From assembly GCA_029881805.1 (NCBI GenBank), contig JAOULW010000010.1, positions 1 through 64,000 on the forward strand: 64,000 nucleotides of DNA, in the 5' to 3' direction. Under the pieces are notes generated by a model, which saw only the letters and a list, made by a program, of their open reading frames with translations, made no database searches and had not been told where the DNA came from. How positions within the stretch are numbered: position 1 is the stretch's first letter; each line of letters starts with the position of its first letter. Of this stretch, positions 1 to 64,000 are shown piece by piece. A program made the position numbers and the translations under genes. This stretch comes from Candidatus Bathyarchaeota archaeon (GTDB taxonomy: Archaea; Thermoproteota; Bathyarchaeia; Bathyarchaeales; Bathycorpusculaceae).

Positions 1-328
1 ACCACCAAGACGTCACATTCCCATAGAATACATCTAACTCTATTGTTCCACTGACGTTCACGGCGATTCCGGTCGTGGGGTCAAACGTGTACCCTTTCGC
101 TTCAAGGTAGGTCTTTATCTCAGTGTAACCTTCCAGTGTATCAGGTGGTACAAACGATAAATCGTTGTAGGCCGCTGTCCCTGGATACTCCACAATGTCT
201 TTCAGCGTCATTGGTTCCCCAGGTCCTGGTGCTGCACGGGTATTAAAGTTCAGCGCAGTGAAAGCAGTGACAATAATACTGGCTGTCAACAACAACGCTA
301 CTAATGCTTTTAAGCTCATCGTTTTCAT
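1..328 (-). CDS. Exported protein, N-terminal part only (runs off the window)
   Basis: An open frame begins at an ATG at 328 and stays open to the window edge, giving 109 residues of a longer protein. A very strong ribosome binding site (GGAGGAGGAGG, minus strand of 331-341) sits just before the ATG and fixes the start. The N-terminus (MKTMSLKALVALLL...) is a typical signal peptide with a hydrophobic core ending near residue 30. The following part, rich in Pro, Thr and Tyr, is presumably extracellular. No family can be assigned from this fragment. The exported nature is well supported; the function is unknown. Confidence 0.7.
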   Translation of the reverse strand, partial: MKTMSLKALVALLLTASIIVTAFTALNFNTRAAPGPGEPMTLKDIVEYPGTAAYNDLSFVPPDTLEGYTEIKTYLEAKGYTFDPTTGIAVNVSGTIELDVFYGNVTSWW

Positions 329-769
329 ACCTCCTCCTCCTATTTTTGGAAATTTATTTCATCACGCCACACACTCGGCGCTCCTGAAGGGGATAATCGA
401 AAAGTTCCGACAATCCACTTCAGTGACTATTCTCAGCGGTATCCCCAAATAAGCTTTGTGAAACAATTTTTCAGATAACAAACCAACACTCTTTAACGTG
501 AAAACTCAGATATCATTAGTCACTTTTCGTCTTACCATAATGCTACTTCCTATCTCTAATAGTATGGTTGTAGTTGCTGGGCATCCGCTTCTGTTACTAG
601 TTTGACAAGTCTCTTCTGCTTGTTTCATAACGAGAAACTGAACAAAAATGCATATATTTCCTCTATGCGCGGTCGAAAACTCAGAAAATTAAAAAGTAGT
701 TGGTCACTAACTAATGGATAAGTGCATCACTGGCGTTAGTCCTCTTGCGCTTCTTTAGGTGCTCTTTCA
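329..769. other. Intergenic region between divergent genes
   Basis: About 440 bases without a convincing gene. It separates the minus-strand exported protein from the plus-strand gene at 770 and must hold both promoters. A short imperfect dyad (TAGTT-7 nt-AACTA) lies near 700-716, and the stretch just before it is A-rich. I see no RNA gene, no repeat array and no conserved-looking peptide here. Confidence 0.5.
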
Positions 770-1645
770 ATGTTTAGAATCCTGAGTAAGAAAGACAAGG
801 AATCCCTGCAAAGGAAGGGATACATCTACGAACATCTCTTATGTTTATATTCAAGTGTCTCTGATACAACGGCTTTGTACAATAACTTCCCAATATTCTT
901 CAACAGTTTCGGAGAAGCCGACATAATTCTATACGGTTTTGGAGAAGAAAAAGAAGACAGATATGAGTCTGTCGAAGAATTGTCTCGACTTCCAATCAAC
1001 AAACTTAACATCGTATCTCCAACACGCTTAGATAGATTTCCCAAAGTTGAAGTGAGATACATTGATTGGGACTATCATATCAATCTGAAAGAGTTTGACC
1101 TAGATCTGAAAGGCAGCGCATACAAACACATCCGTGGCAGTCTGAAAAAAGCAGAGAAGATGGGTTACACAATTAGACTCTCAAGAGAATTCACTCCCAA
1201 ACACGTCTACATAATGTCGAGATACTTGTCACGCCACAGATTTGAAGCATGGGATTATGAGGAACTGCTGTCTTTGGATAGATTCTTTAAAGAACATGAT
1301 CATGGCCTGTTGATGGAAGTCTACAAAGACGATGGATTGATGGGTTTTGATGTTGTTGACTTCTTCGAAGACAATAGGATAATGGTCGTTCCTCTCGGAA
1401 TATACCTCGAAAGTCCGTTCATATCTGACTTCATGATGTACAAGAACTTGGAGTTCGCACGGAGCCGTGACTATGAATGGCTTGACATAGGTCCAACGTG
1501 TGGAATAGTAGGACTCAAACGGTTCAAAGAAAAGTGGCTCGGCAAACCAAAATTCAAGTTATATGTTCAAGTCTTGAATATTAAGCCAAAACGAATAAGC
1601 ACTGGCAAGTTTTCAGAGGAAATTCTAACATCTTACCTGTCGTGA
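770..1645 (+). CDS. GNAT/FemAB-like acyltransferase fold protein
   Basis: The 291-residue protein has no signal peptide or membrane segment, so it is probably cytoplasmic. The C-terminal part has the arrangement seen in FemAB/DUF2156-like acyl-CoA N-acyltransferases: a helix-rich middle (YMSRYLSRHRF region, about 140-150), a strand with GFDVVDFF (about 195-202), then LDIGPTCGIVGLKRFKEKW near residues 240-258, resembling the 'DLG...GLxRFKEKFG' element of that fold. This suggests transfer of an acyl group to an amine; the substrate cannot be read from the sequence. It stands alone between divergent and unrelated genes. The assignment is at fold level and moderate. Confidence 0.5.
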   Translation: MFRILSKKDKESLQRKGYIYEHLLCLYSSVSDTTALYNNFPIFFNSFGEADIILYGFGEEKEDRYESVEELSRLPINKLNIVSPTRLDRFPKVEVRYIDWDYHINLKEFDLDLKGSAYKHIRGSLKKAEKMGYTIRLSREFTPKHVYIMSRYLSRHRFEAWDYEELLSLDRFFKEHDHGLLMEVYKDDGLMGFDVVDFFEDNRIMVVPLGIYLESPFISDFMMYKNLEFARSRDYEWLDIGPTCGIVGLKRFKEKWLGKPKFKLYVQVLNIKPKRISTGKFSEEILTSYLS

Positions 1646-1872
1646 AATAGAGTTGAAATAGTTCTTGTTCTAGTTGGACTATAATCTGTGCTTACCATTT
1701 TCTCTTCTCAAACCAGAAGACCATGATTTCTTCAAAGGTTTTCATCAAGTTTAAGAAAAAAGAGACTTTTATGATAATTTTTCCACCTAGCGCGCGCAGA
1801 CATTTTTCCCAATACGGTAGGCATGGTTCGACAGAGTTATTAGTTTCTCTGATCAGCACTGTCATCATAGAG

Positions 1873-3456
1873 ATGATGGAGTTTTTGGCAAGAAGATCTC
1901 AGATTTACTTGGTACTCGTACTAATAATAATCAGTGTAGCTGCTCTGGTCTACTACGACCAATATGTCCATCGATCCACGACCACGTCGCCCTCAAATTT
2001 GAAGCCGGTTGAGCAGCAAGTAACTTCGCTCGTTAATGGGTCAAGAGTGTATGATCTAATTCTGGAACTTGAGAATATTAGCCTGAGGCATCCCAGTTTT
2101 ATTTCGGCTGGATCAGCCGGTGCGAACGAGACTGCGTATTGGATCAAGGAAAAGTTTGAAAGTTTTGGACTTGAGGCTTGGCTTGAGCCTTTCACATTCA
2201 CTGGTTGGGACTTGCCGGAAAAGCCTTCCTTGGTTATTGATGAAGATGGAAGCAATTATACGGTTAATGACCAGGTCGTGGTAGGCTCTTTTCAGTGTGA
2301 ACACTATAGTTGGCCAACCTCGGGTGAAGGAGTCTTCGCTGACCTCGTGGTCTTGCCTCTTCCCGTTGCGACCAAACGTAGTGAAATCGGAGTCAACCCC
2401 ATAGATTTCGCATCATGGAACGCAAAAAATACGACTGGAAAAATCGTCTTGGTGGGACGGGAGATTAGTTGGAGTAGAACTTGGCAACAGGTTTTGGTGA
2501 GCAAATTGAGCCAAGAGCCGCCTGCATCTGTTGTCTACACTTGGTGGTACGATTGGATGTCATTTACTCCTCCGCTTTATTCTTCTGCTGGCGGACTTCC
2601 TCTTGGAGAGTTGAATTCATACTACTGGGATCTGGAGATTCCTGTGGGTTTTGTGAACTATGAAGATGGTTTGTGGATTAGAAGCAGAGAAAACGCATCT
2701 GCGCGTGTCATTGTCAAGTCAGTCATAAGTAGTGATGCAACCCATTTCAACGTCGTAGCAAGGCTCGCGGGCAACGCCAATCCCGAGAAAACTGTTATTA
2801 TTTCAAGTCATTATGACACGGTCATGACAAGCGGATTCGCAGACAACTGCGCTGGAACTGCGGGAATCTTGGAACTAGCCAATGTGCTTCATGAAGCAGC
2901 TGAAAGCGGGGTCTACAAACCAAATTGTACTTTGCTTTTTGTGGCATTCTCAGCTGAAGAGCTTTATCTCGTTGGTTCAGCAAACTATGTAAGGCAGCAC
3001 AAGAACGAAATGGTTAACACCAGTGCCGTCATAAATCTGGACTGTATTGGAAACGAGAGACTGTCTGTCTCGACAACTTCGGAGGGCAAATTGGAACAGA
3101 CAATACAGGAAGCTGCGCAGGCGCTAGGCATCTCGATTAGTGCACAACCAGAGAGTGATTCAGACCATGAGGCATTTCGCATTCCATTGAACATAAACAC
3201 AGTCATCTTTTCGAATTGGAAGGTTGATCTAGGAATTTCTGATGCTGAACCAGTGTCATCTAGCGTAATGCTCTTTTCACACCCTCTTCTCTACAGTGAT
3301 TTGTGGGAAACGGGAACCGCAGGGTGGATTCACACCTCTTATGACAACTCAACTTCAACCGCAACACTCGGCTGGGTCAAAGCAGACAACCTTGGAAACC
3401 ACATAAAAACTGTTGCGCTTGCCATAATGCGCATCTCTACGGACGCGACGCTATAA
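1873..3456 (+). CDS. Membrane-anchored M28-family zinc aminopeptidase
   Basis: The gene encodes an M28 (aminopeptidase Y/PSMA-like) peptidase with two metal ions. Visible ligands and catalytic residues are HYDT in SSHYDTVMTSG, the Asp of FADNCAG, the EE pair of FSAEELYLVGS, the Asp of INLDCIG and a distal His in IHTSYDN. An N-terminal hydrophobic segment (IYLVLVLIIISVAALVYY) should anchor the enzyme outside the membrane, where it would trim peptides for uptake. The region before the peptidase domain is long enough for a PA-type insert. The frame is open from an ATG at 1723, but the first 50 residues look non-coding and the ATG-ATG at 1873/1876, just before the membrane segment, is the likelier start. 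There is no operon partner. Confidence 0.85.
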   Translation: MMEFLARRSQIYLVLVLIIISVAALVYYDQYVHRSTTTSPSNLKPVEQQVTSLVNGSRVYDLILELENISLRHPSFISAGSAGANETAYWIKEKFESFGLEAWLEPFTFTGWDLPEKPSLVIDEDGSNYTVNDQVVVGSFQCEHYSWPTSGEGVFADLVVLPLPVATKRSEIGVNPIDFASWNAKNTTGKIVLVGREISWSRTWQQVLVSKLSQEPPASVVYTWWYDWMSFTPPLYSSAGGLPLGELNSYYWDLEIPVGFVNYEDGLWIRSRENASARVIVKSVISSDATHFNVVARLAGNANPEKTVIISSHYDTVMTSGFADNCAGTAGILELANVLHEAAESGVYKPNCTLLFVAFSAEELYLVGSANYVRQHKNEMVNTSAVINLDCIGNERLSVSTTSEGKLEQTIQEAAQALGISISAQPESDSDHEAFRIPLNINTVIFSNWKVDLGISDAEPVSSSVMLFSHPLLYSDLWETGTAGWIHTSYDNSTSTATLGWVKADNLGNHIKTVALAIMRISTDATL

Positions 3457-3503
3457 GAAACAAGCTAGAGAGAACCACACGTTATACTAACTCTCACGAA
3501 TGA

Positions 3504-4163
3504 TCAAGTAAAATGAGCCTCATGTGACCTCGCTGGCGATGATGGGATTCCTTGGTCTTCTACTACACTCAGTTTACCGTTTTTTCCTATCCTTAACTGC
3601 TGCTCACCTTTGAACATCGATGCACATGCGTTCTCGATCTGGATAATATCGCCTTCCGAAATGGAGCCTATCTGTTCGTTCCACAGACATAGTTTAATGT
3701 TTCCAGTCTCATCTGCTATCAAAGCGTTGGTTACAGCGGCGTAATTGCCAAATCTTGTGAAAACGCGCTTGGGCTCTGGGATTTCCACAACCCTAGCTCT
3801 TAAGTTGATCTGCTTCATTCCTGTTTTTAAGTCTGCTACGTGAAGAGAATTTGAACTTCGATTGGCTTTCTTAACTAAGTATCCGCGGATGTAGTCAGTA
3901 TTTCGTGAATCTGCAATCGGATTGGTTTCCTTCAGAAAGAAATTCTCGGGTATAGGGAGTTGTGCAATAACCTTGTGCCCTCTTGTTATCAAGAAGATAG
4001 CCTTGTCACGGATTTTCTTGCGACATGTAATTGAAAGGTTTTCACATGTGGATTCTCGGTTTTCCAAAGCTGAGATTAAAGCGGCAAAAAGCTTGTCTGG
4101 GTCAACATCATATTTTATTGAAAGAAAAGCGAAGTATTGACCGACTGTTCCTTTGATTCGCAA
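3504..4163 (-). CDS. RPA-like OB-fold single-stranded nucleic acid binding protein
   Basis: In this 219-residue protein the second half is a replication protein A-type OB fold: VADLKTGMKQINLRARVVEI, then a long strand-turn-strand with LIADETGNIKLCLWNEQ and IEEGDI-like ISEGDIIQIENA. This is the signature of archaeal RPA/SSB OB domains that bind ssDNA or RNA. The N-terminal 100 residues look helical and match nothing I recognise. A TTG start lies 7 bp after the stop of the Alba gene on the same strand, so the two are very likely cotranscribed. This gives a small nucleic acid-binding operon. No zinc finger is seen, so this is not a full Rpa41-like subunit. Confidence 0.75.
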   Translation of the reverse strand: MRIKGTVGQYFAFLSIKYDVDPDKLFAALISALENRESTCENLSITCRKKIRDKAIFLITRGHKVIAQLPIPENFFLKETNPIADSRNTDYIRGYLVKKANRSSNSLHVADLKTGMKQINLRARVVEIPEPKRVFTRFGNYAAVTNALIADETGNIKLCLWNEQIGSISEGDIIQIENACASMFKGEQQLRIGKNGKLSVVEDQGIPSSPARSHEAHFT

Positions 4164-4170
4164 AGTTTCT

Positions 4171-4554
4171 CTACTCTCTTACTAGTTTTATTTCCATTGT
4201 CGAAGTCATCCTTCCCCTGGTTTCTCCTTCCCTTGCCGGCATTTCCTCTGTTCCCAACGCGATTTCGCTTACCTTCAAGTCGTTCATGAAACGCCTTCTA
4301 GTTATTTCTGCTGCGTCTACCGCCGTCGAGATTGCCCGGCCGCGAGCCTTCAAAGTAATTTCTTTAGCGTTAGATGCGGATAGGCTTGTGATAATCGCTA
4401 GTACGTAACTCATTGGTGGTTTGCTTCCGATAAAGACGATGTTCTCTTTGGCTTGCCGAGTTCGAGGAGCTTCTTCGGTCTTCTTGTCGTCAACATGTTC
4501 TTCTTTCGGTTTCTCTTTTTTTTCTGTCGTTTTTACATCCCTCCTTCCTTGCAT
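4171..4554 (-). CDS. albA: Alba DNA/RNA-binding chromatin protein
   Basis: Residues about 38-127 form a complete Alba domain: NIVFIGSKPPMSYVLAIITS, then the IxLKARGRAISTAVDAAEI helix and the RRRF loop. The Lys in IGSKP is at the position that is acetylated or trimethylated in Sulfolobus Alba. Alba coats chromosomal DNA and also binds RNA. An unusual Lys/Glu-rich, probably disordered extension of about 37 residues precedes the domain. A GGAGGG-like motif occurs inside the first codons and no in-frame start follows it, so the first ATG is kept. The RPA-like gene follows after 7 bp. Two direct repeats lie about 115 bp upstream. Confidence 0.93.
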   Translation of the reverse strand: MQGRRDVKTTEKKEKPKEEHVDDKKTEEAPRTRQAKENIVFIGSKPPMSYVLAIITSLSASNAKEITLKARGRAISTAVDAAEITRRRFMNDLKVSEIALGTEEMPAREGETRGRMTSTMEIKLVRE

Positions 4555-4668
4555 TTTTTTGTCCTAGTTCTACTACGGTGTTCCGGTTTGTCCCAAAAAA
4601 CGTAAAACCGTCGTAACCGTTCTACCTTTTCCGGAGCCTAACTGCTTGACCTATGATTAAACACATGT

Positions 4669-4707
4669 TTATTAACCTTTGTACGCTAAAATTATTAACC
4701 TTTGTAC
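4669..4707. repeat. Two 16-bp direct repeats upstream of the Alba operon
   Basis: The sequence TTATTAACCTTTGTAC occurs at 4669-4684 and again, without mismatch, at 4692-4707. The period is 23 bp, about two helical turns. It lies in the 229-bp gap between the RibD-like gene and the Alba start at 4554, on the upstream side of Alba. A regulator-binding or TATA-linked control site is plausible, but this is inference from position and spacing only. Confidence 0.55.
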
Positions 4708-4783
4708 ACGAAAAGCGTTTTCTTGAATATTTCTGAGCGTGCGCGAAAGAGAAATATGTCAACTCAAAGCCGGCTTCACAGGG

Positions 4784-5506
4784 TCATTCAACAACTGTAT
4801 TATTAATCACATCATATTCGAGCAGTAGATACGAGTTTTTGAGCTTCTTGCACTCTTTCAGTTTCAGAGCTTTCAGCAAGTGCAGTTGAGACTGATCTGT
4901 CAGAGAAAAACCATCGACCATTGAAGATGTGTCCTTTCCCCCAACAATCAATGGTGCTACTACGATTTTCACGTGATCAACTAGACCGTTTCGGAAAAAT
5001 ATCGCATTCAAAGTGCCGCCCGATTCGATTGTTATCTTCTCGATTTTATGCTGCTTTCTTAATCTCACCAATAAGTCGGTAAACCCCACTTCAGTTTCAT
5101 AGTATATTGTCTCAATGTTATCGTGTTCATCTTTTAGTTCAAATGCGGGATGCCTTGGGTTGTTTGTAACAATGAACAGTTTCTCAAGCCAGTTACATAA
5201 GTAATTGATTCCGTTCTCGTTCAGATGCGGCTTTCTGTCTACGACCACGAATTTCAATTGCTCCTTCTCTGGAATCTCCTTCTTATTGTTGAACCCTACC
5301 TTTTCCAATACACGACCAGAGTTCAGGTAGTTCGGCCCCAACGATTGTTCCACTTCATAATATTGCGCAAATCCTTCTTTGACACCTGCAATTCTCTTCC
5401 AATCCAAATCAGAATCCAGATTATCCGTTGATCCAGTAGTTATTTTTCCATCAACAGAAATGACTAAACACAATGTTGTTTCTGCTCGTTCAAACATATA
5501 GTTCAC
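4784..5506 (-). CDS. RibD C-terminal/dihydrofolate reductase-like protein
   Basis: This 240-residue protein of the RibD_C/DHFR-like reductase fold includes the archaeal 2,5-diamino-6-ribosylamino-pyrimidinone phosphate reductases of flavin synthesis. The C-terminal half carries the diagnostic nucleotide-binding stretch ITIESGGTLNAIFFRNGLVD followed by KIVVAPLIVGGKDT, as in RibD reductases. The N-terminal strand LCLVISVDGKITTGS is the usual first strand and substrate loop. It could be a riboflavin pathway reductase or a stand-alone DHFR-like paralogue; no other rib gene is nearby to decide. The next gene on this strand is more than 180 bp away, so it is probably monocistronic. Confidence 0.75.
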   Translation of the reverse strand: MNYMFERAETTLCLVISVDGKITTGSTDNLDSDLDWKRIAGVKEGFAQYYEVEQSLGPNYLNSGRVLEKVGFNNKKEIPEKEQLKFVVVDRKPHLNENGINYLCNWLEKLFIVTNNPRHPAFELKDEHDNIETIYYETEVGFTDLLVRLRKQHKIEKITIESGGTLNAIFFRNGLVDHVKIVVAPLIVGGKDTSSMVDGFSLTDQSQLHLLKALKLKECKKLKNSYLLLEYDVINNTVVE

Positions 5507-5699
5507 TCCTAATTATGTCGTGTCTTCAACAAACCCATCGCAAACAATGGTTAAATTCTTTGCGCATACGCTAAATACGGCAGAATAACAGCAAGATTCC
5601 TACGGTCTACTCAAAAAAACACTTGCACCCTGCCCATAGGGAGATATCTCCCGCAAAGACCCCATTTTTATTTTGCTCCAAATGACAAATTAGAAAGCT

Positions 5700-6512
5700 T
5701 CACTCTCGTTCACCTCTTTTTCTTGCTTGGAGTAAAATGTGTCTGTTTGGAAGCCTAGTGGCTGGTTCAACAGTTATGCCGTAATATTTCAGATGCCTGT
5801 CTAGGGAAGTTAAGTTGATCGTATGTGTTATTCTAAATCCAGCATCTTGAACGAGCTTTTTAAGTTCTTGATGAGTGAAGGGCGTGTGAGTTTCACTCAT
5901 TTCCTCTTCCTCAAGCTCGGAGTTCAGAGCCCAGATCTTTGTGACAAAATCACAGAAATCTCGCAGACTAATTCTGAGCCAACCTTCACTTGACTCATAA
6001 TAAGTTATTTTGCGAGGTTTGAACTTGCGCTGAAATTCAAGCAGTTTATTTCGCATTTCTTCAGGAATTTTAAAGGAGATCGGAGCGTCACCTGGATTAA
6101 AATGGTCCAAGATGACAAGTTCACCGTCTTTCTTCAATAAACCGGAAACATTCTGAAGTGTCCTATTGAGGGCTTTCGGTCCCTTAAAATGAAATATTTC
6201 GTGAAGAACTTGGACAGCGACTACAAGATCAAAAGATTGGTTTCTAAACGGTAGGGTCGGCATGTCTCCCAATATTCTCGAAACGGTCTTTTTTTTCTTC
6301 ATCTTGCTGAGAAGATATCTTGACCTATCAATACCGACCACCAATGTTGAAGGAAATGTATCAGCTAAACGAGTTGCCAGCGCGCCAATTCCGCATCCCA
6401 AATCTAAAATTGAAGAAACATCACGTGTGATACAAGCTACTACAGCTGAAAGCCTCTTGTTACGGTGAGCCTTCGCAAGAAGCTCAGCCATTTCCTTCTC
6501 TCTTACTGACAT
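5700..6512 (-). CDS. Class I SAM-dependent methyltransferase
   Basis: The 270-residue protein has a clear class I methyltransferase core. Motif I is ILDLGCGIGALATRLA (about residues 35-50), the acidic ribose-binding strand is VVGIDRS, motif II is DMPTLPFRNQSFDLVVAVQVLHE, and motif III is LKKDGELVILDHF. The C-terminal third (ETHTPFTHQELKKLVQDAGF) is typical of UbiE/arsenite-methyltransferase-like small-molecule enzymes. The substrate is not evident; HFNPGD after motif III resembles lipid or quinone methyltransferases only loosely. It is a single gene with no clear partners. Confidence 0.85.
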   Translation of the reverse strand: MSVREKEMAELLAKAHRNKRLSAVVACITRDVSSILDLGCGIGALATRLADTFPSTLVVGIDRSRYLLSKMKKKKTVSRILGDMPTLPFRNQSFDLVVAVQVLHEIFHFKGPKALNRTLQNVSGLLKKDGELVILDHFNPGDAPISFKIPEEMRNKLLEFQRKFKPRKITYYESSEGWLRISLRDFCDFVTKIWALNSELEEEEMSETHTPFTHQELKKLVQDAGFRITHTINLTSLDRHLKYYGITVEPATRLPNRHILLQARKRGERE

Positions 6513-6782
6513 ACTTCTCTACCGAATTGGCGGGTCATCGTTTTGTTTGGACATGTTTTGTTGATTCAACTTAATAAGCCGCACGTGTGCATTGCGCATC
6601 ATAAGGAGTCAGGAGAGATTTGAACTTGTCAAACTCAGGCGACGTTAGACGTTGACCTGCTAAGCTCAAGATTACGAAATTGTTGTCTTGTATTTTCATC
6701 CAAGAGAAAAACGACGAGCGCTATCAACTTATAAGCAAGGTTTAAGAAAAACAGAAAGACCATAGGGTAGGTTGAGAAGCGT

Positions 6783-7079
6783 TTGGGGCGGCCACGTGAA
6801 AAATATTCCCACCGATACTTTGTCTTCACCGAGTACGAATTGCTTTTTCTAGTTATTTGTATAATGCTGGACATCAGTGAATACATGTTTGCTGTTCTAC
6901 TTCTTCCCGTAGTTGGCGATCTTCTCGACGTTATTGGAATTGTTTCCTGCTTTGCCATGTTTCGCTTGATTGGAATAATATCCTTGTTTGAGCTGGTTCC
7001 AGGTGCAGATATTCTGCCTATCTTCATAATCACATGGTTGGTTTGGTATCTTGTCAAAAAGCGAAAAGAATTGATATAG
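6783..7079 (+). CDS. Small multi-pass membrane protein next to SPFH gene
   Basis: The protein has 98 residues and about three predicted membrane segments (YELLFLVICIMLDI, MFAVLLLPVVGDLLDVIGIV and ILPIFIITWLVWYLV), ending with a basic KKRKELI tail. It ends 37 bp before the SPFH gene on the same strand, so a two-gene operon is likely; small membrane partners are common beside SPFH proteins. The start is uncertain: the frame opens with TTG at 6783, with no good ribosome binding site. An opposite-strand frame over 6635-7171 was judged a shadow. The function is unknown. Confidence 0.55.
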   Translation: MGRPREKYSHRYFVFTEYELLFLVICIMLDISEYMFAVLLLPVVGDLLDVIGIVSCFAMFRLIGIISLFELVPGADILPIFIITWLVWYLVKKRKELI

Positions 7080-7116
7080 CACGTTACTAACACAATAAAT
7101 GAGAGGAGGAATAAAA

Positions 7117-8046
7117 ATGGGTCAAGACAAAGTGGAGCCTTACGTTCATCGACCTGTCTGGAGCCTAGCAAAAACTGGCTTGATCGCGCTTGCCTTCATT
7201 TTGATCATCTTAAGCATAGTATTTGCTTTGACAATGGTTGTAAGCGTCGGTGTCGGTCATGCTGTTATTCTTGTCGATCCTGTTTTAAGGTCAATAAGCG
7301 ACCCGATAATTGGTCCAACTTATGCGGTCAAGGCGCCTTGGGTTAGCGCTGTTAACATCTACTACGCTACAGATTCCTATGAAGCGACTGTACCAAATTT
7401 CTCTTCCGATCAGCTTGAGATGCAAATAGAAGTCTTAGTGAGATGGTCCCTTGACACCAGCAAAATCAAAGATCTCTACAATAACTATCCAAATCTGAAC
7501 TATAAGAAAGCAATTGAGTCCATCCTAGAAGAAACCATGCGACTAATAACTAAGAACTACACTGCCCTAGAAACAATTGAGTTCAGGAACATTGTGAGAG
7601 ATCAAATAGAAAAGGCGGTCCTTGAAGAACTGCAGACTGAATCGTCGTTGGCTGGAGCCTTGATGCAGTTGGAATTTGACTTGAAGAACATTGGCTATCC
7701 TGAGAAGTACACTTCTGCAATTGAAGACAAGCTGGTGGCTGAACAACAGAAGATTCAGGCAGACTTCGAAAGGCAAAAAATCCTGATCCTAGCGAATGCG
7801 ACGGCTCAAGAAATCATCATTAAAGCGTCGGGCGAAGCAGAAGCAAAGGTCATTGAAGCGAACGCCACAAGAGAGGCGATTGAACTAATCCTAACGTCAG
7901 TTAATCAAGATGGGAATGAGACAAGAATCGCAGAGCTCTATCTCTGGGTCCAAGCATTGCAGAGGATAGCGCCTGAAGTGGAAATACTGATAGTGGGGAC
8001 AGATGGAATTCCAGTGTTAATACCAACAAACTCGACAACTCCTTAG
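7117..8046 (+). CDS. SPFH/band-7 (prohibitin-like) membrane protein
   Basis: A single N-terminal membrane helix (about residues 15-45) is followed by a band-7/SPFH domain and a long helical segment rich in Ala, Glu and Gln. The run KLVAEQQKIQADFERQKI followed by KASGEAEAKVIEANATRE is typical of prohibitin/HflK-type coiled coils. These proteins form large membrane rings and often hold membrane proteases or organise microdomains. The start at 7117 is chosen over 7099 because GGAGG at 7104-7108 sits 8 bp before this ATG. The C-terminal part (IPVLIPTNSTTP) is short and polar. Its upstream neighbour is a small membrane protein. Confidence 0.85.
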   Translation: MGQDKVEPYVHRPVWSLAKTGLIALAFILIILSIVFALTMVVSVGVGHAVILVDPVLRSISDPIIGPTYAVKAPWVSAVNIYYATDSYEATVPNFSSDQLEMQIEVLVRWSLDTSKIKDLYNNYPNLNYKKAIESILEETMRLITKNYTALETIEFRNIVRDQIEKAVLEELQTESSLAGALMQLEFDLKNIGYPEKYTSAIEDKLVAEQQKIQADFERQKILILANATAQEIIIKASGEAEAKVIEANATREAIELILTSVNQDGNETRIAELYLWVQALQRIAPEVEILIVGTDGIPVLIPTNSTTP

Positions 8047-8265
8047 ATAGCCAAAAACTGAACACCACTAATCCCTCTTTTTCTGCTTAGAAGTGCCTTT
8101 ACTCTTATGTATATATTTCAATTGAGTCTATGTAGCGCGCGCAAGTAGAGAGTTTAAGAGGTAGTAACTTTATTGGGTCTAAGGTTAGTCAGAGATTATT
8201 CGTCTACTTCGCGTTATTTATTATTGATTAATCTTATAAGGACTCGCTAGTTTATAGATTCGAAT

Positions 8266-8769
8266 ATGAAAGGCCAAAAGCTGCTTGAGCTTCTTAAAGT
8301 GATGATGAAAAACTCTAGGCTGAGTGATCGAGAAATTGGCAGACGTTTGAAGTACTCGCAGCCAACAGTCACCAGATCAAGAACGTTTCTTGAAAAGCAG
8401 GGGTTCGTGAAATCCTACACGGTCGTTCCGAATTTTGGAAAGGTCGGGTACAAGATACTTGCGTTCACATTTAGCTCATTGAAATCTTACCCATCTCAAG
8501 AGAAAGCCGCAGAAATAGTTCAAAAATCAAAGAAGTGGCTGAAAAAACACCCAAACGTAATATACGCAGCTGACGGTCAAGGACTCGGTGGAAGAGATGT
8601 TGTAATGGTTTCTTTTCACAAGGACTATGACGACTACACAAAGTTCATGCATGATTACGCGTTCAATTGGGGCGACATCGTAAGCTCATTTGAAAGCTTC
8701 ATAACAAACCTAACGTCAGAACTCGTTATGAGAGAATTTGACTTATCACACCTAGCTGATCATATCTAA
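8266..8769 (+). CDS. Lrp/AsnC-type winged-helix regulator
   Basis: The first 55 residues are an Lrp-type helix-turn-helix (LSDREIGRRLKYSQPTVTRSR, then FLEKQGFVKSYTVVPNF). The rest (GYKILAFTFSSL and later DGQGLGGRDVVMVSFHKDYDDY) is a ferredoxin-like effector domain of the Lrp/RAM kind. It probably binds DNA as a dimer. A TATA-like TTTATAGATT lies close upstream of the ATG and there is no clear ribosome binding site, so the mRNA may be nearly leaderless. The gene stands alone; targets cannot be inferred. A second Lrp-type gene is at 53.8 kb. Confidence 0.85.
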   Translation: MKGQKLLELLKVMMKNSRLSDREIGRRLKYSQPTVTRSRTFLEKQGFVKSYTVVPNFGKVGYKILAFTFSSLKSYPSQEKAAEIVQKSKKWLKKHPNVIYAADGQGLGGRDVVMVSFHKDYDDYTKFMHDYAFNWGDIVSSFESFITNLTSELVMREFDLSHLADHI

Positions 8770-9035
8770 ACCGACTAGAAAACGCGCGCTAGTCTCAATA
8801 ATGTCATTCATTGTTTTGTTGGGAGTGTATCAGTAGAGGTGGCGAGCGAGCGTCATCTTGGCTGAGGCTTCCAAAGGGCTTTACAGCGAGATACCCCAAA
8901 AAAGGAGAATCTTCAGGTCCTAGGAGATAACTTGCGCGTAGCCTGCACCAAAGTTTTGGAGAAAGGAGACAAGACAATCCAAGCTGACTTCTAGTTTGTC
9001 CGCTTCAACGAAAGATGTCAAGGTCGGACAGAAAT

Positions 9036-9437
9036 CTAGACTGGTTTGAAGTAGTATCTAGGCCATTGCGGCCATTGTTGAGTTGAGACACATTCACCAA
9101 AGTCGATTGTTAAGGGCATCCCTATCTTTATCTGTTCTAAAGCCACGCCTCTAATCATGCCTGGAATCTGAACCCAATTTTCAAGTTGAACTATGCCGAC
9201 GGCGTAAGGCGCCATCCCCTGAAACTGTGTTGGTGCCACATGAATAATTGTATATGTCAATAGTTTTCCTTTTTGCGGGATTTCTGTCCATTCCAATTCT
9301 TTCGAGAAGCAGTTGTCACATAATGGTCTTGGGGGAAGATGCACTTTTCCGCATTTTTTGCATTTTCCACCCATGAGTTTGCCTTGAAGTATGTATTTGT
9401 AGAATTGCTCTACTGTTAGAGGTGGTTGTTCGCTCAC
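9036..9437 (-). CDS. DUF35 zinc-ribbon/OB-fold acyl-CoA carrier partner of thiolase
   Basis: The 133-residue protein has a four-Cys rubredoxin-like zinc ribbon (GKCKKCGKVHLPPRPLCDNC, residues about 23-43) followed by an OB fold (KGKLLTYTIIHVAPTQF...VQLENWVQIPGMI). DUF35 proteins in archaea bind acyl-CoA and bridge thiolase and HMG-CoA synthase active sites. The GTG start lies only 3 bp after the stop of the thiolase gene, so the pair is translated from one mRNA. It forms the non-catalytic subunit of the first of two thiolase/DUF35 pairs in this region. Confidence 0.88.
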   Translation of the reverse strand: MSEQPPLTVEQFYKYILQGKLMGGKCKKCGKVHLPPRPLCDNCFSKELEWTEIPQKGKLLTYTIIHVAPTQFQGMAPYAVGIVQLENWVQIPGMIRGVALEQIKIGMPLTIDFGECVSTQQWPQWPRYYFKPV

Positions 9438-9440
9438 TCT

Positions 9441-10613
9441 TCAGCCCCTCCTATAAATGTGAACCGTGGCTGTCGCACCTGAGCCGCCCACATTGTGTGT
9501 CAAGCCTGTCTCCGCATTTTCCACTTGTCTCCTGTCTGCTTGCCCAGTCAATTGCAAGTACATTTCATAGGCTTGAGCTGTGCCTGTTGCGCCCACTGGA
9601 TGTCCCTTAGCCTTCAACCCGCCGCTCGTGTTCACGGGAAGTCTTCCCTCAAGCTTCGTCTCACCGCTTTCTACGAGCTTGCCACCTTCGCCTGGATTGC
9701 AGAAGCCCAAATCCTCATACGCGATTATTTCAGCTATTGTAAAGCAATCATGCACTTCTGCGAGATCTATGTCTTCGGGTTTAGCATCTGCCATTTCATA
9801 CGCTTTCTTGGCAGCTAGTTTTGCTGCCGCAAGCGACGTGAAGACTTCTCTTTCATACAAGCCTATTGTGTCGCTTGCTTGTCCACTTCCAACTATGTGC
9901 ACGGGCGTGTCTGTGAATTTTTTGGCCAGCTCGGGCTTTGTTAGAATTAGACAGCTTGCCCCATCAGTGATAAGCGAACAGTCAAACAGTTTAAGTGGCC
10001 AAGCAATAGCCCGCGAGGACAAAGCATTCTCAAGAGCTATTTCCTTCTGCATGTGCGCCTTCGGATTCAGACTTCCATGATGATGGTTTTTCACAGCGAC
10101 CATTGCCAATTGCCGCTCAGTCGTGCCATACTCATGCATGTGCGCAGTCGCCATCAAAGCAAACAAGCCTGGAAAGGTTATGCCATGCCACTGCTCAAAT
10201 GGGTAATCAGAGGCCATAGCCAAATATTCTGTCACTTCAGGCGTCGTCCTATGGGTCATTTTCTCGACACCTCCGACCATGACGACGTCACATAAACCTG
10301 AAAGAACCGCGTAGATTCCAGCTCTCAGGGCTACTCCGGAAGAAGCACATGCGGCCTCTGTTCGCGTGGCAGGTATGTGCAGTAGGCCAGCCCAGTCAGC
10401 CATTGTTGCGCCCGTATGCCCCTGATGCTCATAAGATTCGCCCATGTGCCCAACAAACAAGGCTCGAACGTCTTCTTTAGGGTCTAATTTTGGACAGCGA
10501 TCAAATGCCTCTTTTGCCGCCTCAGCGAAAATTTCCCTCGCATACAAGCCCTCCAGCTTTCCAAATTTTGACAAACCGGCAGAAACAATCGAAACGAGCG
10601 GATCGCCCTTCAA
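9441..10613 (-). CDS. Thiolase (acetyl-CoA C-acyltransferase), archaeal/SCP2 type
   Basis: This is a complete thiolase with an intact active site: nucleophilic Cys in TEAACASSGVAL, His in EVHDCFTIAE, and the C-terminal NTSGGLKAKGHPVGATG with its catalytic His. It condenses or cleaves acyl-CoA, for example acetoacetyl-CoA and acetyl-CoA. The frame opens at a TTG at 10631, but GGAAGGAG lies just ahead of the in-frame TTG at 10613, which is the better start. The DUF35 gene follows at once. Archaeal thiolases of this kind feed isoprenoid synthesis or beta-oxidation-like degradation; the neighbouring mutase genes make either plausible. Confidence 0.92.
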   Translation of the reverse strand: MKGDPLVSIVSAGLSKFGKLEGLYAREIFAEAAKEAFDRCPKLDPKEDVRALFVGHMGESYEHQGHTGATMADWAGLLHIPATRTEAACASSGVALRAGIYAVLSGLCDVVMVGGVEKMTHRTTPEVTEYLAMASDYPFEQWHGITFPGLFALMATAHMHEYGTTERQLAMVAVKNHHHGSLNPKAHMQKEIALENALSSRAIAWPLKLFDCSLITDGASCLILTKPELAKKFTDTPVHIVGSGQASDTIGLYEREVFTSLAAAKLAAKKAYEMADAKPEDIDLAEVHDCFTIAEIIAYEDLGFCNPGEGGKLVESGETKLEGRLPVNTSGGLKAKGHPVGATGTAQAYEMYLQLTGQADRRQVENAETGLTHNVGGSGATATVHIYRRG

Positions 10614-10766
10614 GTTGAATTCTCCTTCCAAGGTGCGTCAGAAGAGAAAATCGAATAATACCTAAACACCTATTTAAGTCTCCTCAACATTTCTTCAAAT
10701 TTCTTTCATGACAAATTCGCAACGAGAAACTCTAAAAAGTGGGATAAGATTTGATAGAGACTGGGG

Positions 10767-11453
10767 CTACTTTGCGCCAAATGTCTTCTTGACCCATGCC
10801 CTTGTTTTTTCCATGTCTTCCCTAAAGCGTTTCAGCTCTTCCGGCGTGCGTTTCGGCGGTTTAGGTTCTTCAGCAGGCGTTGCGTAAACGTCCAAGAGAT
10901 CGCCTTTTGGCTGTTTCTCAATGTGTATGTTAACTCTCAGACCTATGTTCACTTTTTCAGGGTCTACGTCTCTCATCGTCATGGGTAAGCAAGTGTTTGT
11001 TCCGTCTATTCTGATCATTGCACCGACTAGCGGCTGCAGATGCGCCATTGAAGGCCAAGCAATGGCCATAACAGTATGCGCGTGAACCTCCCCTTTCTTT
11101 GGAAGCTCAACCCATTGCGTCTCTGCAAGCCTACATTTGGGGTTAAAGCAATGCGCACGTGGCGGGCAATAAACTAATCCACATTTTGGACATTTTGTTC
11201 CATACAATTTTCCTTCCAAGAGTCCCGTGAAGAATTTTGAGACTTTTCCGTAGCTGTGATGGAACAGGTTACCATGTGGGCGATGCACGATCAGGAATTT
11301 TTCAGGCTTCAAGTCGTTGAGTGTTGGTCCATCGTTAATTTCAATTATTTTCCATCCTTCAGGTCTCCAGCCCCCCCTACGCTCCCAGTCTTTCCACCAT
11401 TTCTCGTCGATTTTCTGTTCTTTTATTACTTTTTCTGGTCCGGGTTGCTTCAT
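10767..11453 (-). CDS. Long DUF35 zinc-ribbon/OB-fold protein, partner of thiolase-like protein
   Basis: The core is a DUF35 module: zinc ribbon with CPKCGLVYCPPRAHC...C (about residues 107-125) and an OB fold (KKGEVHAHTVMAIAWPSM, later RDVDPEKVNIGLRVNIHIE). It has an N-terminal extension of about 80 residues and a Pro-rich, charged C-terminal tail, longer than the partner at 9.0 kb. The start at 11453 is chosen over 11489 because GGAGG lies 7 bp before this ATG and the thiolase-like gene ends at 11456. The two genes are tightly coupled. Because the thiolase-like partner lacks its nucleophile, this pair may act on acyl-CoA in a non-thiolase reaction. Confidence 0.85.
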   Translation of the reverse strand: MKQPGPEKVIKEQKIDEKWWKDWERRGGWRPEGWKIIEINDGPTLNDLKPEKFLIVHRPHGNLFHHSYGKVSKFFTGLLEGKLYGTKCPKCGLVYCPPRAHCFNPKCRLAETQWVELPKKGEVHAHTVMAIAWPSMAHLQPLVGAMIRIDGTNTCLPMTMRDVDPEKVNIGLRVNIHIEKQPKGDLLDVYATPAEEPKPPKRTPEELKRFREDMEKTRAWVKKTFGAK

Positions 11454-11455
11454 TT

Positions 11456-12751
11456 TTATACCTCCAAAACTACGGCGCCTGCTTGGCATCCTGTGCCGCC
11501 GTGTCCATGTATGAATCCTTTCTTTATATTGCTTAATTGTCTGCTAGGTGCGCCCCATTTCTTGCCAATCTGATTGCTTAGCTGCCAGTAAACGTCAACC
11601 ACTTGAGCAATAGATGTTGAACCTACTGCGTGTCCCTGAGCGGTTAAAGCACCGCTGAGTTGGCATGGAAGTTCTCCAAAAGGCTGGATTACTCCATCCC
11701 GAAGCAGTTTCTTTCCTTCACCTCTTTTGCAAAAATCAAAGTCTTCAAGCCCTGCTAAAACAACGCCTGCGTATGGGTCGAAGATTTCGACGAGGTTAAT
11801 TTCCTTTCGTGGGTTTTTGACCCCTGCGTCTTTGTAAGCCATTCTTGCCGACACTCTTAGTGCACCAAAGTTGCATAAGTCAGGGTATGGTGACATGGGC
11901 GGTGGAACGTGTTTAGGCCAGATTTTTTCGTCTTCTGGATACAAACCTTTCCACGCTGGGTTATCTGGTCTGTCTCCAGCCCTCATAGTGTCTGATCCAA
12001 AGCCTACGCCGGTTATCCAAATCGGATTGTCAGTGAGTTTTTTGGTAAGCTCTTCATTTGCCAAGAACAAAGCCGAAGCGCCTTCGCTTGTCATGGCGCA
12101 CTCGTGAAGTCTATAAGGCCAAGAGATCAAACGAGACTTGTAGACGTCTTCCACCATGATTTTGCTGAAGCCATGTTGGGCTGGCCACTGCGCATAGGGG
12201 TTTTCAAGTGAGTTGTTATGGCATAAGACTGCGACTTCAGCTAAATCTTCCTCGGTCTCTCCGTAGACATGCATTCGTCTAGCCTCCATCGTCGCATAGA
12301 ACGCATTGTAAGTGAAACCTGAGACGAAGTCCCAATCTGTGTCACCTGCGATGGCTATGGCTTCGTTGACTTTCTGAATTGGAAGTTCATCCATTTTTTC
12401 CCATCCAACAACTAGAACAGCTGGGAACATGCCTGAGCGGATCCACAGAGCTGCGTTTATTATTGCGTCTATTGGTGTTGCTCCGCCCGACTCAACTCGA
12501 AAACACGGCACGGCGCTCAGTCCTAGGTAGTCGTTAATTATCCAGTGCATACATTGCTGTTGTTCGAGGATGTCGCTGAAGTATGAGTAGCAGCACGCGT
12601 AGCCTTTCTTTACGAAATCTCCAAGTTCGAGCTCTGGCACATCATCAAGTATCATTCTGACTGCTTCTGCACACATTTCCTCCTGCAACGTGTGTCTCGG
12701 ATTGTCAAACCTCGATATGCTCCCCGCGACTATACCGACTTTCTTTGTCAA
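11456..12751 (-). CDS. Thiolase-fold protein lacking the catalytic Cys and His
   Basis: The 431-residue protein aligns along its length with thiolases (VLVVGWEKMD, GALTAQGHAVGSTSIAQ, HGHGGTGCQAG). A gap-free comparison with the neighbouring thiolase, anchored on EKM, places Gly of FRVESGGAT at the nucleophile position, where the neighbour has Cys of TEAACASSG. The HDCF motif is replaced by FDPY, so the first catalytic His is lost as well. The distal GHA His is kept. Thiolase-fold/DUF35 pairs without the Cys include the Ltp2-type retro-aldolases of steroid side-chain breakdown, so an aldolase is one option and a regulatory or scaffold role another. It is coupled with the DUF35 gene that follows. 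Confidence 0.85.
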   Translation of the reverse strand: MTKKVGIVAGSISRFDNPRHTLQEEMCAEAVRMILDDVPELELGDFVKKGYACCYSYFSDILEQQQCMHWIINDYLGLSAVPCFRVESGGATPIDAIINAALWIRSGMFPAVLVVGWEKMDELPIQKVNEAIAIAGDTDWDFVSGFTYNAFYATMEARRMHVYGETEEDLAEVAVLCHNNSLENPYAQWPAQHGFSKIMVEDVYKSRLISWPYRLHECAMTSEGASALFLANEELTKKLTDNPIWITGVGFGSDTMRAGDRPDNPAWKGLYPEDEKIWPKHVPPPMSPYPDLCNFGALRVSARMAYKDAGVKNPRKEINLVEIFDPYAGVVLAGLEDFDFCKRGEGKKLLRDGVIQPFGELPCQLSGALTAQGHAVGSTSIAQVVDVYWQLSNQIGKKWGAPSRQLSNIKKGFIHGHGGTGCQAGAVVLEV

Positions 12752-12884
12752 TTCTCCTACCTCTCATTTTTGAAAGATATAGTAATGAAATTCAACAACT
12801 ATAAGATTTTTGTGGAAAGATTCGTTCATAACCAACATGGGATGCAGGAATGATTTTATAGTCTGTTTATTCATTTTTTCTTTC

Positions 12885-13985
12885 ATGCTCATATCACAGC
12901 TAGCAACTGCCTTGCCTAAGAACGAGTATCTGACCGAGAAATTGTTAAAAGTCTTTCCGTACCAACTTCCGGAAGGCGTTAAACAAAATATACTAAACCT
13001 AGGAGTTTCAAAACGCTACCTAATTAACCATTACAACTCAGAAATGGTCATGAGTGAAACTGGCATCGTCGACCTCTGTCTAGAAGCTTGTAAAGAAGCT
13101 ATCGAAAAAGCATGTTTATCAGTTAGAGACATAAGCTATTTTGTTGCAGCCTGCGATACAAACCCATTTTTATGCCCTGGCCTCAGCCATCTTTTAGTCA
13201 GAAAAATTGGTTTTCACCCTTATATTAGACACGCTAATGTCCAAGGAATTGCTAGCACAGCTTTTCCGAATGTCTTAGAACTTGCCGGAAACTATCTTGC
13301 AGCGCATCCAGAAGATTATGTTTTGCTCTGCGTTTCTGGAGTGAGCTCATATTGGTTCCAAAATCAGGTGCGAGGCATACGAGACGTTAGGGAGATTGAC
13401 CAAATAAATATAATAAAGAACAAAGCAAAGAGGCAAACGGAGCTTAGAAAATGGATTGCAACCATGGAGTTTTTCCTCTTCGGAGATGGAGCGGCCGCAG
13501 CTATAGTAGCAAACAAGGGAGAAGGTTTGACGGTTAGGAAAATTGTGCAAGTTACAAACATTGGAAAAAAAGATTATCTGGCTGGCTACGCGAGACTTTC
13601 CGCTTTAAATGAGCCTTTCAAGTTCGGTTTTTACTCACATCTTGATAAAAAAATTCCTGAGCTTGGAGTGAAATACACGACTTTAGCCCTCAAAAAACTA
13701 CTTGGAAAAAACCTTGAAAAAACCATAAAAACCGCAAGGAAATGGGCTGTTCATACTGGAAGCGAGAAAATACTCAACGCTTTAGCTGAACACCATGGAA
13801 TTCAGCACGAAAAAATTAGAGAGTCCCAGAAAACCCTAAAGGAATATGGCAACTTGGCTGGCGCGAGTTTACCGTTTATTCTTGAAAAAATGCTTTCTAG
13901 CACCAGATTCACTAATGACGACGTAATTTTGATGCTTGGTTACGGATGGGGTTTTTCAGCCTCTGCTGCTCAGTTAAATTTCTAA
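12885..13985 (+). CDS. Type III polyketide synthase/KAS III-like protein with Ser at the Cys position
   Basis: This is a thiolase-superfamily condensing enzyme of the chalcone-synthase/FAE1/KAS III group. It starts with the family's LATALPKNEY strand and contains HANVQGIASTAF at the active-site helix, FGDGAAAAIV, VHTGSEKIL (catalytic His) and YGNLAGASLPFIL (catalytic Asn). In FAE1-like proteins the motif reads GGMGCSAG; here the equivalent residue is Ser (QGIASTAF), while His and Asn are kept. The protein may decarboxylate or bind without condensation, or may use Ser. Upstream in-frame starts exist (TTG 12810, ATG 12837), but ATG 12885 fits the family's N-terminus. It is divergent from the thiolase-like operon. 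Confidence 0.75.
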   Translation: MLISQLATALPKNEYLTEKLLKVFPYQLPEGVKQNILNLGVSKRYLINHYNSEMVMSETGIVDLCLEACKEAIEKACLSVRDISYFVAACDTNPFLCPGLSHLLVRKIGFHPYIRHANVQGIASTAFPNVLELAGNYLAAHPEDYVLLCVSGVSSYWFQNQVRGIRDVREIDQINIIKNKAKRQTELRKWIATMEFFLFGDGAAAAIVANKGEGLTVRKIVQVTNIGKKDYLAGYARLSALNEPFKFGFYSHLDKKIPELGVKYTTLALKKLLGKNLEKTIKTARKWAVHTGSEKILNALAEHHGIQHEKIRESQKTLKEYGNLAGASLPFILEKMLSSTRFTNDDVILMLGYGWGFSASAAQLNF

Positions 13986-14061
13986 AAACAATGCTGATCT
14001 TTACTATCTAAGCATGAAAGCTTGCCGTTTTCAAGCCGCCACGCACATAAACGCTTTTTTA

Positions 14062-15243
14062 TTAGATTTTGTTGAAGGCTTGTTCTAGATCAGCTATTAT
14101 GTCCTCCGAATCTTCTATTCCCAAAGCCAATCGAACTAACTGGTCAGTTATTCCTGCCTTCTTTCGATCTTCGATGCTGACGAAATAATGAGATGAGAGG
14201 ATTGGTTGTGCAACAAGGGTTTCTGTTCCTCCCAAACTACCGGCTAAATAGCACAACTTAAGATTATCAACAAACCTCATCGTTGTCTCGAAATCTCCAT
14301 CTATTTCAAAGCTGACAACTCCACCGAACCCTTTCATTTGTCTTTTTGCAAGTGAATAGTGTGGGTGACTCGGTAAGCCTGGATAATACACTTTTTTGAC
14401 TTTATGGTGTTTCTCAAGATATTTCGCCACTTGCATGCCATTAAGGTTGTGTCTTGCCATCCGTAAACCCAGAGTTTTCAACCCGCGTAGCAATAACCAA
14501 GCGGCGAAAGGGTCAAGCGTTCCACCCAAATTTTTGCGCATCCCCTTCAGCTTTTGAACAAAACTCCTAGCTCCGCATACCACGCCAGCGGTCACATCAT
14601 TGTGGCCTCCCAGATATTTTGTAGCGCTGTGAATGACTATGTTAACGCCTAACTCTGTGGGTCTTAGATTGTAGGGTGACGCAAAAGTGCTATCAACAAC
14701 GACTGCTATTCTGTTTTTCTTACCAAGCTTGGCAACTTTGGATAGATCCACGACTTTTAAGGTGGGATTAGTAGGTGTTTCAACGTAGATGACCTCTGTG
14801 TTCTTCCGAATTGCCGACTTTATCAAATCAAAATTCGTGGCATCCACTAGGCTTACTTTTACGTCGAATTTCGGCAGAGTACTTTGGAAAAATTCGAGAG
14901 TGCCACCGTACAAGTCTCTTGTGGAAACAAGATGGTCACCAGATGAAACTAGGGTAAGTATGGTCGTAGTTATAGCTGCCATGCCTGATGAAAACACTGC
15001 TGCGTCTTCTGCTTCCTCAAGTTTCGCCATTTTCATTTCTACTGCTCTTACAGTTGGGTTGCCATACCTTGTGTAGACATATCCCTCAGCCTTCTCGCTC
15101 ATGATGTCAATCATCTCTTTTGTGCTTGAAAAGGCAAAGACAGACGTTTCATAGATAGGAGGGACAACAGCTCCGGTGGAGGAATCTCGCACGCTTCCAG
15201 CGTGAACAGTCTTGGTTGAAAAACCTTTACCTTCAGAAATCAT
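14062..15243 (-). CDS. Cystathionine gamma-synthase/methionine gamma-lyase family PLP enzyme
   Basis: This full-length (393 residues) Cys/Met metabolism enzyme binds pyridoxal phosphate. The Schiff-base Lys lies in VIHSATKYLGGH near residue 207. Other family motifs are YTRYGNPT at the N-terminus, SGMAAI, YVETPTNPTLKVVD, DSTFASPYNL and, near the end, LAGSLGGTETL. The reaction could be gamma-synthase, gamma-lyase or O-acetylhomoserine sulfhydrylation, which sequence alone does not separate. GAAGGATG precedes the ATG at 15243. It is transcribed convergently with the PKS-like gene and has no obvious operon partner. Confidence 0.9.
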   Translation of the reverse strand: MISEGKGFSTKTVHAGSVRDSSTGAVVPPIYETSVFAFSSTKEMIDIMSEKAEGYVYTRYGNPTVRAVEMKMAKLEEAEDAAVFSSGMAAITTTILTLVSSGDHLVSTRDLYGGTLEFFQSTLPKFDVKVSLVDATNFDLIKSAIRKNTEVIYVETPTNPTLKVVDLSKVAKLGKKNRIAVVVDSTFASPYNLRPTELGVNIVIHSATKYLGGHNDVTAGVVCGARSFVQKLKGMRKNLGGTLDPFAAWLLLRGLKTLGLRMARHNLNGMQVAKYLEKHHKVKKVYYPGLPSHPHYSLAKRQMKGFGGVVSFEIDGDFETTMRFVDNLKLCYLAGSLGGTETLVAQPILSSHYFVSIEDRKKAGITDQLVRLALGIEDSEDIIADLEQAFNKI

Positions 15244-15406
15244 TTATTATCATCCTTCTTAGAAGTGAAAGAGAAACATATTTTACTTTTACCGTAGAAT
15301 CGGCCGCCGTTTCGATAATTATGCGCAGACAACATTGCTCACTAGCTATAATTGGCTCTCATTTCTTAGGAGCGTTATGGCAAGGCTTTTGCTTATGTAG
15401 AGGCTG

Positions 15407-15595
15407 TCAATGCGAACGTTTTCTTCTAGCATGTCTACTCGTTTTGGTTTGTTTTCGTTTATGTTTGCCCAGATCATTCAGTTTTTTCATCCACGTGCCT
15501 CTGACATAAAGCGCTTCGACGCCTGGCTTAACGATTGCTTCTATGCCGATGGGTTTATGCTTTCCCTTCTTTTCCGGTTTCTTGCGAAGAGGCAT
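15407..15595 (-). CDS. Small very basic protein, probably leaderless mRNA
   Basis: The predicted 62-residue protein has Lys/Arg/His making up well over a third of the sequence, with a Lys-rich start (MPLRKKPEKKGKHK), a short central fold-like part (IGIEAIVKPGVEALYVRGTW) and a basic tail. A TATA box (CTATATAA on the plus strand, 15617-15624) is centred about 25 bp before the ATG, the spacing expected for a leaderless archaeal transcript. This is the main support. It could be a nucleic acid-binding or ribosome-associated protein. I do not recognise a family, and an opposite-strand frame also exists, so certainty is limited. Confidence 0.45.
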   Translation of the reverse strand: MPLRKKPEKKGKHKPIGIEAIVKPGVEALYVRGTWMKKLNDLGKHKRKQTKTSRHARRKRSH

Positions 15596-15616
15596 ACTTT
15601 CTTATTTGTTAGAAAT

Positions 15617-15624
15617 CTATATAA
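15617..15624 (-). promoter_or_regulatory. TATA box for the small basic protein gene
   Basis: TTATATAG on the minus strand is centred about 25 bases upstream of the ATG at 15595. That spacing would put the transcription start at or next to the A of the start codon. Confidence 0.45.
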
Positions 15625-15765
15625 GAATCGCTAATAACGCGTGGTTTTGTCTCAACTACAATGTTAAAGTTGACGATTCCGAACCGATAAGAAAATATCT
15701 TTTTAGGTTTGATACGGATATGTTAGTCAAACACTTAAAAGCCGATAATAGGAGAAAACAGAGCA

Positions 15766-17448
15766 ATGTTTGACGGAGAAAAGATTAAAGAAATAGAGCG
15801 ACAGCGAGAGCGCTGGGAAAACACAACACTTCCAAAATGGACAAGGCAAAGTCCTGAACGCAAGAGTGAATTCAGAAACCATTCAAGTATGCTGATAAAA
15901 CGCGTTTACACACCAGAGGATATTGAGAAGTTGAGTTACATGCGGGATCTGGGATTTCCAGGCGAATATCCATTTACTCGCGGCGTGCATGCCACCATGT
16001 ACCGCGGTCGCCTTTGGACCATGCGGATGTTTGCGGGATTCGGCACAGCAGCAGACACAAACAAACGCTTCAAATACTTGCTGAAGGAAGGCGAATCAGG
16101 CTTAAGCACTGCTTTTGATTATCCAACGATAATGGGTTACGATTCAGACCATCCAATGGCAAAAGGCGAAGTCGGTATTTGCGGAGTAGCCATATCATCA
16201 CTTCAAGACATGGAAGTCCTTTTCAACGGCATACCTCTAGACCAAGTTACAACTTCCATGACAATAAATGGACCTTCACCTATGCTGCTTGCTATGTACG
16301 TTGCTGTTGGTGATAAACACGGCGTGCCCAGAGAAAAACTGGGCGGAACTACGCAGAACGACAACTTGAAGGAGTTTTTTGCCCAGAAGTTATGCATTTT
16401 TCCACCAAAGTCTTCTGTTAAGCTCACAACCGACATAATCGAGTATTGCGCCCGGCACTTGCCGAAGTGGAACCCAGTAAGCATAAGTGGCTATCACATC
16501 CGCGAGGCAGGCGCGAACGCGGTGCAGGAACTGGCTTTCACATTGTATGACGGAATAGCCTATGTGGAATCAACCCTCGAACGAGGATTGAAGGTGGATG
16601 ACTTCGCTCATCGCTTGTCCTTTTTCTTCGCATCCCACAGCGACTTCTTCGAAGAGATAGCCAAATTCCGCGCAGCCAGAAGGGTATGGGCAAAAATAAT
16701 GAAAGAGCGGTTCCACGCCAGAAATCCAAGGTCGATGTGGATGCGCATGCACATTCAAACGTCAGGATGTACACTTACAGCACAGCAACCGTTAAACAAC
16801 ATCATACGCACAACAGTTCAAGCACTTGCAGCAGTTTTGGGAGGAACTCAATCTTTGCACACAAATTCTTTCGATGAAGCTCTGTGCTTACCAACTGTAG
16901 AATCTGCAACAGTGGCATTGAGAACACAGCAGATAATAGCCTACGAAAGCGGAGCCGCAAACACCGCAGACCCATTGGCAGGTTCATATTACGTGGAAGC
17001 TTTAACAAACGAGATGGAAGAAAAAGCCATGGACTATATCCAAAAAATAGACGACATGGGTGGAGTCATAGCCGCCATAGAAAAAGGATTCTTCCAAAAA
17101 GAAATTGCCGACAGTGCCTATCGATACCAGCGAGAAATAGATGAGAAAAAGCGCATAATAGTAGGCTGCAACGAGTACATGATCAAAGAAGAAAAATACC
17201 CAATAGAGCTTTTACGTATCGACCCAAGGGTTGAAAAGGAACAAGTCGCCAGATTACAAAAACTAAGAAGGGAGCGAGACAACAAAAAGGTGAAGGAAGT
17301 CCTTGAAAAGCTTCACTACGCGGCGGAAAAAGATGAGAACCTAATGCCAACAATAATAGAAGCAGTGAAAGCCTACGTCACACTGGGCGAAATTACTGAG
17401 GTCCTGCGAAAAGTCTACGGAGAATATAAAGAACTAATCGTAATTTAG
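15766..17448 (+). CDS. mcmA1: Methylmalonyl-CoA mutase large subunit
   Basis: This 560-residue catalytic (TIM-barrel) subunit, without the B12 domain, is typical of archaea and some bacteria. Family motifs are all present: [20 protein letters not shown] (substrate Tyr/Arg loop), [43 protein letters not shown], and [12 protein letters not shown] with the catalytic His. It interconverts (R)-methylmalonyl-CoA and succinyl-CoA using adenosylcobalamin. The B12-binding subunit, the chaperone GTPase and the adenosyltransferase follow on the same strand, so the operon supplies the enzyme, its cofactor and its repair system. No epimerase gene is seen in the window. GGAGA precedes the ATG. Confidence 0.97.
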
Positions 17449-17465
17449 GTGGAGACCAGAACAAA

Positions 17466-17873
17466 ATGCAAGGTGAAAGAAAAATTAGAGTTTTAATCGC
17501 AAAGCCCGGTCTTGACAGCCACGACAGAGGCGCCAAAGTAGTAGCCAGAGCCTTGAGAGACGCTGGAATGGAAGTAATCTACACAGGTTTGAGGCAGACT
17601 CCAGAACAAATTGCTGAGACAGCCCTTCAAGAAGACGTGGATGTGATAGGTTTAAGCATACTTTCGGGCGCTCACAAAGCATTATTCCCAAGGATAATGC
17701 AACTTCTAGAGGAGAAAGGCCTATCAGACATCATGGTATTCGCTGGCGGCATAATTCCAGAAGAAGACATAACAGAAATGAAAAAGACAGGGATAAAAGA
17801 AATCTTTGGACCTGGAACCCCGACAGACACGATAATACAGTATGTGTTAAACAACGTTCCAAAAAGAACCTAA
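17466..17873 (+). CDS. mcmA2: Methylmalonyl-CoA mutase B12-binding subunit
   Basis: The 135-residue stand-alone cobalamin-binding domain has the base-off/His-on motif: [11 protein letters not shown] (DxHxxG, residues about 16-26), then LSILSGAH and the FAGGIIP loop that wraps the nucleotide tail. It pairs with the large subunit encoded 17 bp upstream. GGTGGAG before the ATG serves as ribosome binding site. The length and all motifs are normal. Confidence 0.96.
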
Positions 17874-17895
17874 CCAGACAAGATGTGCAGTATCA

Positions 17896-18852
17896 TTGAC
17901 AAACGCTGAAGAAATAGCACATGGCGTATTGGCTGGAGACCGCAGAAGCATAGCAAAGGCTATAACTATTATCGAAAACAACACCGTAGAAGCCAAAAAG
18001 CTCATCGCCTCAATTTATCCGCAAACAGGAAAAGCCCACATAATAGGATTAACCGGCCCAAGCGGCTCCGGAAAAAGCACATTAATTGAGAAAATTGTGC
18101 GTGAATACAGGCGGAAAGGCAAAACTGTTGGCGTCATAGCCGTAGACCCCACAAGCCCTTTCACGGGTGGAGCCTTCCTAGGCGACAGAATCCGAATGCA
18201 AGAATTGAGCACAGATGAAGGCGTTTTTATTCGAAGCATGGCGACCCGCCATTACCCAGGTGGAATAGCCAAGGCAACAAAAGACGCTGTTAAGATCTTG
18301 GACGCTGCTGGTAAAGATGTCATCATAGTTGAGACCGTTGGCGCTGGACAATCCGAAGTGGAAATAATCAAGGTGTCGCAAACAACGGTCGTGATTCATG
18401 CTCCAGGCTTGGGAGATGAAATACAGGCGATAAAAGCTGGTATAATGGAGATAGCCGACATCTTTGCAGTGAACAAGGCGGACCGTGAAAACGCAGACAA
18501 AGCCGTAATGGACATCCAGGCGATACTGCAACTGAACAATAAAGAGGCCGCGTGGAAGCCGCCAATATTGAAAACAATGGCCCTGTCAGGTGAAGGCGTT
18601 CCAAAGCTCATTGAGAAAATAGAGGAGCATAAACGCTTTCTCGAAAAAGAATTGGGACAAAAAAGAATTCTGGGAAAAGCAGAGACGGAACTCATTGAAG
18701 CAATAAAAGAAAAGGTTACAAGCTCCATAATAGACGAATTGAAAAGAGGAGGAAAGTATAACGAACTTCTAAAGAAAATCATAGATAGGGAGATAGACCC
18801 AAACACCGCCGCTGACAAAGTTGTACGTGAGAAATTCAAGAAGGCTGAATAA
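17896..18852 (+). CDS. meaB: MeaB/ArgK-type GTPase, methylmalonyl-CoA mutase chaperone
   Basis: The 318-residue G3E-family GTPase has a P-loop GLTGPSGSGKSTLIEKI (about residues 52-68), switch motif DPTSPFTGGAFLGDRIRM, ETVGAGQSEVE and the NKAD base-recognition motif (FAVNKADREN). MeaB loads adenosylcobalamin into the mutase and protects it from inactivation. It starts with TTG at 17896; the nearby ATG at 17883 is out of frame and stops at once. The stop overlaps the next start by one base, so the four genes from 15.8 to 19.4 kb are one unit. Confidence 0.95.
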   Translation: MTNAEEIAHGVLAGDRRSIAKAITIIENNTVEAKKLIASIYPQTGKAHIIGLTGPSGSGKSTLIEKIVREYRRKGKTVGVIAVDPTSPFTGGAFLGDRIRMQELSTDEGVFIRSMATRHYPGGIAKATKDAVKILDAAGKDVIIVETVGAGQSEVEIIKVSQTTVVIHAPGLGDEIQAIKAGIMEIADIFAVNKADRENADKAVMDIQAILQLNNKEAAWKPPILKTMALSGEGVPKLIEKIEEHKRFLEKELGQKRILGKAETELIEAIKEKVTSSIIDELKRGGKYNELLKKIIDREIDPNTAADKVVREKFKKAE

Positions 18853-19385
18853 TGCCTAAAAAACTTGAAAAAGGCCTTGTGCAAGTTTACACGGGAGACG
18901 GAAAAGGCAAGACATCGGCGGCCTTTGGACTAGCATTAAGGGCGATAGGCAGAGGACTAAAGGTTTACATAATTCAGTTTATTAAAGGCGGATTCGACTA
19001 CGGCGAACTCTACGTAATCGACAAGCTTCCAAACCTTAAATTGAAAGCCTTCGGCAGAGGAAAATTCGTAACGCAAAAACCGCCTAGGAAAGAGGACACC
19101 AAACTTGCTGAAGAAGCCCTTCAATTAGCCAGAGAGGTCATTGAAAATGGAGAATATGATATGGTTATACTGGACGAAATTAATGTGGCTTTGAACCTGA
19201 AGCTCGTAAACCTTGAAAGTGTCTTAAAGCTAATAAAGAATAAGCCAAAACATGTTGAACTTGTGTTAACTGGACGGTATGCATCAAACGAAATAATTGA
19301 AGCTGCAGATTTGGTTACAGAAATGACTGAAGTCAAGCACCCCTTTAAGAAAGGTTGCCAAGCAAGAAAGGGAATAGAATATTGA
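18852..19385 (+). CDS. cobO: Cob(I)alamin adenosyltransferase, CobA/CobO type
   Basis: The 177-residue protein has the CobA-type P-loop YTGDGKGKTSAAFGLALRA near the N-terminus, the substrate region IQFIKGG, the Walker B-like VILDEINVAL and the conserved C-terminal end CQARKGIEY. It adds the adenosyl group to reduced cobalamin, making the cofactor of the mutase encoded just upstream. The ATG overlaps the last base of meaB. The length is full for the family. Confidence 0.95.
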   Translation: MPKKLEKGLVQVYTGDGKGKTSAAFGLALRAIGRGLKVYIIQFIKGGFDYGELYVIDKLPNLKLKAFGRGKFVTQKPPRKEDTKLAEEALQLAREVIENGEYDMVILDEINVALNLKLVNLESVLKLIKNKPKHVELVLTGRYASNEIIEAADLVTEMTEVKHPFKKGCQARKGIEY

Positions 19386-20026
19386 AAGAAAATGGCAGAG
19401 ACCTGCATTCTCAGGAAGATTCCCATCAAAGTTTTTCAGACGCACTCAAAACTTCATGGATGAAATCCTCAATAATTTTGGGAATAATTTTCCTAGTCAT
19501 AGGCTTCATATTGATCTTAGTTTTGAAACTTCTTAACATCGGCAACACACAGCTATTTTTGGATGCAAAAGCTTTCACTAGAGACTACGGGTTGTTGGGC
19601 ATCTTCTTAGCAACTATTCTCGATGGAACCATTGTGCCTCTAGGAAGCCCGGCTCTGGTGGTGGCAGCCGCCCTTTTCGGAATACACCCAATTCCGCTCA
19701 TACTAGTCGCAACCACAGGATTTACAATAGGCATGAGCATTAACTACGGCTTAGCATATCGCCTAGGAAGACCATACGTCATAAGGAAACTGACTGCAGA
19801 AAATCTTAAGGAAATCACAAACTTGTGGAGTAGGTGGGGCTGGCTTCTCTATACAATATTCGGGTTAGTCCCATTCTTACCAGTGGAGCTTCTTGCATTC
19901 ATCTGCGGGATGCTAAGAACCCGCCTAGACATCTTTCTAATCCTGAGTTTTGCACCAAGACTCACAGTCTTCACGATTCTAGCCTATTTCGGAGAAGAAG
20001 CAGCCAACTGGATTGGACTAGTTTAG
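19382..20026 (+). CDS. DedA/SNARE-associated (VTT domain) membrane protein
   Basis: This multi-pass membrane protein has a DedA/VTT core: GLLGIFLATILDGTIVPLGSPALVVAAALFG, then ATTGFTIGMSINYGLAYRLG and a C-terminal GLVPFLPVELLAFICGMLR helix hairpin. DedA-family proteins are linked to membrane lipid flipping and envelope homeostasis. The frame opens at TTG 19355 inside cobO, but the TTG at 19382, overlapping the cobO stop with GAAAGGGA before it, is more plausible. It is probably cotranscribed with the mutase operon without an obvious functional link. Confidence 0.8.
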   Translation: MKENGRDLHSQEDSHQSFSDALKTSWMKSSIILGIIFLVIGFILILVLKLLNIGNTQLFLDAKAFTRDYGLLGIFLATILDGTIVPLGSPALVVAAALFGIHPIPLILVATTGFTIGMSINYGLAYRLGRPYVIRKLTAENLKEITNLWSRWGWLLYTIFGLVPFLPVELLAFICGMLRTRLDIFLILSFAPRLTVFTILAYFGEEAANWIGLV

Positions 20027-20063
20027 CTCTATCCATTTATTAAGCTATTTCAAATTTCGTGCT

Positions 20064-21023
20064 CTAGGATTCTACATATGATTCCTTTAGCCAGACCCTT
20101 GCTCCCTCAGTGTCCATGCTTGCTTTGAGCCCCATTGGTAAAGGCAGATTAGGCGTAAAATGCCCGAAATCCATGTTTGCGATTATTGGAAAGTCAAATT
20201 CGTTGGTTATGTTCAAAATGACTTTTTTCACTTCACCCGTCATGTCTTTTAGGGCTTTATCTTCTTCGCCTCTAATCTTACCTACTAGCATACCCTTAAC
20301 CTTGTCAAATAAACCAGCTTCTCTAAATTGAACTAGTCTTTGATCAAGCACATCCAAGGGTTGTGTCATTGCTTCCCAAAAGAAAATGATATTTTCACTC
20401 AGTTTGGGAAAGTATGGTGTTGCAAGCAACGCTTGCAAGCTTGGGACATTTCCACCAAATAGTCTACCTTCAGCCTTGCCATCTCGCCACACCTCCCAGC
20501 GAGTAAACGCTGGCAACAAACCCAACGGTTCAGCTCTCTTCGTAACCTTGAAGAAGAGGTCGATTTCGTACTTTGCTTCTTTGCTGTTCATGTCTGTTCC
20601 GAACCCAAAAGTGACATCTGTTTGATGAAGACCAACTAAGCCAGTTTTAGCCAAGAAAGCCACGTGAAAGGTTGTAATGTCGCTCATTCCTGAGAAAATC
20701 TTTGGATTAGCCTTTACTAAGTCAAAATTCAAATAACGCAGAGTCCGAATTGCAACTTGCCCGCCTAATGCGCAGATTATTGCTTTCACTTCTTCATCTG
20801 CAAACATGTTGTTGATGTCTTCAGCTCTTTGAGCGTCGGTTCCAGCCATGTGGCCAAAATACTGAAGCCTGACAGTTTCTCCTTCCTTTACCTTGAAGCC
20901 AAACTTCCTGAGATTCTCAACTCCCTGAAGGTACATCTCGTGGAAAGGTAGAACTGGATAGGAAGGCGCAATGACTCCAATGGTGTCGCCATCATTAAGC
21001 TTTGAAGGTCTCAAAAGTTTCAT
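20064..21023 (-). CDS. S66-family LD-carboxypeptidase/MccF-like serine peptidase
   Basis: The 319-residue S66 peptidase has IGVIAPSYP at the N-terminus, the conserved CALGGQVAIRTL turn, the nucleophile Ser in FSGMSDITTFH, GGNVPSLQALLATPYFP with the acidic helix EAMTQ after it, and the catalytic His in GHFTPNLPLPMG. Members either cleave muropeptides (LdcA) or inactivate microcin-C-like aminoacyl nucleotides (MccF). In an archaeon without murein, the second kind of role or scavenging of bacterial peptides is likelier. It is transcribed convergently with the DedA gene. Confidence 0.88.
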   Translation of the reverse strand: MKLLRPSKLNDGDTIGVIAPSYPVLPFHEMYLQGVENLRKFGFKVKEGETVRLQYFGHMAGTDAQRAEDINNMFADEEVKAIICALGGQVAIRTLRYLNFDLVKANPKIFSGMSDITTFHVAFLAKTGLVGLHQTDVTFGFGTDMNSKEAKYEIDLFFKVTKRAEPLGLLPAFTRWEVWRDGKAEGRLFGGNVPSLQALLATPYFPKLSENIIFFWEAMTQPLDVLDQRLVQFREAGLFDKVKGMLVGKIRGEEDKALKDMTGEVKKVILNITNEFDFPIIANMDFGHFTPNLPLPMGLKASMDTEGARVWLKESYVES

Positions 21024-21128
21024 TTCTCATCACTTTAACTGGGCAAAACTCTGCATTTTAGCTTTGTTGCTAGTTTTAGTTGTGTAACCACAACTCAGGA
21101 TGCTGGATAATCGAGCTGAATAGAGCAG

Positions 21129-21815
21129 CTATGATAGTATTAGCGGATACACTTCCTTTGTCACGTATTCCAGATAAGCTTCCTTTTCTGTTAGGTTGAA
21201 TATTGTCACTGAAGCGTCTCTTGTCACGCCTACTACGTACCCATATTTCTTCGCTCTCGCAACGACATACCACAAATCGCCATGCTTGCAATAGTCCTCG
21301 AAAAGAGAGGCGTTAATCAAATCTGGTCCGTAAAGCGACAGCTTATTCACATTTGGAATGTCGACATTGTCAAAAAAAGTTATTTTCGTGTCTTCAGGAT
21401 TTCTTAAGTGAAATTCTCTTAGGGTTTCAGGCGGTATTCTAGCTTCGACTACGCCACCCACTTTTTCGAAGAGAATTTCACTCAGCTTGTTGGCCATGAA
21501 ATTGGCTAGACGCTTTTTCTCCATAACCGTCAAAAACGTGGTGCCTTCCTGCTGAGCGAAGCTGAAAACGGCCTCAACTGTGCGCGGTAAAGGCGCCACC
21601 TTGCCTCTGTGGAAGACATGAATTACATAATCATGCGAGTAAATGCCTCTGAGCATGTCCTCTTTTGGCAGAAGTCCTACAACCTCTGTGACAAGAGTAA
21701 AATTGTAGTCGCCCTCTTCATATGGTTCTTCAGTGTGATAACCTTCCAGCCTTGACGCAATTTCAGCTACACTGAGCGGTTCCGAAAACTTGAAGATTTT
21801 GCCAGCAACGACCAT
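21129..21815 (-). CDS. Conserved-looking protein of unknown function
   Basis: The soluble protein of about 228 residues has no signal peptide. It begins MVVAGKIFKFSEPLSVAEIA and ends EAYLEYVTKEVYPLIL, with a regular alternation of strands and helices (DLWYVVARAKKYGYVVGVTRD near the C-terminus). I do not recognise the family. ATG 21815 is preferred over the GTG at 21827 because AGGTGG lies 9 bp before it. It lies divergent from the SMC-like operon with the broken or overlapping small genes between them. Confidence 0.65.
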   Translation of the reverse strand: MVVAGKIFKFSEPLSVAEIASRLEGYHTEEPYEEGDYNFTLVTEVVGLLPKEDMLRGIYSHDYVIHVFHRGKVAPLPRTVEAVFSFAQQEGTTFLTVMEKKRLANFMANKLSEILFEKVGGVVEARIPPETLREFHLRNPEDTKITFFDNVDIPNVNKLSLYGPDLINASLFEDYCKHGDLWYVVARAKKYGYVVGVTRDASVTIFNLTEKEAYLEYVTKEVYPLILS

Positions 21816-21876
21816 GCATTTTTCCACCTATGTTTTGAGTACATTATTTGCTTGGAGATATAATATTAATCTACTT

Positions 21877-22119
21877 CTACTTTTTTCGCTTCTTTTCGGC
21901 TGTTTTCCTGTCCATCTCCTCGATGTCTTTTAGCATTTTTTCCCATAAGGGGTCTGCGTCCCATAAAGATATTCCGTCTTGCACTGCTTTTTCGTGAGTT
22001 TCATCTCTGCTAAATCCCCTGCCTCTATAGTATATTTCTCTTAGCTCATGAAAGACTATAAATTTTTCGTAGGGCTTCCACATTTCAGAAATCCAAATCT
22101 TATTCAATGGAATATTCAA
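21877..22119 (-). CDS. Small protein with HELREI...THEKA motif, possibly second half of a split gene
   Basis: The 80-residue frame starts with TTG inside the end of the upstream frame. It reads on as MWKPYEKFIVFHELREIYYR and RDETHEKAVQDG, a His-Glu pair followed by another His, like the helix of small metallopeptidase-like proteins, and ends in a Lys-rich tail. Joined to the preceding frame it gives a continuous, plausible 135-residue protein, so it may be the C-terminal half of a frameshifted gene. As a separate translationally coupled gene it would be a small acidic/basic protein of unknown role. Confidence 0.5.
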   Translation of the reverse strand: MNIPLNKIWISEMWKPYEKFIVFHELREIYYRGRGFSRDETHEKAVQDGISLWDADPLWEKMLKDIEEMDRKTAEKKRKK

Positions 22120-22276
22120 ATCCTTTCGCTGCGCCTGTCATAATGTGCTGGTTTTCAAAAACTACGTTGTACGTCGTGTTGTAGTCCTCTATGACTTTGT
22201 GTGGAACATAGCGAATCTGATAACCATATTGCGGCAGCAATCTCATTGTTTCGTCAGGATTCTTTACTGATTTCAT
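22100..22276 (-). CDS. Small protein overlapping the next frame, possibly first half of a split gene
   Basis: A 58-residue frame starts at ATG 22276 with GAAGGATG upstream (a longer frame from TTG 22303 is less likely). It contains VPHKVIEDYNTTYNVVF and stops 20 bases into the following frame. The sequence style is strand-rich and would fit the N-terminal half of a small protein whose second half is the overlapping frame. Either a single-base indel has split one gene or the two are coupled genes. Confidence 0.5.
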   Translation of the reverse strand: MKSVKNPDETMRLLPQYGYQIRYVPHKVIEDYNTTYNVVFENQHIMTGAAKGFEYSIE

Positions 22277-22398
22277 GATATAATCATCCTTCAAACGATT
22301 CAAGGAAAAATGTAGTTTTAGACATAAACTTTGCCTAATTGTTTTAATATTGGTGTTCCGCCTCTATTTACTACCCGCGAGAGAGGCAAAGATCTTCA

Positions 22399-24345
22399 AT
22401 GCTGATTCAGGAAGTAATCTTGGAAAACTTCATGAGCTACGAATACGCTAGGGTACCGTTTAAACATGGCGTAAATGTAGTCTGTGGACCAAACGGCTCC
22501 GGAAAATCGTCACTTTTGCTGGCCATTTCTGTTGCCTTAGGACAATCCTATACCGAGCGGTCAAAGAAGCTAAGTGATCTGATTCGTTGGGGAAAAGATA
22601 GAGCTCGCGTCACATTAATTCTGGACAACATTAAAAGAGGCGGAAAAAGACCCGTTCCAAAATTCAACAAAGACCAGATTTTCCTCACGCGTGCCCTGCG
22701 GCGAGATGGGCAATACTGGTTTGAGCTTCAAAATAGGGCCGTTACAAAGCAGGATGTCAAGAGGTTTTTGGCTAGACTGGGCGTTGACCCTGATAATATG
22801 CTCATCATCATGCATCAGAACATGGTTGAGCAGTTCACCGTGCTTTCTAGGCAGGAAAAGCTGCACATGGTGGAGGCGGCTGTTGGACTTGAACCTTACC
22901 GCGAAAATGTGTTGCAAGCTCAGAAGAAGCTGACACGCATACTGAGCCAAGAAGAATCTGTAGGCAAGCTTTTGGAATCGGCTGAGCAGACACTCAATTA
23001 TTGGCGAGAACAATATGATAGATATCAAGAGAAAAAGCAACTATTGACAAAAAGAAGATTCTTGGAAAGAGAGCTTGTCTGGGCAGAAGTTGCCCGAAGA
23101 GAGGAAATAGTTAAGGGACTAGAAGCAGAAAGGAAAAAAGAACAAGACGTTTTGAACAAAATAGAAGATGAAAACGGAACCGCAAAAGAAAAATTACAGA
23201 CTCAACAAAACGAGCTTGAAAAACTAAAAAACAACCTGAAAACATTCTTTGATGAACGCCTGAAACTCGAGGGCGAAAAGGCCAGAAGCGAAACAACAAT
23301 TTCGTTGTGCGAGCAGCTGCTGAAAGAGACTACAAAGCTGGAAAATCCTCACCTTCAATTGAGTCAACTGCTGAAAGAACCTTCGCCAATAGAGTTTAGA
23401 CTCCTAAAAAGTGACAACCTGAAAGATTTGATTCAAAGCTCCAATCAGCACCTTTCAACATTAAACATTGAAGTAGATGAAAACCAGGTGAAAACGCAAG
23501 TCTTGGAAAAGGAAGCTGAAAAGGCCATCGATCAGATTTTGGAGACCCGAATTAAATTGGCTCTATTGCAATACCGCAGAGAAAATGTAATGTCCAATCT
23601 GAAAACGTTGGAAAATGAGTTGAAAAATGCGAGAGCGCATTTGAATGAAGCTACCGTGAATGCGGAGCAGACTGGATCTAGAATTGCGGTCATAAAAAGC
23701 GCAGGCGAGATTCTCGATGAAATTCGTGTTACGGACGGGCATTTAGCGGCACTTGCCGACGTTTCAGAGGACATAGAACGCATGTATGAATCCTACTCAA
23801 AACTCTATTTGGAACTGAAAGAAAAGGCTCAGCTTGTCGCTGAGAACCGCGAAAAAACATTAGAAGAAGTCAAAACGCGGATGCAAGCGTGGCGAACAGT
23901 CATTCAAAGCCTTTTGGATCGCGCGAATTTGGAATATCAGAAAACCTTGGCTCAAGCCCAAGCTGTTGGAGGAGTTAGGCTTGTTAATGAGCATGACATG
24001 GAGGCCGCTGGACTGGAAATTATCGTGGGCTTCAAAGGCGGAAAACCTGTTCCGCTGGATGCCTATACACAGAGCGGCGGTGAAAGAACGACGGCGACAA
24101 TGAGCTTTCTGTTAGCATTGCAGCAACACGTTCGCTCGCCCTTCCGAGCCGTTGACGAATACGACATTCATATGGACCCTATAAACCGTGAAGTGATTGC
24201 CAGAATGATCATTTCATCAGTCAAAAACGCAAGCGCCCAATACATCGTGATTACGCCGAGCCAAATAACATTTGCAAGGGAAGAGGCAAACATAATCACT
24301 GTTCAAAACATTGAAGGAAAATCTATCATCAGAGAGGTTGCCTGA
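22399..24345 (+). CDS. Compact SMC-like ATPase with Smc5/6-like C-terminal motifs
   Basis: This 648-residue ABC-type SMC/Rad50-like ATPase has Walker A CGPNGSGKSSLL at residues 29-40, the ABC signature SGGER at 559-563 and Walker B PFRAVDEYDIHMDPINRE, with the DE at 586-587. The Walker B region reads like Smc5/Smc6 (DEI.QGMDP, DEFDVFMD) more than like Smc/Rad50/RecN. Heptad-like coiled coil covers roughly residues 165-310 and 360-440, far shorter than the two 300-residue arms of true SMC. I see neither an SMC hinge nor a Rad50 CxxC hook. The start ATG follows a divergent gap. The next two genes overlap it in series, suggesting a three-subunit complex acting on DNA. Confidence 0.85.
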   Translation: MLIQEVILENFMSYEYARVPFKHGVNVVCGPNGSGKSSLLLAISVALGQSYTERSKKLSDLIRWGKDRARVTLILDNIKRGGKRPVPKFNKDQIFLTRALRRDGQYWFELQNRAVTKQDVKRFLARLGVDPDNMLIIMHQNMVEQFTVLSRQEKLHMVEAAVGLEPYRENVLQAQKKLTRILSQEESVGKLLESAEQTLNYWREQYDRYQEKKQLLTKRRFLERELVWAEVARREEIVKGLEAERKKEQDVLNKIEDENGTAKEKLQTQQNELEKLKNNLKTFFDERLKLEGEKARSETTISLCEQLLKETTKLENPHLQLSQLLKEPSPIEFRLLKSDNLKDLIQSSNQHLSTLNIEVDENQVKTQVLEKEAEKAIDQILETRIKLALLQYRRENVMSNLKTLENELKNARAHLNEATVNAEQTGSRIAVIKSAGEILDEIRVTDGHLAALADVSEDIERMYESYSKLYLELKEKAQLVAENREKTLEEVKTRMQAWRTVIQSLLDRANLEYQKTLAQAQAVGGVRLVNEHDMEAAGLEIIVGFKGGKPVPLDAYTQSGGERTTATMSFLLALQQHVRSPFRAVDEYDIHMDPINREVIARMIISSVKNASAQYIVITPSQITFAREEANIITVQNIEGKSIIREVA

Positions 24346-25172
24346 TGCTGCCAAAAAGAGAGCGAAAGAAATTTGGTAAAGAAAAACTCCAACGCATAAT
24401 TGATATGTGCAAATCTATTGAGAACCGTTCACTCGATCCTTTTTTGGTAGATGTTGACGAAATAATCGACACAATCAAAGAGTATTTTCCAGAATGGGAA
24501 ATCCCAGAGGACTTATGCTTGGACGCTGAAACAATACACCGCTTGGCCTCAGTCATAAGGCTTCAAAGTGAATGGGTCAAACATCGCTCGACTTCGCTTT
24601 ACACCGATCCATTCCTCATAGAAGAGAAACTCGAACGAATGAGCAAAGAGGAAATTGTTGAAATATTCACTAGCGCTTGGTGCCCAATAGTCGAGTTTGA
24701 ACAGATTTCGCTCCATAGTCTGGCAGAGGCAATCAGATATTGGGAAAGTCTGTTGCCGCTTAAAGATAGATGGAAAGAATTTCTTCCCGTGGAAGTTGAA
24801 ACAGGTCTTGCAACTCGAGAAGAGCTTGTTCAACAAAGGATCTTGCGAGACAAGGCCTTCTCTGAGGAACTGGAGAATTTTTGGCAAGAACTAACAATGC
24901 GAACAGAAGAAATGGGCGAAAATGGCAAAATTCACTACTGGGATTTTGTGGGCGCAGAGACTTACGAAGAGACTGTGCATAGGGCTTTCATGGCAAGCTT
25001 CCTAGTTACATATGGCTATGCAACACTAGAAATCCATCTACTAGAAGAAGAGAATTTCATTAGACCGTGTGAAAAACCAATAACTAAAATTGGCGAAAAA
25101 CAGCTAGTTTCCATAGCAATACCAATCACAACCGAAAATTGGATGAAGTGGAAGAAGGGAGAGCTAAAGTGA
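24345..25172 (+). CDS. Unknown subunit encoded with the SMC-like ATPase
   Basis: The 275-residue soluble acidic protein is largely helical (KEKLQRIIDMCKSIE at the start) with a strand-rich end (KQLVSIAIPITTENWMKW). The ATG overlaps the TGA of the SMC-like gene (TGATG), and its own stop overlaps the next start (GTGA). The position between an SMC-type ATPase and a winged-helix-type gene is where kleisin genes lie in ScpA/MukF/MksF operons. A kleisin role is therefore the obvious hypothesis, but I see no sequence motif that proves it. Confidence 0.65.
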   Translation: MLPKRERKKFGKEKLQRIIDMCKSIENRSLDPFLVDVDEIIDTIKEYFPEWEIPEDLCLDAETIHRLASVIRLQSEWVKHRSTSLYTDPFLIEEKLERMSKEEIVEIFTSAWCPIVEFEQISLHSLAEAIRYWESLLPLKDRWKEFLPVEVETGLATREELVQQRILRDKAFSEELENFWQELTMRTEEMGENGKIHYWDFVGAETYEETVHRAFMASFLVTYGYATLEIHLLEEENFIRPCEKPITKIGEKQLVSIAIPITTENWMKWKKGELK

Positions 25173-25723
25173 GTAAGCGGAAAGCGGTTTACGCAAGCAA
25201 ACTAAAAAGGGCGACTCACATGCTTTTTTATCGGAGACACAAAAAACCAGGGGTAAAGGGTTGGGAACTTCGAAAAGCCTTAGGTGCGGATTATCCGAAA
25301 GTATTGAGCATCTTGAATGACTACTTAAAAGCGCTTGATTTACAGGTTAAAACCATTTTTGAAGAGGAAAAACCGGCTGAAAAACCAACGTTAGAACAGC
25401 TGGATAAAGCCAGATTCTATGTAACACTTAGGGGCGAATTGATGCCGAAAGAGACTAAGATGATTGGATGGCGAATAGATGACCTTGCAGGATTGGCAAT
25501 AGCCATATCCTACATAATATCAAAGAAAGGAAAAACGCCGCGAAAAGAAGTTGAAGAATTACTGCGGGAAAAACTGCCCGGGTGGAAAGTTGGTCTTAAC
25601 ATAGACCGCTACGTTCGCTATGGATATTTGACACAGGACGAGAACGAACAGCTATACCTTGATTGGAGAACGAGAGCAGAAGTAGACCAAAGGGCACTGG
25701 TTGATTTGATTTTGTCGAAGTAG
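25169..25723 (+). CDS. Winged-helix-type (KITE-like?) subunit of the SMC-like operon
   Basis: The protein of about 184 residues has two segments that look like winged helices: residues about 15-60 (HKKPGVKGWELRKALGADYP, then VLSILNDYLKALDL) and about 110-170 (LAIAISYIISKKGKTPRKEV, then ELLREKLPGWKVG and VRYGYLTQDENEQLYLDW). Tandem winged helices are the hallmark of KITE subunits (ScpB, MukE, Nse1/Nse3). The GTG at 25169 overlaps the previous stop and has GGGAGAG upstream, so it is preferred over the earlier frame start at 25139. The assignment rests on pattern and position and is tentative. Confidence 0.6.
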   Translation: MSKRKAVYASKLKRATHMLFYRRHKKPGVKGWELRKALGADYPKVLSILNDYLKALDLQVKTIFEEEKPAEKPTLEQLDKARFYVTLRGELMPKETKMIGWRIDDLAGLAIAISYIISKKGKTPRKEVEELLREKLPGWKVGLNIDRYVRYGYLTQDENEQLYLDWRTRAEVDQRALVDLILSK

Positions 25724-25747
25724 TAAAGTTTATATCTATCGTTTTGT

Positions 25748-25765
25748 ATTCGGTCATCACCGAAT
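25748..25765. promoter_or_regulatory. Palindromic operator at the ArsR-type gene promoter
   Basis: A perfect inverted repeat, ATTCGGT-CATC-ACCGAAT, lies between a TATA-like TTTATATC (about 25729-25736) and the ATG at 25780. It would cover the transcription start, so binding there should block transcription. The downstream gene encodes an ArsR-type regulator, making autoregulation likely. Confidence 0.6.
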
Positions 25766-25779
25766 TGAAATAGACAAAG

Positions 25780-26364
25780 ATGAAGATTAAGAAGGTGAAA
25801 ATCGAATTGTCTGAAGAAATAAAAGAAGAAATGAAAAAACTCAGAGAGGAAGTAGCAAGATTGAAGGAACAACTCGAGGATGTGACAGACAGAGAAGGAA
25901 GAAAAAGCCGTGGCATCTTCATTGACATTGGTAACGCACATGAATACGTGGAAGATGTTATGGAAAGCGTCGCTGAAGGCATCCATGGAGAACTCCACAA
26001 ATGCATTCTTATTGGACCAGGAGGAGTCAGAATCGCCAAAAAAGAAAGACTTCCTCTAGGAGAGGGTGAAGCAGAGGTCAGTTTCCCAAAGGCGGCTGAA
26101 GTCATGAGTGCTCTAGGACACGAGTATAGATTGAGAATATTAAAAGAGCTAGTGAGTGGAGGAAAATACGTCAACGAGCTACAGGAGAAACTTTCCGAGA
26201 TCACTTCGAGCACGCTCTCAAGTCATCTCAAAGTGCTTGAAGAAGCGGGACTAGTGGTTCAAGAAAAAGTAAGGGGACGCTATCTGATTACGATACCAGG
26301 CAGAACTGCCTACAAAATGACAACCAGAATCACCAGATTCCTTGAAAGAGGGAGTCACGAATGA
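25780..26364 (+). CDS. ArsR-type winged-helix regulator with N-terminal coiled coil
   Basis: In this 194-residue protein the C-terminal half is an ArsR winged helix: PKAAEVMSALGHEYRLRILK, ELQEKLSEITSSTLSSHLKVL (recognition helix) and the wing VVQEKVRGRYLIT. The N-terminus (residues 1-45) is a charged coiled coil, and the middle contains GIFIDIGNAHEYVEDVMESV, which may sense a ligand or mediate pairing. No Cys cluster for metal sensing is visible. The ATGA overlap with the following gene shows that the two form an operon. A palindrome at the promoter suggests self-control. Confidence 0.82.
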   Translation: MKIKKVKIELSEEIKEEMKKLREEVARLKEQLEDVTDREGRKSRGIFIDIGNAHEYVEDVMESVAEGIHGELHKCILIGPGGVRIAKKERLPLGEGEAEVSFPKAAEVMSALGHEYRLRILKELVSGGKYVNELQEKLSEITSSTLSSHLKVLEEAGLVVQEKVRGRYLITIPGRTAYKMTTRITRFLERGSHE

Positions 26365-26978
26365 TTTGGCAAAATTATCAGCTAGATAGCTCTGTTCTAA
26401 AGGTAACTGAGGGATTAACGTTATGGCAAGTGGAAAAAGGCAAGGTAGATATCAGCAAGGACTCTTTAGCTGTTCCAATAAAATTGGGCAACCGGCTTGA
26501 AGGCTACGTATTTCATGGACAAGGCGGGCTACTCCTAGATACTATAATTGAAACCGAAGAAGGCGCGATTGGAAAACCTATTGAAAAAGAACTCGACGAA
26601 TCCTTTTTAATGCTTGGAAACACTGAAAAAATACAGCAATACCTTGAACCAGCGAGTAAAGACAAAATAAGAGAGATGAAATATGAAAACGAACAAAGCT
26701 TTGTAACAGAAGCAAAAGATTTGCTTGATCGATTCTTGGGAAATGGAAGAATTCATAAGCATCAATGTTGGAGCTACAATCGTGGCTCTATTTTTGCTTT
26801 CCCAAATAAGGCTAACAAATTCGATATTCTTATTGGTAACGGTTCCAAGATCGTCTATAAAGCGATTAATACTGTCTTCGTGTCAAGCGACAAGAACGTA
26901 GTCCTGAAGACACCTGACGAAGTGATTCTAGCGCGTAACAAAAAACCGTTCATTATCAGGAAGCAGTTCTTTCCTTAA
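26361..26978 (+). CDS. Unknown protein cotranscribed with the ArsR-type regulator
   Basis: The 205-residue soluble protein has ATG overlapping the regulator's stop (ATGA). The N-terminal half is strand-rich (LTLWQVEKGKVDISKDSLAV, then GNRLEGYVFHGQGGLLLDTI), and the C-terminal half reads like a beta-helix or strand domain (FDILIGNGSKIVYKAINTVF, VVLKTPDEVILARNKK). There are no catalytic motifs or membrane segments. It may be the ligand-binding partner or the target of the regulator. I do not recognise the family. Confidence 0.65.
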   Translation: MIWQNYQLDSSVLKVTEGLTLWQVEKGKVDISKDSLAVPIKLGNRLEGYVFHGQGGLLLDTIIETEEGAIGKPIEKELDESFLMLGNTEKIQQYLEPASKDKIREMKYENEQSFVTEAKDLLDRFLGNGRIHKHQCWSYNRGSIFAFPNKANKFDILIGNGSKIVYKAINTVFVSSDKNVVLKTPDEVILARNKKPFIIRKQFFP

Positions 26979-27033
26979 AAGTGCTATCCCTTTTTCTTCA
27001 AAAATACGCTTTTATCATAAACGAAAACTACGT

Positions 27034-27213
27034 CTATTTTCTTATTTTGTGGTAAACGAAAGCTATGATGTCGATAACTATTATAGCGACGAGAACTAGT
27101 AATGGACTACCGATAAATTGATCTACAAATGGTTCATTGGTAGCTCTTGCAATGTTGGCTGATGCGAGTAAGAAGAAAAGCAGATGCGAAAATATCGCCA
27201 TCAGTCTTTTCAT
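27034..27213 (-). CDS. Small two-helix membrane protein
   Basis: The 59-residue protein MKRLMAIFSHLLFFLLASAN... has a hydrophobic N-terminus (signal peptide or first helix), a short polar loop (ARATNEPFVDQFIG) and a second helix (SPLLVLVAIIVIDIIAFVYH) ending KIRK. AGAGG precedes the ATG, and the gene starts 18 bp after the nusA stop on the same strand, so it is probably the last gene of the RNA polymerase operon. The function is unknown. Confidence 0.6.
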   Translation of the reverse strand: MKRLMAIFSHLLFFLLASANIARATNEPFVDQFIGSPLLVLVAIIVIDIIAFVYHKIRK

Positions 27214-27231
27214 ATTTCAGCCTCTTTGAAG

Positions 27232-27669
27232 CTATGTTATGCTCACATTTTGGATTTGAAAGTATCTTTTTGCTAGGAAACGTAGACGCTCGGCATTTCT
27301 GCCATTCTTTCCTATGGCTACGCCCTTGTCTCTTGGGTTGACAGCTACAACAGCCATTGTTTTCCCATCTGACTTTTCTGTTATGCGAACCTCTTTGACT
27401 ACTGCTGGTTTTAGGGCGTTCTTAATGAACTGCACAGGGTCTTCAGAGTATTCAATTATTTCATGTTTTTTCCCTGTCATTCTCTCTAAAGTGTGGATGT
27501 TTCTTCCTCCTCTTCCAATGGCGACACCTACCTGACCTTCACTGACAACGAATATTACGCGAGCTTGTTCTTCGTCAACTACGCAGTCTTTGGCGCTGGC
27601 ACCGCTTATGCTTTCAAATAATGCGATGTAGCGCATTTCTGTGCTTGTGAATTTTATACCGTTAGTCAT
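27232..27669 (-). CDS. nusA: Archaeal NusA-type KH-domain transcription factor
   Basis: The 145-residue protein is made of two KH domains: VGVAIGRGGRNIHTLERM and GVAIGKNGRNAERLRFLAK, each with the GxxG RNA-binding loop. Archaeal NusA lacks the S1 and acidic domains of bacterial NusA, as here. It is thought to affect transcription elongation or termination. The ATG overlaps the stop of rpl30e. In many archaea rps12 follows; here it does not. Confidence 0.93.
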   Translation of the reverse strand: MTNGIKFTSTEMRYIALFESISGASAKDCVVDEEQARVIFVVSEGQVGVAIGRGGRNIHTLERMTGKKHEIIEYSEDPVQFIKNALKPAVVKEVRITEKSDGKTMAVVAVNPRDKGVAIGKNGRNAERLRFLAKRYFQIQNVSIT

Positions 27670-28007
27670 TCATTTCCTCCGTGGAATTCCTCTGGTTCAG
27701 TGTTTTTTACAGCCTTCATAATCTCTGAGTCACCCAGCTCTCTTATACTTAACGCCGAAATAATAAAGGGTTTACCACATATTGCAGCTAGATCCATCGA
27801 AGAGCCCCTGTGGACAAGTAGGGGAACATCAGAGATTTTACCATAGTATTCTACGTCATCGCGCACGTTTTTTGGGCAGTTGGAAGCCAAAATTATTAGC
27901 TTAGCCTTGCCTGTTTTAGCATTCTGGATGGCTGAATTTGCTCCAAAAGACACTCTACCTGTTTTCACAGCAGTTGCAATCGCCTTATCTATGTCTAGAT
28001 CTGTCAT
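27666..28007 (-). CDS. rpl30e: Ribosomal protein L30e
   Basis: The 113-residue L7Ae/L30e/S12e/Gadd45 fold RNA-binding protein includes GRVSFGANSAIQNAKTGKAK and LIILASNCPKNVRDDVEYYG, followed by PLLVHRGSSMDLAAICGKPF. It is a large-subunit protein always linked to rpoA and nusA in archaea. Start and stop overlap the neighbouring genes by 4 bases. The C-terminal tail is slightly longer than usual. Confidence 0.94.
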   Translation of the reverse strand: MTDLDIDKAIATAVKTGRVSFGANSAIQNAKTGKAKLIILASNCPKNVRDDVEYYGKISDVPLLVHRGSSMDLAAICGKPFIISALSIRELGDSEIMKAVKNTEPEEFHGGNE

Positions 28008-31000
28008 TTCTGTTTTTGCTCCTTTTCAGGTTTAAATGTTGACATGTACAATTCCACTAATCCTGTTCCGATTGGTATCGACTGCCCAACTATTACGTTT
28101 TCAGTTACGCCTTCCAGCGGGTCGCTTTCACCCCTCACAGCCGCGTCGACGATGTTCGGAACAGTTATCTCGAACGCAGCCCTAGCCAGAACACTTGATT
28201 TCTTGCCGCTTATACCATGCCTGCCTATCTGCTGCACTCCGCCAGTGGATGTCATCATGTCTGCAACAAGCATAACATGGCGAACGTCAACATCTAATCC
28301 TTGCTCATCTAAAACTCCCCTAGCTTCATGTACTAATGAGCTTCTGGCAGCTTCTATCCCCAAGGTTTTAGCTATCTCATGAACATTGTTAGTTGTTGTT
28401 CGCATAGTGTCGACTCCATAAACTTCCAAAACCTTAGGCATGTTTGAGCCATCTGTCCTTATGACCCATTCTCCGTGTTCTTCCGTGACTAACACTCGCT
28501 TTATGCCAGGCACACCTTTAACGTGAAACGAAGAAGCTTTGTCAAGCAACTTTTTAAGTGTTTCAACCTTTTTGGGTTTTATGTGTATGTTGTTTCCTTT
28601 TAGTTTTATAGTGCAATTCTGTATCTGCAGTCTATCCTTCAGATCCTGCAATGTTACTTTTCTATCTTCCATCATCGTTTTGTTGAGCTCGATTACTATT
28701 TCTTCATGTACAGGATCCTCGTAAATTGCTTGTGCCAAGTTCTCTATTGTTGTGTACACTATGCTACGTGCAACTTGCACCGCAGCTTCCCTGCTTTTCT
28801 TGTGTTTCCCAGTGAGGTAAATCGTCATTATTGGCGTTGACGGAATTCTTCTGGCGTCAACAATTTCTATCAGTCTGGGCAAACCTAAAGTCACGTTTTG
28901 CTCTCTAACACCAGCGTAGTGGAATGTCCTGAGGGTCATCTGCGTGCCTGGTTCACCGATGGACTGAGCAGACACTATGCCTACGGCTTCGCCTGGTTCC
29001 ATCAAGGCACGTTTGTAATGCTCAGCTGTCAATTCGATTGTCTTGTCCACACCTGCTTTGCTCAATTTCTCTTTAGTCAAACTCAGTCGAAGCTCATCCA
29101 TCAGAATGGGTGTAAGTTGGTCTTCAACTTCTTTCAATCTTTTTTTAATGTGCCCAGCTTGAGCTGGTCTACCTTTTTTGGTTGCTATTTTTATCTGGGC
29201 AACTAGCCTATTCACATTCACAGCTTTTCCATGATCGCTCTTGGCTGGGTCGACACCGTCCTCACCATATTTAAATTGGATTATGTCTCCGGCCGAATTT
29301 CTAACTGTTCCATCGTATTCTAAGCGTATGTGCTCAAGCGCATTGATCAGCCTTCGTTGCATGTAGCCGCTCTGCTGTGTTCGGACAGCTGTGTCAACCA
29401 GTCCTTCTCTGCCACCCATTGCATGGAGGAAAAATTCAATGACATCGAGACCCCCTTGGTATGAGGAATACACGAACCCTCTAGCCTTAGGACTTGGGTC
29501 GCCAACATTGAAATGTGGCAACGCGCGATCGAGATATCCACGCAATATTCTTTTTCCACGGACTGATTGTTGTCCTACACACGCGCTCATCTGCCCAATG
29601 TTAAGACTTGAGCCCCTGGCGCCTGTTCGTGTCATGACTATGCCAGCATTTTCAAGCGTAAAGTCCTCGTCGGCTATTTTTCCTGCATCGTCCCTAGCTT
29701 TGGCCAGCTCATTCATCACATAAATTTCAAATGACTCTTCAAGGGTCTGTCCTGGAAGTCTAGGTAATGTGCCTTTACGATAGTTTTCTATGAGCTCCTC
29801 CACTTTACTCTGAACCCTTTCCATTGTTCTTTTTATCTTATTTTCAGCTGTTGGAGAAAGAACTAGCTCGTCATATGAGTACGTGAAGCCTCGCATCGTC
29901 ACGAAAAGCTTCAGTAACTTTGTAATTTTGTTTAGAAATTCACGTCCGGCTTGTGTTCCATAATCCTTTATTATCCTGTGAAGCAGGCTTTCAGACTGCT
30001 CAGCTCCAATTGAACGTCTATCTATAACACCTGATAAAAGCTCGCCGTTTCTGACAACCACATAAGCGTCGTACTTGCATTCTTCCTCTAAACATTTTAC
30101 GCATCCTTGACAAATGCTAGCTTTTAAAACATAGTTCATAGTTTCTGGCAAAAACAGGCTAAAAATCTGCTTTCCTGTCCAAAGCAGCTGCGGCTCTTTT
30201 ATTTTTGGTTTCGGTAGCTGTCCTTCATAACCTGCGGCGATCAGCAACCTATTGACTTCGTTCTTTGTCAGGTAGCCTGCTTTTCTTGTAAACAGGTATG
30301 CAGAAGTTATAAAGTCTCGAATTGCGCCTATTATGGGACCTCCGAATCTTGGTGAAAGTATTTGGTCTTGAACCTGCATTAGCAAGAGTGCCTCTGTTCG
30401 TGCCTCCTCGCTCTGGGGAACGTGAAGGTTCATTTCATCTCCGTCAAAATCTGCGTTGTAGGGTGGGCACACACATAGATGTAAGCGGAATGTTTTGTAT
30501 GGCAGAACACGCACGTAATGCGCCATTATTGACATGCGGTGAAGCGAGGGTTGACGGTTGAAGATGGCTGTGTCACCATTTTTGAGGTGCCTTTCCACAA
30601 TGAAGCCGGGCTCTAGGGCCTCAGCAATCTTTTGCCTATCGACTACAAATTCAAGTCTTATGCGCTTTCCATCTGGTCTGATAATGTAGAGCGCACCCGG
30701 ATATTTTTCTGGTCCATTGTTGACAAGTTCACGCATTTCTTCAAGGTTCCACTCTGTCACTTTGTCAGGAACAGACAAGCGCATGGCAATCTCGAGTGGG
30801 ACACCAACCTCGTTTATATCAAGGTTTGGGTCAGGAGATATTACCGTACGTGCCGAGAAGTCAACCCTTTTTCCTGAAAGGTTGCTTCTGAATCGGCCTT
30901 CTTTCCCTTTCAGTCTTTGCGATAGTGTCTTTAGCGCTCTTCCAGAGCGATGTCTTGCAGGTGGTATCCCAGAAGCCTCATTATTAAAATATGTCGTCAC

Positions 31001-31831
31001 ATGATACTGTAATAGCTCTGACAAATCTTGAATTATGAGTGTCGGGGCTCCTGCATCCATGTTTTCCTTTAGCCTTTGGTTTATGCGGATTATATCTACG
31101 AGCTTATGAGTTAGGTCGTCTTCTGAGCGTATGCCTGATTCCAAAGTGATTGATGGACGAACATAAACGGGTGGAACAGGTATGACTTGTAGAACCATCC
31201 ATTCAGGACGTGCAACCTTCGGATTGAATCCTAGAATTTCAAGATCATCATCTAGTACTCGTTCCATTCTTTCTCGAATCATACTTGGTGTTAGTTGTTC
31301 TGAGCCGCTCTCTGGTATTTGCTCGCTGAATTTTGTTGGTTTTTCAAATACTATTTTGATTTGCATTGCTCCGCAATGGGGGCATTGTTTTGTTTTTGTT
31401 TCTTGGGTAATTTCTTTGTAAACCTCATCTGGAACCATGCCCAAAAGCTGGCGGCTTTTATCAATTCTAGTTTGCACCCTTTGTATGGTTTCGTCTGGAA
31501 GTAGTATGCGTCCACAGTTTCGGCAGGTTGCTCTCAGAAGATCGTATATTATCTTCGTAAATTCGATGTGAACTATTGGAACCGCAAGTTCTATGTGACC
31601 AAAATGACCGGGACAGCGGATTGCCGTGTTGCCGCACGTTCTGCATCTTTGTCTTGGCTCAAGAGTTCCAAGTCTGCCGTCCATCAACCCAGCAGTGATT
31701 GGAGCGCCGTCCTCATCATAGGTATCTGGCGTTTGAATCTCTACAACTGAAAGTTTGCGGACGTCTTGTGGTGAGAATAATCCAAAATGGACTCCGTCAA
31801 CAATCTTGTGAGTTATTTCTTCCATGCTCAT
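28004..31831 (-). CDS. rpoA: DNA-directed RNA polymerase subunit A, unsplit (A' and A'' in one chain)
   Basis: At 1275 residues it covers both halves of the largest subunit. The A' part has the N-terminal zinc sites (CRTCGNTAIRCPGHFGH, CRNCGRI, CPHCG) and the catalytic NADFDGD at about residue 460 that binds Mg2+. The A'' part follows without a break, with GIVSAQSIGEPGTQMTLRTFHYAG (trigger-loop region) near residue 957 and GISGKKSSVLARAAFEIT at the end. Most archaea encode these as two genes; a single gene is known in Thaumarchaeota, Korarchaeota and relatives. The gene lies 1 bp after rpoB and overlaps rpl30e by 4 bases. Confidence 0.97.
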   Translation of the reverse strand: MSMEEITHKIVDGVHFGLFSPQDVRKLSVVEIQTPDTYDEDGAPITAGLMDGRLGTLEPRQRCRTCGNTAIRCPGHFGHIELAVPIVHIEFTKIIYDLLRATCRNCGRILLPDETIQRVQTRIDKSRQLLGMVPDEVYKEITQETKTKQCPHCGAMQIKIVFEKPTKFSEQIPESGSEQLTPSMIRERMERVLDDDLEILGFNPKVARPEWMVLQVIPVPPVYVRPSITLESGIRSEDDLTHKLVDIIRINQRLKENMDAGAPTLIIQDLSELLQYHVTTYFNNEASGIPPARHRSGRALKTLSQRLKGKEGRFRSNLSGKRVDFSARTVISPDPNLDINEVGVPLEIAMRLSVPDKVTEWNLEEMRELVNNGPEKYPGALYIIRPDGKRIRLEFVVDRQKIAEALEPGFIVERHLKNGDTAIFNRQPSLHRMSIMAHYVRVLPYKTFRLHLCVCPPYNADFDGDEMNLHVPQSEEARTEALLLMQVQDQILSPRFGGPIIGAIRDFITSAYLFTRKAGYLTKNEVNRLLIAAGYEGQLPKPKIKEPQLLWTGKQIFSLFLPETMNYVLKASICQGCVKCLEEECKYDAYVVVRNGELLSGVIDRRSIGAEQSESLLHRIIKDYGTQAGREFLNKITKLLKLFVTMRGFTYSYDELVLSPTAENKIKRTMERVQSKVEELIENYRKGTLPRLPGQTLEESFEIYVMNELAKARDDAGKIADEDFTLENAGIVMTRTGARGSSLNIGQMSACVGQQSVRGKRILRGYLDRALPHFNVGDPSPKARGFVYSSYQGGLDVIEFFLHAMGGREGLVDTAVRTQQSGYMQRRLINALEHIRLEYDGTVRNSAGDIIQFKYGEDGVDPAKSDHGKAVNVNRLVAQIKIATKKGRPAQAGHIKKRLKEVEDQLTPILMDELRLSLTKEKLSKAGVDKTIELTAEHYKRALMEPGEAVGIVSAQSIGEPGTQMTLRTFHYAGVREQNVTLGLPRLIEIVDARRIPSTPIMTIYLTGKHKKSREAAVQVARSIVYTTIENLAQAIYEDPVHEEIVIELNKTMMEDRKVTLQDLKDRLQIQNCTIKLKGNNIHIKPKKVETLKKLLDKASSFHVKGVPGIKRVLVTEEHGEWVIRTDGSNMPKVLEVYGVDTMRTTTNNVHEIAKTLGIEAARSSLVHEARGVLDEQGLDVDVRHVMLVADMMTSTGGVQQIGRHGISGKKSSVLARAAFEITVPNIVDAAVRGESDPLEGVTENVIVGQSIPIGTGLVELYMSTFKPEKEQKQK

Positions 31832-31832
31832 G

Positions 31833-34800
31833 CTAAGCTTTCTCCTTGAGATTCAGTTTCGGGGCGATGCAAAGGCTCATCATTTCTTGAAGCAGTAGTT
31901 TAAATGCATAGGAAACTACAACTGGGGAAATTCTGGCTTTGTCTCCGCAGAGCTTACAGACATATTTTCTCTGTTTCATGTCATAATAAGCGATGTAGCC
32001 GCAGTTTTCACAGACGTGAAGCGTGTACTTGTCTGATTCTTCCAGCAGTCTGTCTCGAAGAAGCATCGTAGCTCCATGTCCGATTAGGCAGTCACGTTCC
32101 ATTTCACCGAATCTTAGACCTCCGCCTCTGGCTCTTCCTTCAGTCGGCTGTCTCGTAAGCATCTGCACTTGTCCTCTAGCCCTAGCATGTATTTTGTCAG
32201 AAACCATGTGATGTAGCTTCTGATAGTATACTACTCCAATAAATATATCTGCAACAAATTTTTCGCCTGTCATGCCGTTGTAAAAGACTTCGCTCCCAGT
32301 GTGACTGAATCCCAGTTGGATAAGGGTTCTTCTCAGCTCCTTAGATTTTTCGTTTGAAAATGGTGTTCCGTCAACCGGATCTCCTCTTCCAGCGGCAACT
32401 TTTCCAGCTAGTGACTCAATAAATTGCCCAATAGTCATTCTTGACGGAATTGCGTGGGGATTGACTATTATGTCTGGAACTACGCCGTCTTCTGTGAAGG
32501 GCATGTCCTCTTGTGGGACAATTAATCCTATTACACCTTTTTGTCCATGGCGAGAGGCAAACTTGTCGCCCAATTCGGGAACGCGCTGGTCTCGGACTCT
32601 AACTTTTACAAGCTTGCTGCCTTCTCCAGACTCTGTTACAAAAATTGCATCAACAATTCCTGTCTCTGAAGGGCGCATGTCAACTGACGTATCTCGCATG
32701 GACGGTCCTTTCACCTCGAATTCCTTATATTCTTCCAAGAATCTCGGTGGGCTAATTCTGCCGACGAGAACGTCCCCGCCGGCGACTCCTGCTTCTAGGC
32801 TTATTATTCCGTCTGGTTCCAGCAGTCTGTAATATTGTTCCCCTCGGTATCCGCGTGTTCCAGGTTCGGGTAAAGTGAACTTGTCTTTTAATCCACCCAA
32901 ATATTGGCGACATTCTCCCTCGTAAATTCTGTAGAAAGTTGAGCGCGCTAGTCCTCTCTCTATTGAGGCTTTGTTGAAAATCAGAGCGTCTTCCATATTA
33001 TAGCCTTCAAAGGAGAGCACGGCCAAAATGCAGTTTTGCCCTGATGGACGGAGTTTATACCCCAGCATCTCCATCAATGCGGTTTCCACTATTGGCACCT
33101 GCGGATAATGTAGAATGTGTGACCTTGAGTCCACACGTTGTTGGAAGTTCGTGGCATAAACTCCTAACGCTTGTTTAGCCATTGCTGCTTGATAGGAGTT
33201 GCGTGGTGACTGGTTGTGCTCTGCATAGGGTATCGTTGATGCGCAGATTCCGAGAATTGTGTAAGTCGCAATTTCCATATGTGTGCGTTTCTGATCCAGC
33301 TCTTCAAGACTTACAGCAACATACGCATTTTCCTCTTCTTCAGCGTCCAGATACTCAATTGTGCCATTCTTTACAAGGTCTTCCCAAGACCAGTCTCCAG
33401 AAACTACTTTTTCTATATGTTCTGGCTGTAGTCTAGGAACGCCGCTTTCAACTATTATTAGGGTTCGCCTGACTCTTCCTTCGTCACAATTAATGTAAAT
33501 TTCCTCTCGCTCACCGTGAATTTTTGAGAAATAAGCTATGTTAACCTCTGTTGAAAACTCTCCTCTTCTACGTCTTTCCCTAAATTCTTTTGCAAGTTCT
33601 CTCGGAGAGTTGCAGTAGCCGATAATGCTTCCGTCTACAAAGACCTTTGCTCCAGAAATTTTCGTGCTTTCGTTTGCTTCAAATATAGGCATCACGCCCA
33701 TGCTGAAGAGCACTTGCTTTATTCTTTCTGGGTTCACACCAACGGCAATGCACGCAGATAATGCCAGGTTCTTGACCAGTCCGCAGTTTGAACCTTCTGG
33801 GGTCTCGTTTGGGCATAATCGTCCCCAATGTGTGGGATGCAGATCTCTTGCTTCGAAGTTCGGTTGACTTCTGCTCAGTGGTGACTGCAGTCTGCGTAGA
33901 TGGCTCAAAGTGGATATGTGATTTGTTCTGTCTAGAAGCTGAGTTATGCCAACTCTTCCCCTTCCCCAGTTTCCAGTTGCAATTGCGTGCTGGAACCTTT
34001 CGCTAATTATTCCCGGCCGGACGGCTGCGGAAACTGTTATTATTGGACCTTTAACGCCTATGCGTTCAAGTTGATATTTTATGTCTCTAACGAGGTTTCT
34101 GAAAGCTACTCTGAACAGGTCAGCGAGCAACGGTCCTGCAAGTCTCAACCGTTTATTTTTGAAATGGTCTTTGTCATCTGTCTGTCGTCTTCCAAGTTTT
34201 AATTCGACTACTCTGCATGCCATTTCGCCCAGAAACAGGGCTTTGTCTCTTCGGCTTTGGTTTGTCCTGCCTATGTGTGGCAGAAAGTTTTTGTCTATTG
34301 CAGTCTCAGCTTTCTGAATGCGGTATTCTTCAACTTGACCGTGTGCAACACGATTTCCAACAAAGAGAATCGCGTCTTTTACCGTTTCTACCCCTAAAGC
34401 TTTCTCAAATGAAGGCTCAAGTTCACCCTGTATTTTCTTATCCAAGGAAATTGCTTCAGCTAATTCCTTATCCGATTCCAAGCCCAAGACCCGCATTATT
34501 ATGGCGAATGGAATATCACTAGGCACGCCTGGAACGGAAACATATATGGCTCCGTCAGGCTTCATTTTCAATTCTATTCTTGCCCTGAAGCCAACGGTTG
34601 TTGAGAATATTTTAGCCTGATATACTGGCGTTGCTCCTTTCTCATCTATGTCTACTAGTATTCGGTTAGGAGCCAAGTCTTCCATTGCCACTATTACACG
34701 TTCTGAGCCATTCACTACAAAGTACCCGCCTGGGTCATCTGGGTCTTCTCCGCATGCTATCAGTTCTTCTCTTGAAAGTTGAGATAGAAAGCATAATTTC

Positions 34801-35207
34801 GATTTCAACATTACTGGAATGTTTCCAATGTAAACAAGTTCTGTGTCCTGTTCTCTGCCGTCTAGAACAGGCGTCATTTCAAGAGCTAGTGGCGCCGCAT
34901 ATGTTAGATTTCGGAGTCTCGCCTCCAAAGGATAAAATTCGTGTTTTGTACCATCTACCTCGGTCGCGTAAGGACCTGTTATTCTTGTCTGGGGATCTAT
35001 TATCCAAACCTGTCCCAGCTTAACCTTGTATGGGTTTTCAGGAACCTCTATCGAGATCTCGCCGACTTCGTCGACCACTTCTTGGAGGCCATGATCTACA
35101 AACTCGTTGAAAGAGTCTAGATGTTGGCGGACCAAGCCTTTTTCTTTGAAGAAAGCCTTTAGCAGAAGATGGGTGTCTTCTTTTGAAATTTCAGCCAAAT
35201 CTAACAA
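31833..35207 (-). CDS. rpoB: DNA-directed RNA polymerase subunit B, unsplit
   Basis: The 1124-residue second-largest subunit is in one chain, not the B'/B'' split of many euryarchaea. Visible elements are QDTELVYIGNIPVMLKS, HPTHWGRLCPNETPEGSNCGLVKNLA, QNCILAVLSFEGYNMEDA (active-site region), GDKFASRHGQKGV and the C-terminal zinc ribbon CENCGY...CKLCGD. The start TTG 35207 follows a G-rich stretch, and an in-frame stop lies just upstream. No rpoH precedes it as in most archaeal operons. The promoter must lie in 35208-35369, directly next to the transposon island. Confidence 0.97.
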   Translation of the reverse strand: MLDLAEISKEDTHLLLKAFFKEKGLVRQHLDSFNEFVDHGLQEVVDEVGEISIEVPENPYKVKLGQVWIIDPQTRITGPYATEVDGTKHEFYPLEARLRNLTYAAPLALEMTPVLDGREQDTELVYIGNIPVMLKSKLCFLSQLSREELIACGEDPDDPGGYFVVNGSERVIVAMEDLAPNRILVDIDEKGATPVYQAKIFSTTVGFRARIELKMKPDGAIYVSVPGVPSDIPFAIIMRVLGLESDKELAEAISLDKKIQGELEPSFEKALGVETVKDAILFVGNRVAHGQVEEYRIQKAETAIDKNFLPHIGRTNQSRRDKALFLGEMACRVVELKLGRRQTDDKDHFKNKRLRLAGPLLADLFRVAFRNLVRDIKYQLERIGVKGPIITVSAAVRPGIISERFQHAIATGNWGRGRVGITQLLDRTNHISTLSHLRRLQSPLSRSQPNFEARDLHPTHWGRLCPNETPEGSNCGLVKNLALSACIAVGVNPERIKQVLFSMGVMPIFEANESTKISGAKVFVDGSIIGYCNSPRELAKEFRERRRRGEFSTEVNIAYFSKIHGEREEIYINCDEGRVRRTLIIVESGVPRLQPEHIEKVVSGDWSWEDLVKNGTIEYLDAEEEENAYVAVSLEELDQKRTHMEIATYTILGICASTIPYAEHNQSPRNSYQAAMAKQALGVYATNFQQRVDSRSHILHYPQVPIVETALMEMLGYKLRPSGQNCILAVLSFEGYNMEDALIFNKASIERGLARSTFYRIYEGECRQYLGGLKDKFTLPEPGTRGYRGEQYYRLLEPDGIISLEAGVAGGDVLVGRISPPRFLEEYKEFEVKGPSMRDTSVDMRPSETGIVDAIFVTESGEGSKLVKVRVRDQRVPELGDKFASRHGQKGVIGLIVPQEDMPFTEDGVVPDIIVNPHAIPSRMTIGQFIESLAGKVAAGRGDPVDGTPFSNEKSKELRRTLIQLGFSHTGSEVFYNGMTGEKFVADIFIGVVYYQKLHHMVSDKIHARARGQVQMLTRQPTEGRARGGGLRFGEMERDCLIGHGATMLLRDRLLEESDKYTLHVCENCGYIAYYDMKQRKYVCKLCGDKARISPVVVSYAFKLLLQEMMSLCIAPKLNLKEKA

Positions 35208-35356
35208 GCCCCCGAAATGTTACGTTTACACGCGCTGATGTAATTATGTGGTGCGGGTTTGCTCAAATCTTAATTTCCTCCAACTGTTGGGTCATCCAAC
35301 TCGGAAAAATGGTCTCCAATATTTTGAAGAGCTAGAAACGTAAACTACATAGCTGT

Positions 35357-35620
35357 CTAATAAACTTTGCTTTTGAAGGTTCTGGTAACTTTTCGTCGGT
35401 TTGAGTCTTCATGGTAACTATCGTCGGATAGTTTCTTTACAAGATGTTTCTGAATGAAATACGCTGGATTTTCTCTTACCATGTTAATGAAAAGTTCGGG
35501 ATTCTGTTCATATGATGGAGTATCAGATTTGTAATATCCACAATTCCAACATATCCACTCGTTCCAATCGCCACTTTTGTATAAGCACATTGGAGAATGG
35601 CAATTAGGACATTCAACCAT
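35357..35620 (-). CDS. Zinc-ribbon protein at the left end of element 1
   Basis: The 87-residue protein has a TFIIB-like zinc ribbon, VECPNCHSPMCLYK...WICWNCGYYK (Cys pairs near residues 4/7 and 24/27). The C-terminal part is helical and then basic. The last codons run through the terminal repeat and stop 21 bp outside the element, so the C-terminus (KSKVY) is partly made of flanking DNA and the native end may differ. The next gene upstream, 8 bp away, is on the same strand. It may bind nucleic acid; the function is unknown. Confidence 0.6.
   Translation of the reverse strand: MVECPNCHSPMCLYKSGDWNEWICWNCGYYKSDTPSYEQNPELFINMVRENPAYFIQKHLVKKLSDDSYHEDSNRRKVTRTFKSKVY
35370..35377. repeat. Target-site duplication, left copy
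   Basis: CTTTTGAA directly abuts the GGTTCTGG tip of element 1. Identical copies stand at the junction of the two elements (38832-38839) and at the right edge of element 2 (44889-44896). The next base is G in all three copies. Eight bases is the usual duplication for IS6-type insertions. Confidence 0.7.
35378..35429 (+). repeat. Element 1 left terminal inverted repeat
   Basis: The tip GGTTCTGGTAACTT (35378-35391) is followed by the motif GGTAACTTTTCGTCGG at 35384-35399 and a second copy GGTAACTATCGTCGGAT at 35413-35429. The right end repeats the same layout in inverse orientation. Two spaced copies at each end look like transposase-binding sites. Confidence 0.7.
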
Positions 35621-35628
35621 TGGTCAAA

Positions 35629-36138
35629 TCACCGTTTTCCTAGAACGCTATCATCTGGGATTTTTGCTTTCACATAAAAGTACAATTCTTCAAATGCTTT
35701 ATTTACTGCATTCAGTTTCTCTTCAAGTTCCTCTAGTTTATCCTTAGAGCTATACCCCGTAAACGAACCCTGTATTCTGTCTCCACAACGAAAGTGCAAA
35801 ATTAGCTCAAATAACTCCTCATTAACTTTCTTTTGTTGGTCAGGTGTTGTTGGTTTAGCACAAATCTTAATCAAATCAATAAGGTCTGACTTGGTTATTG
35901 CTGAAATGTCGCTTGCCATTTTGTGATCAATTGGTCTTTTTTCTTTTTTAAACCTTTGGTATATCTCATCCGCAGGTGGAAAGATGAGTTTGATCTCACC
36001 TCTAATCCAAGCCAAAACGAAATCTTTGATGATTGCGTTTATTTCATCTTCTGAAAATATTGAAGTTGTCATCTTTTTCTCTGATGTACTTGCAGTATCG
36101 GCTTGGTCTGTATTGTCTTTCTTATCGTTACTTTCCAT
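35629..36138 (-). CDS. Charged protein of unknown function in element 1
   Basis: The 169-residue protein has a disordered, charged N-terminus (about 25 residues), a helical middle (DEINAIIKDFVLAWIRGEIK) and a coiled-coil end (SKDKLEELEEKLNAVNKAFE). Its ATG overlaps the end of the ribbon-helix-helix gene, and the zinc-ribbon gene follows after 8 bp, so the three form an operon. I recognise no family; it could be an accessory factor for transposition or a cargo gene. Confidence 0.6.
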   Translation of the reverse strand: MESNDKKDNTDQADTASTSEKKMTTSIFSEDEINAIIKDFVLAWIRGEIKLIFPPADEIYQRFKKEKRPIDHKMASDISAITKSDLIDLIKICAKPTTPDQQKKVNEELFELILHFRCGDRIQGSFTGYSSKDKLEELEEKLNAVNKAFEELYFYVKAKIPDDSVLGKR

Positions 36139-36295
36139 GTTTTTTCTCCTCTGGTTTACATGTTTCTATCCAATGTTGGATAGCTTCTTCCAACGCTTCG
36201 CTTATGTTTCCTTTCTTCATTCCTTTTCTTTCAAATACTGTTTTTCTAAATCTCTCTTCAAGCTCATCTTTCAAGACAATATTCATTTTACCCAT
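36128..36295 (-). CDS. Ribbon-helix-helix (CopG/Arc-like) DNA-binding protein
   Basis: The 55-residue protein has the pattern of a ribbon-helix-helix repressor: the strand MGKMNIVLKDELEERFRK, then KKGNISEALEEAIQHWIETC. Its ATG lies in a region divergent from the transposase start at 36389. TATA-like sequences and repeated AGAGATAGAG/CTATAGAG motifs fill the gap between the two genes. It is well placed to control both operons. The end overlaps the next gene by 11 bases. Confidence 0.65.
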   Translation of the reverse strand: MGKMNIVLKDELEERFRKTVFERKGMKKGNISEALEEAIQHWIETCKPEEKKHGK

Positions 36296-36388
36296 GCTTT
36301 ATCATCGATATATAGTGGAGAGATAGAGCGATATAAAGTTTTCTCTATAAACAGATAGCTTTATATGGTTAGAGAGCTATAGAGATAT

Positions 36389-37522
36389 GTGGCGATAGAA
36401 ATGTTGACGAACAACCGAGAGCAACGTGGAATGCAAATAGCTCAACAAGAAAACCAAATTAAAAGAATCGACGCTAACACTTACCTTGTTAAGTCTCAAT
36501 CAAATCAGGGTGAATATTGCGTTTCTAAAGACACTGATGGATGGAAATGCGAATGCCCCGACCATGTTTATAGGCATTTGAAGTGTAAACACATTTTTGC
36601 AGTCGAGTTTTCCGTTTCATTGAGAGCAGAGGTTGCAGTTAGAAGAATAGAGCCTATTGAGAATCTTACAGAATGCGTTTTTTGCGGTTCATCCAATATC
36701 GTGAAGGATGGAGTTAGACATAACAAGCATGGTGACTTACAAATCTATCTTTGCAAAAGTTGTGGTCATAACTTCACGATAAACTTGGGTTTTGAACGAA
36801 TGAGAGCAACACCACAAATAATCACATCAGCCATGCAACTCTACTTCACTGGAGAATCATTAAGAAATGTTCAAAAATTCCTTAGACTGCAAGGGGTAAA
36901 GGTTAGTCATGTTGCAATTCTGAAATGGATAAAAAAGTACGTGAGACTCATGGAGAATTATTTGGAAAAAATCAAGCCAAATGTAAGTGACACTTGGAGA
37001 GCAGACGAGCTTTACATCAAAATCAAAGGCAACATGAAATACTTGTTTGCTTTGATGGATGATGAAACACGCTTTTGGATAGCTCAAGAAGTAGCAGAAT
37101 CAAAATACAAACATGACGCAAGAAAACTCTTCCAATTAGGTGTGAAGGCTACAGGAAAGAAACCTATGACTCTAATAACTGATGGCTTGCCAGCTTATCA
37201 TGAGGCTTACAAAAAAGAATTTTGGACATTGAAAAACCCCAGAACAGAACACATTAGACATATTACGAATAGAGGAGACAGAAACAACAACAAGATGGAA
37301 AGATTTAACGGTGAAGTAAGAGATAGAGAAAAGACAATGAGAGGATTAAAGAAAAAGGATACACCGATACTCTCTGGCTATCAATTATTCCATAATTACA
37401 TCAGAGTTCACGAAGGATTAGATGGAAAGACTCCAGCAGAAGCATGTGGAATCAAAATAGAAGGAAAAAATAAATGGATTACTTTGATTCAAAATGCACG
37501 AATGACAACCAAAAGGAAGTAG
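36389..37522 (+). CDS. IS6-like DDE transposase with N-terminal SWIM zinc finger
   Basis: The 377-residue protein starts with a SWIM finger (CECPDHVYRHLKCKH, about residues 48-62). It is followed by a Cys4 zinc ribbon (CVFCGSSN...CKSCGH), a helix-turn-helix (ESLRNVQKFLRLQGVKVSHV) and a DDE catalytic core: D in WRADELYIKIKG, D in LITDGLPAYHEAY and E in NNKMERFNGEVRDREK. The core matches IS6/IS240-type transposases like the one in element 2, while the SWIM finger is an addition that probably binds DNA or protein. It starts with GTG at 36389 or ATG at 36401. All three catalytic residues are kept. Confidence 0.85.
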   Translation: MAIEMLTNNREQRGMQIAQQENQIKRIDANTYLVKSQSNQGEYCVSKDTDGWKCECPDHVYRHLKCKHIFAVEFSVSLRAEVAVRRIEPIENLTECVFCGSSNIVKDGVRHNKHGDLQIYLCKSCGHNFTINLGFERMRATPQIITSAMQLYFTGESLRNVQKFLRLQGVKVSHVAILKWIKKYVRLMENYLEKIKPNVSDTWRADELYIKIKGNMKYLFALMDDETRFWIAQEVAESKYKHDARKLFQLGVKATGKKPMTLITDGLPAYHEAYKKEFWTLKNPRTEHIRHITNRGDRNNNKMERFNGEVRDREKTMRGLKKKDTPILSGYQLFHNYIRVHEGLDGKTPAEACGIKIEGKNKWITLIQNARMTTKRK

Positions 37523-37528
37523 TTGTGT

Positions 37529-37813
37529 TTATGTAAAGCAGTATCCTTGTGATTTTAATTCTTTTAGATAGTCTTCATTCGTTAAAGGGCAATTAATCAA
37601 ATCTATGAATTGGTTTTTTTCCAATTTTACCTGTATGGCCATTCGGTTAATCAAATAATCATCAATCTCGTTGCTTCCATGACTTACGAAAGTGAAAATC
37701 GATGTTTTTTTACTATTGACATGAAAAACAAGATGTTTATGGTCGCTTTCTGATGGAGAAAACCCTTTCCGTTTTAGACCATTGACTACTTCCCTTTTTT
37801 TAAGAACAGTCAT
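37529..37813 (-). CDS. HicA/YcfA-like small protein, possible toxin
   Basis: In the 94-residue protein, KKREVVNGLKRKGFSPSESD and KHLVFHVNSKKTSIFTFVSHG, then EIDDYLINRMAIQVKL, follow the plan of HicA-type mRNA interferases (helix, strand with a His-containing loop, strand, helix). The His of DHKHLVF is at the place of the HicA catalytic His, though the usual GSH is absent. It is the last gene of a three-gene operon with two proteins of unknown function and sits tail-to-tail with the transposase. A toxin-antitoxin role is suggested but the antitoxin is not the usual HicB. Confidence 0.5.
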   Translation of the reverse strand: MTVLKKREVVNGLKRKGFSPSESDHKHLVFHVNSKKTSIFTFVSHGSNEIDDYLINRMAIQVKLEKNQFIDLINCPLTNEDYLKELKSQGYCFT

Positions 37814-37832
37814 TAGGGCAACTATCCCCTTG

Positions 37833-38354
37833 TTATTGCTTAATATGACTCAAGATTTTTCCTTTAAGTTCCTTTGCATCATCTGTTAGTTTGCTATCAT
37901 CTTCTTGTCCGTATTCTTTCCAGATAAACAGAATTTCCTCTTGAAAGTTTTTGATACAATCTTCCCTTTTAGCTGAGATAGAAAATATGCCAAACTCCTC
38001 GTTTTGACAAAAATAAGCATTATCATGATAGGCAATACTAGCGGTAATGGGTTCCGCAAATCGCAGTTTTGCACCATCCACGTCAATATGGTCTAAGGCA
38101 ACAAGGTAAACTGCGTTCTCATCAAATATTGGAGTTCGTGTAAGCGTTTTCATAAAATCGGGTATGACGTAATTTCGTGTAGTAGTTGCATTCGCACTAC
38201 TCTCGCCAGCAGTAATATTATTAGCAGACCACGTTGTTTCAGAAATAGTCATACCTTGCCCAGAAGAGCTCCATGCGACTATCTCCATATCTGACATTTT
38301 GAACGGATATTTTGGTATTGACCTAACAACAGTTTGTTGAGCCATTACGCTCAC
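37833..38354 (-). CDS. Unknown protein, middle gene of element 1 operon
   Basis: The 173-residue soluble protein is strand-rich in the first 110 residues (MTISETTWSANNITAG, later IVAWSSSGQG) and helical at the end (KREDCIKNFQEEILFIWKEYG). The last part looks like an immunity- or antitoxin-type tail. It lies 19 bp from the HicA-like gene and 2 bp from the preceding small gene on the same strand. No known domain is recognised. Confidence 0.55.
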   Translation of the reverse strand: MSVMAQQTVVRSIPKYPFKMSDMEIVAWSSSGQGMTISETTWSANNITAGESSANATTTRNYVIPDFMKTLTRTPIFDENAVYLVALDHIDVDGAKLRFAEPITASIAYHDNAYFCQNEEFGIFSISAKREDCIKNFQEEILFIWKEYGQEDDSKLTDDAKELKGKILSHIKQ

Positions 38355-38356
38355 TT

Positions 38357-38581
38357 TTATTTCTTTTCCTCAACACTAACCACGGGAACTGACTTTACGA
38401 AATAGTTATCTCTACCTATTGCTTCCTCTTTCTCATCCAAACGATAAACTTCCGCAAGAATAACTCTCATTTTCATTATTCTGCCATCGCTCAGTTCATA
38501 TTCGCTGAATCCCTCATTAATTACCTTAAAGCTTAATTGTTCCGCATTGACCATTTGACCTTTCGAACCTCTTATCTGCAT
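38357..38581 (-). CDS. Unknown small protein, first gene of element 1 operon
   Basis: The 74-residue protein is strand-rich in the middle (FKVINEGFSEYELSDGRIMK, then VILAEVYRLDE), which could be a small beta-barrel. GGTGA precedes the ATG, and a TATA-like CTTATAATA lies further upstream inside the element. It leads the operon with the two genes that follow. The function is unknown. Confidence 0.55.
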   Translation of the reverse strand: MQIRGSKGQMVNAEQLSFKVINEGFSEYELSDGRIMKMRVILAEVYRLDEKEEAIGRDNYFVKSVPVVSVEEKK

Positions 38582-38780
38582 TACATTTCACCAGAAGTAC
38601 TACTACTAGACTCTAAAGAGATAAAGGTATTTGGGGTATTATAAGCTTTTATGAATCTTAGTTCTATGTCATTATGTTATGACAAATGGTTAATGACAGA
38701 CTCCCGTTACTTTTCTTCTAGCTTGTCTCCTCTTATGTTTCGTGTATTTTCTACCCATTCACATCACCAAAAGAAAAATC

Positions 38781-38831
38781 ATCCGATGAGAGTTAACAGC
38801 CAAACTTCTCCGATGACAAGTTACCAGAACC
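38781..38831 (-). repeat. Element 1 right terminal inverted repeat
   Basis: Read on the minus strand, it starts at 38831 with GGTTCTGGTAACTT. It has the motif GGTAACTTGTCATCGG (38825-38810) and then GTTAACTCTCATCGGAT (38797-38781), mirroring the left end with a few substitutions. Confidence 0.7.
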
Positions 38832-38840
38832 CTTTTGAAG
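38832..38840. repeat. Target-site copy shared by both elements
   Basis: CTTTTGAAG lies between the right tip of element 1 and the left tip of element 2. It serves as right duplication of the first and left duplication of the second. Confidence 0.65.
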
Positions 38841-38864
38841 GATACTGTTAACTTATTAGGGATA
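38841..38864 (+). repeat. Element 2 left terminal inverted repeat
   Basis: GATACTGTTAACTTATTAGG continues to 38864. It is matched by the right end (44865-44888) on the other strand with one T/C difference. Confidence 0.75.
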
Positions 38865-38896
38865 GAGAGTCTGAAGCGTTTGTTATTAAATATGTG

Positions 38897-40411
38897 TTAT
38901 GGAAGTAGGAGAAGAATACTCAAAGGAACGATGGCATATTTTTTACGAATTTCAAGTCGGTTTTTTGATGTAATTATGCCAAAGTCATGAGAACAGCTAG
39001 TTTTCATGAAATCGTATATTCCTTGTGCGTCATTTTTCTGGATGTTATCGGAATATTTGACTTCTATAGGTAGGTATTTACCATCTAGGTCTATTGTGAA
39101 ATCCATTTCTCTTTTCTTACTTTTCCAGTAGTAAACATAGTTTGATGGATCGAAAAGAGAACTTGGGTTCAAATTAAACATGAAACGTGAAAGGTGATTG
39201 CTAACTACACATTCTATCAATTTGCTTTTGTTTTCTTGTGAACTCATGAATTTCTGTGAGAGGTCAAACGCTTTTTTACCATATACCCAACTCCTGCAAG
39301 CATGAAATATGAAGGGGTCCTGAAAGTAGATCTTTTTGTTGCCTACATAGTCAGGGGAAGATTTCTCTACGCTTAGTTGATAAAAGTAGGTGACTACAAA
39401 ACTGTCTTTCAGAATATTAACATAAGATTCAGCTGTCTTCGAGTCTCTAATGTCTGTTCCATTTCTTAGATCATTCCAACTTACATGACTTGAGAGAACT
39501 TCAAATATTCTTCTCAATACTTGCCTTGCGTAATTCTCATCATATCCCCATCTGCAAACATCCCTAATCATTTGACTGACAAAGGTTGCATAGGTATCTT
39601 CTGCTATCTTTCGCTTTGAAATATATTGATGGGTAGCTTGTGCTATTCCACCAGTTAACAAATACTGATCCAGTAACAGTTCTAGTTCCTTAGTAAAGAG
39701 AGCTAGTCTTTTTAGTTCAGAGGGGATTTCGCCATGTGCTAAAGCTAGGAACACGTCTTTTCGGTTCTTAAGAGACAAAAGCCACAAATCCTTGATTTCA
39801 TTAGACAATTTTGGTTCAAGCGTTTCTACATACTCTGAGAATTTTGCCGAAAGCAATATTCTATCAGGAGATGCATACTTCAATTTATCAACTTTGCCTC
39901 TTCTACCTGCAAGAGACTCAGAACCCTTTCTAAGATCAATACTATGAGAACCTGTTAAGATAACTGTGCAATCTCTAAATCTTCCAGCATCAATAAGCAG
40001 TTTAGCTGCCTTTTGCCACTCTTTCAACATAGAGATTTCATCGATGAAAAGGAAAGCCCATTGATCTCCTCTCCTTTGTTGGTTTAAATAAGTGTCAATC
40101 ACAGTCATTAACTGTTTGGGAGTTTCTACAGCATCGCAAGGGAAAAAGAAAATGTTGCTTGGCGACACTCCTTCTTCTTCTAGAAGTTTCTTTATCTGCA
40201 ATTTAAGTAGAGTAGTTTTGCCTACTCGTCTAGGTCCTCTGAGAATGTAGATAACCTCTTCATCTTCAATTGTTTCGCTTAATCTAGGTTTCCATTTGAA
40301 AGCGGATTGCAGCCAATCACATATGTTTACATCATCTGATGGAAACTTGTTTGTTTGCCACCACTTGTTCCAATAAACAAGTTCACTTATGCTCATGTTA
40401 TTAAAGGTCAT
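38897..40411 (-). CDS. AAA ATPase with C-terminal DUF4143/PD-(D/E)XK-like domain
   Basis: The 504-residue ATPase has Walker A LRGPRRVGKTTLLKLQI (about residues 51-67), Walker B WAFLFIDEISMLKEW and the sensor segment VILTGSHSIDL. The C-terminal part, with MDFTIDLDGKYLPIEVKYSD (Asp...Glu-x-Lys), is the restriction-nuclease-like fold seen in DUF4143 proteins. Such ATPases are abundant and mobile in archaea; their role is unclear (defence, element maintenance). It ends just inside the left terminal repeat of element 2 and is the last gene of the transposase operon. Confidence 0.85.
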   Translation of the reverse strand: MTFNNMSISELVYWNKWWQTNKFPSDDVNICDWLQSAFKWKPRLSETIEDEEVIYILRGPRRVGKTTLLKLQIKKLLEEEGVSPSNIFFFPCDAVETPKQLMTVIDTYLNQQRRGDQWAFLFIDEISMLKEWQKAAKLLIDAGRFRDCTVILTGSHSIDLRKGSESLAGRRGKVDKLKYASPDRILLSAKFSEYVETLEPKLSNEIKDLWLLSLKNRKDVFLALAHGEIPSELKRLALFTKELELLLDQYLLTGGIAQATHQYISKRKIAEDTYATFVSQMIRDVCRWGYDENYARQVLRRIFEVLSSHVSWNDLRNGTDIRDSKTAESYVNILKDSFVVTYFYQLSVEKSSPDYVGNKKIYFQDPFIFHACRSWVYGKKAFDLSQKFMSSQENKSKLIECVVSNHLSRFMFNLNPSSLFDPSNYVYYWKSKKREMDFTIDLDGKYLPIEVKYSDNIQKNDAQGIYDFMKTSCSHDFGIITSKNRLEIRKKYAIVPLSILLLLP

Positions 40412-40494
40412 ATTTGGAATCTATTCCGAATCTCTTTATAAAAGCTTTCGGAATCCATTCCATACTCATTTATAAAGACTTATGGAATTAATTC

Positions 40495-40686
40495 CTAAAG
40501 TTGAAGATCCCTAAACCTAGTCTTGCCTTTGCTTGCCTCAACCTTCGCTTTTATTTTTCCTTCCCACTCTTTTTGAGTGAGAACTCCTTTTTCTTCCAAA
40601 AGCTCAACCAAAGCACTAAGCATATCATCAAAAACGTCGACTTCTTCAGCTATCTCACGTAGAAGATCCTTATTCTTTTTTGCCAT
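40495..40686 (-). CDS. Small acidic helical protein in element 2
   Basis: The 63-residue frame starts at ATG 40686 (MAKKNKDLLREIAEEVDVFD). It is helical (DDMLSALVELLEEKGVLTQK) and ends with a basic stretch (ASKGKTRFRDLQL). The start overlaps the ribbon-helix-helix gene upstream. It could be an antitoxin or an accessory subunit of the ATPase downstream. No family is recognised. Confidence 0.5.
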   Translation of the reverse strand: MAKKNKDLLREIAEEVDVFDDMLSALVELLEEKGVLTQKEWEGKIKAKVEASKGKTRFRDLQL

Positions 40687-40843
40687 TATGTCCAACCTTC
40701 TTATTCAGGTATCCCTTTTCAGAAAGATAAGCTATAACAACATTTCTCACGATTTCACTATCACTCTCACCAATCTTGCCTTTTAGATCGCCATTAATAA
40801 TTTTCCATATTCCACTAGGCAGACTAACTAAAATTCTCTTCAT
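40670..40843 (-). CDS. Ribbon-helix-helix protein coupled to the element 2 transposase
   Basis: The 57-residue protein, MKRILVSLPSGIWKIINGDL followed by GESDSEIVRNVVIAYLSEKG, has a clear strand plus two-helix ribbon-helix-helix plan. Its ATG overlaps the TGA of the transposase (ATGA), so the two are translationally coupled. It probably regulates the promoter with the palindrome at 41739-41757. It is too short for many gene finders. Confidence 0.65.
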   Translation of the reverse strand: MKRILVSLPSGIWKIINGDLKGKIGESDSEIVRNVVIAYLSEKGYLNKKVGHNGKKE

Positions 40844-41730
40844 TTAACCATCACCTCTACAGCTAAAGGTTCTTTCTCTGATAACTTTTCTTCTGCCCTA
40901 TTCTTGATAGCTTTCTTGATTAGACTATGCCAGCTACCTTCCATGTCTATTCCCGACGCTTGAGCTGGCGTTTTACCGAGAGATTGATGTTTTCGCACAT
41001 AATTATAATGTGCAACCCAACCTTCCAGCAATATTCTCACAGTTTCTTCTCCTTTCAAACCCCTCATAGGTTTTATCCTATCTTTCAATGTTCCGTGAAG
41101 CCTCTCTACAGAATTGTTGCTATTAACAGCTCTAATGCCAACTTTCCTAATTAGCTCAGGTCTTGTATCTTTCCTTAGTGTTCTAAAAACTTTGTTATAG
41201 CCTTGTACATATGCTGGCAATCCATCTACATAAATCGAGATTGGTTTTCTCTTAGCGATTTTCAAACTCTTCCCAAAAAGGGCGATAGCATCTTCAGCAG
41301 TTCTAGCACCCGACAAGTGACTAGCTACTAGAAACTTTGTTTGTTCATCTATGATTTCCCAGAACCACTTCTGAACACCTTTACATTTAATTGCAGTTTC
41401 ATCTACTTTATAAATCCCCACAAGGATTGGATTAAGAGTCTCAACAAACTCAGATACAAGCTCTGAATATTTTTTCATCCACTTCCAAATGCTTACCTGA
41501 CTAACCTTAACATCAAAAATCTTGTCAATCTGAGCCTGAACTTTACGAACACTAAGCCCTTCAAAATAGAGATCAATTGCAGTAGCAATAATCCTTCCCT
41601 TAGTCCTCATTTTGGGATAAGCCTTTGGCTCAACAAATTTGTGACCACAATTCTTGCAGAGATAAAACTGCTTTTCGTTAACATGACCATTCTTCACAAC
41701 ATTCTCAGAGCCACAGTATTTGCATATCAT
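40840..41730 (-). CDS. IS6-like DDE transposase of element 2
   Basis: The 296-residue protein has an N-terminal zinc ribbon ICKYCGSENVVKNGH...CKNCGHKF, a helix-turn-helix (LSVRKVQAQIDKIFDVKVSQ) and a complete DDE core: D in YKVDETAIKCKG, D in SIYVDGLPAYVQGY and E in NSNNSVERLHGTLKDR. The C-terminal YNYVRKHQSLGKTPAQASGI is typical of IS6/IS240 enzymes. It leads an operon with three further genes to the left end. It has no SWIM finger, unlike the element 1 enzyme. Confidence 0.88.
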   Translation of the reverse strand: MICKYCGSENVVKNGHVNEKQFYLCKNCGHKFVEPKAYPKMRTKGRIIATAIDLYFEGLSVRKVQAQIDKIFDVKVSQVSIWKWMKKYSELVSEFVETLNPILVGIYKVDETAIKCKGVQKWFWEIIDEQTKFLVASHLSGARTAEDAIALFGKSLKIAKRKPISIYVDGLPAYVQGYNKVFRTLRKDTRPELIRKVGIRAVNSNNSVERLHGTLKDRIKPMRGLKGEETVRILLEGWVAHYNYVRKHQSLGKTPAQASGIDMEGSWHSLIKKAIKNRAEEKLSEKEPLAVEVMVK

Positions 41731-41738
41731 CTCTATAT

Positions 41739-41757
41739 CGCCTATGATATATAGGCG
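41739..41757. promoter_or_regulatory. Palindrome before the element 2 transposase
   Basis: A perfect inverted repeat, CGCCTAT-GATAT-ATAGGCG, lies 8 bp before the transposase ATG at 41730, over AT-rich promoter-like sequence. A further half-site CATAGG follows at 41759. It is a likely operator for one of the ribbon-helix-helix proteins of the element. Confidence 0.55.
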
Positions 41758-41813
41758 ACATAGGCATTTATAAAGCTTATGGTTGTTATAGTAACGTATA
41801 AATAAGCATAACC

Positions 41814-41981
41814 ATGATAGAGAGTATAGATGGTATAATGACTGGGGATTTCACAACCATCCGAATCTCAAAGAAAATGAGAGACAAACTTAAAGCCTTA
41901 GGGAAGAAAGGCGAGACTTACGATGAAATTATTGAACGTATGTTCACAGTTCTAGAAGAGAGAGAAAAATGTACACGATAG
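41814..41981 (+). CDS. Ribbon-helix-helix protein (VapB-like/antitoxin style)
   Basis: The 55-residue protein contains FTTIRISKKMRDKLKALGKK and ETYDEIIERMFTVLEE, the standard archaeal ribbon-helix-helix antitoxin or repressor pattern. A TATA-like GTATAAATA lies just upstream. Its end overlaps the restriction-modification gene, so it probably acts as its control protein, comparable in position to C proteins of bacterial systems. Confidence 0.65.
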   Translation: MIESIDGIMTGDFTTIRISKKMRDKLKALGKKGETYDEIIERMFTVLEEREKCTR

Positions 41982-43936
41982 AAAAGGCTAAACAGTTGAA
42001 AGACAATAGTAGAATAAAAAGGCTAAATCATCATGATTTGTTGAAAAAAGTGGTTCTTATGCCTCATACAACAGAGACCGACGCATATGCATGGGTCAAG
42101 CGAGACCTAAAGGAAAAGGGTTGGGATGTTAGAAATCCTGCTAGACATCCTCACGGAGAAGTATACACCCAAAACGAAGTATTTAGTCATGAAGAACTTA
42201 GGAGGCAACTAGAAGGCAGTCAACCTGAGAATGTTGTTAAAGTAGAAGAGGCTCATTTTTGGGTTATCGAAGCGAAGAGAGAACATACTCAATTACAGCA
42301 AGCCTTGAATGAAGCTAAAGAATATGCCAATAGCATTAACAGAAGTCAGACAATCAGAGCCATAGTCGTCTCTGGTGTTGCTGGTAATGAGTATGATGGC
42401 TACATAACAAGAAGTGCGTTCTTCGATGGAAACGAGTTTAGACCAATAACAATCAATGGAAGAGAAGTTTCTGGTCTATTACAAAAGGAAATCGCCAAAA
42501 AGATAGCAAGAGAGAACACGCCAGATTTAGAAGATGTGCCAATAGACAAAACGTTGTTTCTATCTAAAGCAGAGAAGATCAACGAAATTTTGCACTTGGG
42601 TGCTATAAACAAGAATTATCGAGCACGAGTCATGGCATCCTTATTGTTATCATTAGTTGATGAAACTCCGCCAAACAGGAATAACCCACCGTCAGTACTA
42701 ATTGGGGAGATCAACAGTCGAGCAAGTAGAGTTCTTAGATTACAAGGCAAAGGCAATTTTGCAGATTTTATCGAAATCGCCTTGCCCCCCACAGAAGACA
42801 ATCACGCAAAGTTCCGAAACGCACTGGTTCAAACTATGCAGGAATTGGACAGCCTAGAAATAAGGTCTGCAATGAACTCTGGAACCGATGTCCTAGGCGA
42901 GTTCTATGAAGTCTTTCTGAAATATGGAAATGGAGCAAAGGAAATAGGAATAGTGCTCACACCAAGACATATAACAAAATTCGCTGCTGAAGTTCTGAAT
43001 ATAGCTTTGCAAGACATAGTTTACGATCCTACATGTGGAACTGGTGGCTTCCTTGTTGCAGCTTTAGACTATGTTAAGAGAAATGCGAACGAAATCCAGT
43101 TGAATAGGTTTAAGCAGAATAACGTATTTGGAATTGACCAAGAACCCGAAGTAGTGGCATTAGCACTTGTAAACATGATATTCAGAGGAGATGGAAAAAC
43201 CAACATTACTGAAGGAAATTGTTTCCAGAAAAATCTGAAAACCGCAATTATTGATGGGCAACCCTCTGCGAGATACGTAAGTGTGGAAGAATCCAACGAA
43301 AACCAAGAACCTATAACCAAGGTTCTTATGAACCCACCGTTCGCACTTAAGACAAGTGATGAAAAGGAATATAAATTCATTAATCATGCTTTGAAACAAA
43401 TGCAAAGTGGTGGCGTTCTTTTTTCTGTTTTACCATCTTCAATAATGATTAAAGGTGGCAGAGTATTGGCTTGGAGAAGACAACTTTTACAACAAAACAC
43501 CTTATTAGCAGTGATAACATTTCCCCATGATCTTTTTTACCCAATAGGACAACATACAATAGGCGTTTTTGTCAAAAAAGGCATCCCACATCCAAGAAAT
43601 CAAAATGTATTTTGGATACGTGCAATAAACGATGGACTATTAAAAAAGAAAGGCAAGAGGTTGCCAAATCCAAGAGCCTCTAACGATTTGGAAACAATAA
43701 AAAATGACTTGAAATCCTTCCTCGCCAACCCAGACGTACAGATAGTGAATATCCCTGAGTTCCAGAAAGCATGTCCAATAGATTTCTCTGATAGACATTT
43801 AGAACTAGTTCCAGAAGCCTATCTAGATTCAAAAATACCCAATAACCAAGAGATAGAGGAAGGTATAGAGCAACTTATCAGACAAAGTGTTGCTTATATG
43901 ATTAAATCTAAAAGGGAAATAACGGTTAATGGCTAG
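41969..43936 (+). CDS. BcgI-like combined restriction-modification subunit (adenine-N6 methylase)
   Basis: The 655-residue protein has an N-terminal domain (residues about 1-190) with FWVIEAKREHTQLQQALNEA, the Glu-x-Lys part of a PD-(D/E)XK nuclease. It is followed by a gamma-type N6-adenine methylase: motif I DPTCGTGGFLVAALDYV, the FGIDQEPE strand and the catalytic NPPF in VLMNPPFALKT. The order nuclease-methylase in one chain with a separate specificity gene is that of type IIB/BcgI-like systems. The usual Asp of the nuclease motif is not obvious, so cleavage activity is uncertain. It overlaps the specificity gene by 8 bases. Confidence 0.82.
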   Translation: MYTIEKAKQLKDNSRIKRLNHHDLLKKVVLMPHTTETDAYAWVKRDLKEKGWDVRNPARHPHGEVYTQNEVFSHEELRRQLEGSQPENVVKVEEAHFWVIEAKREHTQLQQALNEAKEYANSINRSQTIRAIVVSGVAGNEYDGYITRSAFFDGNEFRPITINGREVSGLLQKEIAKKIARENTPDLEDVPIDKTLFLSKAEKINEILHLGAINKNYRARVMASLLLSLVDETPPNRNNPPSVLIGEINSRASRVLRLQGKGNFADFIEIALPPTEDNHAKFRNALVQTMQELDSLEIRSAMNSGTDVLGEFYEVFLKYGNGAKEIGIVLTPRHITKFAAEVLNIALQDIVYDPTCGTGGFLVAALDYVKRNANEIQLNRFKQNNVFGIDQEPEVVALALVNMIFRGDGKTNITEGNCFQKNLKTAIIDGQPSARYVSVEESNENQEPITKVLMNPPFALKTSDEKEYKFINHALKQMQSGGVLFSVLPSSIMIKGGRVLAWRRQLLQQNTLLAVITFPHDLFYPIGQHTIGVFVKKGIPHPRNQNVFWIRAINDGLLKKKGKRLPNPRASNDLETIKNDLKSFLANPDVQIVNIPEFQKACPIDFSDRHLELVPEAYLDSKIPNNQEIEEGIEQLIRQSVAYMIKSKREITVNG

Positions 43937-44858
43937 AATAACTGACTTGTTCTTTGTAAAAAGAGGAAAAGGTGAATACCGAGAAAACCTTGAAAAAGGT
44001 GACACGCCTCTTGTTTCTGCCACCAACACCAACAATGGAATCGTAGATCATGTAGACATAGAACCTACATTTCGAGCACCAGCAATCACGGTTGAAAGGG
44101 TAACTGGGCAAGCATATGTGCAATTGTTTGACTTTGCTACAGTTCCAGATGATATATCGGTTCTTATCACAAAGGAAGAGATGAGTCTGAAAAAGTTGTG
44201 CTATATCGCCTCTCAGATAAACCTCTTAAAATGGAGGTTCAGTTATGCAAGGAAATTAACCCCCACCAGATTGAAATCTCTTGAAATTGAATTAGCCAAA
44301 TTTTATGATGAAGAGCTAAATCTTTCAGAAAGATTTCCAGAAAGCTTTACTAGAGAAAGTATAGAACATAATCGGAATTACCGTTTTTTCAAAGTTGTGG
44401 ATTTGTTTGACATTACTAGAGGAGATTTTCATGCGTTAGATCGACTAGATGATGGTGATGTTCCTACAGTATCAAGAATTTCTGAAGACAATGGGGTCAC
44501 AGGGTATTATGAAAAACCCAGTGAAGCAGAAATACACGCAAAGGGTCTATTAACGGTATCTACAGTCACTGGAGATGCCTTTGTTCAGTTAGAAGATTTC
44601 ATAGCCACAGACAATGTGCTTATATGTAGACCTAAAAGAGAATTTCGAATCACCACATTGTTCTTCATTCAACTAATGATTAACTTTGAAAAGTGGCGAT
44701 TTTCATATGGGAGACAACCTTACAGGAGAGTGTTTTCTAAAACAAGGATTTTTCTCCCCACTAATGGTAGTGGTGAGATAGATGAAGATTATATTCAGAG
44801 ACTTGTGACAAACTCTTATGGATGGAGCATGATAGAAAATACACTGGCGTCAGAATAG
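43929..44858 (+). CDS. Specificity subunit of the BcgI-like system
   Basis: The 309-residue protein is built of two similar halves, each with the start of a type I-like target recognition domain: DLFFVKRGKGEY...PLVSATNTNNGIVDH (residues 6-40) and DLFDITRGDFHALD...PTVSRISEDNGVTGYY (about 158-195). Each half has later WRFSYARKL and WRFSYGRQP motifs. Two half-sites are expected in the recognised DNA. The start lies inside the end of the methylase gene and the stop 30 bp before the right end of element 2. Confidence 0.82.
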   Translation: MARITDLFFVKRGKGEYRENLEKGDTPLVSATNTNNGIVDHVDIEPTFRAPAITVERVTGQAYVQLFDFATVPDDISVLITKEEMSLKKLCYIASQINLLKWRFSYARKLTPTRLKSLEIELAKFYDEELNLSERFPESFTRESIEHNRNYRFFKVVDLFDITRGDFHALDRLDDGDVPTVSRISEDNGVTGYYEKPSEAEIHAKGLLTVSTVTGDAFVQLEDFIATDNVLICRPKREFRITTLFFIQLMINFEKWRFSYGRQPYRRVFSKTRIFLPTNGSGEIDEDYIQRLVTNSYGWSMIENTLASE

Positions 44859-44864
44859 TAGCTT

Positions 44865-44888
44865 TATCCCTAGTAAGTTAACAGTATC
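44865..44888 (-). repeat. Element 2 right terminal inverted repeat
   Basis: The minus strand reads GATACTGTTAACTTACTAGG and continues GATA, matching the left end with one difference. Confidence 0.75.
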
Positions 44889-44897
44889 CTTTTGAAG
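44889..44897. repeat. Target-site duplication, right copy
   Basis: CTTTTGAAG stands immediately outside the right end of element 2, identical to 38832-38840 and to 35370-35378. Confidence 0.68.
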
Positions 44898-45070
44898 TAA
44901 CTAGTTTTACGGCGGGCTTTGTCATTTTTATTAATTGAAATTAGGCTCAAGCTTTCAAATTTGCGGTATTCTAGAATTCATTTTGGCGCTTTGGCTGATT
45001 TGAATTGAGAATTAGGAGTTTGTGTTCATAACAGATATGCTTCAGCACGGACACAAAAATATGTGACTCC

Positions 45071-46714
45071 GTGATAGAATTGAGAAGCAAGCAGCATGCA
45101 AGAGTGAGTCTAATAGCTATGGGCATGATTCTAGCGGTCGCCTCATTATTCGGTAGTCTGAATCTCGGAGCTAGAGCAGAAAACTTTCCCGAGTATCAAA
45201 GGTACGTGCATGACTATTTGAATTCGGGGGTTTTGGGAAACTGGACTTACATGGAGAAACCGATGTTTCCAATACTTTTTAATGATTCTCAAATCCTCAT
45301 AGGCGAAAACTGGAGTATCGTATGCCCTCTTGTGGCTAATCACAGTTACCATGTGTACTGTTATGGCGAGTGGGTAAACAAAAGTTCGGAACCCAAAACG
45401 GACTATGACATCTACGTCTACAATCCTTCAGGGGAGCTGGAAGGCTATCACACTGAGTCTGCAGGACTTCCTGAACATTTGGGCACCTCTGTTGAAAAAG
45501 CCTTCTTCGCCCCAAAATACTCTGGCAACTACACCTTCGTAATGGTGAACGACCAGAGAGAAAGTAAGGGAGCCCAACAAGCAACGTTCATGATAATTGA
45601 GAACGTAGAATGCGATGTTTGGCGTGAGCATTATATCGAAGGAAAAGACGAGTATAGTCAGCCTATTTTTAACACGAGTTGGGCTTTTGAGTTCATGACA
45701 GAAAGCCAATACATAGAAGTGTGGGTTAAGGTTCCAGAAAGTTTGGACATGTATGAAGCTAGGCTTTACCTGATGACTGATCCCAAACAAGCGAACAAGA
45801 CAGTGTTGAATGGTGTCCCGCTGGCTTGGGAGACTGGGCTTTTCGGCGAAAGAAATGGCACTGTTGGCGGATACAATTTGGAGAGCAAGGAATACCGCGG
45901 AGTAGCCTATGCGAGTTGCGAACTCCATGGTCAAGACATGTTCTTAAATTACACTTTGCCATATTCTGGAAAGAATTTGTATCATCTGGTTTTTGTGGGC
46001 GAGATCGGCGCTGGATCCATAGAGTTTCTTGTGAAGACGGAGTTTGGCAACGTTTGTTTGAAGCCTTCGAGTGTTCCATCAAGGGTTTATCCATATAATG
46101 AGACTGCAATCGCTTATGCTTCAAGCTCGACGAACTTGGTGAGTGCTACTATAAACTACACTGTTGATGGATGGAGAAACATGACTGTTTTGGAAATGGA
46201 AATTGTTGACAATAGTACTTGTATAGCGGTTATTCCTGGACAAGTCGCAGGCACCCTTGTTAGCTATAGAGTTGAAGCCCTTGATGCTCTCGTGAACGTT
46301 CTTGTAGTAAACGGAAGCTATTCAGTAAAGCATCATTCGGCGTTGAACATATCTCTTGTTCAAGAAAAAGTGTATCTAGGCGAAAGCATGACTGTTAGAG
46401 GCCATTTAATCCCTGAAACCAAAGACGTCCCAATCACAGTTCATTTTGAATCAGCAAATGAAACAATAGAGCTCATGTGTCGTACATCAGAAAATGGCAC
46501 GTTCATGATCGCTTTTCAACCGAACGCGACAGGCATGTGGGGCGTACAAGCAAGATTCGCTGGAGATAGTTATGCCTACGAAAATCTAAGCCCTCAACTG
46601 ATGGCAAAAGTCGAGGAGGCACCACTATATGTTAAATATGCCCCATACATTGGGGGAGTAGGCATAATAGCCGTAATAGGCATAGTAATCTACCTTAAGA
46701 AATCAAAAGGATAG
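45071..46714 (+). CDS. Exported membrane-anchored surface protein
   Basis: The 547-residue protein has an N-terminal signal-like helix (VSLIAMGMILAVASLFGSL) and a C-terminal membrane helix (YIGGVGIIAVIGIVIYLKK) with a short basic tail. The outside part is strand-rich with many N-glycosylation sequons (NWT, NYT, NGT, NMT, NST). Two modules near the end look like Ig/macroglobulin-type domains (SSTNLVSATINYTVDGWRNM; ISLVQEKVYLGESMTVRGHL). It is probably a surface glycoprotein of unknown role. It starts with GTG. Before the transposon island arrived, it lay next to and divergent from rpoB. Confidence 0.7.
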   Translation: MIELRSKQHARVSLIAMGMILAVASLFGSLNLGARAENFPEYQRYVHDYLNSGVLGNWTYMEKPMFPILFNDSQILIGENWSIVCPLVANHSYHVYCYGEWVNKSSEPKTDYDIYVYNPSGELEGYHTESAGLPEHLGTSVEKAFFAPKYSGNYTFVMVNDQRESKGAQQATFMIIENVECDVWREHYIEGKDEYSQPIFNTSWAFEFMTESQYIEVWVKVPESLDMYEARLYLMTDPKQANKTVLNGVPLAWETGLFGERNGTVGGYNLESKEYRGVAYASCELHGQDMFLNYTLPYSGKNLYHLVFVGEIGAGSIEFLVKTEFGNVCLKPSSVPSRVYPYNETAIAYASSSTNLVSATINYTVDGWRNMTVLEMEIVDNSTCIAVIPGQVAGTLVSYRVEALDALVNVLVVNGSYSVKHHSALNISLVQEKVYLGESMTVRGHLIPETKDVPITVHFESANETIELMCRTSENGTFMIAFQPNATGMWGVQARFAGDSYAYENLSPQLMAKVEEAPLYVKYAPYIGGVGIIAVIGIVIYLKKSKG

Positions 46715-46766
46715 ACTCGCGGTTCAGCGAAATAATTAATAAGAAAAAGACAGTTTTGAAATGACT

Positions 46767-46854
46767 GCAGCGGTAGCCAAGTCAGGTCAAAGGCGAAGGA
46801 CTCAAGATCCTTTCCTGTAGGGGTTCGCCGGTTCGAATCCGGCCCGCTGCACCA
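46767..46854 (+). tRNA. tRNA-Leu (anticodon CAA), CCA encoded
   Basis: A complete type II tRNA. The acceptor arms GCAGCGG and CCGCTGC pair fully, the anticodon stem AAGGA/TCCTT encloses CTCAAGA (anticodon CAA), a long variable arm follows, and the T arm is GCCGG-TTCGAAT-CCGGC. The discriminator is A and CCA is encoded. No intron is seen. CAA reads the Leu codon UUG. Confidence 0.95.
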
Positions 46855-47233
46855 AATCACTCAGAATCGTCGAGTCTTTGCTTCAATCACAAATACCAAA
46901 GGCATGGCTAGGCCACCCCTAACGCTTTTTGCCTCTTTATCCTTTGTAGTTGAGTTCTACAATAGCTAAGCAAGGTTTATTAATACTTACGATATAATAG
47001 GCTGAAACTTCAAAAGGTGGATGAAAACACGAAAAGGAAATTTGACGCAAAACCTCTAAATAAAGAAAACCTGAAATTCAGCGTATTTATTGAGAACTAT
47101 AACGACTTTATGATATATGAGACCTTAATAAGAAAACCTACATAACCAAGAAATCAAGCAAAGCCGCAGAAAAATCTTCGGATTTTTAAGGCACGCTCAA
47201 TACAAGTACGCATCAAAAAGGAGTTCCAAAGCT
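46855..47233. other. Intergenic region after tRNA-Leu
   Basis: About 380 bases with little coding evidence. A 42-residue frame starts with GTG at 47017 (ends 47145; sequence includes ENLKFSVFIENYNDFMIYET) and has GG upstream and a TATAATAG-like box. It could be a small gene or a remnant. No RNA structure or repeats are seen otherwise. Confidence 0.3.
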
Positions 47234-47696
47234 TTGGTTGGCAAAAATCTCGTCGGCAGATGTAGACTGTATTGCGGAGCCTGCGGAATCTACAGAGCCT
47301 ACAAAGATAACAGAGAATTTCTGACAGCTTGCAGAACACCATAAACGTTCATCAGAAAAAGTGCAATACAAAGGATGCATGGCTCTAACACCAGACAGCT
47401 GGGGATACGACTGCAAAATTGTTCTATGCCTAAGAGCAAGGGCTTAGAATTCTGCAATCAATGCGGTAAACATGAAAACAATTTTTTCGAAAAATTTGGA
47501 GAACTAGCCCAAAAATATTTAGAAGCAGAAGAAGACATAAGGGCAAACCTTGAGAGAATCAGAAGGCGAAACCAAAGAATGGCTACGCGAAAGCAAAGAA
47601 AAGTACAAATGTCCAACATGCGGAAAACCACTGCCAGTATATGAGTTGAAATTCAAGCGCTATCATTGCAGGGTAGAACTCACCAAAAAACATTGA
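47234..47696 (+). pseudogene. Broken DUF3795 (Cys-rich zinc) gene
   Basis: Reading frame pieces join into one DUF3795-like protein. It opens with TTG at 47234 after AAGGAG and contains CRLYCGACGIYRAYKDN, then VQYKGCMALTPDSWGYDCKI, then GLEFCNQCGKHENNFFEKFG, and finally YKCPTCGKPLPVYELKFKRY. The pieces lie in different frames with stops between, needing at least three shifts. The family binds metal through its Cys residues; its function is not established. It is a decaying gene or the site of sequence errors. Confidence 0.7.
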
Positions 47697-47708
47697 AGAG
47701 GATTTAGA

Positions 47709-48668
47709 GTGAAAAAACCAAAAATTCCTCCAGCTCTTACACTTTTCGTTATAGCCCCAACAATAGGCGAACTTCTTTCAGGCTCATCGCCACCCTTAGA
47801 ATTCTTCAACCCCATAGCCTTCCTGTTGTTAGCTTCATTATATGGCAGCGGGGCAATTGTGATGCGAGAATTAAAAATTCGTTGGAAAAAAGACTTCAGA
47901 TCCTTGCTCTTGCTTGGCGCAGCTTACGGAATATTGGAAGAAGGGCTGATGGTAAAAAGCCTTTTTGACCCAGACTGGATGGACCTGGGAATTCTCGGGT
48001 CATTCGGAAGATTGTTAGATGTAAACTGGGTTTGGGCTGAAATGCTAACGATTTATCACGCGGTTTTCAGCATAGCAATTCCAATCGTGCTCGTTGAACT
48101 TGCAAATCCAACAAGAAAAAATGACAGTTGGATAGGTAAAAAGCTATTCGCAAGTTTAACAATAATCTTAGCGCTGGTAACTTTTATTGGATTCTATTTT
48201 GGCCTGACCCCCTACACCTACTATCCTCCAGCGCCACAATATCTGTCAGCGATAGCTGCAATGAGCCTATTTATCTACGTAGCCTACAAGCTTCCACCTA
48301 GAAAAATTAATGAACGTGCAGTAGAGACAGTAAGAGCAAGAAGACTATTCATCGCTGGTTGCGCAGTCTCAACTATATTCTTCTTACTGTTTTTTGCTGG
48401 ACCACATTTTATCGCCAGCCCAATCATAGTCATGCTACTAGCCATAATCCTAGTGTTTACCGTCGCAAAGTATCTGGCACGTTTTGATTGGACAAACCCA
48501 GAATCAGCTTTAAACCGTCTTGCAGTTGTCGCCGGCGGCCTTTCATTTCTTATTATTCTGGCTTTTCTACAAGAATCTAATCCATCAGCAAAAGGCATGT
48601 TGCTCGTGGGCCTAGCCGCAGTAATTGGGATTTTGCTTCTGAAACGCAAGATTAAGGTGCATATTTAA
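47709..48668 (+). CDS. Multi-pass integral membrane protein
   Basis: The 319-residue protein has about eight hydrophobic segments (for example FFNPIAFLLLASLYGSGAIV, YHAVFSIAIPIVLVELA and LFASLTIILALVTFIGFYFG). Between the second and third lies LLLGAAYGILEEGLMVKSLF with a conserved-looking Glu pair, reminiscent of CPBP-type intramembrane proteases, but the other motifs of that family are not clear. It starts with GTG after the broken DUF3795 gene. The function is unknown. Confidence 0.65.
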   Translation: MKKPKIPPALTLFVIAPTIGELLSGSSPPLEFFNPIAFLLLASLYGSGAIVMRELKIRWKKDFRSLLLLGAAYGILEEGLMVKSLFDPDWMDLGILGSFGRLLDVNWVWAEMLTIYHAVFSIAIPIVLVELANPTRKNDSWIGKKLFASLTIILALVTFIGFYFGLTPYTYYPPAPQYLSAIAAMSLFIYVAYKLPPRKINERAVETVRARRLFIAGCAVSTIFFLLFFAGPHFIASPIIVMLLAIILVFTVAKYLARFDWTNPESALNRLAVVAGGLSFLIILAFLQESNPSAKGMLLVGLAAVIGILLLKRKIKVHI

Positions 48669-48735
48669 GCAAAACAATATATTTTACGCTATAGTTAGCT
48701 GTTGTCTATAGCAAAAGAATGAAAGGCGTACACCC

Positions 48736-49656
48736 GTGAATCTTGCCGACAAAATCATCAAGCTGAAGAAAGAGAAAAAGGCAGTAATTCTGGCTCACAA
48801 CTACCAGAGACAAGATATACAGAATATAGCGGATTACGTTGGGGATAGCATTGAGTTGAGCAGAAAAGCTATGGAAGAAAAAGAGGCTGAAATAATCGCT
48901 TTTTCCGCTGTGGACTTCATGGCTGAATCCGCAAAAATCTTGAATCCTGACAAGAAGGTTTTGTTGCCCAGTCTTGGTGCTCGTTGCCCAATGGCACAGA
49001 TGCTTACTGTTGACGAAATTAAAAAGGGGAAGGTGCTTCATCCGCATTCGCCCCTAGTCTTGTACGTCAACACTTTGGCTTCAGCCAAAGCCTATTGTGA
49101 TATATGCTGCACGTCGGCAAATGCTGTGGAAGTCATAGAGTCTCTGAACGCTGAAACAGTGCTTTTTGGACCCGACCGCAACTTAGCTGAATATGTCCAG
49201 AAAGAAACTGGAAAGACTGTCATTCCAATTCCGGAATGGGGATTCTGCCCAACCCATCTGCTTTTTCAGCCAGAAGATGTGCAGATATTGAAGATGCAGT
49301 ATCCCGATGCTGTTGTGATGGCTCATCCAGAATGTTCAGCAGAAATGCGCGATGTCGCAAATTTCGTTGGAAGCACCTCACAAATGTGCAAATACGCAAA
49401 ACAATGCAATGCTAAGACATTCATTGTAGCCACTGAAGAGGGACTTCTGCATCGCCTGGGGAAGGATAACCCCAAAAAACAGTTTATTCTGGCTTATGAG
49501 GAAGCTGTTTGTCCAAACATGAAGTTGAATACTCTTGAGAGGCTTTACACGGCTTTGAAGGAAGAGAAACACGTAGTCACAATTCCAGAACCAATAGCAA
49601 AGAAGGCAAAAAAAGCTCTGGACAGAATGTTTGAGCTAAAAACTTCAGGAAATTAA
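48736..49656 (+). CDS. nadA: Quinolinate synthase A
   Basis: The 306-residue protein has all NadA hallmarks: AVILAHNYQRQDIQNIADYV, GDSIELSR, three Fe-S cluster Cys (in CDICCTSANA, HPECSAEMRD and VCPNMKLNTLE), and GFCPTHLLF. It condenses iminoaspartate with dihydroxyacetone phosphate to quinolinate for NAD synthesis, using an oxygen-labile 4Fe-4S cluster. NadB and NadC are not in the window. GTG start. Its end overlaps the end of nikR by 4 bases on the opposite strand. Confidence 0.97.
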   Translation: MNLADKIIKLKKEKKAVILAHNYQRQDIQNIADYVGDSIELSRKAMEEKEAEIIAFSAVDFMAESAKILNPDKKVLLPSLGARCPMAQMLTVDEIKKGKVLHPHSPLVLYVNTLASAKAYCDICCTSANAVEVIESLNAETVLFGPDRNLAEYVQKETGKTVIPIPEWGFCPTHLLFQPEDVQILKMQYPDAVVMAHPECSAEMRDVANFVGSTSQMCKYAKQCNAKTFIVATEEGLLHRLGKDNPKKQFILAYEEAVCPNMKLNTLERLYTALKEEKHVVTIPEPIAKKAKKALDRMFELKTSGN

Positions 49657-50060
49657 ATGCATACAAACATTGTTTTTAGTATTTTCACCCCTCTCTTTGC
49701 GGACAGTTCATCGCTTAGCTTTCGAACTTCAGCGACATCACCTTTGACGGCTATTGCTTCTAGACAGTCCCTTTCGCTTATGTGTATATGCATAGTCGAA
49801 CAGATTATCTTGGCATAACGATGTTGCACCTCGGTTAGCGTGCTTTCGAGTCCTCTAACTTCATGGTCGTAAAGCATCATCAAAACTCCGGCTTGAGTAC
49901 CTTTTTCATCTTGAAGCCATTTTCGCTCAGAAACAAAAACTCTAACAGCGTCTTGAACCGCCTTGGAGCGATTTTCATAACCCATTTTGCCAATTATCTC
50001 GTCAAAATCCTTTAAAAGGTCTGAAGGAAATGTGACTCCGACGCGGATAATTTTTGCCAT
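49653..50060 (-). CDS. nikR: NikR-type nickel-responsive regulator
   Basis: The 135-residue protein has an N-terminal ribbon-helix-helix (IRVGVTFPSDLLKDFDEIIG) and a C-terminal ACT-type nickel domain. In this domain HEVRGLESTLTEVQH and STMHIHISERDCLEAIAVKG contain the His/Cys ligands of NikR (His, HxH, Cys). It should repress the divergent CbiMN genes when nickel is plentiful; a perfect dyad lies in between. It is full length for the family. Confidence 0.92.
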   Translation of the reverse strand: MAKIIRVGVTFPSDLLKDFDEIIGKMGYENRSKAVQDAVRVFVSERKWLQDEKGTQAGVLMMLYDHEVRGLESTLTEVQHRYAKIICSTMHIHISERDCLEAIAVKGDVAEVRKLSDELSAKRGVKILKTMFVCI

Positions 50061-50111
50061 ACGGTTCCCATTATAGGTTTAGGATTTTATCATAAAGCTT
50101 TTATGTGTTAT

Positions 50112-50141
50112 GGTAACACAAAAGTATACAGAAGTGTTACC
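50112..50141. promoter_or_regulatory. Putative NikR operator
   Basis: GGTAACAC at 50112-50119 and GTGTTACC at 50134-50141 form a perfect 8-bp inverted repeat with a 14-bp spacer, in the gap between nikR and cbiM. NikR binds widely spaced dyads (GTATGA-N16-TCATAC in E. coli). An additional half, GTGTTA, at 50105-50110 overlaps a second, shorter palindrome with TAACAC. Confidence 0.7.
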
Positions 50142-50152
50142 GAGGAATAGTC

Positions 50153-50827
50153 GTGCACATTCCTGACAGTTTCCTAAGCCTACCAATCTGCACCTTCATG
50201 TACGTAGTATCAGCTTTTTTTCTGATTTGGTCATGGAGAAAAGCAAGAGCCACGTACCCACGTTCTCTTGCTCCATTGTTAGCAATTTCAAGCGCTTTCA
50301 TATTCGCGGCACAGATGATAAACTTCCCAATCACTTACGGAATAAGCGGACATTTAGTCGGCGGCACTTTTCTTTCAATGCTTTTGGGACCGTATGCGGG
50401 TATTCTAAGCATGACCATTGTCTTGCTGATGCAGGCATTATTCTTCGCTGACGGCGGCATATTCACGTTTGGAGCAAATGTCTTTAACATGGCCGTTATA
50501 GGTGGATTAAGCTTCTTCATAGTAAAACTCCTCGCCAAAAATTCTGAAAAAAGTGGTTGGCTCTACCTGGGCGTTTTTACTGCTTCGTGGTTTTCAGTTG
50601 TACTGGGAGCTTTAGCCTGTGGCCTGCAAATAGGTTTTTCTCCTTTTTTTTCAGACGCAGGTGGAATAGCAGTCACTGTCCCAGCAATGTTGTTTTGGCA
50701 CGTTTTAATCGGGTTCGGAGAAGCTGCAATAACCACCACGCTCACATCCCAGCTACACAGATTACAACCCGCAGTCCTTAGTGGTTTAGCGATTCTCAGA
50801 GGGAGACAAAATGAGAAGATATTTTAA
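50153..50827 (+). CDS. cbiM: CbiM/NikM-type cobalt/nickel transport membrane protein
   Basis: The 224-residue protein starts MHIPDSFLSLPIC, matching the conserved MHIPDGFLS N-terminus whose His residues and free amino terminus bind the metal. Six or so membrane segments follow with ISGHLVGGTFLSMLLGPYAG and MQALFFADGGIFTFGANVFN, which are family signatures. GTG start with CGAGGA upstream. It imports Co2+ or Ni2+; control by NikR favours nickel. The ECF partners CbiQ and CbiO are not nearby. Confidence 0.93.
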   Translation: MHIPDSFLSLPICTFMYVVSAFFLIWSWRKARATYPRSLAPLLAISSAFIFAAQMINFPITYGISGHLVGGTFLSMLLGPYAGILSMTIVLLMQALFFADGGIFTFGANVFNMAVIGGLSFFIVKLLAKNSEKSGWLYLGVFTASWFSVVLGALACGLQIGFSPFFSDAGGIAVTVPAMLFWHVLIGFGEAAITTTLTSQLHRLQPAVLSGLAILRGRQNEKIF

Positions 50828-51089
50828 AGCATTAGTCCTGATATTAGTCTGCCTTGCAGTTCTGATACCCTTCGCCTCAAACGCTCCAGATGGATTGGAG
50901 AAGGTGGCTGAAGCTCTCAAAATTGAAGACAATGAGCCAATATGGAAGGGCTTAATGCCTGATTACACTTTGCCAACAATTGATGATCCCTATCTTTCAA
51001 CACTTCTTGCAGGCATCTTCGGAACCCTTTTGGTCTTATTCGTCGCTTTCATACTTGGAACGGCGTTAACTAAGCTGAACAAGAAATAG
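50811..51089 (+). CDS. cbiN: CbiN/PDGLE-domain subunit of the metal transporter
   Basis: The 92-residue protein has an N-terminal membrane helix (ALVLILVCLAVLIPFAS), the PDGLEKVAEAL motif outside the membrane and a C-terminal helix (LLAGIFGTLLVLFVAFILG). It overlaps cbiM by 17 bases and forms the small subunit of the CbiMN/NikMN module. Start ATG 50811 is preceded by GGGAGA. Confidence 0.9.
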   Translation: MRRYFKALVLILVCLAVLIPFASNAPDGLEKVAEALKIEDNEPIWKGLMPDYTLPTIDDPYLSTLLAGIFGTLLVLFVAFILGTALTKLNKK

Positions 51090-51191
51090 TCTCGGGTTCA
51101 CGCAATCAAAAATATCGAATACACCGTCTTCTCACAGACGAAAAGCAGTGAGTATTTTTTGGTGATTCCGCAATTTCCGATTGAGAAAGCC

Positions 51192-51619
51192 ATGCAGGAT
51201 TTAGAGATAGCCAAAAAACGTCTGAGCAAAAAAAGCTTAACGTTTTCTAGCGTAAAAATGGCAAGGCAATTTTTGAAGCCATCTCACACGGAGTTTCCGG
51301 CTTTTGGAAGCAATCGAGAAACTTAGTTATAGGCTTAGATGGGCTTCGGTTGTTGATAGGGTCGTTGAGAAAGTAATTGCACTTTTATGCGTCCATGCTG
51401 GGGTTGAGGCAGTGTATGCGTGCGCCTTCAGTGAAAAAGCTAAAGCAGTTCTCAAAGCAAGTGCAATCTACCATGAATGGAATAAGTTGGTTGACAATGT
51501 ACAAGACTCGAAAAAATGGAGTTTGCCCTTTCGAGAGATTGGCGGCAGAGTTTTCAAATCCAAAAGATGCCTACGGAAGGCTTAAGCCTTTGCAAGACTC
51601 TTTAGAGCGTAGAAGATGA
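51192..51619 (+). pseudogene. Frameshifted DUF1893 gene
   Basis: Three frames together give a DUF1893-like protein: MQDLEIAKKRLSKKSLTFSS, then NGKAIFEAISHGVSGF, then LEAIEKLSYRLRWASVVDRV, VIALLCVHAGVEAVYACAFS and finally NGVCPFERLAAEFSNPKDAY. The shifts fall at runs of A or T (GTAAAAATGG, GCTTTTGG, CGAAAAAATGG). It is either a recent pseudogene or a gene with homopolymer sequencing errors. The function of DUF1893 is not known. Confidence 0.7.
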
Positions 51620-51627
51620 AAAAATAA

Positions 51628-52062
51628 ATGAGCGACGAACGCGAACAATTTATATCCGACGAAGATGAAGAACTGAAGCGTATCAAAGAAAAGAAACTTG
51701 TAAGACTCATAAAGGATGAGGAGAAGAGAAAGGAGATGGGTGCTGAACTTATTCATGTAACTGACTCAGACTTCAATGAGATAGTCAAGAAGCATTCTTT
51801 GGTTCTAATCGATTTTTGGGCGTCTTGGTGTGGTCCATGCAGAGCTTTAGCTCCTACGATTGACGAATTGGCAAAGGTGTACCAAGGCAAAATTGTTGTT
51901 GGCAAGCTTAATGTAGACGAAAACCCAAACACTGCAGAGAGCTTCAAAGTTTTCAGCATTCCCACCCTCATCATAATGAAAGACGGATGCGAAGTCGACA
52001 GAGTCGTTGGACTTGTTCCAAAGAATCACATTGAAGCCCTCTTGAAAAAACATCTAGGATAG
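51628..52062 (+). CDS. trxA: Thioredoxin with N-terminal extension
   Basis: The 144-residue protein has a full thioredoxin domain with active site DFWASWCGPCRALAPTIDEL, NVDENPNTAESFKVFSIPTL (cis-Pro loop) and a C-terminal helix. The first 40 residues are highly charged (DEEREQ-like, KRIKEKKLVRLIKDEEKRKE) and not part of the fold. It reduces disulfides in the cytoplasm. The next small membrane gene starts on its stop codon. Confidence 0.92.
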   Translation: MSDEREQFISDEDEELKRIKEKKLVRLIKDEEKRKEMGAELIHVTDSDFNEIVKKHSLVLIDFWASWCGPCRALAPTIDELAKVYQGKIVVGKLNVDENPNTAESFKVFSIPTLIIMKDGCEVDRVVGLVPKNHIEALLKKHLG

Positions 52063-52211
52063 TGCATGACGTGGATATTCCAGAACGCAGAGTGATAGGT
52101 GCACTACTACTTCTTTTAGGCGTCTCCTTCTTGGCCGTAAGCATATACACTGGTCAATTAAACAACGTAGTAGAGATGTTGAAGACAGCTTTTAAAACCG
52201 TCACAACTTGA
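52062..52211 (+). CDS. Small single-pass membrane protein after thioredoxin
   Basis: The 49-residue protein starts with a GTG that shares its G with the thioredoxin TAG, so the genes are coupled. It has a polar start (MHDVDIPERR) and one membrane helix (VIGALLLLLGVSFLAVSIYT), then a short amphipathic tail. The function is unknown; it may tether or pair with the thioredoxin. Confidence 0.55.
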   Translation: MHDVDIPERRVIGALLLLLGVSFLAVSIYTGQLNNVVEMLKTAFKTVTT

Positions 52212-52385
52212 AACTCGTGAACAATTCTAAAATAGATTTCAACTAAAATAGTTCCATTGAAAAGTAGGTGTGAAAATGGGCCCGCCTATAATTGAGAACG
52301 GAGGCGTGGAAAGGGAGTTAAGTTTGGACACGGTTAAGCTTATGCTTTAGCTGCAAGGACTCCTCTAGATAGTTCTGTCTTAACT

Positions 52386-52988
52386 TCATTTTTTCATTTT
52401 TTCATACATCTTCTCTAATGTCCAGCGAATGCTTGATTTGAGTTCTCTCAAACGATCTGCGTCGAAATTTTTGACCGCTATCTCTCGGACTATGTCGCCT
52501 TCCTGAATAATGTTGAAAGAAAAGATTTTATCAGGTAGTAATTGTCCGGTTCGGGCTAATTCATTGTCTTTCTCCTGCATTTTTACAAAAACTTTTTCCA
52601 GGAGAAAGTGTGTGAATGGTGATGTGTTAACACTGAAGTCTTTACCTTCAGCAGGTACCACGCGCAGTGAATTTTCACTTACGTAAAGATTTGCGAGGGC
52701 CTCATCATCGAAGGTTTTTAGATGAATGATATTTTCATACTCCGTTAGAGGCTGAGGAGTGGAAGGCGCGGACTCAGCGATAACCTCCTCTCTCGGCTGT
52801 GGAGTCTCTGTTGTGGTGGGTCCCTTTAGGATGTCAGCACGTTTGAACCCTTTTTCTAAAAGCATAGAATTCACTGTTTCAAGCATAGTTTGGAACTCTT
52901 TAAGCTCAGACTCTAAGTCCCTGACTTTTTTTTCAAGTCTTTTCTTAAAAGCGACAAGTCTCTTTATTTTCTCAGCATCTTGAGACAT
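52386..52988 (-). CDS. Coiled-coil protein with conserved C-terminal domain
   Basis: The protein of about 200 residues has an N-terminal coiled coil (EKIKRLVAFKKRLEKKVRDL, continuing to about residue 50), a Pro/Thr-rich linker (about 60-85) and a C-terminal alpha/beta domain (NSLRVVPAEGKDFSVNTSPF, IFSFNIIQEGDIVREIAVKN). The frame opens at 53003 but ATG 52988 begins the coil and is preferred. It has no signal peptide. The family is not recognised; the build suggests a dimeric adaptor. Confidence 0.6.
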   Translation of the reverse strand: MSQDAEKIKRLVAFKKRLEKKVRDLESELKEFQTMLETVNSMLLEKGFKRADILKGPTTTETPQPREEVIAESAPSTPQPLTEYENIIHLKTFDDEALANLYVSENSLRVVPAEGKDFSVNTSPFTHFLLEKVFVKMQEKDNELARTGQLLPDKIFSFNIIQEGDIVREIAVKNFDADRLRELKSSIRWTLEKMYEKMKK

Positions 52989-53057
52989 GCTCCTCACAAA
53001 CAATACTTAGAGTTTCTCCTTTATCAAACCTTTGAGAAAGTCAAACGCGTAATTAGG

Positions 53058-53540
53058 TCAGTTCGCAATGGCAAGGTTTTCTGAAGAAGAGTCAGGATTA
53101 GAAATTGGCTTAACCTTGACTTTCAATTCGTTTTGGAGAAAACTTTCAAACTCGTGGAAAACATGGCTATCTGTGTGATTCAGTTTAATACAGTGGTTTT
53201 TCCCCTTCAAAATGGGGCTTAAGTCATATACGGCTATTCTCTTTGAAAAATCTGGATTGTCAAAAATTGTTTTGACTAGAACCTCCGGTGGAGATTCTGA
53301 AAATAGCCATGCTGTATAAGATGCCTCAACAACGTGATACAGTAAACCTTCTCGAACTACGCATTTTCTGTTAGAAGCTATGGTTTTAAAGGAAGAAGGA
53401 TGAATGTCTCTGGTCCAAAGAAAATTGTGATATTTATCTTCAAACTCTACCCAGTCTTCGCTTTCAGATGTTTTCCAACCATGAAACTCACACGAGTCCT
53501 TGAATCTTTTGAGAATTTCCCACACTCTAGGCATTTTCAT
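53058..53540 (-). CDS. Unknown soluble protein
   Basis: The 160-residue protein is strand-rich with Trp residues in the first half (SCEFHGWKTSESEDWVEFED, TRDIHPSSFKTIASNRKCVV) and helical in the middle (SESPPEVLVKTIFDN). There are no motifs I recognise. It starts MKMPRVWEILKRF; a second Met at residue 3 could also be used. About 265 bases of AT-rich sequence without a gene separate it from the next gene. Confidence 0.55.
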   Translation of the reverse strand: MKMPRVWEILKRFKDSCEFHGWKTSESEDWVEFEDKYHNFLWTRDIHPSSFKTIASNRKCVVREGLLYHVVEASYTAWLFSESPPEVLVKTIFDNPDFSKRIAVYDLSPILKGKNHCIKLNHTDSHVFHEFESFLQNELKVKVKPISNPDSSSENLAIAN

Positions 53541-53826
53541 CTTTTCTCCGCAAACCTCTGTTAGAATGTTCTAGAACAATATTCTATTTATCGACCACAA
53601 ATTTAAACTTATTTGCCGATTTATTCGCAAAAATGAAGGGTAAATGTTGCTTTAATTGAAATTTAGTAGGTAAAGGAAAATCTTTATCGACAAATTTCCG
53701 AAAAGATGAGAATAGAGACCGAGTAGAATTTCGACGGAAAGGTTCGAAGAATTTCGCCATTTTTCCGACGGCAAACAATAAATCCAAACACTATGTAATA
53801 TAAGTGTGTCAGGGGCGGAGGTGGCG

Positions 53827-54366
53827 TTGAAGCTCAAAAACAGTTCTTTGACTTTAGATGATATGGATTTGAAAATTTTAGATGCGCTACAACAGGATGC
53901 CAAGCAGACGTATACAGCTATTGGTGAACAATTCGGATTAGCTCACTCAACGGTTTACGATAGGATAAAGAGAATGGAGCAACATGGAATAATCAAGAAG
54001 TACATGGCTGTGATAGACGCAGAGAAGGCAGGGTCGAAAAATATCACAGCGATAATGACAGTCTACACGGATCCGAAAGAAAGTGAAAAAGTTGCGGAAA
54101 ATCTGTGCGATGCACCTGAAGTCTTAGAGGTTTATACATCGCTTTCAGAAGAACTTCTTATAATGGCGAAAGTGGTCGCAGAAAACCAAGAAAGCTTACA
54201 CAATTTCATAGCTAATTCGGTTGCGCCTCTACCTGGAGTTTTAAGAATTCGTACATCAATTGTTACAAAGAAGTTCAAGGAAACACAATTTTTAATAGTA
54301 AATGACCCGAAAAAGTTAACATTTATAAAAGAAAAACATAATAAATTGGGAGAGATCGAGCAGTGA
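53827..54366 (+). CDS. Lrp/AsnC-family transcriptional regulator
   Basis: The winged helix has DMDLKILDALQQDAKQTYTA and EQFGLAHSTVYDRIKRMEQH, followed by a RAM effector domain (AEKAGSKNITAIMTVYTDPK; VLEVYTSLSEELLIMAKVVA). A TTG at 53827 with GGAGG 5 bp upstream is the best start; the frame opens at GTG 53806. An imperfect dyad ACACT-N10-AGTGT (53788-53807) overlaps the promoter area and may be its own operator. The next gene overlaps its stop. Confidence 0.85.
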   Translation: MKLKNSSLTLDDMDLKILDALQQDAKQTYTAIGEQFGLAHSTVYDRIKRMEQHGIIKKYMAVIDAEKAGSKNITAIMTVYTDPKESEKVAENLCDAPEVLEVYTSLSEELLIMAKVVAENQESLHNFIANSVAPLPGVLRIRTSIVTKKFKETQFLIVNDPKKLTFIKEKHNKLGEIEQ

Positions 54367-54701
54367 AAGAGGAAACGAATTTAAGAATTTTCGGAGCTGT
54401 TCCCAGAGAAAAGGCATTCTATTTTTTCACATCTATTGGAAACTACACCGGCGAGAGCGCGACCTCCTTGAAAGAGTTTGTTGAAAAAATAAAAGATGTA
54501 AATGTGAAATCTTTGCAGTTTCATCTCTACCGTGGAGACTTTGAAAAATGGACATTGGAAGTTTTGCGGGATGAAGAGTTAGCATTGGAAATGAGAAAAC
54601 TGCAAAGGTTTAATCTGGCCGTTGACATTCTGCGCAGCCAATTATATGAAACCGTTTCGAAACACTTGAAACACTTAGAAAACAGAATGGAACCGATCTA
54701 G
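54363..54701 (+). CDS. DUF5752-like protein coupled to the Lrp regulator
   Basis: The 112-residue protein contains VPREKAFYFFTSIGNYTGES and LQFHLYRGDFEKWTLEVLRD, the layout of DUF5752 proteins, which are small archaeal proteins of unknown function. The GTG start overlaps the stop of the Lrp gene (GTGA). The last 92 bases overlap the end of the convergent caspase-like gene. Confidence 0.7.
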   Translation: MKEETNLRIFGAVPREKAFYFFTSIGNYTGESATSLKEFVEKIKDVNVKSLQFHLYRGDFEKWTLEVLRDEELALEMRKLQRFNLAVDILRSQLYETVSKHLKHLENRMEPI

Positions 54702-55593
54702 GCCCAAAATTACTCATTGAAGATGCCGTTAATACGAACATGGCACTGCCCGAAATTTGTGTTTGCCTATAATCGGGAATTGTGTAATTTGAAATGTCAA
54801 GTGGATGACAGCGCAGCTGACATTCAGGCCAAAATGAAGAAACGTATACAGGTATCTTCTTAACTGATTCTTCAATTGTTTGGTTTTCCTCAATTAAATA
54901 CTGTAGTAAGAGAGTGATTCCGTCGTCATTATCGTATGTACTAATCCATCCGTTCCAGCTTATGAATGCCTTGGCACCTTTTCCTAAAAAGGTGTCTGCA
55001 GTTGTGTAAAAGCCTTGTCTTAGCCCATTACAGCTCATTAAAATGATAACGGTGTCTTCGAATTTTCCAGTCATAACTTCCTGAATAAATTTCGGATTTA
55101 TTGCGTAATATAGGTTGGGATCATCAGTAATATTGCACAATGTAAGCTGACCGTTTTTTAGGTATTGTTCGTAGTTTTGTGAACCGTATTTTTCCGAGGA
55201 ACATATGGCGATGTATTTTGATTCCAGATTTAGTGCTGAGTGAGTTCTCCAAAGTATCAACTTGTAGTTTAAGGCCGAAAGAAGTCTATACCGGTCTACT
55301 GTAGCATTATCCGAGTAGTAGTCGACTTCAGAAAAACGCTGGTACAGCAGTTCTTTTGCTGCTTCTATGAACGTCTGATTAGGATAGCGGAAGTCATCAG
55401 TCAATTGGGAACTACTCAGTTGATCTATTATCGCTGCTTTCGGTGGGTCAGGTTGATGGGGGAAAAAGTAGAAGGCCGTGCCCGTCAGGATTATTATGCT
55501 CACAGTCGCAACAGCAACCCAGATTAATTTTCTATTGTCTAAAAATTTTCTGCCTTCAATTTTCTTGTCTTTTGCTCTCTTATTCTTATTCAT
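54610..55593 (-). CDS. Membrane-anchored caspase-like (CHAT/C25-type fold) protein
   Basis: The 327-residue protein has an N-terminal membrane helix (IWVAVATVSIIILTGTAFYF) after a basic start, so the bulk lies outside. The domain has the order of clan CD proteases: His in LILWRTHSALNLES and Cys in VIILMSCNGLRQGF, followed by TFLGKGAKAFISWNGWISTY, as in CHAT/gingipain-like folds. A His/Cys dyad is therefore plausible. The last 30 residues overlap the convergent DUF5752 gene and look less conserved. It lies beside the cluster of exported modular proteins. Confidence 0.65.
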   Translation of the reverse strand: MNKNKRAKDKKIEGRKFLDNRKLIWVAVATVSIIILTGTAFYFFPHQPDPPKAAIIDQLSSSQLTDDFRYPNQTFIEAAKELLYQRFSEVDYYSDNATVDRYRLLSALNYKLILWRTHSALNLESKYIAICSSEKYGSQNYEQYLKNGQLTLCNITDDPNLYYAINPKFIQEVMTGKFEDTVIILMSCNGLRQGFYTTADTFLGKGAKAFISWNGWISTYDNDDGITLLLQYLIEENQTIEESVKKIPVYVSSFWPECQLRCHPLDISNYTIPDYRQTQISGSAMFVLTASSMSNFGPRSVPFCFLSVSSVSKRFHIIGCAECQRPD

Positions 55594-55641
55594 TAAGTAA
55601 GCTCCAAGCAGCTGTTGAACAATAATAAGAGAAGAAGCGGG

Positions 55642-58494
55642 TTATTTTTCCGTTTTCCTATTGCTTTTTACTATGCTCATCGCCGCGCCAAATAATGCGA
55701 TTAATGCAATATAGGTTGATATATGGAATATTGGAGTTTGTTCAGTCAATGAAATTGAGTAGCCTCCTACTGGTGATGGTGCTGACAGGACTTCAATCCT
55801 TGCTACTTCAGATTTTGCTGTAGCACCCTTGGAGTCTGTAACATTCAAATGCACATAATATATGCCTATTGTTGTGGAAGTGAATGTCCAACTGCTGGAG
55901 GTCGCGCCTGAAACAGGATTATTGTCTAGATACCATTGGTAACTGTAAGGTGGTGTTCCTCCGTCTGGTGTCGATGTAAACGTCACCGATTGACCTACGT
56001 AAATTGATGCTGAAACTGGGTCTATGGACACTGAAAGCGGAGGCGTGATGGGATTCACAGTGACGAGGTTAGTGCTTCGGCAGGCATTGTCACTTGTGTC
56101 TTTCTCACCTGGTATTACCGACGCTTGAGTGTTTATGAAGTAGGTTGCTGGGGGAACTTCTGATGTGTTCCAAAGGAAGCTGAGTGTTTGGGTTGTGCTG
56201 GACGGTAGATTTGTGATAGTTTTTGTTTCTAACAGTGTGTCATTGTAGTAGCAGCTTACTGTAAACGTTTCAGGTTCTGTGCCTTCGTTCTTGACAACTA
56301 CGCTTATTGTTACAATTTCTCCTTGAACCACAACTGTGGGTGATGGAGTTTGACCTAGGATTGCGATGTCATGTATCACGATTTTGACCGTTGATGGAGA
56401 AGTGCAGACGTTGTTTGTTTCGTCACTTTCGGAGATTTCGTAGCTTGAATCAGCTTCTGCCACAATTGAATATGTTCCTGGAAGTACGCTAGTTGTGTCC
56501 CACGCAAAGGAAATAGTTGTTTGGGCGCTCGCTTCTAGGTTGTAAACCCGCATGACACCAATCAGCGTACTGTCATAATAGCATGCCACGTCGAAAGTCA
56601 AGGATATATTGCCTGTGTTTTTTACGGTCACATATATTGCAGCTGTGTCGCCCTGACAAATAACTGTGCTTGATGGAGTTTGGCTGATTGCAGCTACATC
56701 ACGTATTATCGGAGTCACTGTGATATTGTTGTCACAGGTGTCAGAAAGTGGAGTGCCGCTCGGAACATCTATTCCTGTGGCAATAGCATCTTCTTTATGA
56801 TTTACGTAGATTTGGCCGAGGGTGGTTGGCGTTACTCTTATTCTGAAAGTTAATGTTGCATTTTTTCCTGGGTTGAGAGTACCTACAGACCAGATAATTT
56901 TTGGTGGTGGAAGCATGACAATTGAGCCTTGGCTGGGGATGCCTGCACTTACAAATGTCACGTCCGAAGAGATCGTTTCATTTACTTCGATATTGGAGAC
57001 GTCACTGCCTCCAGTGTTAACTATGATTATTGTTAATTCGTATACTGTTGAGAATCCGACTACTGGTGGATCCTCACCGCTTATTACTGCAGTTTTCACC
57101 TTATCTACAAAAAGTTCGCCCAGCTCACCTGCACATACAGCTACTGTCTCTAAGGTTGTGCAGTTGTTATTGTTTTCGTCAACTTCAGCTATTGCATGGT
57201 TAGAGTCAGCCATTGCTCGAATGTAATACATGCCCGCGGGAACTCCTATTGTGCTCCATACAAAAGTTAGGCTAGTCTGATTTTTCTGTGGCAGATTCGT
57301 TACAGTTTGATAGCTTATCGGGTTGTTGTCATAGTAGCATGTTACGTTAAATGTTTCAGAATAGTCTCCAAGGTTCTTCACAGTTACGTTTATGTTGACT
57401 GTTTCGCCTTGAACAACGGTCCACTTGTCTGGAACTTGCGCTATAGTGGCTACGTCATGAAAAGGGGCTTGTTCAATTTCTACTGTTGCGGGCGATGTGC
57501 ACCAGTTATCCGTCTCATCTGTTTCGGTTATTTCTGCGCTTGAATCGGCCCATGCCTTGATTGAGTACGTGCCGGAAGGTATTCCTGTTGTATCCCAGTC
57601 AAAAGTGACTGTTGCTTGGTGTCCTGCATCTAGGTTTGTCACAAGCTGCGTTGCAAGCGCGGTGGTATTGAAGTAGCATGTAACATTGAAGGTTTCCGCT
57701 TGAGTTCCTTTGTTTTCCACAACTACGTGGATTGTGACGTGTTCGCCTTGTTTCACAACTGTAGGCGTGGGAGTTTGACTTATTCCAGCGACATTGTGAA
57801 CTGCTATTGGCTGTTCCTCGTCTATGCGATCCGAACAAGGACTCTGGTCTAGGTTTGGATTTTGCTGGTCCGTTGACCACATAAGCCAATAGGAGGATGG
57901 GTTTCCGATGGAATCCCAGTTGATATACATTTCAATCTGATATGGAGGAACTATTCTAAATCCGCCAATATCTGTGTCAGTAATTTCATAGTTGGCATGA
58001 CTTGATGGTGGCCATGGCTCATATTCGCCAAAATTGTTGTCGTTGTTCGTGTCGGAAACTAAGTATATCTCGCCTACTCCGTCGTAGTCCGTATCTTCTA
58101 CAAAAAGAAGGTATTCAGCATCATATACATTTCCACCGCTGAAGTACATGTTGCCCTCAAGGTCGATAAACCATTTGTATCGACCATCTTTGTGATTAGT
58201 CCAATACTTGCCTGGCAAATCGAAGCATTTAAGCTTCAAATACAGGTAGCTACTATCATATTGGTAATAAGCGTACTCCACGTCTCGCCAATCGTCTCCT
58301 GCGCCATTTTCGTTTCTGTCTTGGTCGATTTCGATCCATGACGATGGCCAAGAAGGTTGAGCATAGACCCATATTGTTCTGGTGGCTAGGTAGTGGCCGG
58401 AAAGAATGAGCATCAGAAAAATAACTAAGAATACTCTAGAGTAATTGAATATCCTCACAGTCCGCCCTTCTCCCTCGGCACTATAGTTATTCAT
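55642..58494 (-). CDS. Large exported CARDB/PKD/DUF11 surface protein
   Basis: The 950-residue protein has a signal-like N-terminus (FNYSRVFLVIFLMLILSGHY) and a first domain about 45-230 with Asp-rich, dehydrogenase-independent sugar-binding-like strands (DQDRNENGAGDDWRDVEYAY). Four CARDB-type repeats follow (each near 'DVA.I.QTP..TVVQGE', e.g. GISQTPTPTVVKQGEHVTIH), then one DUF11-type domain (about 465-560), a final PKD-like domain and the tail VGGYSISLTEQTPIFHISTY with a membrane helix and RKTEK. It is probably a surface scaffold. A later GTG at 58458 with a better ribosome site is a possible start. Confidence 0.75.
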   Translation of the reverse strand: MNNYSAEGEGRTVRIFNYSRVFLVIFLMLILSGHYLATRTIWVYAQPSWPSSWIEIDQDRNENGAGDDWRDVEYAYYQYDSSYLYLKLKCFDLPGKYWTNHKDGRYKWFIDLEGNMYFSGGNVYDAEYLLFVEDTDYDGVGEIYLVSDTNNDNNFGEYEPWPPSSHANYEITDTDIGGFRIVPPYQIEMYINWDSIGNPSSYWLMWSTDQQNPNLDQSPCSDRIDEEQPIAVHNVAGISQTPTPTVVKQGEHVTIHVVVENKGTQAETFNVTCYFNTTALATQLVTNLDAGHQATVTFDWDTTGIPSGTYSIKAWADSSAEITETDETDNWCTSPATVEIEQAPFHDVATIAQVPDKWTVVQGETVNINVTVKNLGDYSETFNVTCYYDNNPISYQTVTNLPQKNQTSLTFVWSTIGVPAGMYYIRAMADSNHAIAEVDENNNNCTTLETVAVCAGELGELFVDKVKTAVISGEDPPVVGFSTVYELTIIIVNTGGSDVSNIEVNETISSDVTFVSAGIPSQGSIVMLPPPKIIWSVGTLNPGKNATLTFRIRVTPTTLGQIYVNHKEDAIATGIDVPSGTPLSDTCDNNITVTPIIRDVAAISQTPSSTVICQGDTAAIYVTVKNTGNISLTFDVACYYDSTLIGVMRVYNLEASAQTTISFAWDTTSVLPGTYSIVAEADSSYEISESDETNNVCTSPSTVKIVIHDIAILGQTPSPTVVVQGEIVTISVVVKNEGTEPETFTVSCYYNDTLLETKTITNLPSSTTQTLSFLWNTSEVPPATYFINTQASVIPGEKDTSDNACRSTNLVTVNPITPPLSVSIDPVSASIYVGQSVTFTSTPDGGTPPYSYQWYLDNNPVSGATSSSWTFTSTTIGIYYVHLNVTDSKGATAKSEVARIEVLSAPSPVGGYSISLTEQTPIFHISTYIALIALFGAAMSIVKSNRKTEK

Positions 58495-58714
58495 AACAGA
58501 CTTTTTAAGGATTTTGGAACTAGATTCTATATCCTGCTCTCATTTTTCGATGAAATTGCTGTGGAGATAATAAGAGCGCGCGCGGCGATTTTGCTCTAGA
58601 CGATTGTGAATGAGAAAAGTTGCAATTTCCTTGGTTGGTGTACTCAGTTAGCTTCTAAAGACTGTTGCTTCTAGCGAAAAAATGAGAGAAGAAAAGGAGG
58701 GAGTTTGAGTCTGT

Positions 58715-60397
58715 TTATTTTCTCCGCGCTTGAATCATGTTGAAGATCGTGCCTAACGCTGCAATCAGAGCAAATGCTAGCGTAATGTATATTACGTATG
58801 TCAATGCTCCCATGTTTCCACTTAGGTTTTCCAGGTCGGCAGTTGCATCTTTTACGTCTGAAACATCAGCTTGCACCGTTCCTAAGTCAGTTTCTATGGT
58901 AGCTATGTCGCCTTCGATTGTTGTTATTCTTCCTTCAATCGTCCCTAAGGATGTTTGTATCGTGGCTATGTCTCCGTTTATGGCAGTTACGACTAGATTT
59001 ATGTTTGCTACATCGGTTACCAAAGTGCCTAAAGCTGACTCAATAACTGCAAGTCTTCCATCAATGCTGACAAGCGTTGCACCTATGTTTGCTACATCAG
59101 TCACAAGTGTGCCCAGCGATGATTCGACGACTGCAAGTCTTCCATCAATGCTGACAAGCGTTGCACCTATGTTCGTAAGGTCGTTTACTATGGTGTTGAA
59201 GCTGTCGCTGATTTGAAAACTGGCGATGCTCGTACTTGTTACATTCAAGTATTCTGCTTCGGCGAGAAGCGTGTAGACTCCTGCTTGGGCATCTTGGGGT
59301 ATGATGTATGTTATTTGATAGAATCCAGTAGAGACAGTTTGAATCGCGCTGCCTAGATCTGCGTACAGGCTTCCGTTGAAGTATAACAGTAGTTTGGTGA
59401 AAGTCACGTCTAACGTTCTGCCAAGTTGTGAAGTTAGGATGTAAAATTCGGCTGTTTCTCCTGGATAGTAAAGTTCTCCAGCTTCGATTTCTATGTCGAT
59501 GGGTGTGTACATGCCTATCGTAACTAGCTTTGATACACTACCGATAAGCCCGAAATTATCCAACACGCTGAGAGTTACATTGTATGTTTCTGGTTGTTCG
59601 TACATGTGAGTCACTGTTGTCTGATCTGTGTTGAGTGTTGTTCCGTCACCGAAATCCCATTGATATTCGGCTATTGTTCCGTTTATGCTGCCTTCAGTGT
59701 AGAATACGTTGGGATCTCTGCTTCCAGAAGCGTCGAAAAGAATAGTCTGTGCTACCAGTGGATTTTGAGGCTGATATGTGAATGATGCCAGCGGGTATTT
59801 CAGTGGCTCTGGAGATTGATAAAGAGAGATTGCACTAGTGTATCCAATTTCTCCGCCTAGGTCGTCAATTAGTATTATTTCAATGAATCTCAGCACACAA
59901 ACTGGGAGGGATTCAGGTTCCACTGCCCGATAATTCACTCTGAATCTTATTGTTGCAACTGTTCCGTTACCTTCAGGATATGGACCAGGCCAATGCCCTG
60001 TCGCGTTGGGGAACAATATTTCTCCAACAACCAAGTGAGGTCCGAATACTCCATCGTCTTCGGTAGCCCAGACAAAGAGCGTAGATGGAGGAGTTGATGT
60101 TTGATTGAATTCGGGCAGAAAATCGCCTTCGGAAACGCTGATAATCTCTAGCAATTCCGGGTCATATGTCATTCTGAAGTGTATTCCAACGAGATGCGAG
60201 CTTGCATTCACATCGTAGATGGTTACATTAAGTTCGAATTCTTCTCCCAAGACTTTAGCAAAGTAGAAGTCAGGTTCAATTTTGAGTTTTGGCAAAGTTT
60301 GCGCAAAAACTGGAGTTATCCGTCCGCTTAATAGAGCAGTCATTGTTAAGCTCAACAGCATCGCTGTCAATGTAAAGGCTAATTTTGACTTTTTCAT
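58715..60397 (-). CDS. Cohesin-like/PKD protein with coiled-coil stalk and membrane anchor
   Basis: After a signal peptide, residues about 35-190 form a cohesin-type domain (VGIHFRMTYDPELLEIISVS, NGTVATIRFRVNYRA). A PKD domain follows (ILFDASGSRDPNVF; YQWDFGDGTTLNTDQTTVTH) and then an Ig-like domain. About 150 residues of regular heptads come next (LVSIDGRLAVVESSLGTLVT repeated), with a C-terminal membrane helix (LTYVIYITLAFALIAALGTI) and RRK. The stalk has 28-residue repeats that are near-identical in DNA. The whole looks like a cell-bound receptor for dockerin proteins. ATG 60397 follows AGGTG. Confidence 0.75.
   Translation of the reverse strand: MKKSKLAFTLTAMLLSLTMTALLSGRITPVFAQTLPKLKIEPDFYFAKVLGEEFELNVTIYDVNASSHLVGIHFRMTYDPELLEIISVSEGDFLPEFNQTSTPPSTLFVWATEDDGVFGPHLVVGEILFPNATGHWPGPYPEGNGTVATIRFRVNYRAVEPESLPVCVLRFIEIILIDDLGGEIGYTSAISLYQSPEPLKYPLASFTYQPQNPLVAQTILFDASGSRDPNVFYTEGSINGTIAEYQWDFGDGTTLNTDQTTVTHMYEQPETYNVTLSVLDNFGLIGSVSKLVTIGMYTPIDIEIEAGELYYPGETAEFYILTSQLGRTLDVTFTKLLLYFNGSLYADLGSAIQTVSTGFYQITYIIPQDAQAGVYTLLAEAEYLNVTSTSIASFQISDSFNTIVNDLTNIGATLVSIDGRLAVVESSLGTLVTDVANIGATLVSIDGRLAVIESALGTLVTDVANINLVVTAINGDIATIQTSLGTIEGRITTIEGDIATIETDLGTVQADVSDVKDATADLENLSGNMGALTYVIYITLAFALIAALGTIFNMIQARRK
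59046..59173. repeat. 84-bp tandem repeat in the coiled-coil stalk gene
   Basis: A 44-bp stretch starting ACTGCAAGTCTTCCATCAAT is identical at 59046-59089 and 59130-59173, period 84 bp. In protein this is 28 residues, exactly four heptads, so copies can be gained or lost while the coil register is kept. Confidence 0.75.
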
Positions 60398-60539
60398 TCT
60401 GAACACCTAGAGTTTAGTTATGGAACTATTTTCTATTTCAATTTTGCTATGTTTTATATAAAACTTTTTTAGTTGAAAACTGAATTGAGAATACGTCTAC
60501 CTTTTTTGGACTGCTGCAAAAAAAGAGGGGAATCGTCTT

Positions 60540-61235
60540 TTATTTTTTTCTTTTGGAGCCAAGTATGGCTATGAAGGATGCTAAGCTGAGAAACGCAATT
60601 GGCAGCCATGATATGAATTCTGGTACAATAGGAGTATTCCATACGTCTAGTGGGTCGATCTCTACGTTATCTTCGTTTAGCGCGTATGTTTTGCTCGTTT
60701 GCGGATGATATCCAGTGGATATGTCCAATACGCAACTATATGGCCCTGGAGCAATTACTTCGAATTCTACCCATGATAGGCTTCCGACACCGGTCGCATT
60801 GGGATTATTTGGAATCATGGGGCTCCATGCTTCACCGTGCAACGTATAATTGCGGGTGGCATCATAGTATGCGTTTATCGTGGGTGGCAACGGAAACAGG
60901 TTTGTTGTCCCTGAATTTTCGAAGAATTCACTCCTTAACCCACCTGTCCCAGTGTAGCCAGCTGCGGTGGATTTCACGATGCTTTTATCGTATAGCATTT
61001 GGAACTGCCAGCCCAAACAGTAGCCTGAAATATTTATCCATACGGTGACGTTAAACTTGTAGCCTACCGAGACTCCTGTAAGGTCTATTATTGCGGGTTC
61101 CACCCACATAGCGTCCGCATCATGGGATTCGCTTGGTTCAGCTGCATGTGCATAAGGTATAGTTAGGTAAGGCATGACTAGTAGACTAGTGAACGTAGCA
61201 AGCGCGATGATTGCAATTATTCCTTTCTTCATCAT
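60540..61235 (-). CDS. Short cohesin-like protein with PEF-type C-terminal anchor
   Basis: The 231-residue protein has a signal peptide (MMKKGIIAIIALATFTSLLV), a single cohesin-like domain (FNVTVWINISGYCLGWQFQM, LYDKSIVKSTAAGYTGTGGL, SLSWVEFEVIAPGPYSC) and the tail VPEFISWLPIAFLSLASFIA with KRKK. PEF before a helix and basic residues is the layout of PEF-CTERM archaeosortase targets. The domain is nearly identical in part to the N-terminal domain of the gene at 61.3-63.4 kb. ATG 61232 is an alternative start. Confidence 0.75.
   Translation of the reverse strand: MMKKGIIAIIALATFTSLLVMPYLTIPYAHAAEPSESHDADAMWVEPAIIDLTGVSVGYKFNVTVWINISGYCLGWQFQMLYDKSIVKSTAAGYTGTGGLRSEFFENSGTTNLFPLPPTINAYYDATRNYTLHGEAWSPMIPNNPNATGVGSLSWVEFEVIAPGPYSCVLDISTGYHPQTSKTYALNEDNVEIDPLDVWNTPIVPEFISWLPIAFLSLASFIAILGSKRKK
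60754..60842. repeat. 89-bp exact repeat, copy 1 (cohesin-like domain)
   Basis: Identical over 89 bp to 62939-63027. A further identical stretch of about 45 bp (ATTTTCGAAGAATTCACTCC onward) follows in both copies, at about 60913 and 63100. Such identity, including synonymous positions, points to recent duplication or gene conversion. Confidence 0.85.
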
Positions 61236-61302
61236 TTTCCCTCGGCTTATCTTTTATTTTTGTTCAAAGCATTTAAGGTTTTCTGACAAAGCGCGTTTAA
61301 TA

Positions 61303-63417
61303 TCAAAGGCATCCTTTTCCGTAGTTCAACGCTATGATGAGTAGGTCTTTTATGTCGATCACAAGGTTTTGGTCCAAGTCGAAGATGGGGTTCCAGCGTG
61401 GGCTTGATGGATAGGAGCCATAGCTATCTGCAGCGGCCAATATGTCTTTAACGTCTACAAAGCCGTCACCAGTTACATCTCCCATGTAGTTAATCTTGAT
61501 TTTTCCATCAATGAATATGTTGTCTGTTGTGTTGAATTCGTAAGGAACTAGTGAAGCTTCTGCACTTATCGTATAGTTTATGCATGCAGTCACGTTCTCG
61601 GTGTCCCATGAAAATGTGATGATTAGCTCGGTTTCTGGTGGAAGATCTGTGACGGTTACATTTCCTAGCAAACTACTATCGTAGAAGGTCTGCACAGTGA
61701 AAGTTTCGGTGAAGTTTCCTTTGTTTCTGACTGTGACCGTGACGTTTACCTCCCACCCCTTATATGCTATATCTGGACATGTCACATCCAGTATGGCGAC
61801 ATCATGAATTTGTGTCATTATCCAGATCGTGCCGTCTATTAGTGTGTTGTCATCTGTGTTAAGCTCGTAGGGCACTATTTCAGCCACAGCTTTTATGGTG
61901 TAGTTCCCTTCAGCCACACTTGTTGTGTCCCACTCGAATATTGTGTTTCTCTCTTCGCTGGGCGTGAGGTCAGCCACTATCTTCGTTCCGATTAGATTGT
62001 CGTCGTAGTATGCGGTAAGCTCAAAAGTTTCGGTGAAGTTTCCTTTGTTTCTGACCAAAACGGTGACGTTTACTTCCCACCCTTGATATGCCCAGTCTCT
62101 GGAAGTCGCTATGCTTGTTACTGCTACGTCTCTTATTAGGGTGCAGAAGAATCCATCTACCGCCGTATGTTCTATTGGTTGACCCAAAGAGTTGAGAAAC
62201 ACAGTGTTGTTTAAGTCTAAGGGTGTTGCGCCAAAGGATTTTACATGGAAATCGATCCTAAGCACGGGCGCAGGATCAATTGCTGAGACCGCTGTGGGAT
62301 ATTGTAGTTTTACCCATATGAAGCCGTTTTCATCGTCAACCATGGTCTTGATGGTCGGCGTTTGATTCTGGACGCTTTTGAGAGCCATGCTGATCCAACT
62401 TATCACGGTGGAGTCGTATGTCAGATTGAACTCGAGGGTTTTTAAGTCGACGACGTCAGCGATCGTTATGTTAATGCTGAAAGATGAGGAGCAAGGCACC
62501 AGCGTGGGATCGATTATTTCAGGCGGATCTACAAAAATCTTTGTTCCCTCAACTACTACGGGTACGAAAACAGCCTTCAGTGCATGGTCTTCATCCATGA
62601 GGACTTCGTAGGGATTAGTTGAGCCTACATTTATGGTGTCGAGTTCCCAGTGATCGAACAGATAGTTTGGATTCTGGATCGCTGTGACTTGAACCGTTGT
62701 GCTGGCTGGATGGCTGTATATTCCTGGAGATGGGTCTGTTGTTCCTCCAACTGTTGTAGTGATTGTTAGATCATATGTTAATGCCGTTGGCGACTTGAAT
62801 ATGTAAGTGCAATCATGCACGTCTAGTGGAATTTCTTCTTGATTCTCGTCCTGTGCGTATGTTTTGCTCGTTGGTGGATGATGCGGGGTGGAAATGTCGA
62901 TTTCCGTAGTTAGTATTTGACCTGCTGGGGGTTCGGCGATTACTTCGAATTCTACCCATGATAGGCTTCCGACACCGGTCGCATTGGGATTATTTGGAAT
63001 CATGGGGCTCCATGCTTCACCGTGCAATACGTAATTGCGAGTAGCGTCATAGAATACGTCTAGTGTAGGTGGCAACGGAAACAAGCTTGTTGTTCCTGCA
63101 TTTTCGAAGAATTCACTCCTTAACCCACCTGTCCCAGTGTAGCCTGCGGCAACGGCTTTCACCATGCTTTTATCGTATAGCATTTGGAACTGCCATGCCA
63201 AGCAGTCAATCGAAACATTTATCCAAACGGTAACGTTGAACCTGTAGCCTATTGAGAGGCCTGTGACGTTTACAATTGATGGTTCTATCCACATTGCATC
63301 AGCGTTTTTTGGTTCACTTGGGACAGCTGACATGATTGGAGTTATTTTCGCGTTGGAAATCAACGTTGCGGCAATTGCTGCTAAGAGGATTATAAGAACT
63401 TTGTTTCTTTTCTTCAT
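61303..63417 (-). CDS. Exported protein with cohesin-like, CARDB and C-terminal dockerin domains
   Basis: The protein of about 704 residues has a signal peptide (VLIILLAAIAATLISNA), a first cohesin-like domain (FNVTVWINVSIDCLAWQFQM), a bacterial-repeat-like segment (TTTVGGTTDPSPGIYSHPAS), a second cohesin-like domain (FSINITIADVVDLKTLEFNL) and two CARDB-type domains. It ends with a type I dockerin: two Ca-binding loops, GDVTGDGFVDVKDILAAADS and DLDQNLVIDIKDLLIIALNY. ATG 63417 follows GGAAGGGAG and is preferred to 63441. No C-terminal membrane anchor: it is probably held on the cell by its dockerin. Confidence 0.8.
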   Translation of the reverse strand: MKKRNKVLIILLAAIAATLISNAKITPIMSAVPSEPKNADAMWIEPSIVNVTGLSIGYRFNVTVWINVSIDCLAWQFQMLYDKSMVKAVAAGYTGTGGLRSEFFENAGTTSLFPLPPTLDVFYDATRNYVLHGEAWSPMIPNNPNATGVGSLSWVEFEVIAEPPAGQILTTEIDISTPHHPPTSKTYAQDENQEEIPLDVHDCTYIFKSPTALTYDLTITTTVGGTTDPSPGIYSHPASTTVQVTAIQNPNYLFDHWELDTINVGSTNPYEVLMDEDHALKAVFVPVVVEGTKIFVDPPEIIDPTLVPCSSSFSINITIADVVDLKTLEFNLTYDSTVISWISMALKSVQNQTPTIKTMVDDENGFIWVKLQYPTAVSAIDPAPVLRIDFHVKSFGATPLDLNNTVFLNSLGQPIEHTAVDGFFCTLIRDVAVTSIATSRDWAYQGWEVNVTVLVRNKGNFTETFELTAYYDDNLIGTKIVADLTPSEERNTIFEWDTTSVAEGNYTIKAVAEIVPYELNTDDNTLIDGTIWIMTQIHDVAILDVTCPDIAYKGWEVNVTVTVRNKGNFTETFTVQTFYDSSLLGNVTVTDLPPETELIITFSWDTENVTACINYTISAEASLVPYEFNTTDNIFIDGKIKINYMGDVTGDGFVDVKDILAAADSYGSYPSSPRWNPIFDLDQNLVIDIKDLLIIALNYGKGCL
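62939..63027. repeat. 89-bp exact repeat, copy 2 (cohesin-like domain)
   Basis: Matches 60754-60842 exactly; lies in the first cohesin-like domain of the dockerin protein. Confidence 0.85.
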
Positions 63418-63524
63418 TCTTCTCCCTTCCTCACAATTCATTCATACAGTTTTTGAGTTTAAACCTTTTGGAATTTTATTCTATTTTTGGCTTGGTATAT
63501 GATAGGAAGGTGTTAAAAAAAAGA

Positions 63525-64000
63525 CTATGGGTCTTGTCCGTAGTTTAGCGCTATTGCGAGTATGTCTTTTATGTCTATGAAGCCGTCTCCGTTGATGTCG
63601 GCTCTTGGTTCCCAGTTGGGGTCGCCTGGTCTTGATCCGTAAGCGAAAGCTGCCATAAGTAGGTCTTTCACGTCTATGAAGCCGTCTCCGTTTACATCAC
63701 ATGTTTTTAGCGTTGTATTCAAGATTTCGATTGTTTTCATTATCGTGTCTGTTCTTCCTACTGCATCTTCTATGGTCAGGGTTACGCTGTAGTTACCTTC
63801 CGCTATGTACTTATGATATATTATGGCATCTGATGTGGAGTTAATTGTTCCGTCTCCAAAGTTCCAATCATAGTCTACTATTGGACTGAATTGCTGTGTT
63901 GCGGCGCTCCAGCCTAGTTCTGAGGTTGACGCATCGAACGTTATTGTTTGGTTTATAATTCCTATTATTGGATTGAATGTGAAGTTTGCTGTTGGTCCGA
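63525..64000 (-). CDS. Exported PKD-dockerin protein, C-terminal part only
   Basis: The frame enters from the window edge. Visible are a PKD domain (ITFDASTSELGW; DYDWNFGDGTINSTSDAIIY; GNYSVTLTIEDAVGRTD) and a C-terminal type I dockerin with two Ca loops (DVNGDGFIDVKDLLMAAFAY and DINGDGFIDIKDILAIALNY). There is no membrane anchor. It is a likely partner for the cohesin-like proteins encoded on the same strand. The upstream part is outside the window; an internal Met at 63740 is not the start. Confidence 0.82.
   Translation of the reverse strand, partial: GPTANFTFNPIIGIINQTITFDASTSELGWSAATQQFSPIVDYDWNFGDGTINSTSDAIIYHKYIAEGNYSVTLTIEDAVGRTDTIMKTIEILNTTLKTCDVNGDGFIDVKDLLMAAFAYGSRPGDPNWEPRADINGDGFIDIKDILAIALNYGQDP

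Follow-up and report, generated by a model that had tools for sequence, protein, structure and literature searches.

How did two large mobile elements come to occupy one short site between rpoB and its divergent neighbour gene? The window, which is the whole stretch of 64,000 nucleotides that was analysed, contains copies of CTTTTGAAG exactly at positions 35370-35378, 38832-38840, and 44889-44897. These three copies bracket two segments. The first-pass annotation had read them as two separate insertions into the same short site and had suggested a preference for that site. The positions given there were exact, and each segment has its own inverted ends and its own transposase as had been described. 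The question is what brought the second element to the place of the first.

Structure of the tandem array

As a word alone, CTTTTGAAG is not significant. It occurs four times in the window where 1.8 occurrences are expected, and 11 of 100 shuffles reach four. The weight comes from the inverted ends that abut each copy. Inverted arms were identified at 35378-35399 and 38810-38831 (22 nt, 91%) and at 38838-38867 and 44862-44891 (30 nt, 93%). The search for ends with exact duplications delimited element E1 at 35378-38831 (3454 bp), with the 8-bp duplication CTTTTGAA, and element E2 at 38841-44888 (6048 bp), with the 9-bp duplication CTTTTGAAG. The left inverted end of E1 is GGTTCTGGTAACTTTTCGTCGG (35378-35399, plus strand) and its right inverted end is at 38810-38831 (minus strand). 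The left inverted end of E2 is GATACTGTTAACTTATTAGGGATAGAG (38841-38867, plus strand) and its right inverted end is at 44862-44888 (minus strand). The duplication of E1 is 8 bp and not 9 bp because the E1 end begins GGTTCTGG; the E2 end begins GATACTG and its duplication is the full 9 bp. E1 uses 8 bp of the first copy (35370-35377). The middle copy is common to both elements, with 8 bp belonging to E1 and 9 bp to E2, and the last copy is the 9-bp duplication of E2. Each segment encodes one transposase of the DDE_Tnp_IS240 type (IS240/IS6-type DDE). E1 and E2 are two tandem unit transposons with IS6-type transposases.

E1 adjoins E2 and has a duplication in common with it, which could also be the case in a single composite transposon moved as a whole or in an artefact of assembly. 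Either origin is extremely improbable, since E1 and E2 differ in their ends and duplication lengths and have their own transposases, and since independent genomes exhibit the same kind of array. A middle duplication is also unexpected in a unit moved with outer ends from two elements. A second locus where E1 and E2 are joined in the same order with new outer duplications was searched for in the own genome and none was found.

The array is located between rpoB (RNA polymerase subunit B; 31833-35207, minus strand), the gene whose promoter is the target, and the divergent gene (45071-46714, plus strand). The N-terminus encoded by the rpoB ORF is matched at 82-88% identity in relatives, beside the same divergent gene. 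The removal of E1 and E2 leaves a compact intergenic region that can be aligned across the site with four relatives, which belong to the same family and not to the same genus, and in these four the two genes are adjacent without an insert. The distinct ends, the distinct duplication lengths, the two transposases, the family-level empty sites, and the same arrangement at other loci all bear out the account of two separate insertions at one short site. The TATA box of the rpoB promoter, TTTATTAG (35357-35364, minus strand), is conserved in the relatives without insert, and the alignment with relatives places the 5-nt BRE-like spacer CAAAG (35365-35369, minus strand) between this box and the duplication. 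On the rpoB strand beside the first duplication, the conserved order is TTCAAAAG-CAAAG-TTTATTAG, which corresponds to duplication, BRE-like pentamer, and TATA box. On the usual layout of archaeal promoters, we take CAAAG to be the BRE and TTTATTAG to be the TATA box.

Transposases, cargo, and family placement

The E1 transposase (36389-37522, plus strand) consists of a SWIM-like segment, a zinc ribbon with four cysteines, and an IS6-type DDE domain according to profile searches, alignment, and the predicted structure. The SWIM-like segment scores below the Pfam cut-off. D206, D265, and E304 of the DDE domain are invariant. The predicted structure (mean pLDDT 87) has the fold of a DDE enzyme, akin to retroviral integrases and other DDE transposases, and its N-terminal additions could be candidate targeting parts. 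We considered whether the zinc ribbon might have a particular, TFIIB-like origin and dropped the idea, as the match is below the Pfam cut-off and the IS1/IS1595 zinc-binding model fits better. The ORF list and profile searches also gave passenger ORFs on the minus strand of E1, of which those at 35629-36138 and 37833-38354 are without family match and that at 37529-37813 is weakly HicA-like (below the Pfam cut-off). A small zinc-ribbon ORF (35357-35620, minus strand) is located at the left end of E1 and extends beyond it, across the duplication and into the TATA box of rpoB.

The E2 transposase (40840-41730, minus strand) has a zinc ribbon and an IS6-type DDE domain in profile searches. The cargo of E2, identified by profile and PADLOC searches, comprises an AAA_14/DUF4143 ATPase (38897-40411, minus strand; PADLOC candidate PDC-S01), an N6 DNA methyltransferase of HsdM or type IIG-like kind (41969-43936, plus strand), and an HsdS-like DNA specificity subunit (43929-44858, plus strand).

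Both window transposases exceed the cut-off of the IS6 model NF033587 (128.5 and 128.8 bits, cut-off 125), and 47 of 47 relatives match the IS6 DDE domain at E<=1e-5. Their matches to Transposase_mut are weak and the best model is IS6. Short IS6 elements measure 0.79-0.88 kb and have a single transposase gene. E1 and E2, at 3454 and 6048 bp and with passenger ORFs, are not of this format, so they are termed IS6-like unit transposons and not simple IS6 elements. The clade of E1 and E2 is similar to the IS6 family (IS26, IS257, and ISC774) in its DDE transposase, in the GGTTCTG with which E1 ends start, and in the 8-bp duplications of E1. It differs from that family in the added N-terminal zinc ribbon, to which the E1 type also adds the SWIM-like segment, in its size (mostly 2-6.6 kb with cargo), and in the 9-bp duplications of the E2 type. 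Only one IS6 member with a passenger gene, ISDsp3, is given in a 2021 review of the family (PMC7986276).

Further copies in the own genome were located by a transposase search. A third family element on contig C32 (L011:4219-9030) is 4812 bp long with perfect 24-nt ends and the duplication GGATTTAG. It is of the E1 type with different cargo, and its transposase is 83% identical to that of E1. A decayed E2-like element on C2 (L012:5286-10299) has both ends recognisable, a fragmented transposase, and a flanking duplication that no longer matches. A search of the own genome with the end pattern gave no excess over the reversed-pattern control. Both element types have further copies of their ends with matching duplications, the C32 element included, as the earlier reading of the two segments as transposons had anticipated.

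Target sites of the family

Insertions were surveyed in relatives of the window's genome and in a named collection (Bathyarchaeota, Thaumarchaeota, Methanoperedens, Methanoregula, and others). An insertion was counted as resolved when both ends and a perfect duplication were found, and the outer flanks were not used in detection. In this way 62 insertions were resolved; five further loci, four of the E2 type and one of the E1 type (L068), stayed unresolved in relaxed searches and were left out. The 62 elements are 0.6-6.6 kb long (median 3.5 kb). They carry 144 passenger ORFs, where 10 match N6 methyltransferases, 8 match specificity subunits, and others match GmrSD, PIN, and further families. 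Cargo of methyltransferase and specificity subunit recurs among them, mostly without an evident restriction subunit, and may serve in defence or in maintenance. A MITE-like element of 578 bp (L077:8118-8695) has perfect ends, the duplication TTGAACCC, and only the C-terminus of a transposase, and it adjoins a TATA box.

The duplication is 8 bp in 54 of 57 resolved E1-type insertions and 9 bp in 5 of 5 E2-type insertions, which form a small sample. The duplicated sequence has almost no consensus. What the insertions have in common is located outside it. Beyond the duplication, on one side, 20 insertions have an outward TTWAWW that starts at offset 5, 17 have one at offset 6, 4 have one at offset 7, and none has one at offsets 3-4. 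The number of insertions with an outward TTWAWW within offsets 4-7 is 29 of 62, whereas control windows of equal size further out give 1.6 on average and at most 6. A TATA-like box, defined as at least five of six matches to TTTAWA, is present 3-7 nt beyond the duplication in 46 of 62 insertions (74%; control mean 13%, maximum 24%), and about a quarter of the insertions are without a clear TATA at this distance. A motif fitted without shifts yields 6.04 bits per insertion compared with at most 2.71 in shifted controls, and its columns exhibit a weak BRE followed by TTTAWAW. The TATA-side 16-mers are distinct in 60 of the 62 insertions, so the insertions are not copies of a few events. An outward gene start is found within 50 nt on the TATA side in 24 of the 46 cases, mostly at 22-48 nt, as expected for leaderless archaeal genes. 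The E1-type elements are oriented 24:24 relative to the TATA box.

The insertions keep a fixed spacing to the TATA box, on one side only, with boxes of diverse sequence, and irrespective of which letters are duplicated. The site preference for the word CTTTTGAAG that the first-pass annotation had suggested is rejected, since the duplications of the resolved insertions differ from one another; the family favours sites about 5 nt upstream of a TATA box. The account of two insertions stands, and the duplicated letters as the cause of the shared site do not.

The same peak was looked for in other elements. No peak at 5-6 nt was found in 14 resolved IS4/IS5-type elements of the same order or in 9 resolved ISC774 elements, two small control sets in which some ends are uncertain, and the search for IS256 controls yielded only 2 elements. 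TATA-anchored insertion is a further difference between the clade and the IS6 family, as far as the nine ISC774 insertions represent the latter. TATA-like boxes are located 9-12 nt from three ISC774 insertions (L315, L316, and L330), whose small number and high AT content allow no judgement; ISC774 may have the TATA preference in a looser form.

Selection could produce a bias towards promoters if elements inserted anywhere and survived only just upstream of promoters. Insertions within genes are costly and rpoB is essential, which agrees with this explanation. However, selection would leave a broad zone upstream, whereas the observed offsets peak at 5-6 nt and none is at 3-4 nt, and the IS4/IS5-type elements of the same order are without such a peak. 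We consider selection in place of targeting very unlikely.

A choice made by DNA sequence or shape only is a more serious alternative. Bendable AT-rich DNA would be preferred, the TATA box would be the most bendable part, and stacking would follow since the site is left unchanged by an insertion. In its favour, a TATA box is flexible DNA rich in A and T, the insertions differ in their box, and a simple preference for A/T might account for part of the motif. Three properties of the sites speak against this alternative. The spacing is sharp, with 0 insertions at offset 4 and 20 at offset 5. The preference is found on one side only, in the direction of gene starts at 22-48 nt. When the same TATA-like test is moved outwards by 10-35 nt within these flanks, it finds 8-13 of 62, compared with 46 of 62 at the site. 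Sequence or shape only is possible but is the less probable explanation, and recognition of a position relative to the promoter is preferred here.

Some promoters recur among the sites. Four loci in different genomes of Thaumarchaeota (L224, L229, L236, and L244) adjoin promoters that have a common GGTACTNGTACCGTACCATACG-like stretch following the TATA box, which gives the impression of repeated hits on one promoter family. A second recurrent hot spot is a near-identical target (TTTTTAA-ATATA-CATAAATA) that is found on different contigs at L213, L222, L223, and L262.

Stacking and order of insertion

The duplication is abutted by another family end in 18 of the 62 insertions, where 0.43 are expected. 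Own ends for each element and the same duplication flanking both, as in the window, are also found at L206/L177, where three elements are located at one site with the same duplication TGCCGCGA, at L064 (TTCTTGAG), and at L179 (AGCGAAGA). The orthologous site TTCTTGAG-CAAAG-TTTATATT is occupied by two elements in G049 and by a single, different element in its sister G159. The window array is one case of a recurrent stacking pattern.

In 16 of the 18 stacks, the TATA box and the neighbour are on opposite sides of the focal element. The focal elements of the other two are themselves distal, being E2 in the window and the second element of L206. A complete distal partner is found in only a minority of stacks, a comparison that is biased by contig ends and by the selection of intact elements; mostly incomplete distal partners are expected if the distal elements are older. 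Since insertion is addressed to the promoter, whichever letters are duplicated, each further hit would extend a tandem array, and the newest member would stand beside the TATA box. From this pattern in relatives, the promoter-proximal element is probably the newest, and at rpoB E2 probably came first and E1 second.

The stacks could also form if a newcomer recognised the end of a resident element, as IS26, IS21, or IS911 can, and inserted beside it, so that the promoter would be a chance first landing. The 18 abutting insertions agree with this, and IS26 is known to prefer targets that have a resident IS26 (PMC7986276). However, the TATA spacing is found in 46 of 62 insertions overall, although 44 of the 62 have no family end beside them. 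Targeted integration of the IS26 type needs like ends and leaves no new duplication, but the neighbouring ends in the stacks always differ (11-18 of 24 positions identical). The resolved intact element is beside the TATA box in 16 of 18 stacks and not equally on both sides. Attraction by resident ends is unlikely to explain the arrays, and repeated insertion at the promoter is retained.

Comparison with known promoter-associated elements

The nearest precedents for the clade are Ty3, which is guided by TFIIIB, and TnGBS/ISLre2/ISKra4. The latter insert at a fixed distance upstream of promoters, their symmetric-ended elements insert both ways, and contact with the initiation complex was proposed for TnGBS (PMC3942029). 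The clade of E1 and E2 works like these elements but is not a member of their group, which has Mutator-like (p-MULT) transposases. Their targets are sigma-A promoters of bacteria, with insertion 15-17 nt upstream of the -35 box, whereas the position here is about 5 nt upstream of the archaeal TATA. Ty3 docks on TBP and Brf1, which gives it a fixed place relative to the complex of TBP and B-factor while the gene is spared (PMC8632968). It uses a eukaryotic retrotransposon integrase and inserts 2-3 bp upstream of Pol III start sites, and the protein contact has been solved there, whereas we only infer it here. The archaeal Mutator-like ISH6 has an AT-rich 8-bp target and was suggested to favour promoter regions (PMC3942029). 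The duplicated letters of ISH6 carry a consensus (AANATNTT), whereas those of the present clade carry almost none and its TATA box is outside the duplication.

A search of the open-access literature, in which subscription-only reports could be missed, found no description of archaeal IS6-type elements whose insertion is TATA-anchored. The clade is IS6-like and cargo-bearing, with promoter-anchored target choice.

Proposed mechanism and significance

We hold with considerable confidence that E1 and E2 belong to a promoter-anchored IS6-like clade and that both inserted at the same place upstream of the rpoB promoter, the second reusing the duplication of the first. Elements of this clade would insert in either orientation with a duplication that ends about 5 nt upstream of the TATA box, on the BRE side. 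E2 would have landed upstream of the rpoB promoter, and E1 would have landed later at the same place, reusing the duplication of E2. The transposase would take its bearings from the promoter, with the TBP/TFB complex over BRE and TATA as the most likely guide, and would cut just upstream of the BRE/TATA covered by this complex. Contact with TBP/TFB as the guide is suggested by analogy with Ty3 and TnGBS. With somewhat more inclination for than against, we propose that an archaeal transposase clade across several lineages reads the TBP/TFB preinitiation complex, that its cargo, often for DNA modification or defence, would be fixed 5 nt upstream of TATA, and that promoter-side stacks would be a chronological record.

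The analysis ties three identical 9-mers, a seeming coincidence, to a landing rule for an archaeal transposon family. The landing distance from the start signals of promoters is near-fixed, which accounts for the accumulation of elements at one site. Should the transposase be guided by the TBP/TFB complex, the clade would be the archaeal equivalent of Ty3 and TnGBS, with a transposase of another family. Such guidance would also explain how large cargo elements are located beside essential genes such as rpoB while the genes stay unbroken, and the relative age of stacked elements would be readable. It would further offer a promoter-addressed insertion tool and a natural promoter map for archaea that are hard to grow.
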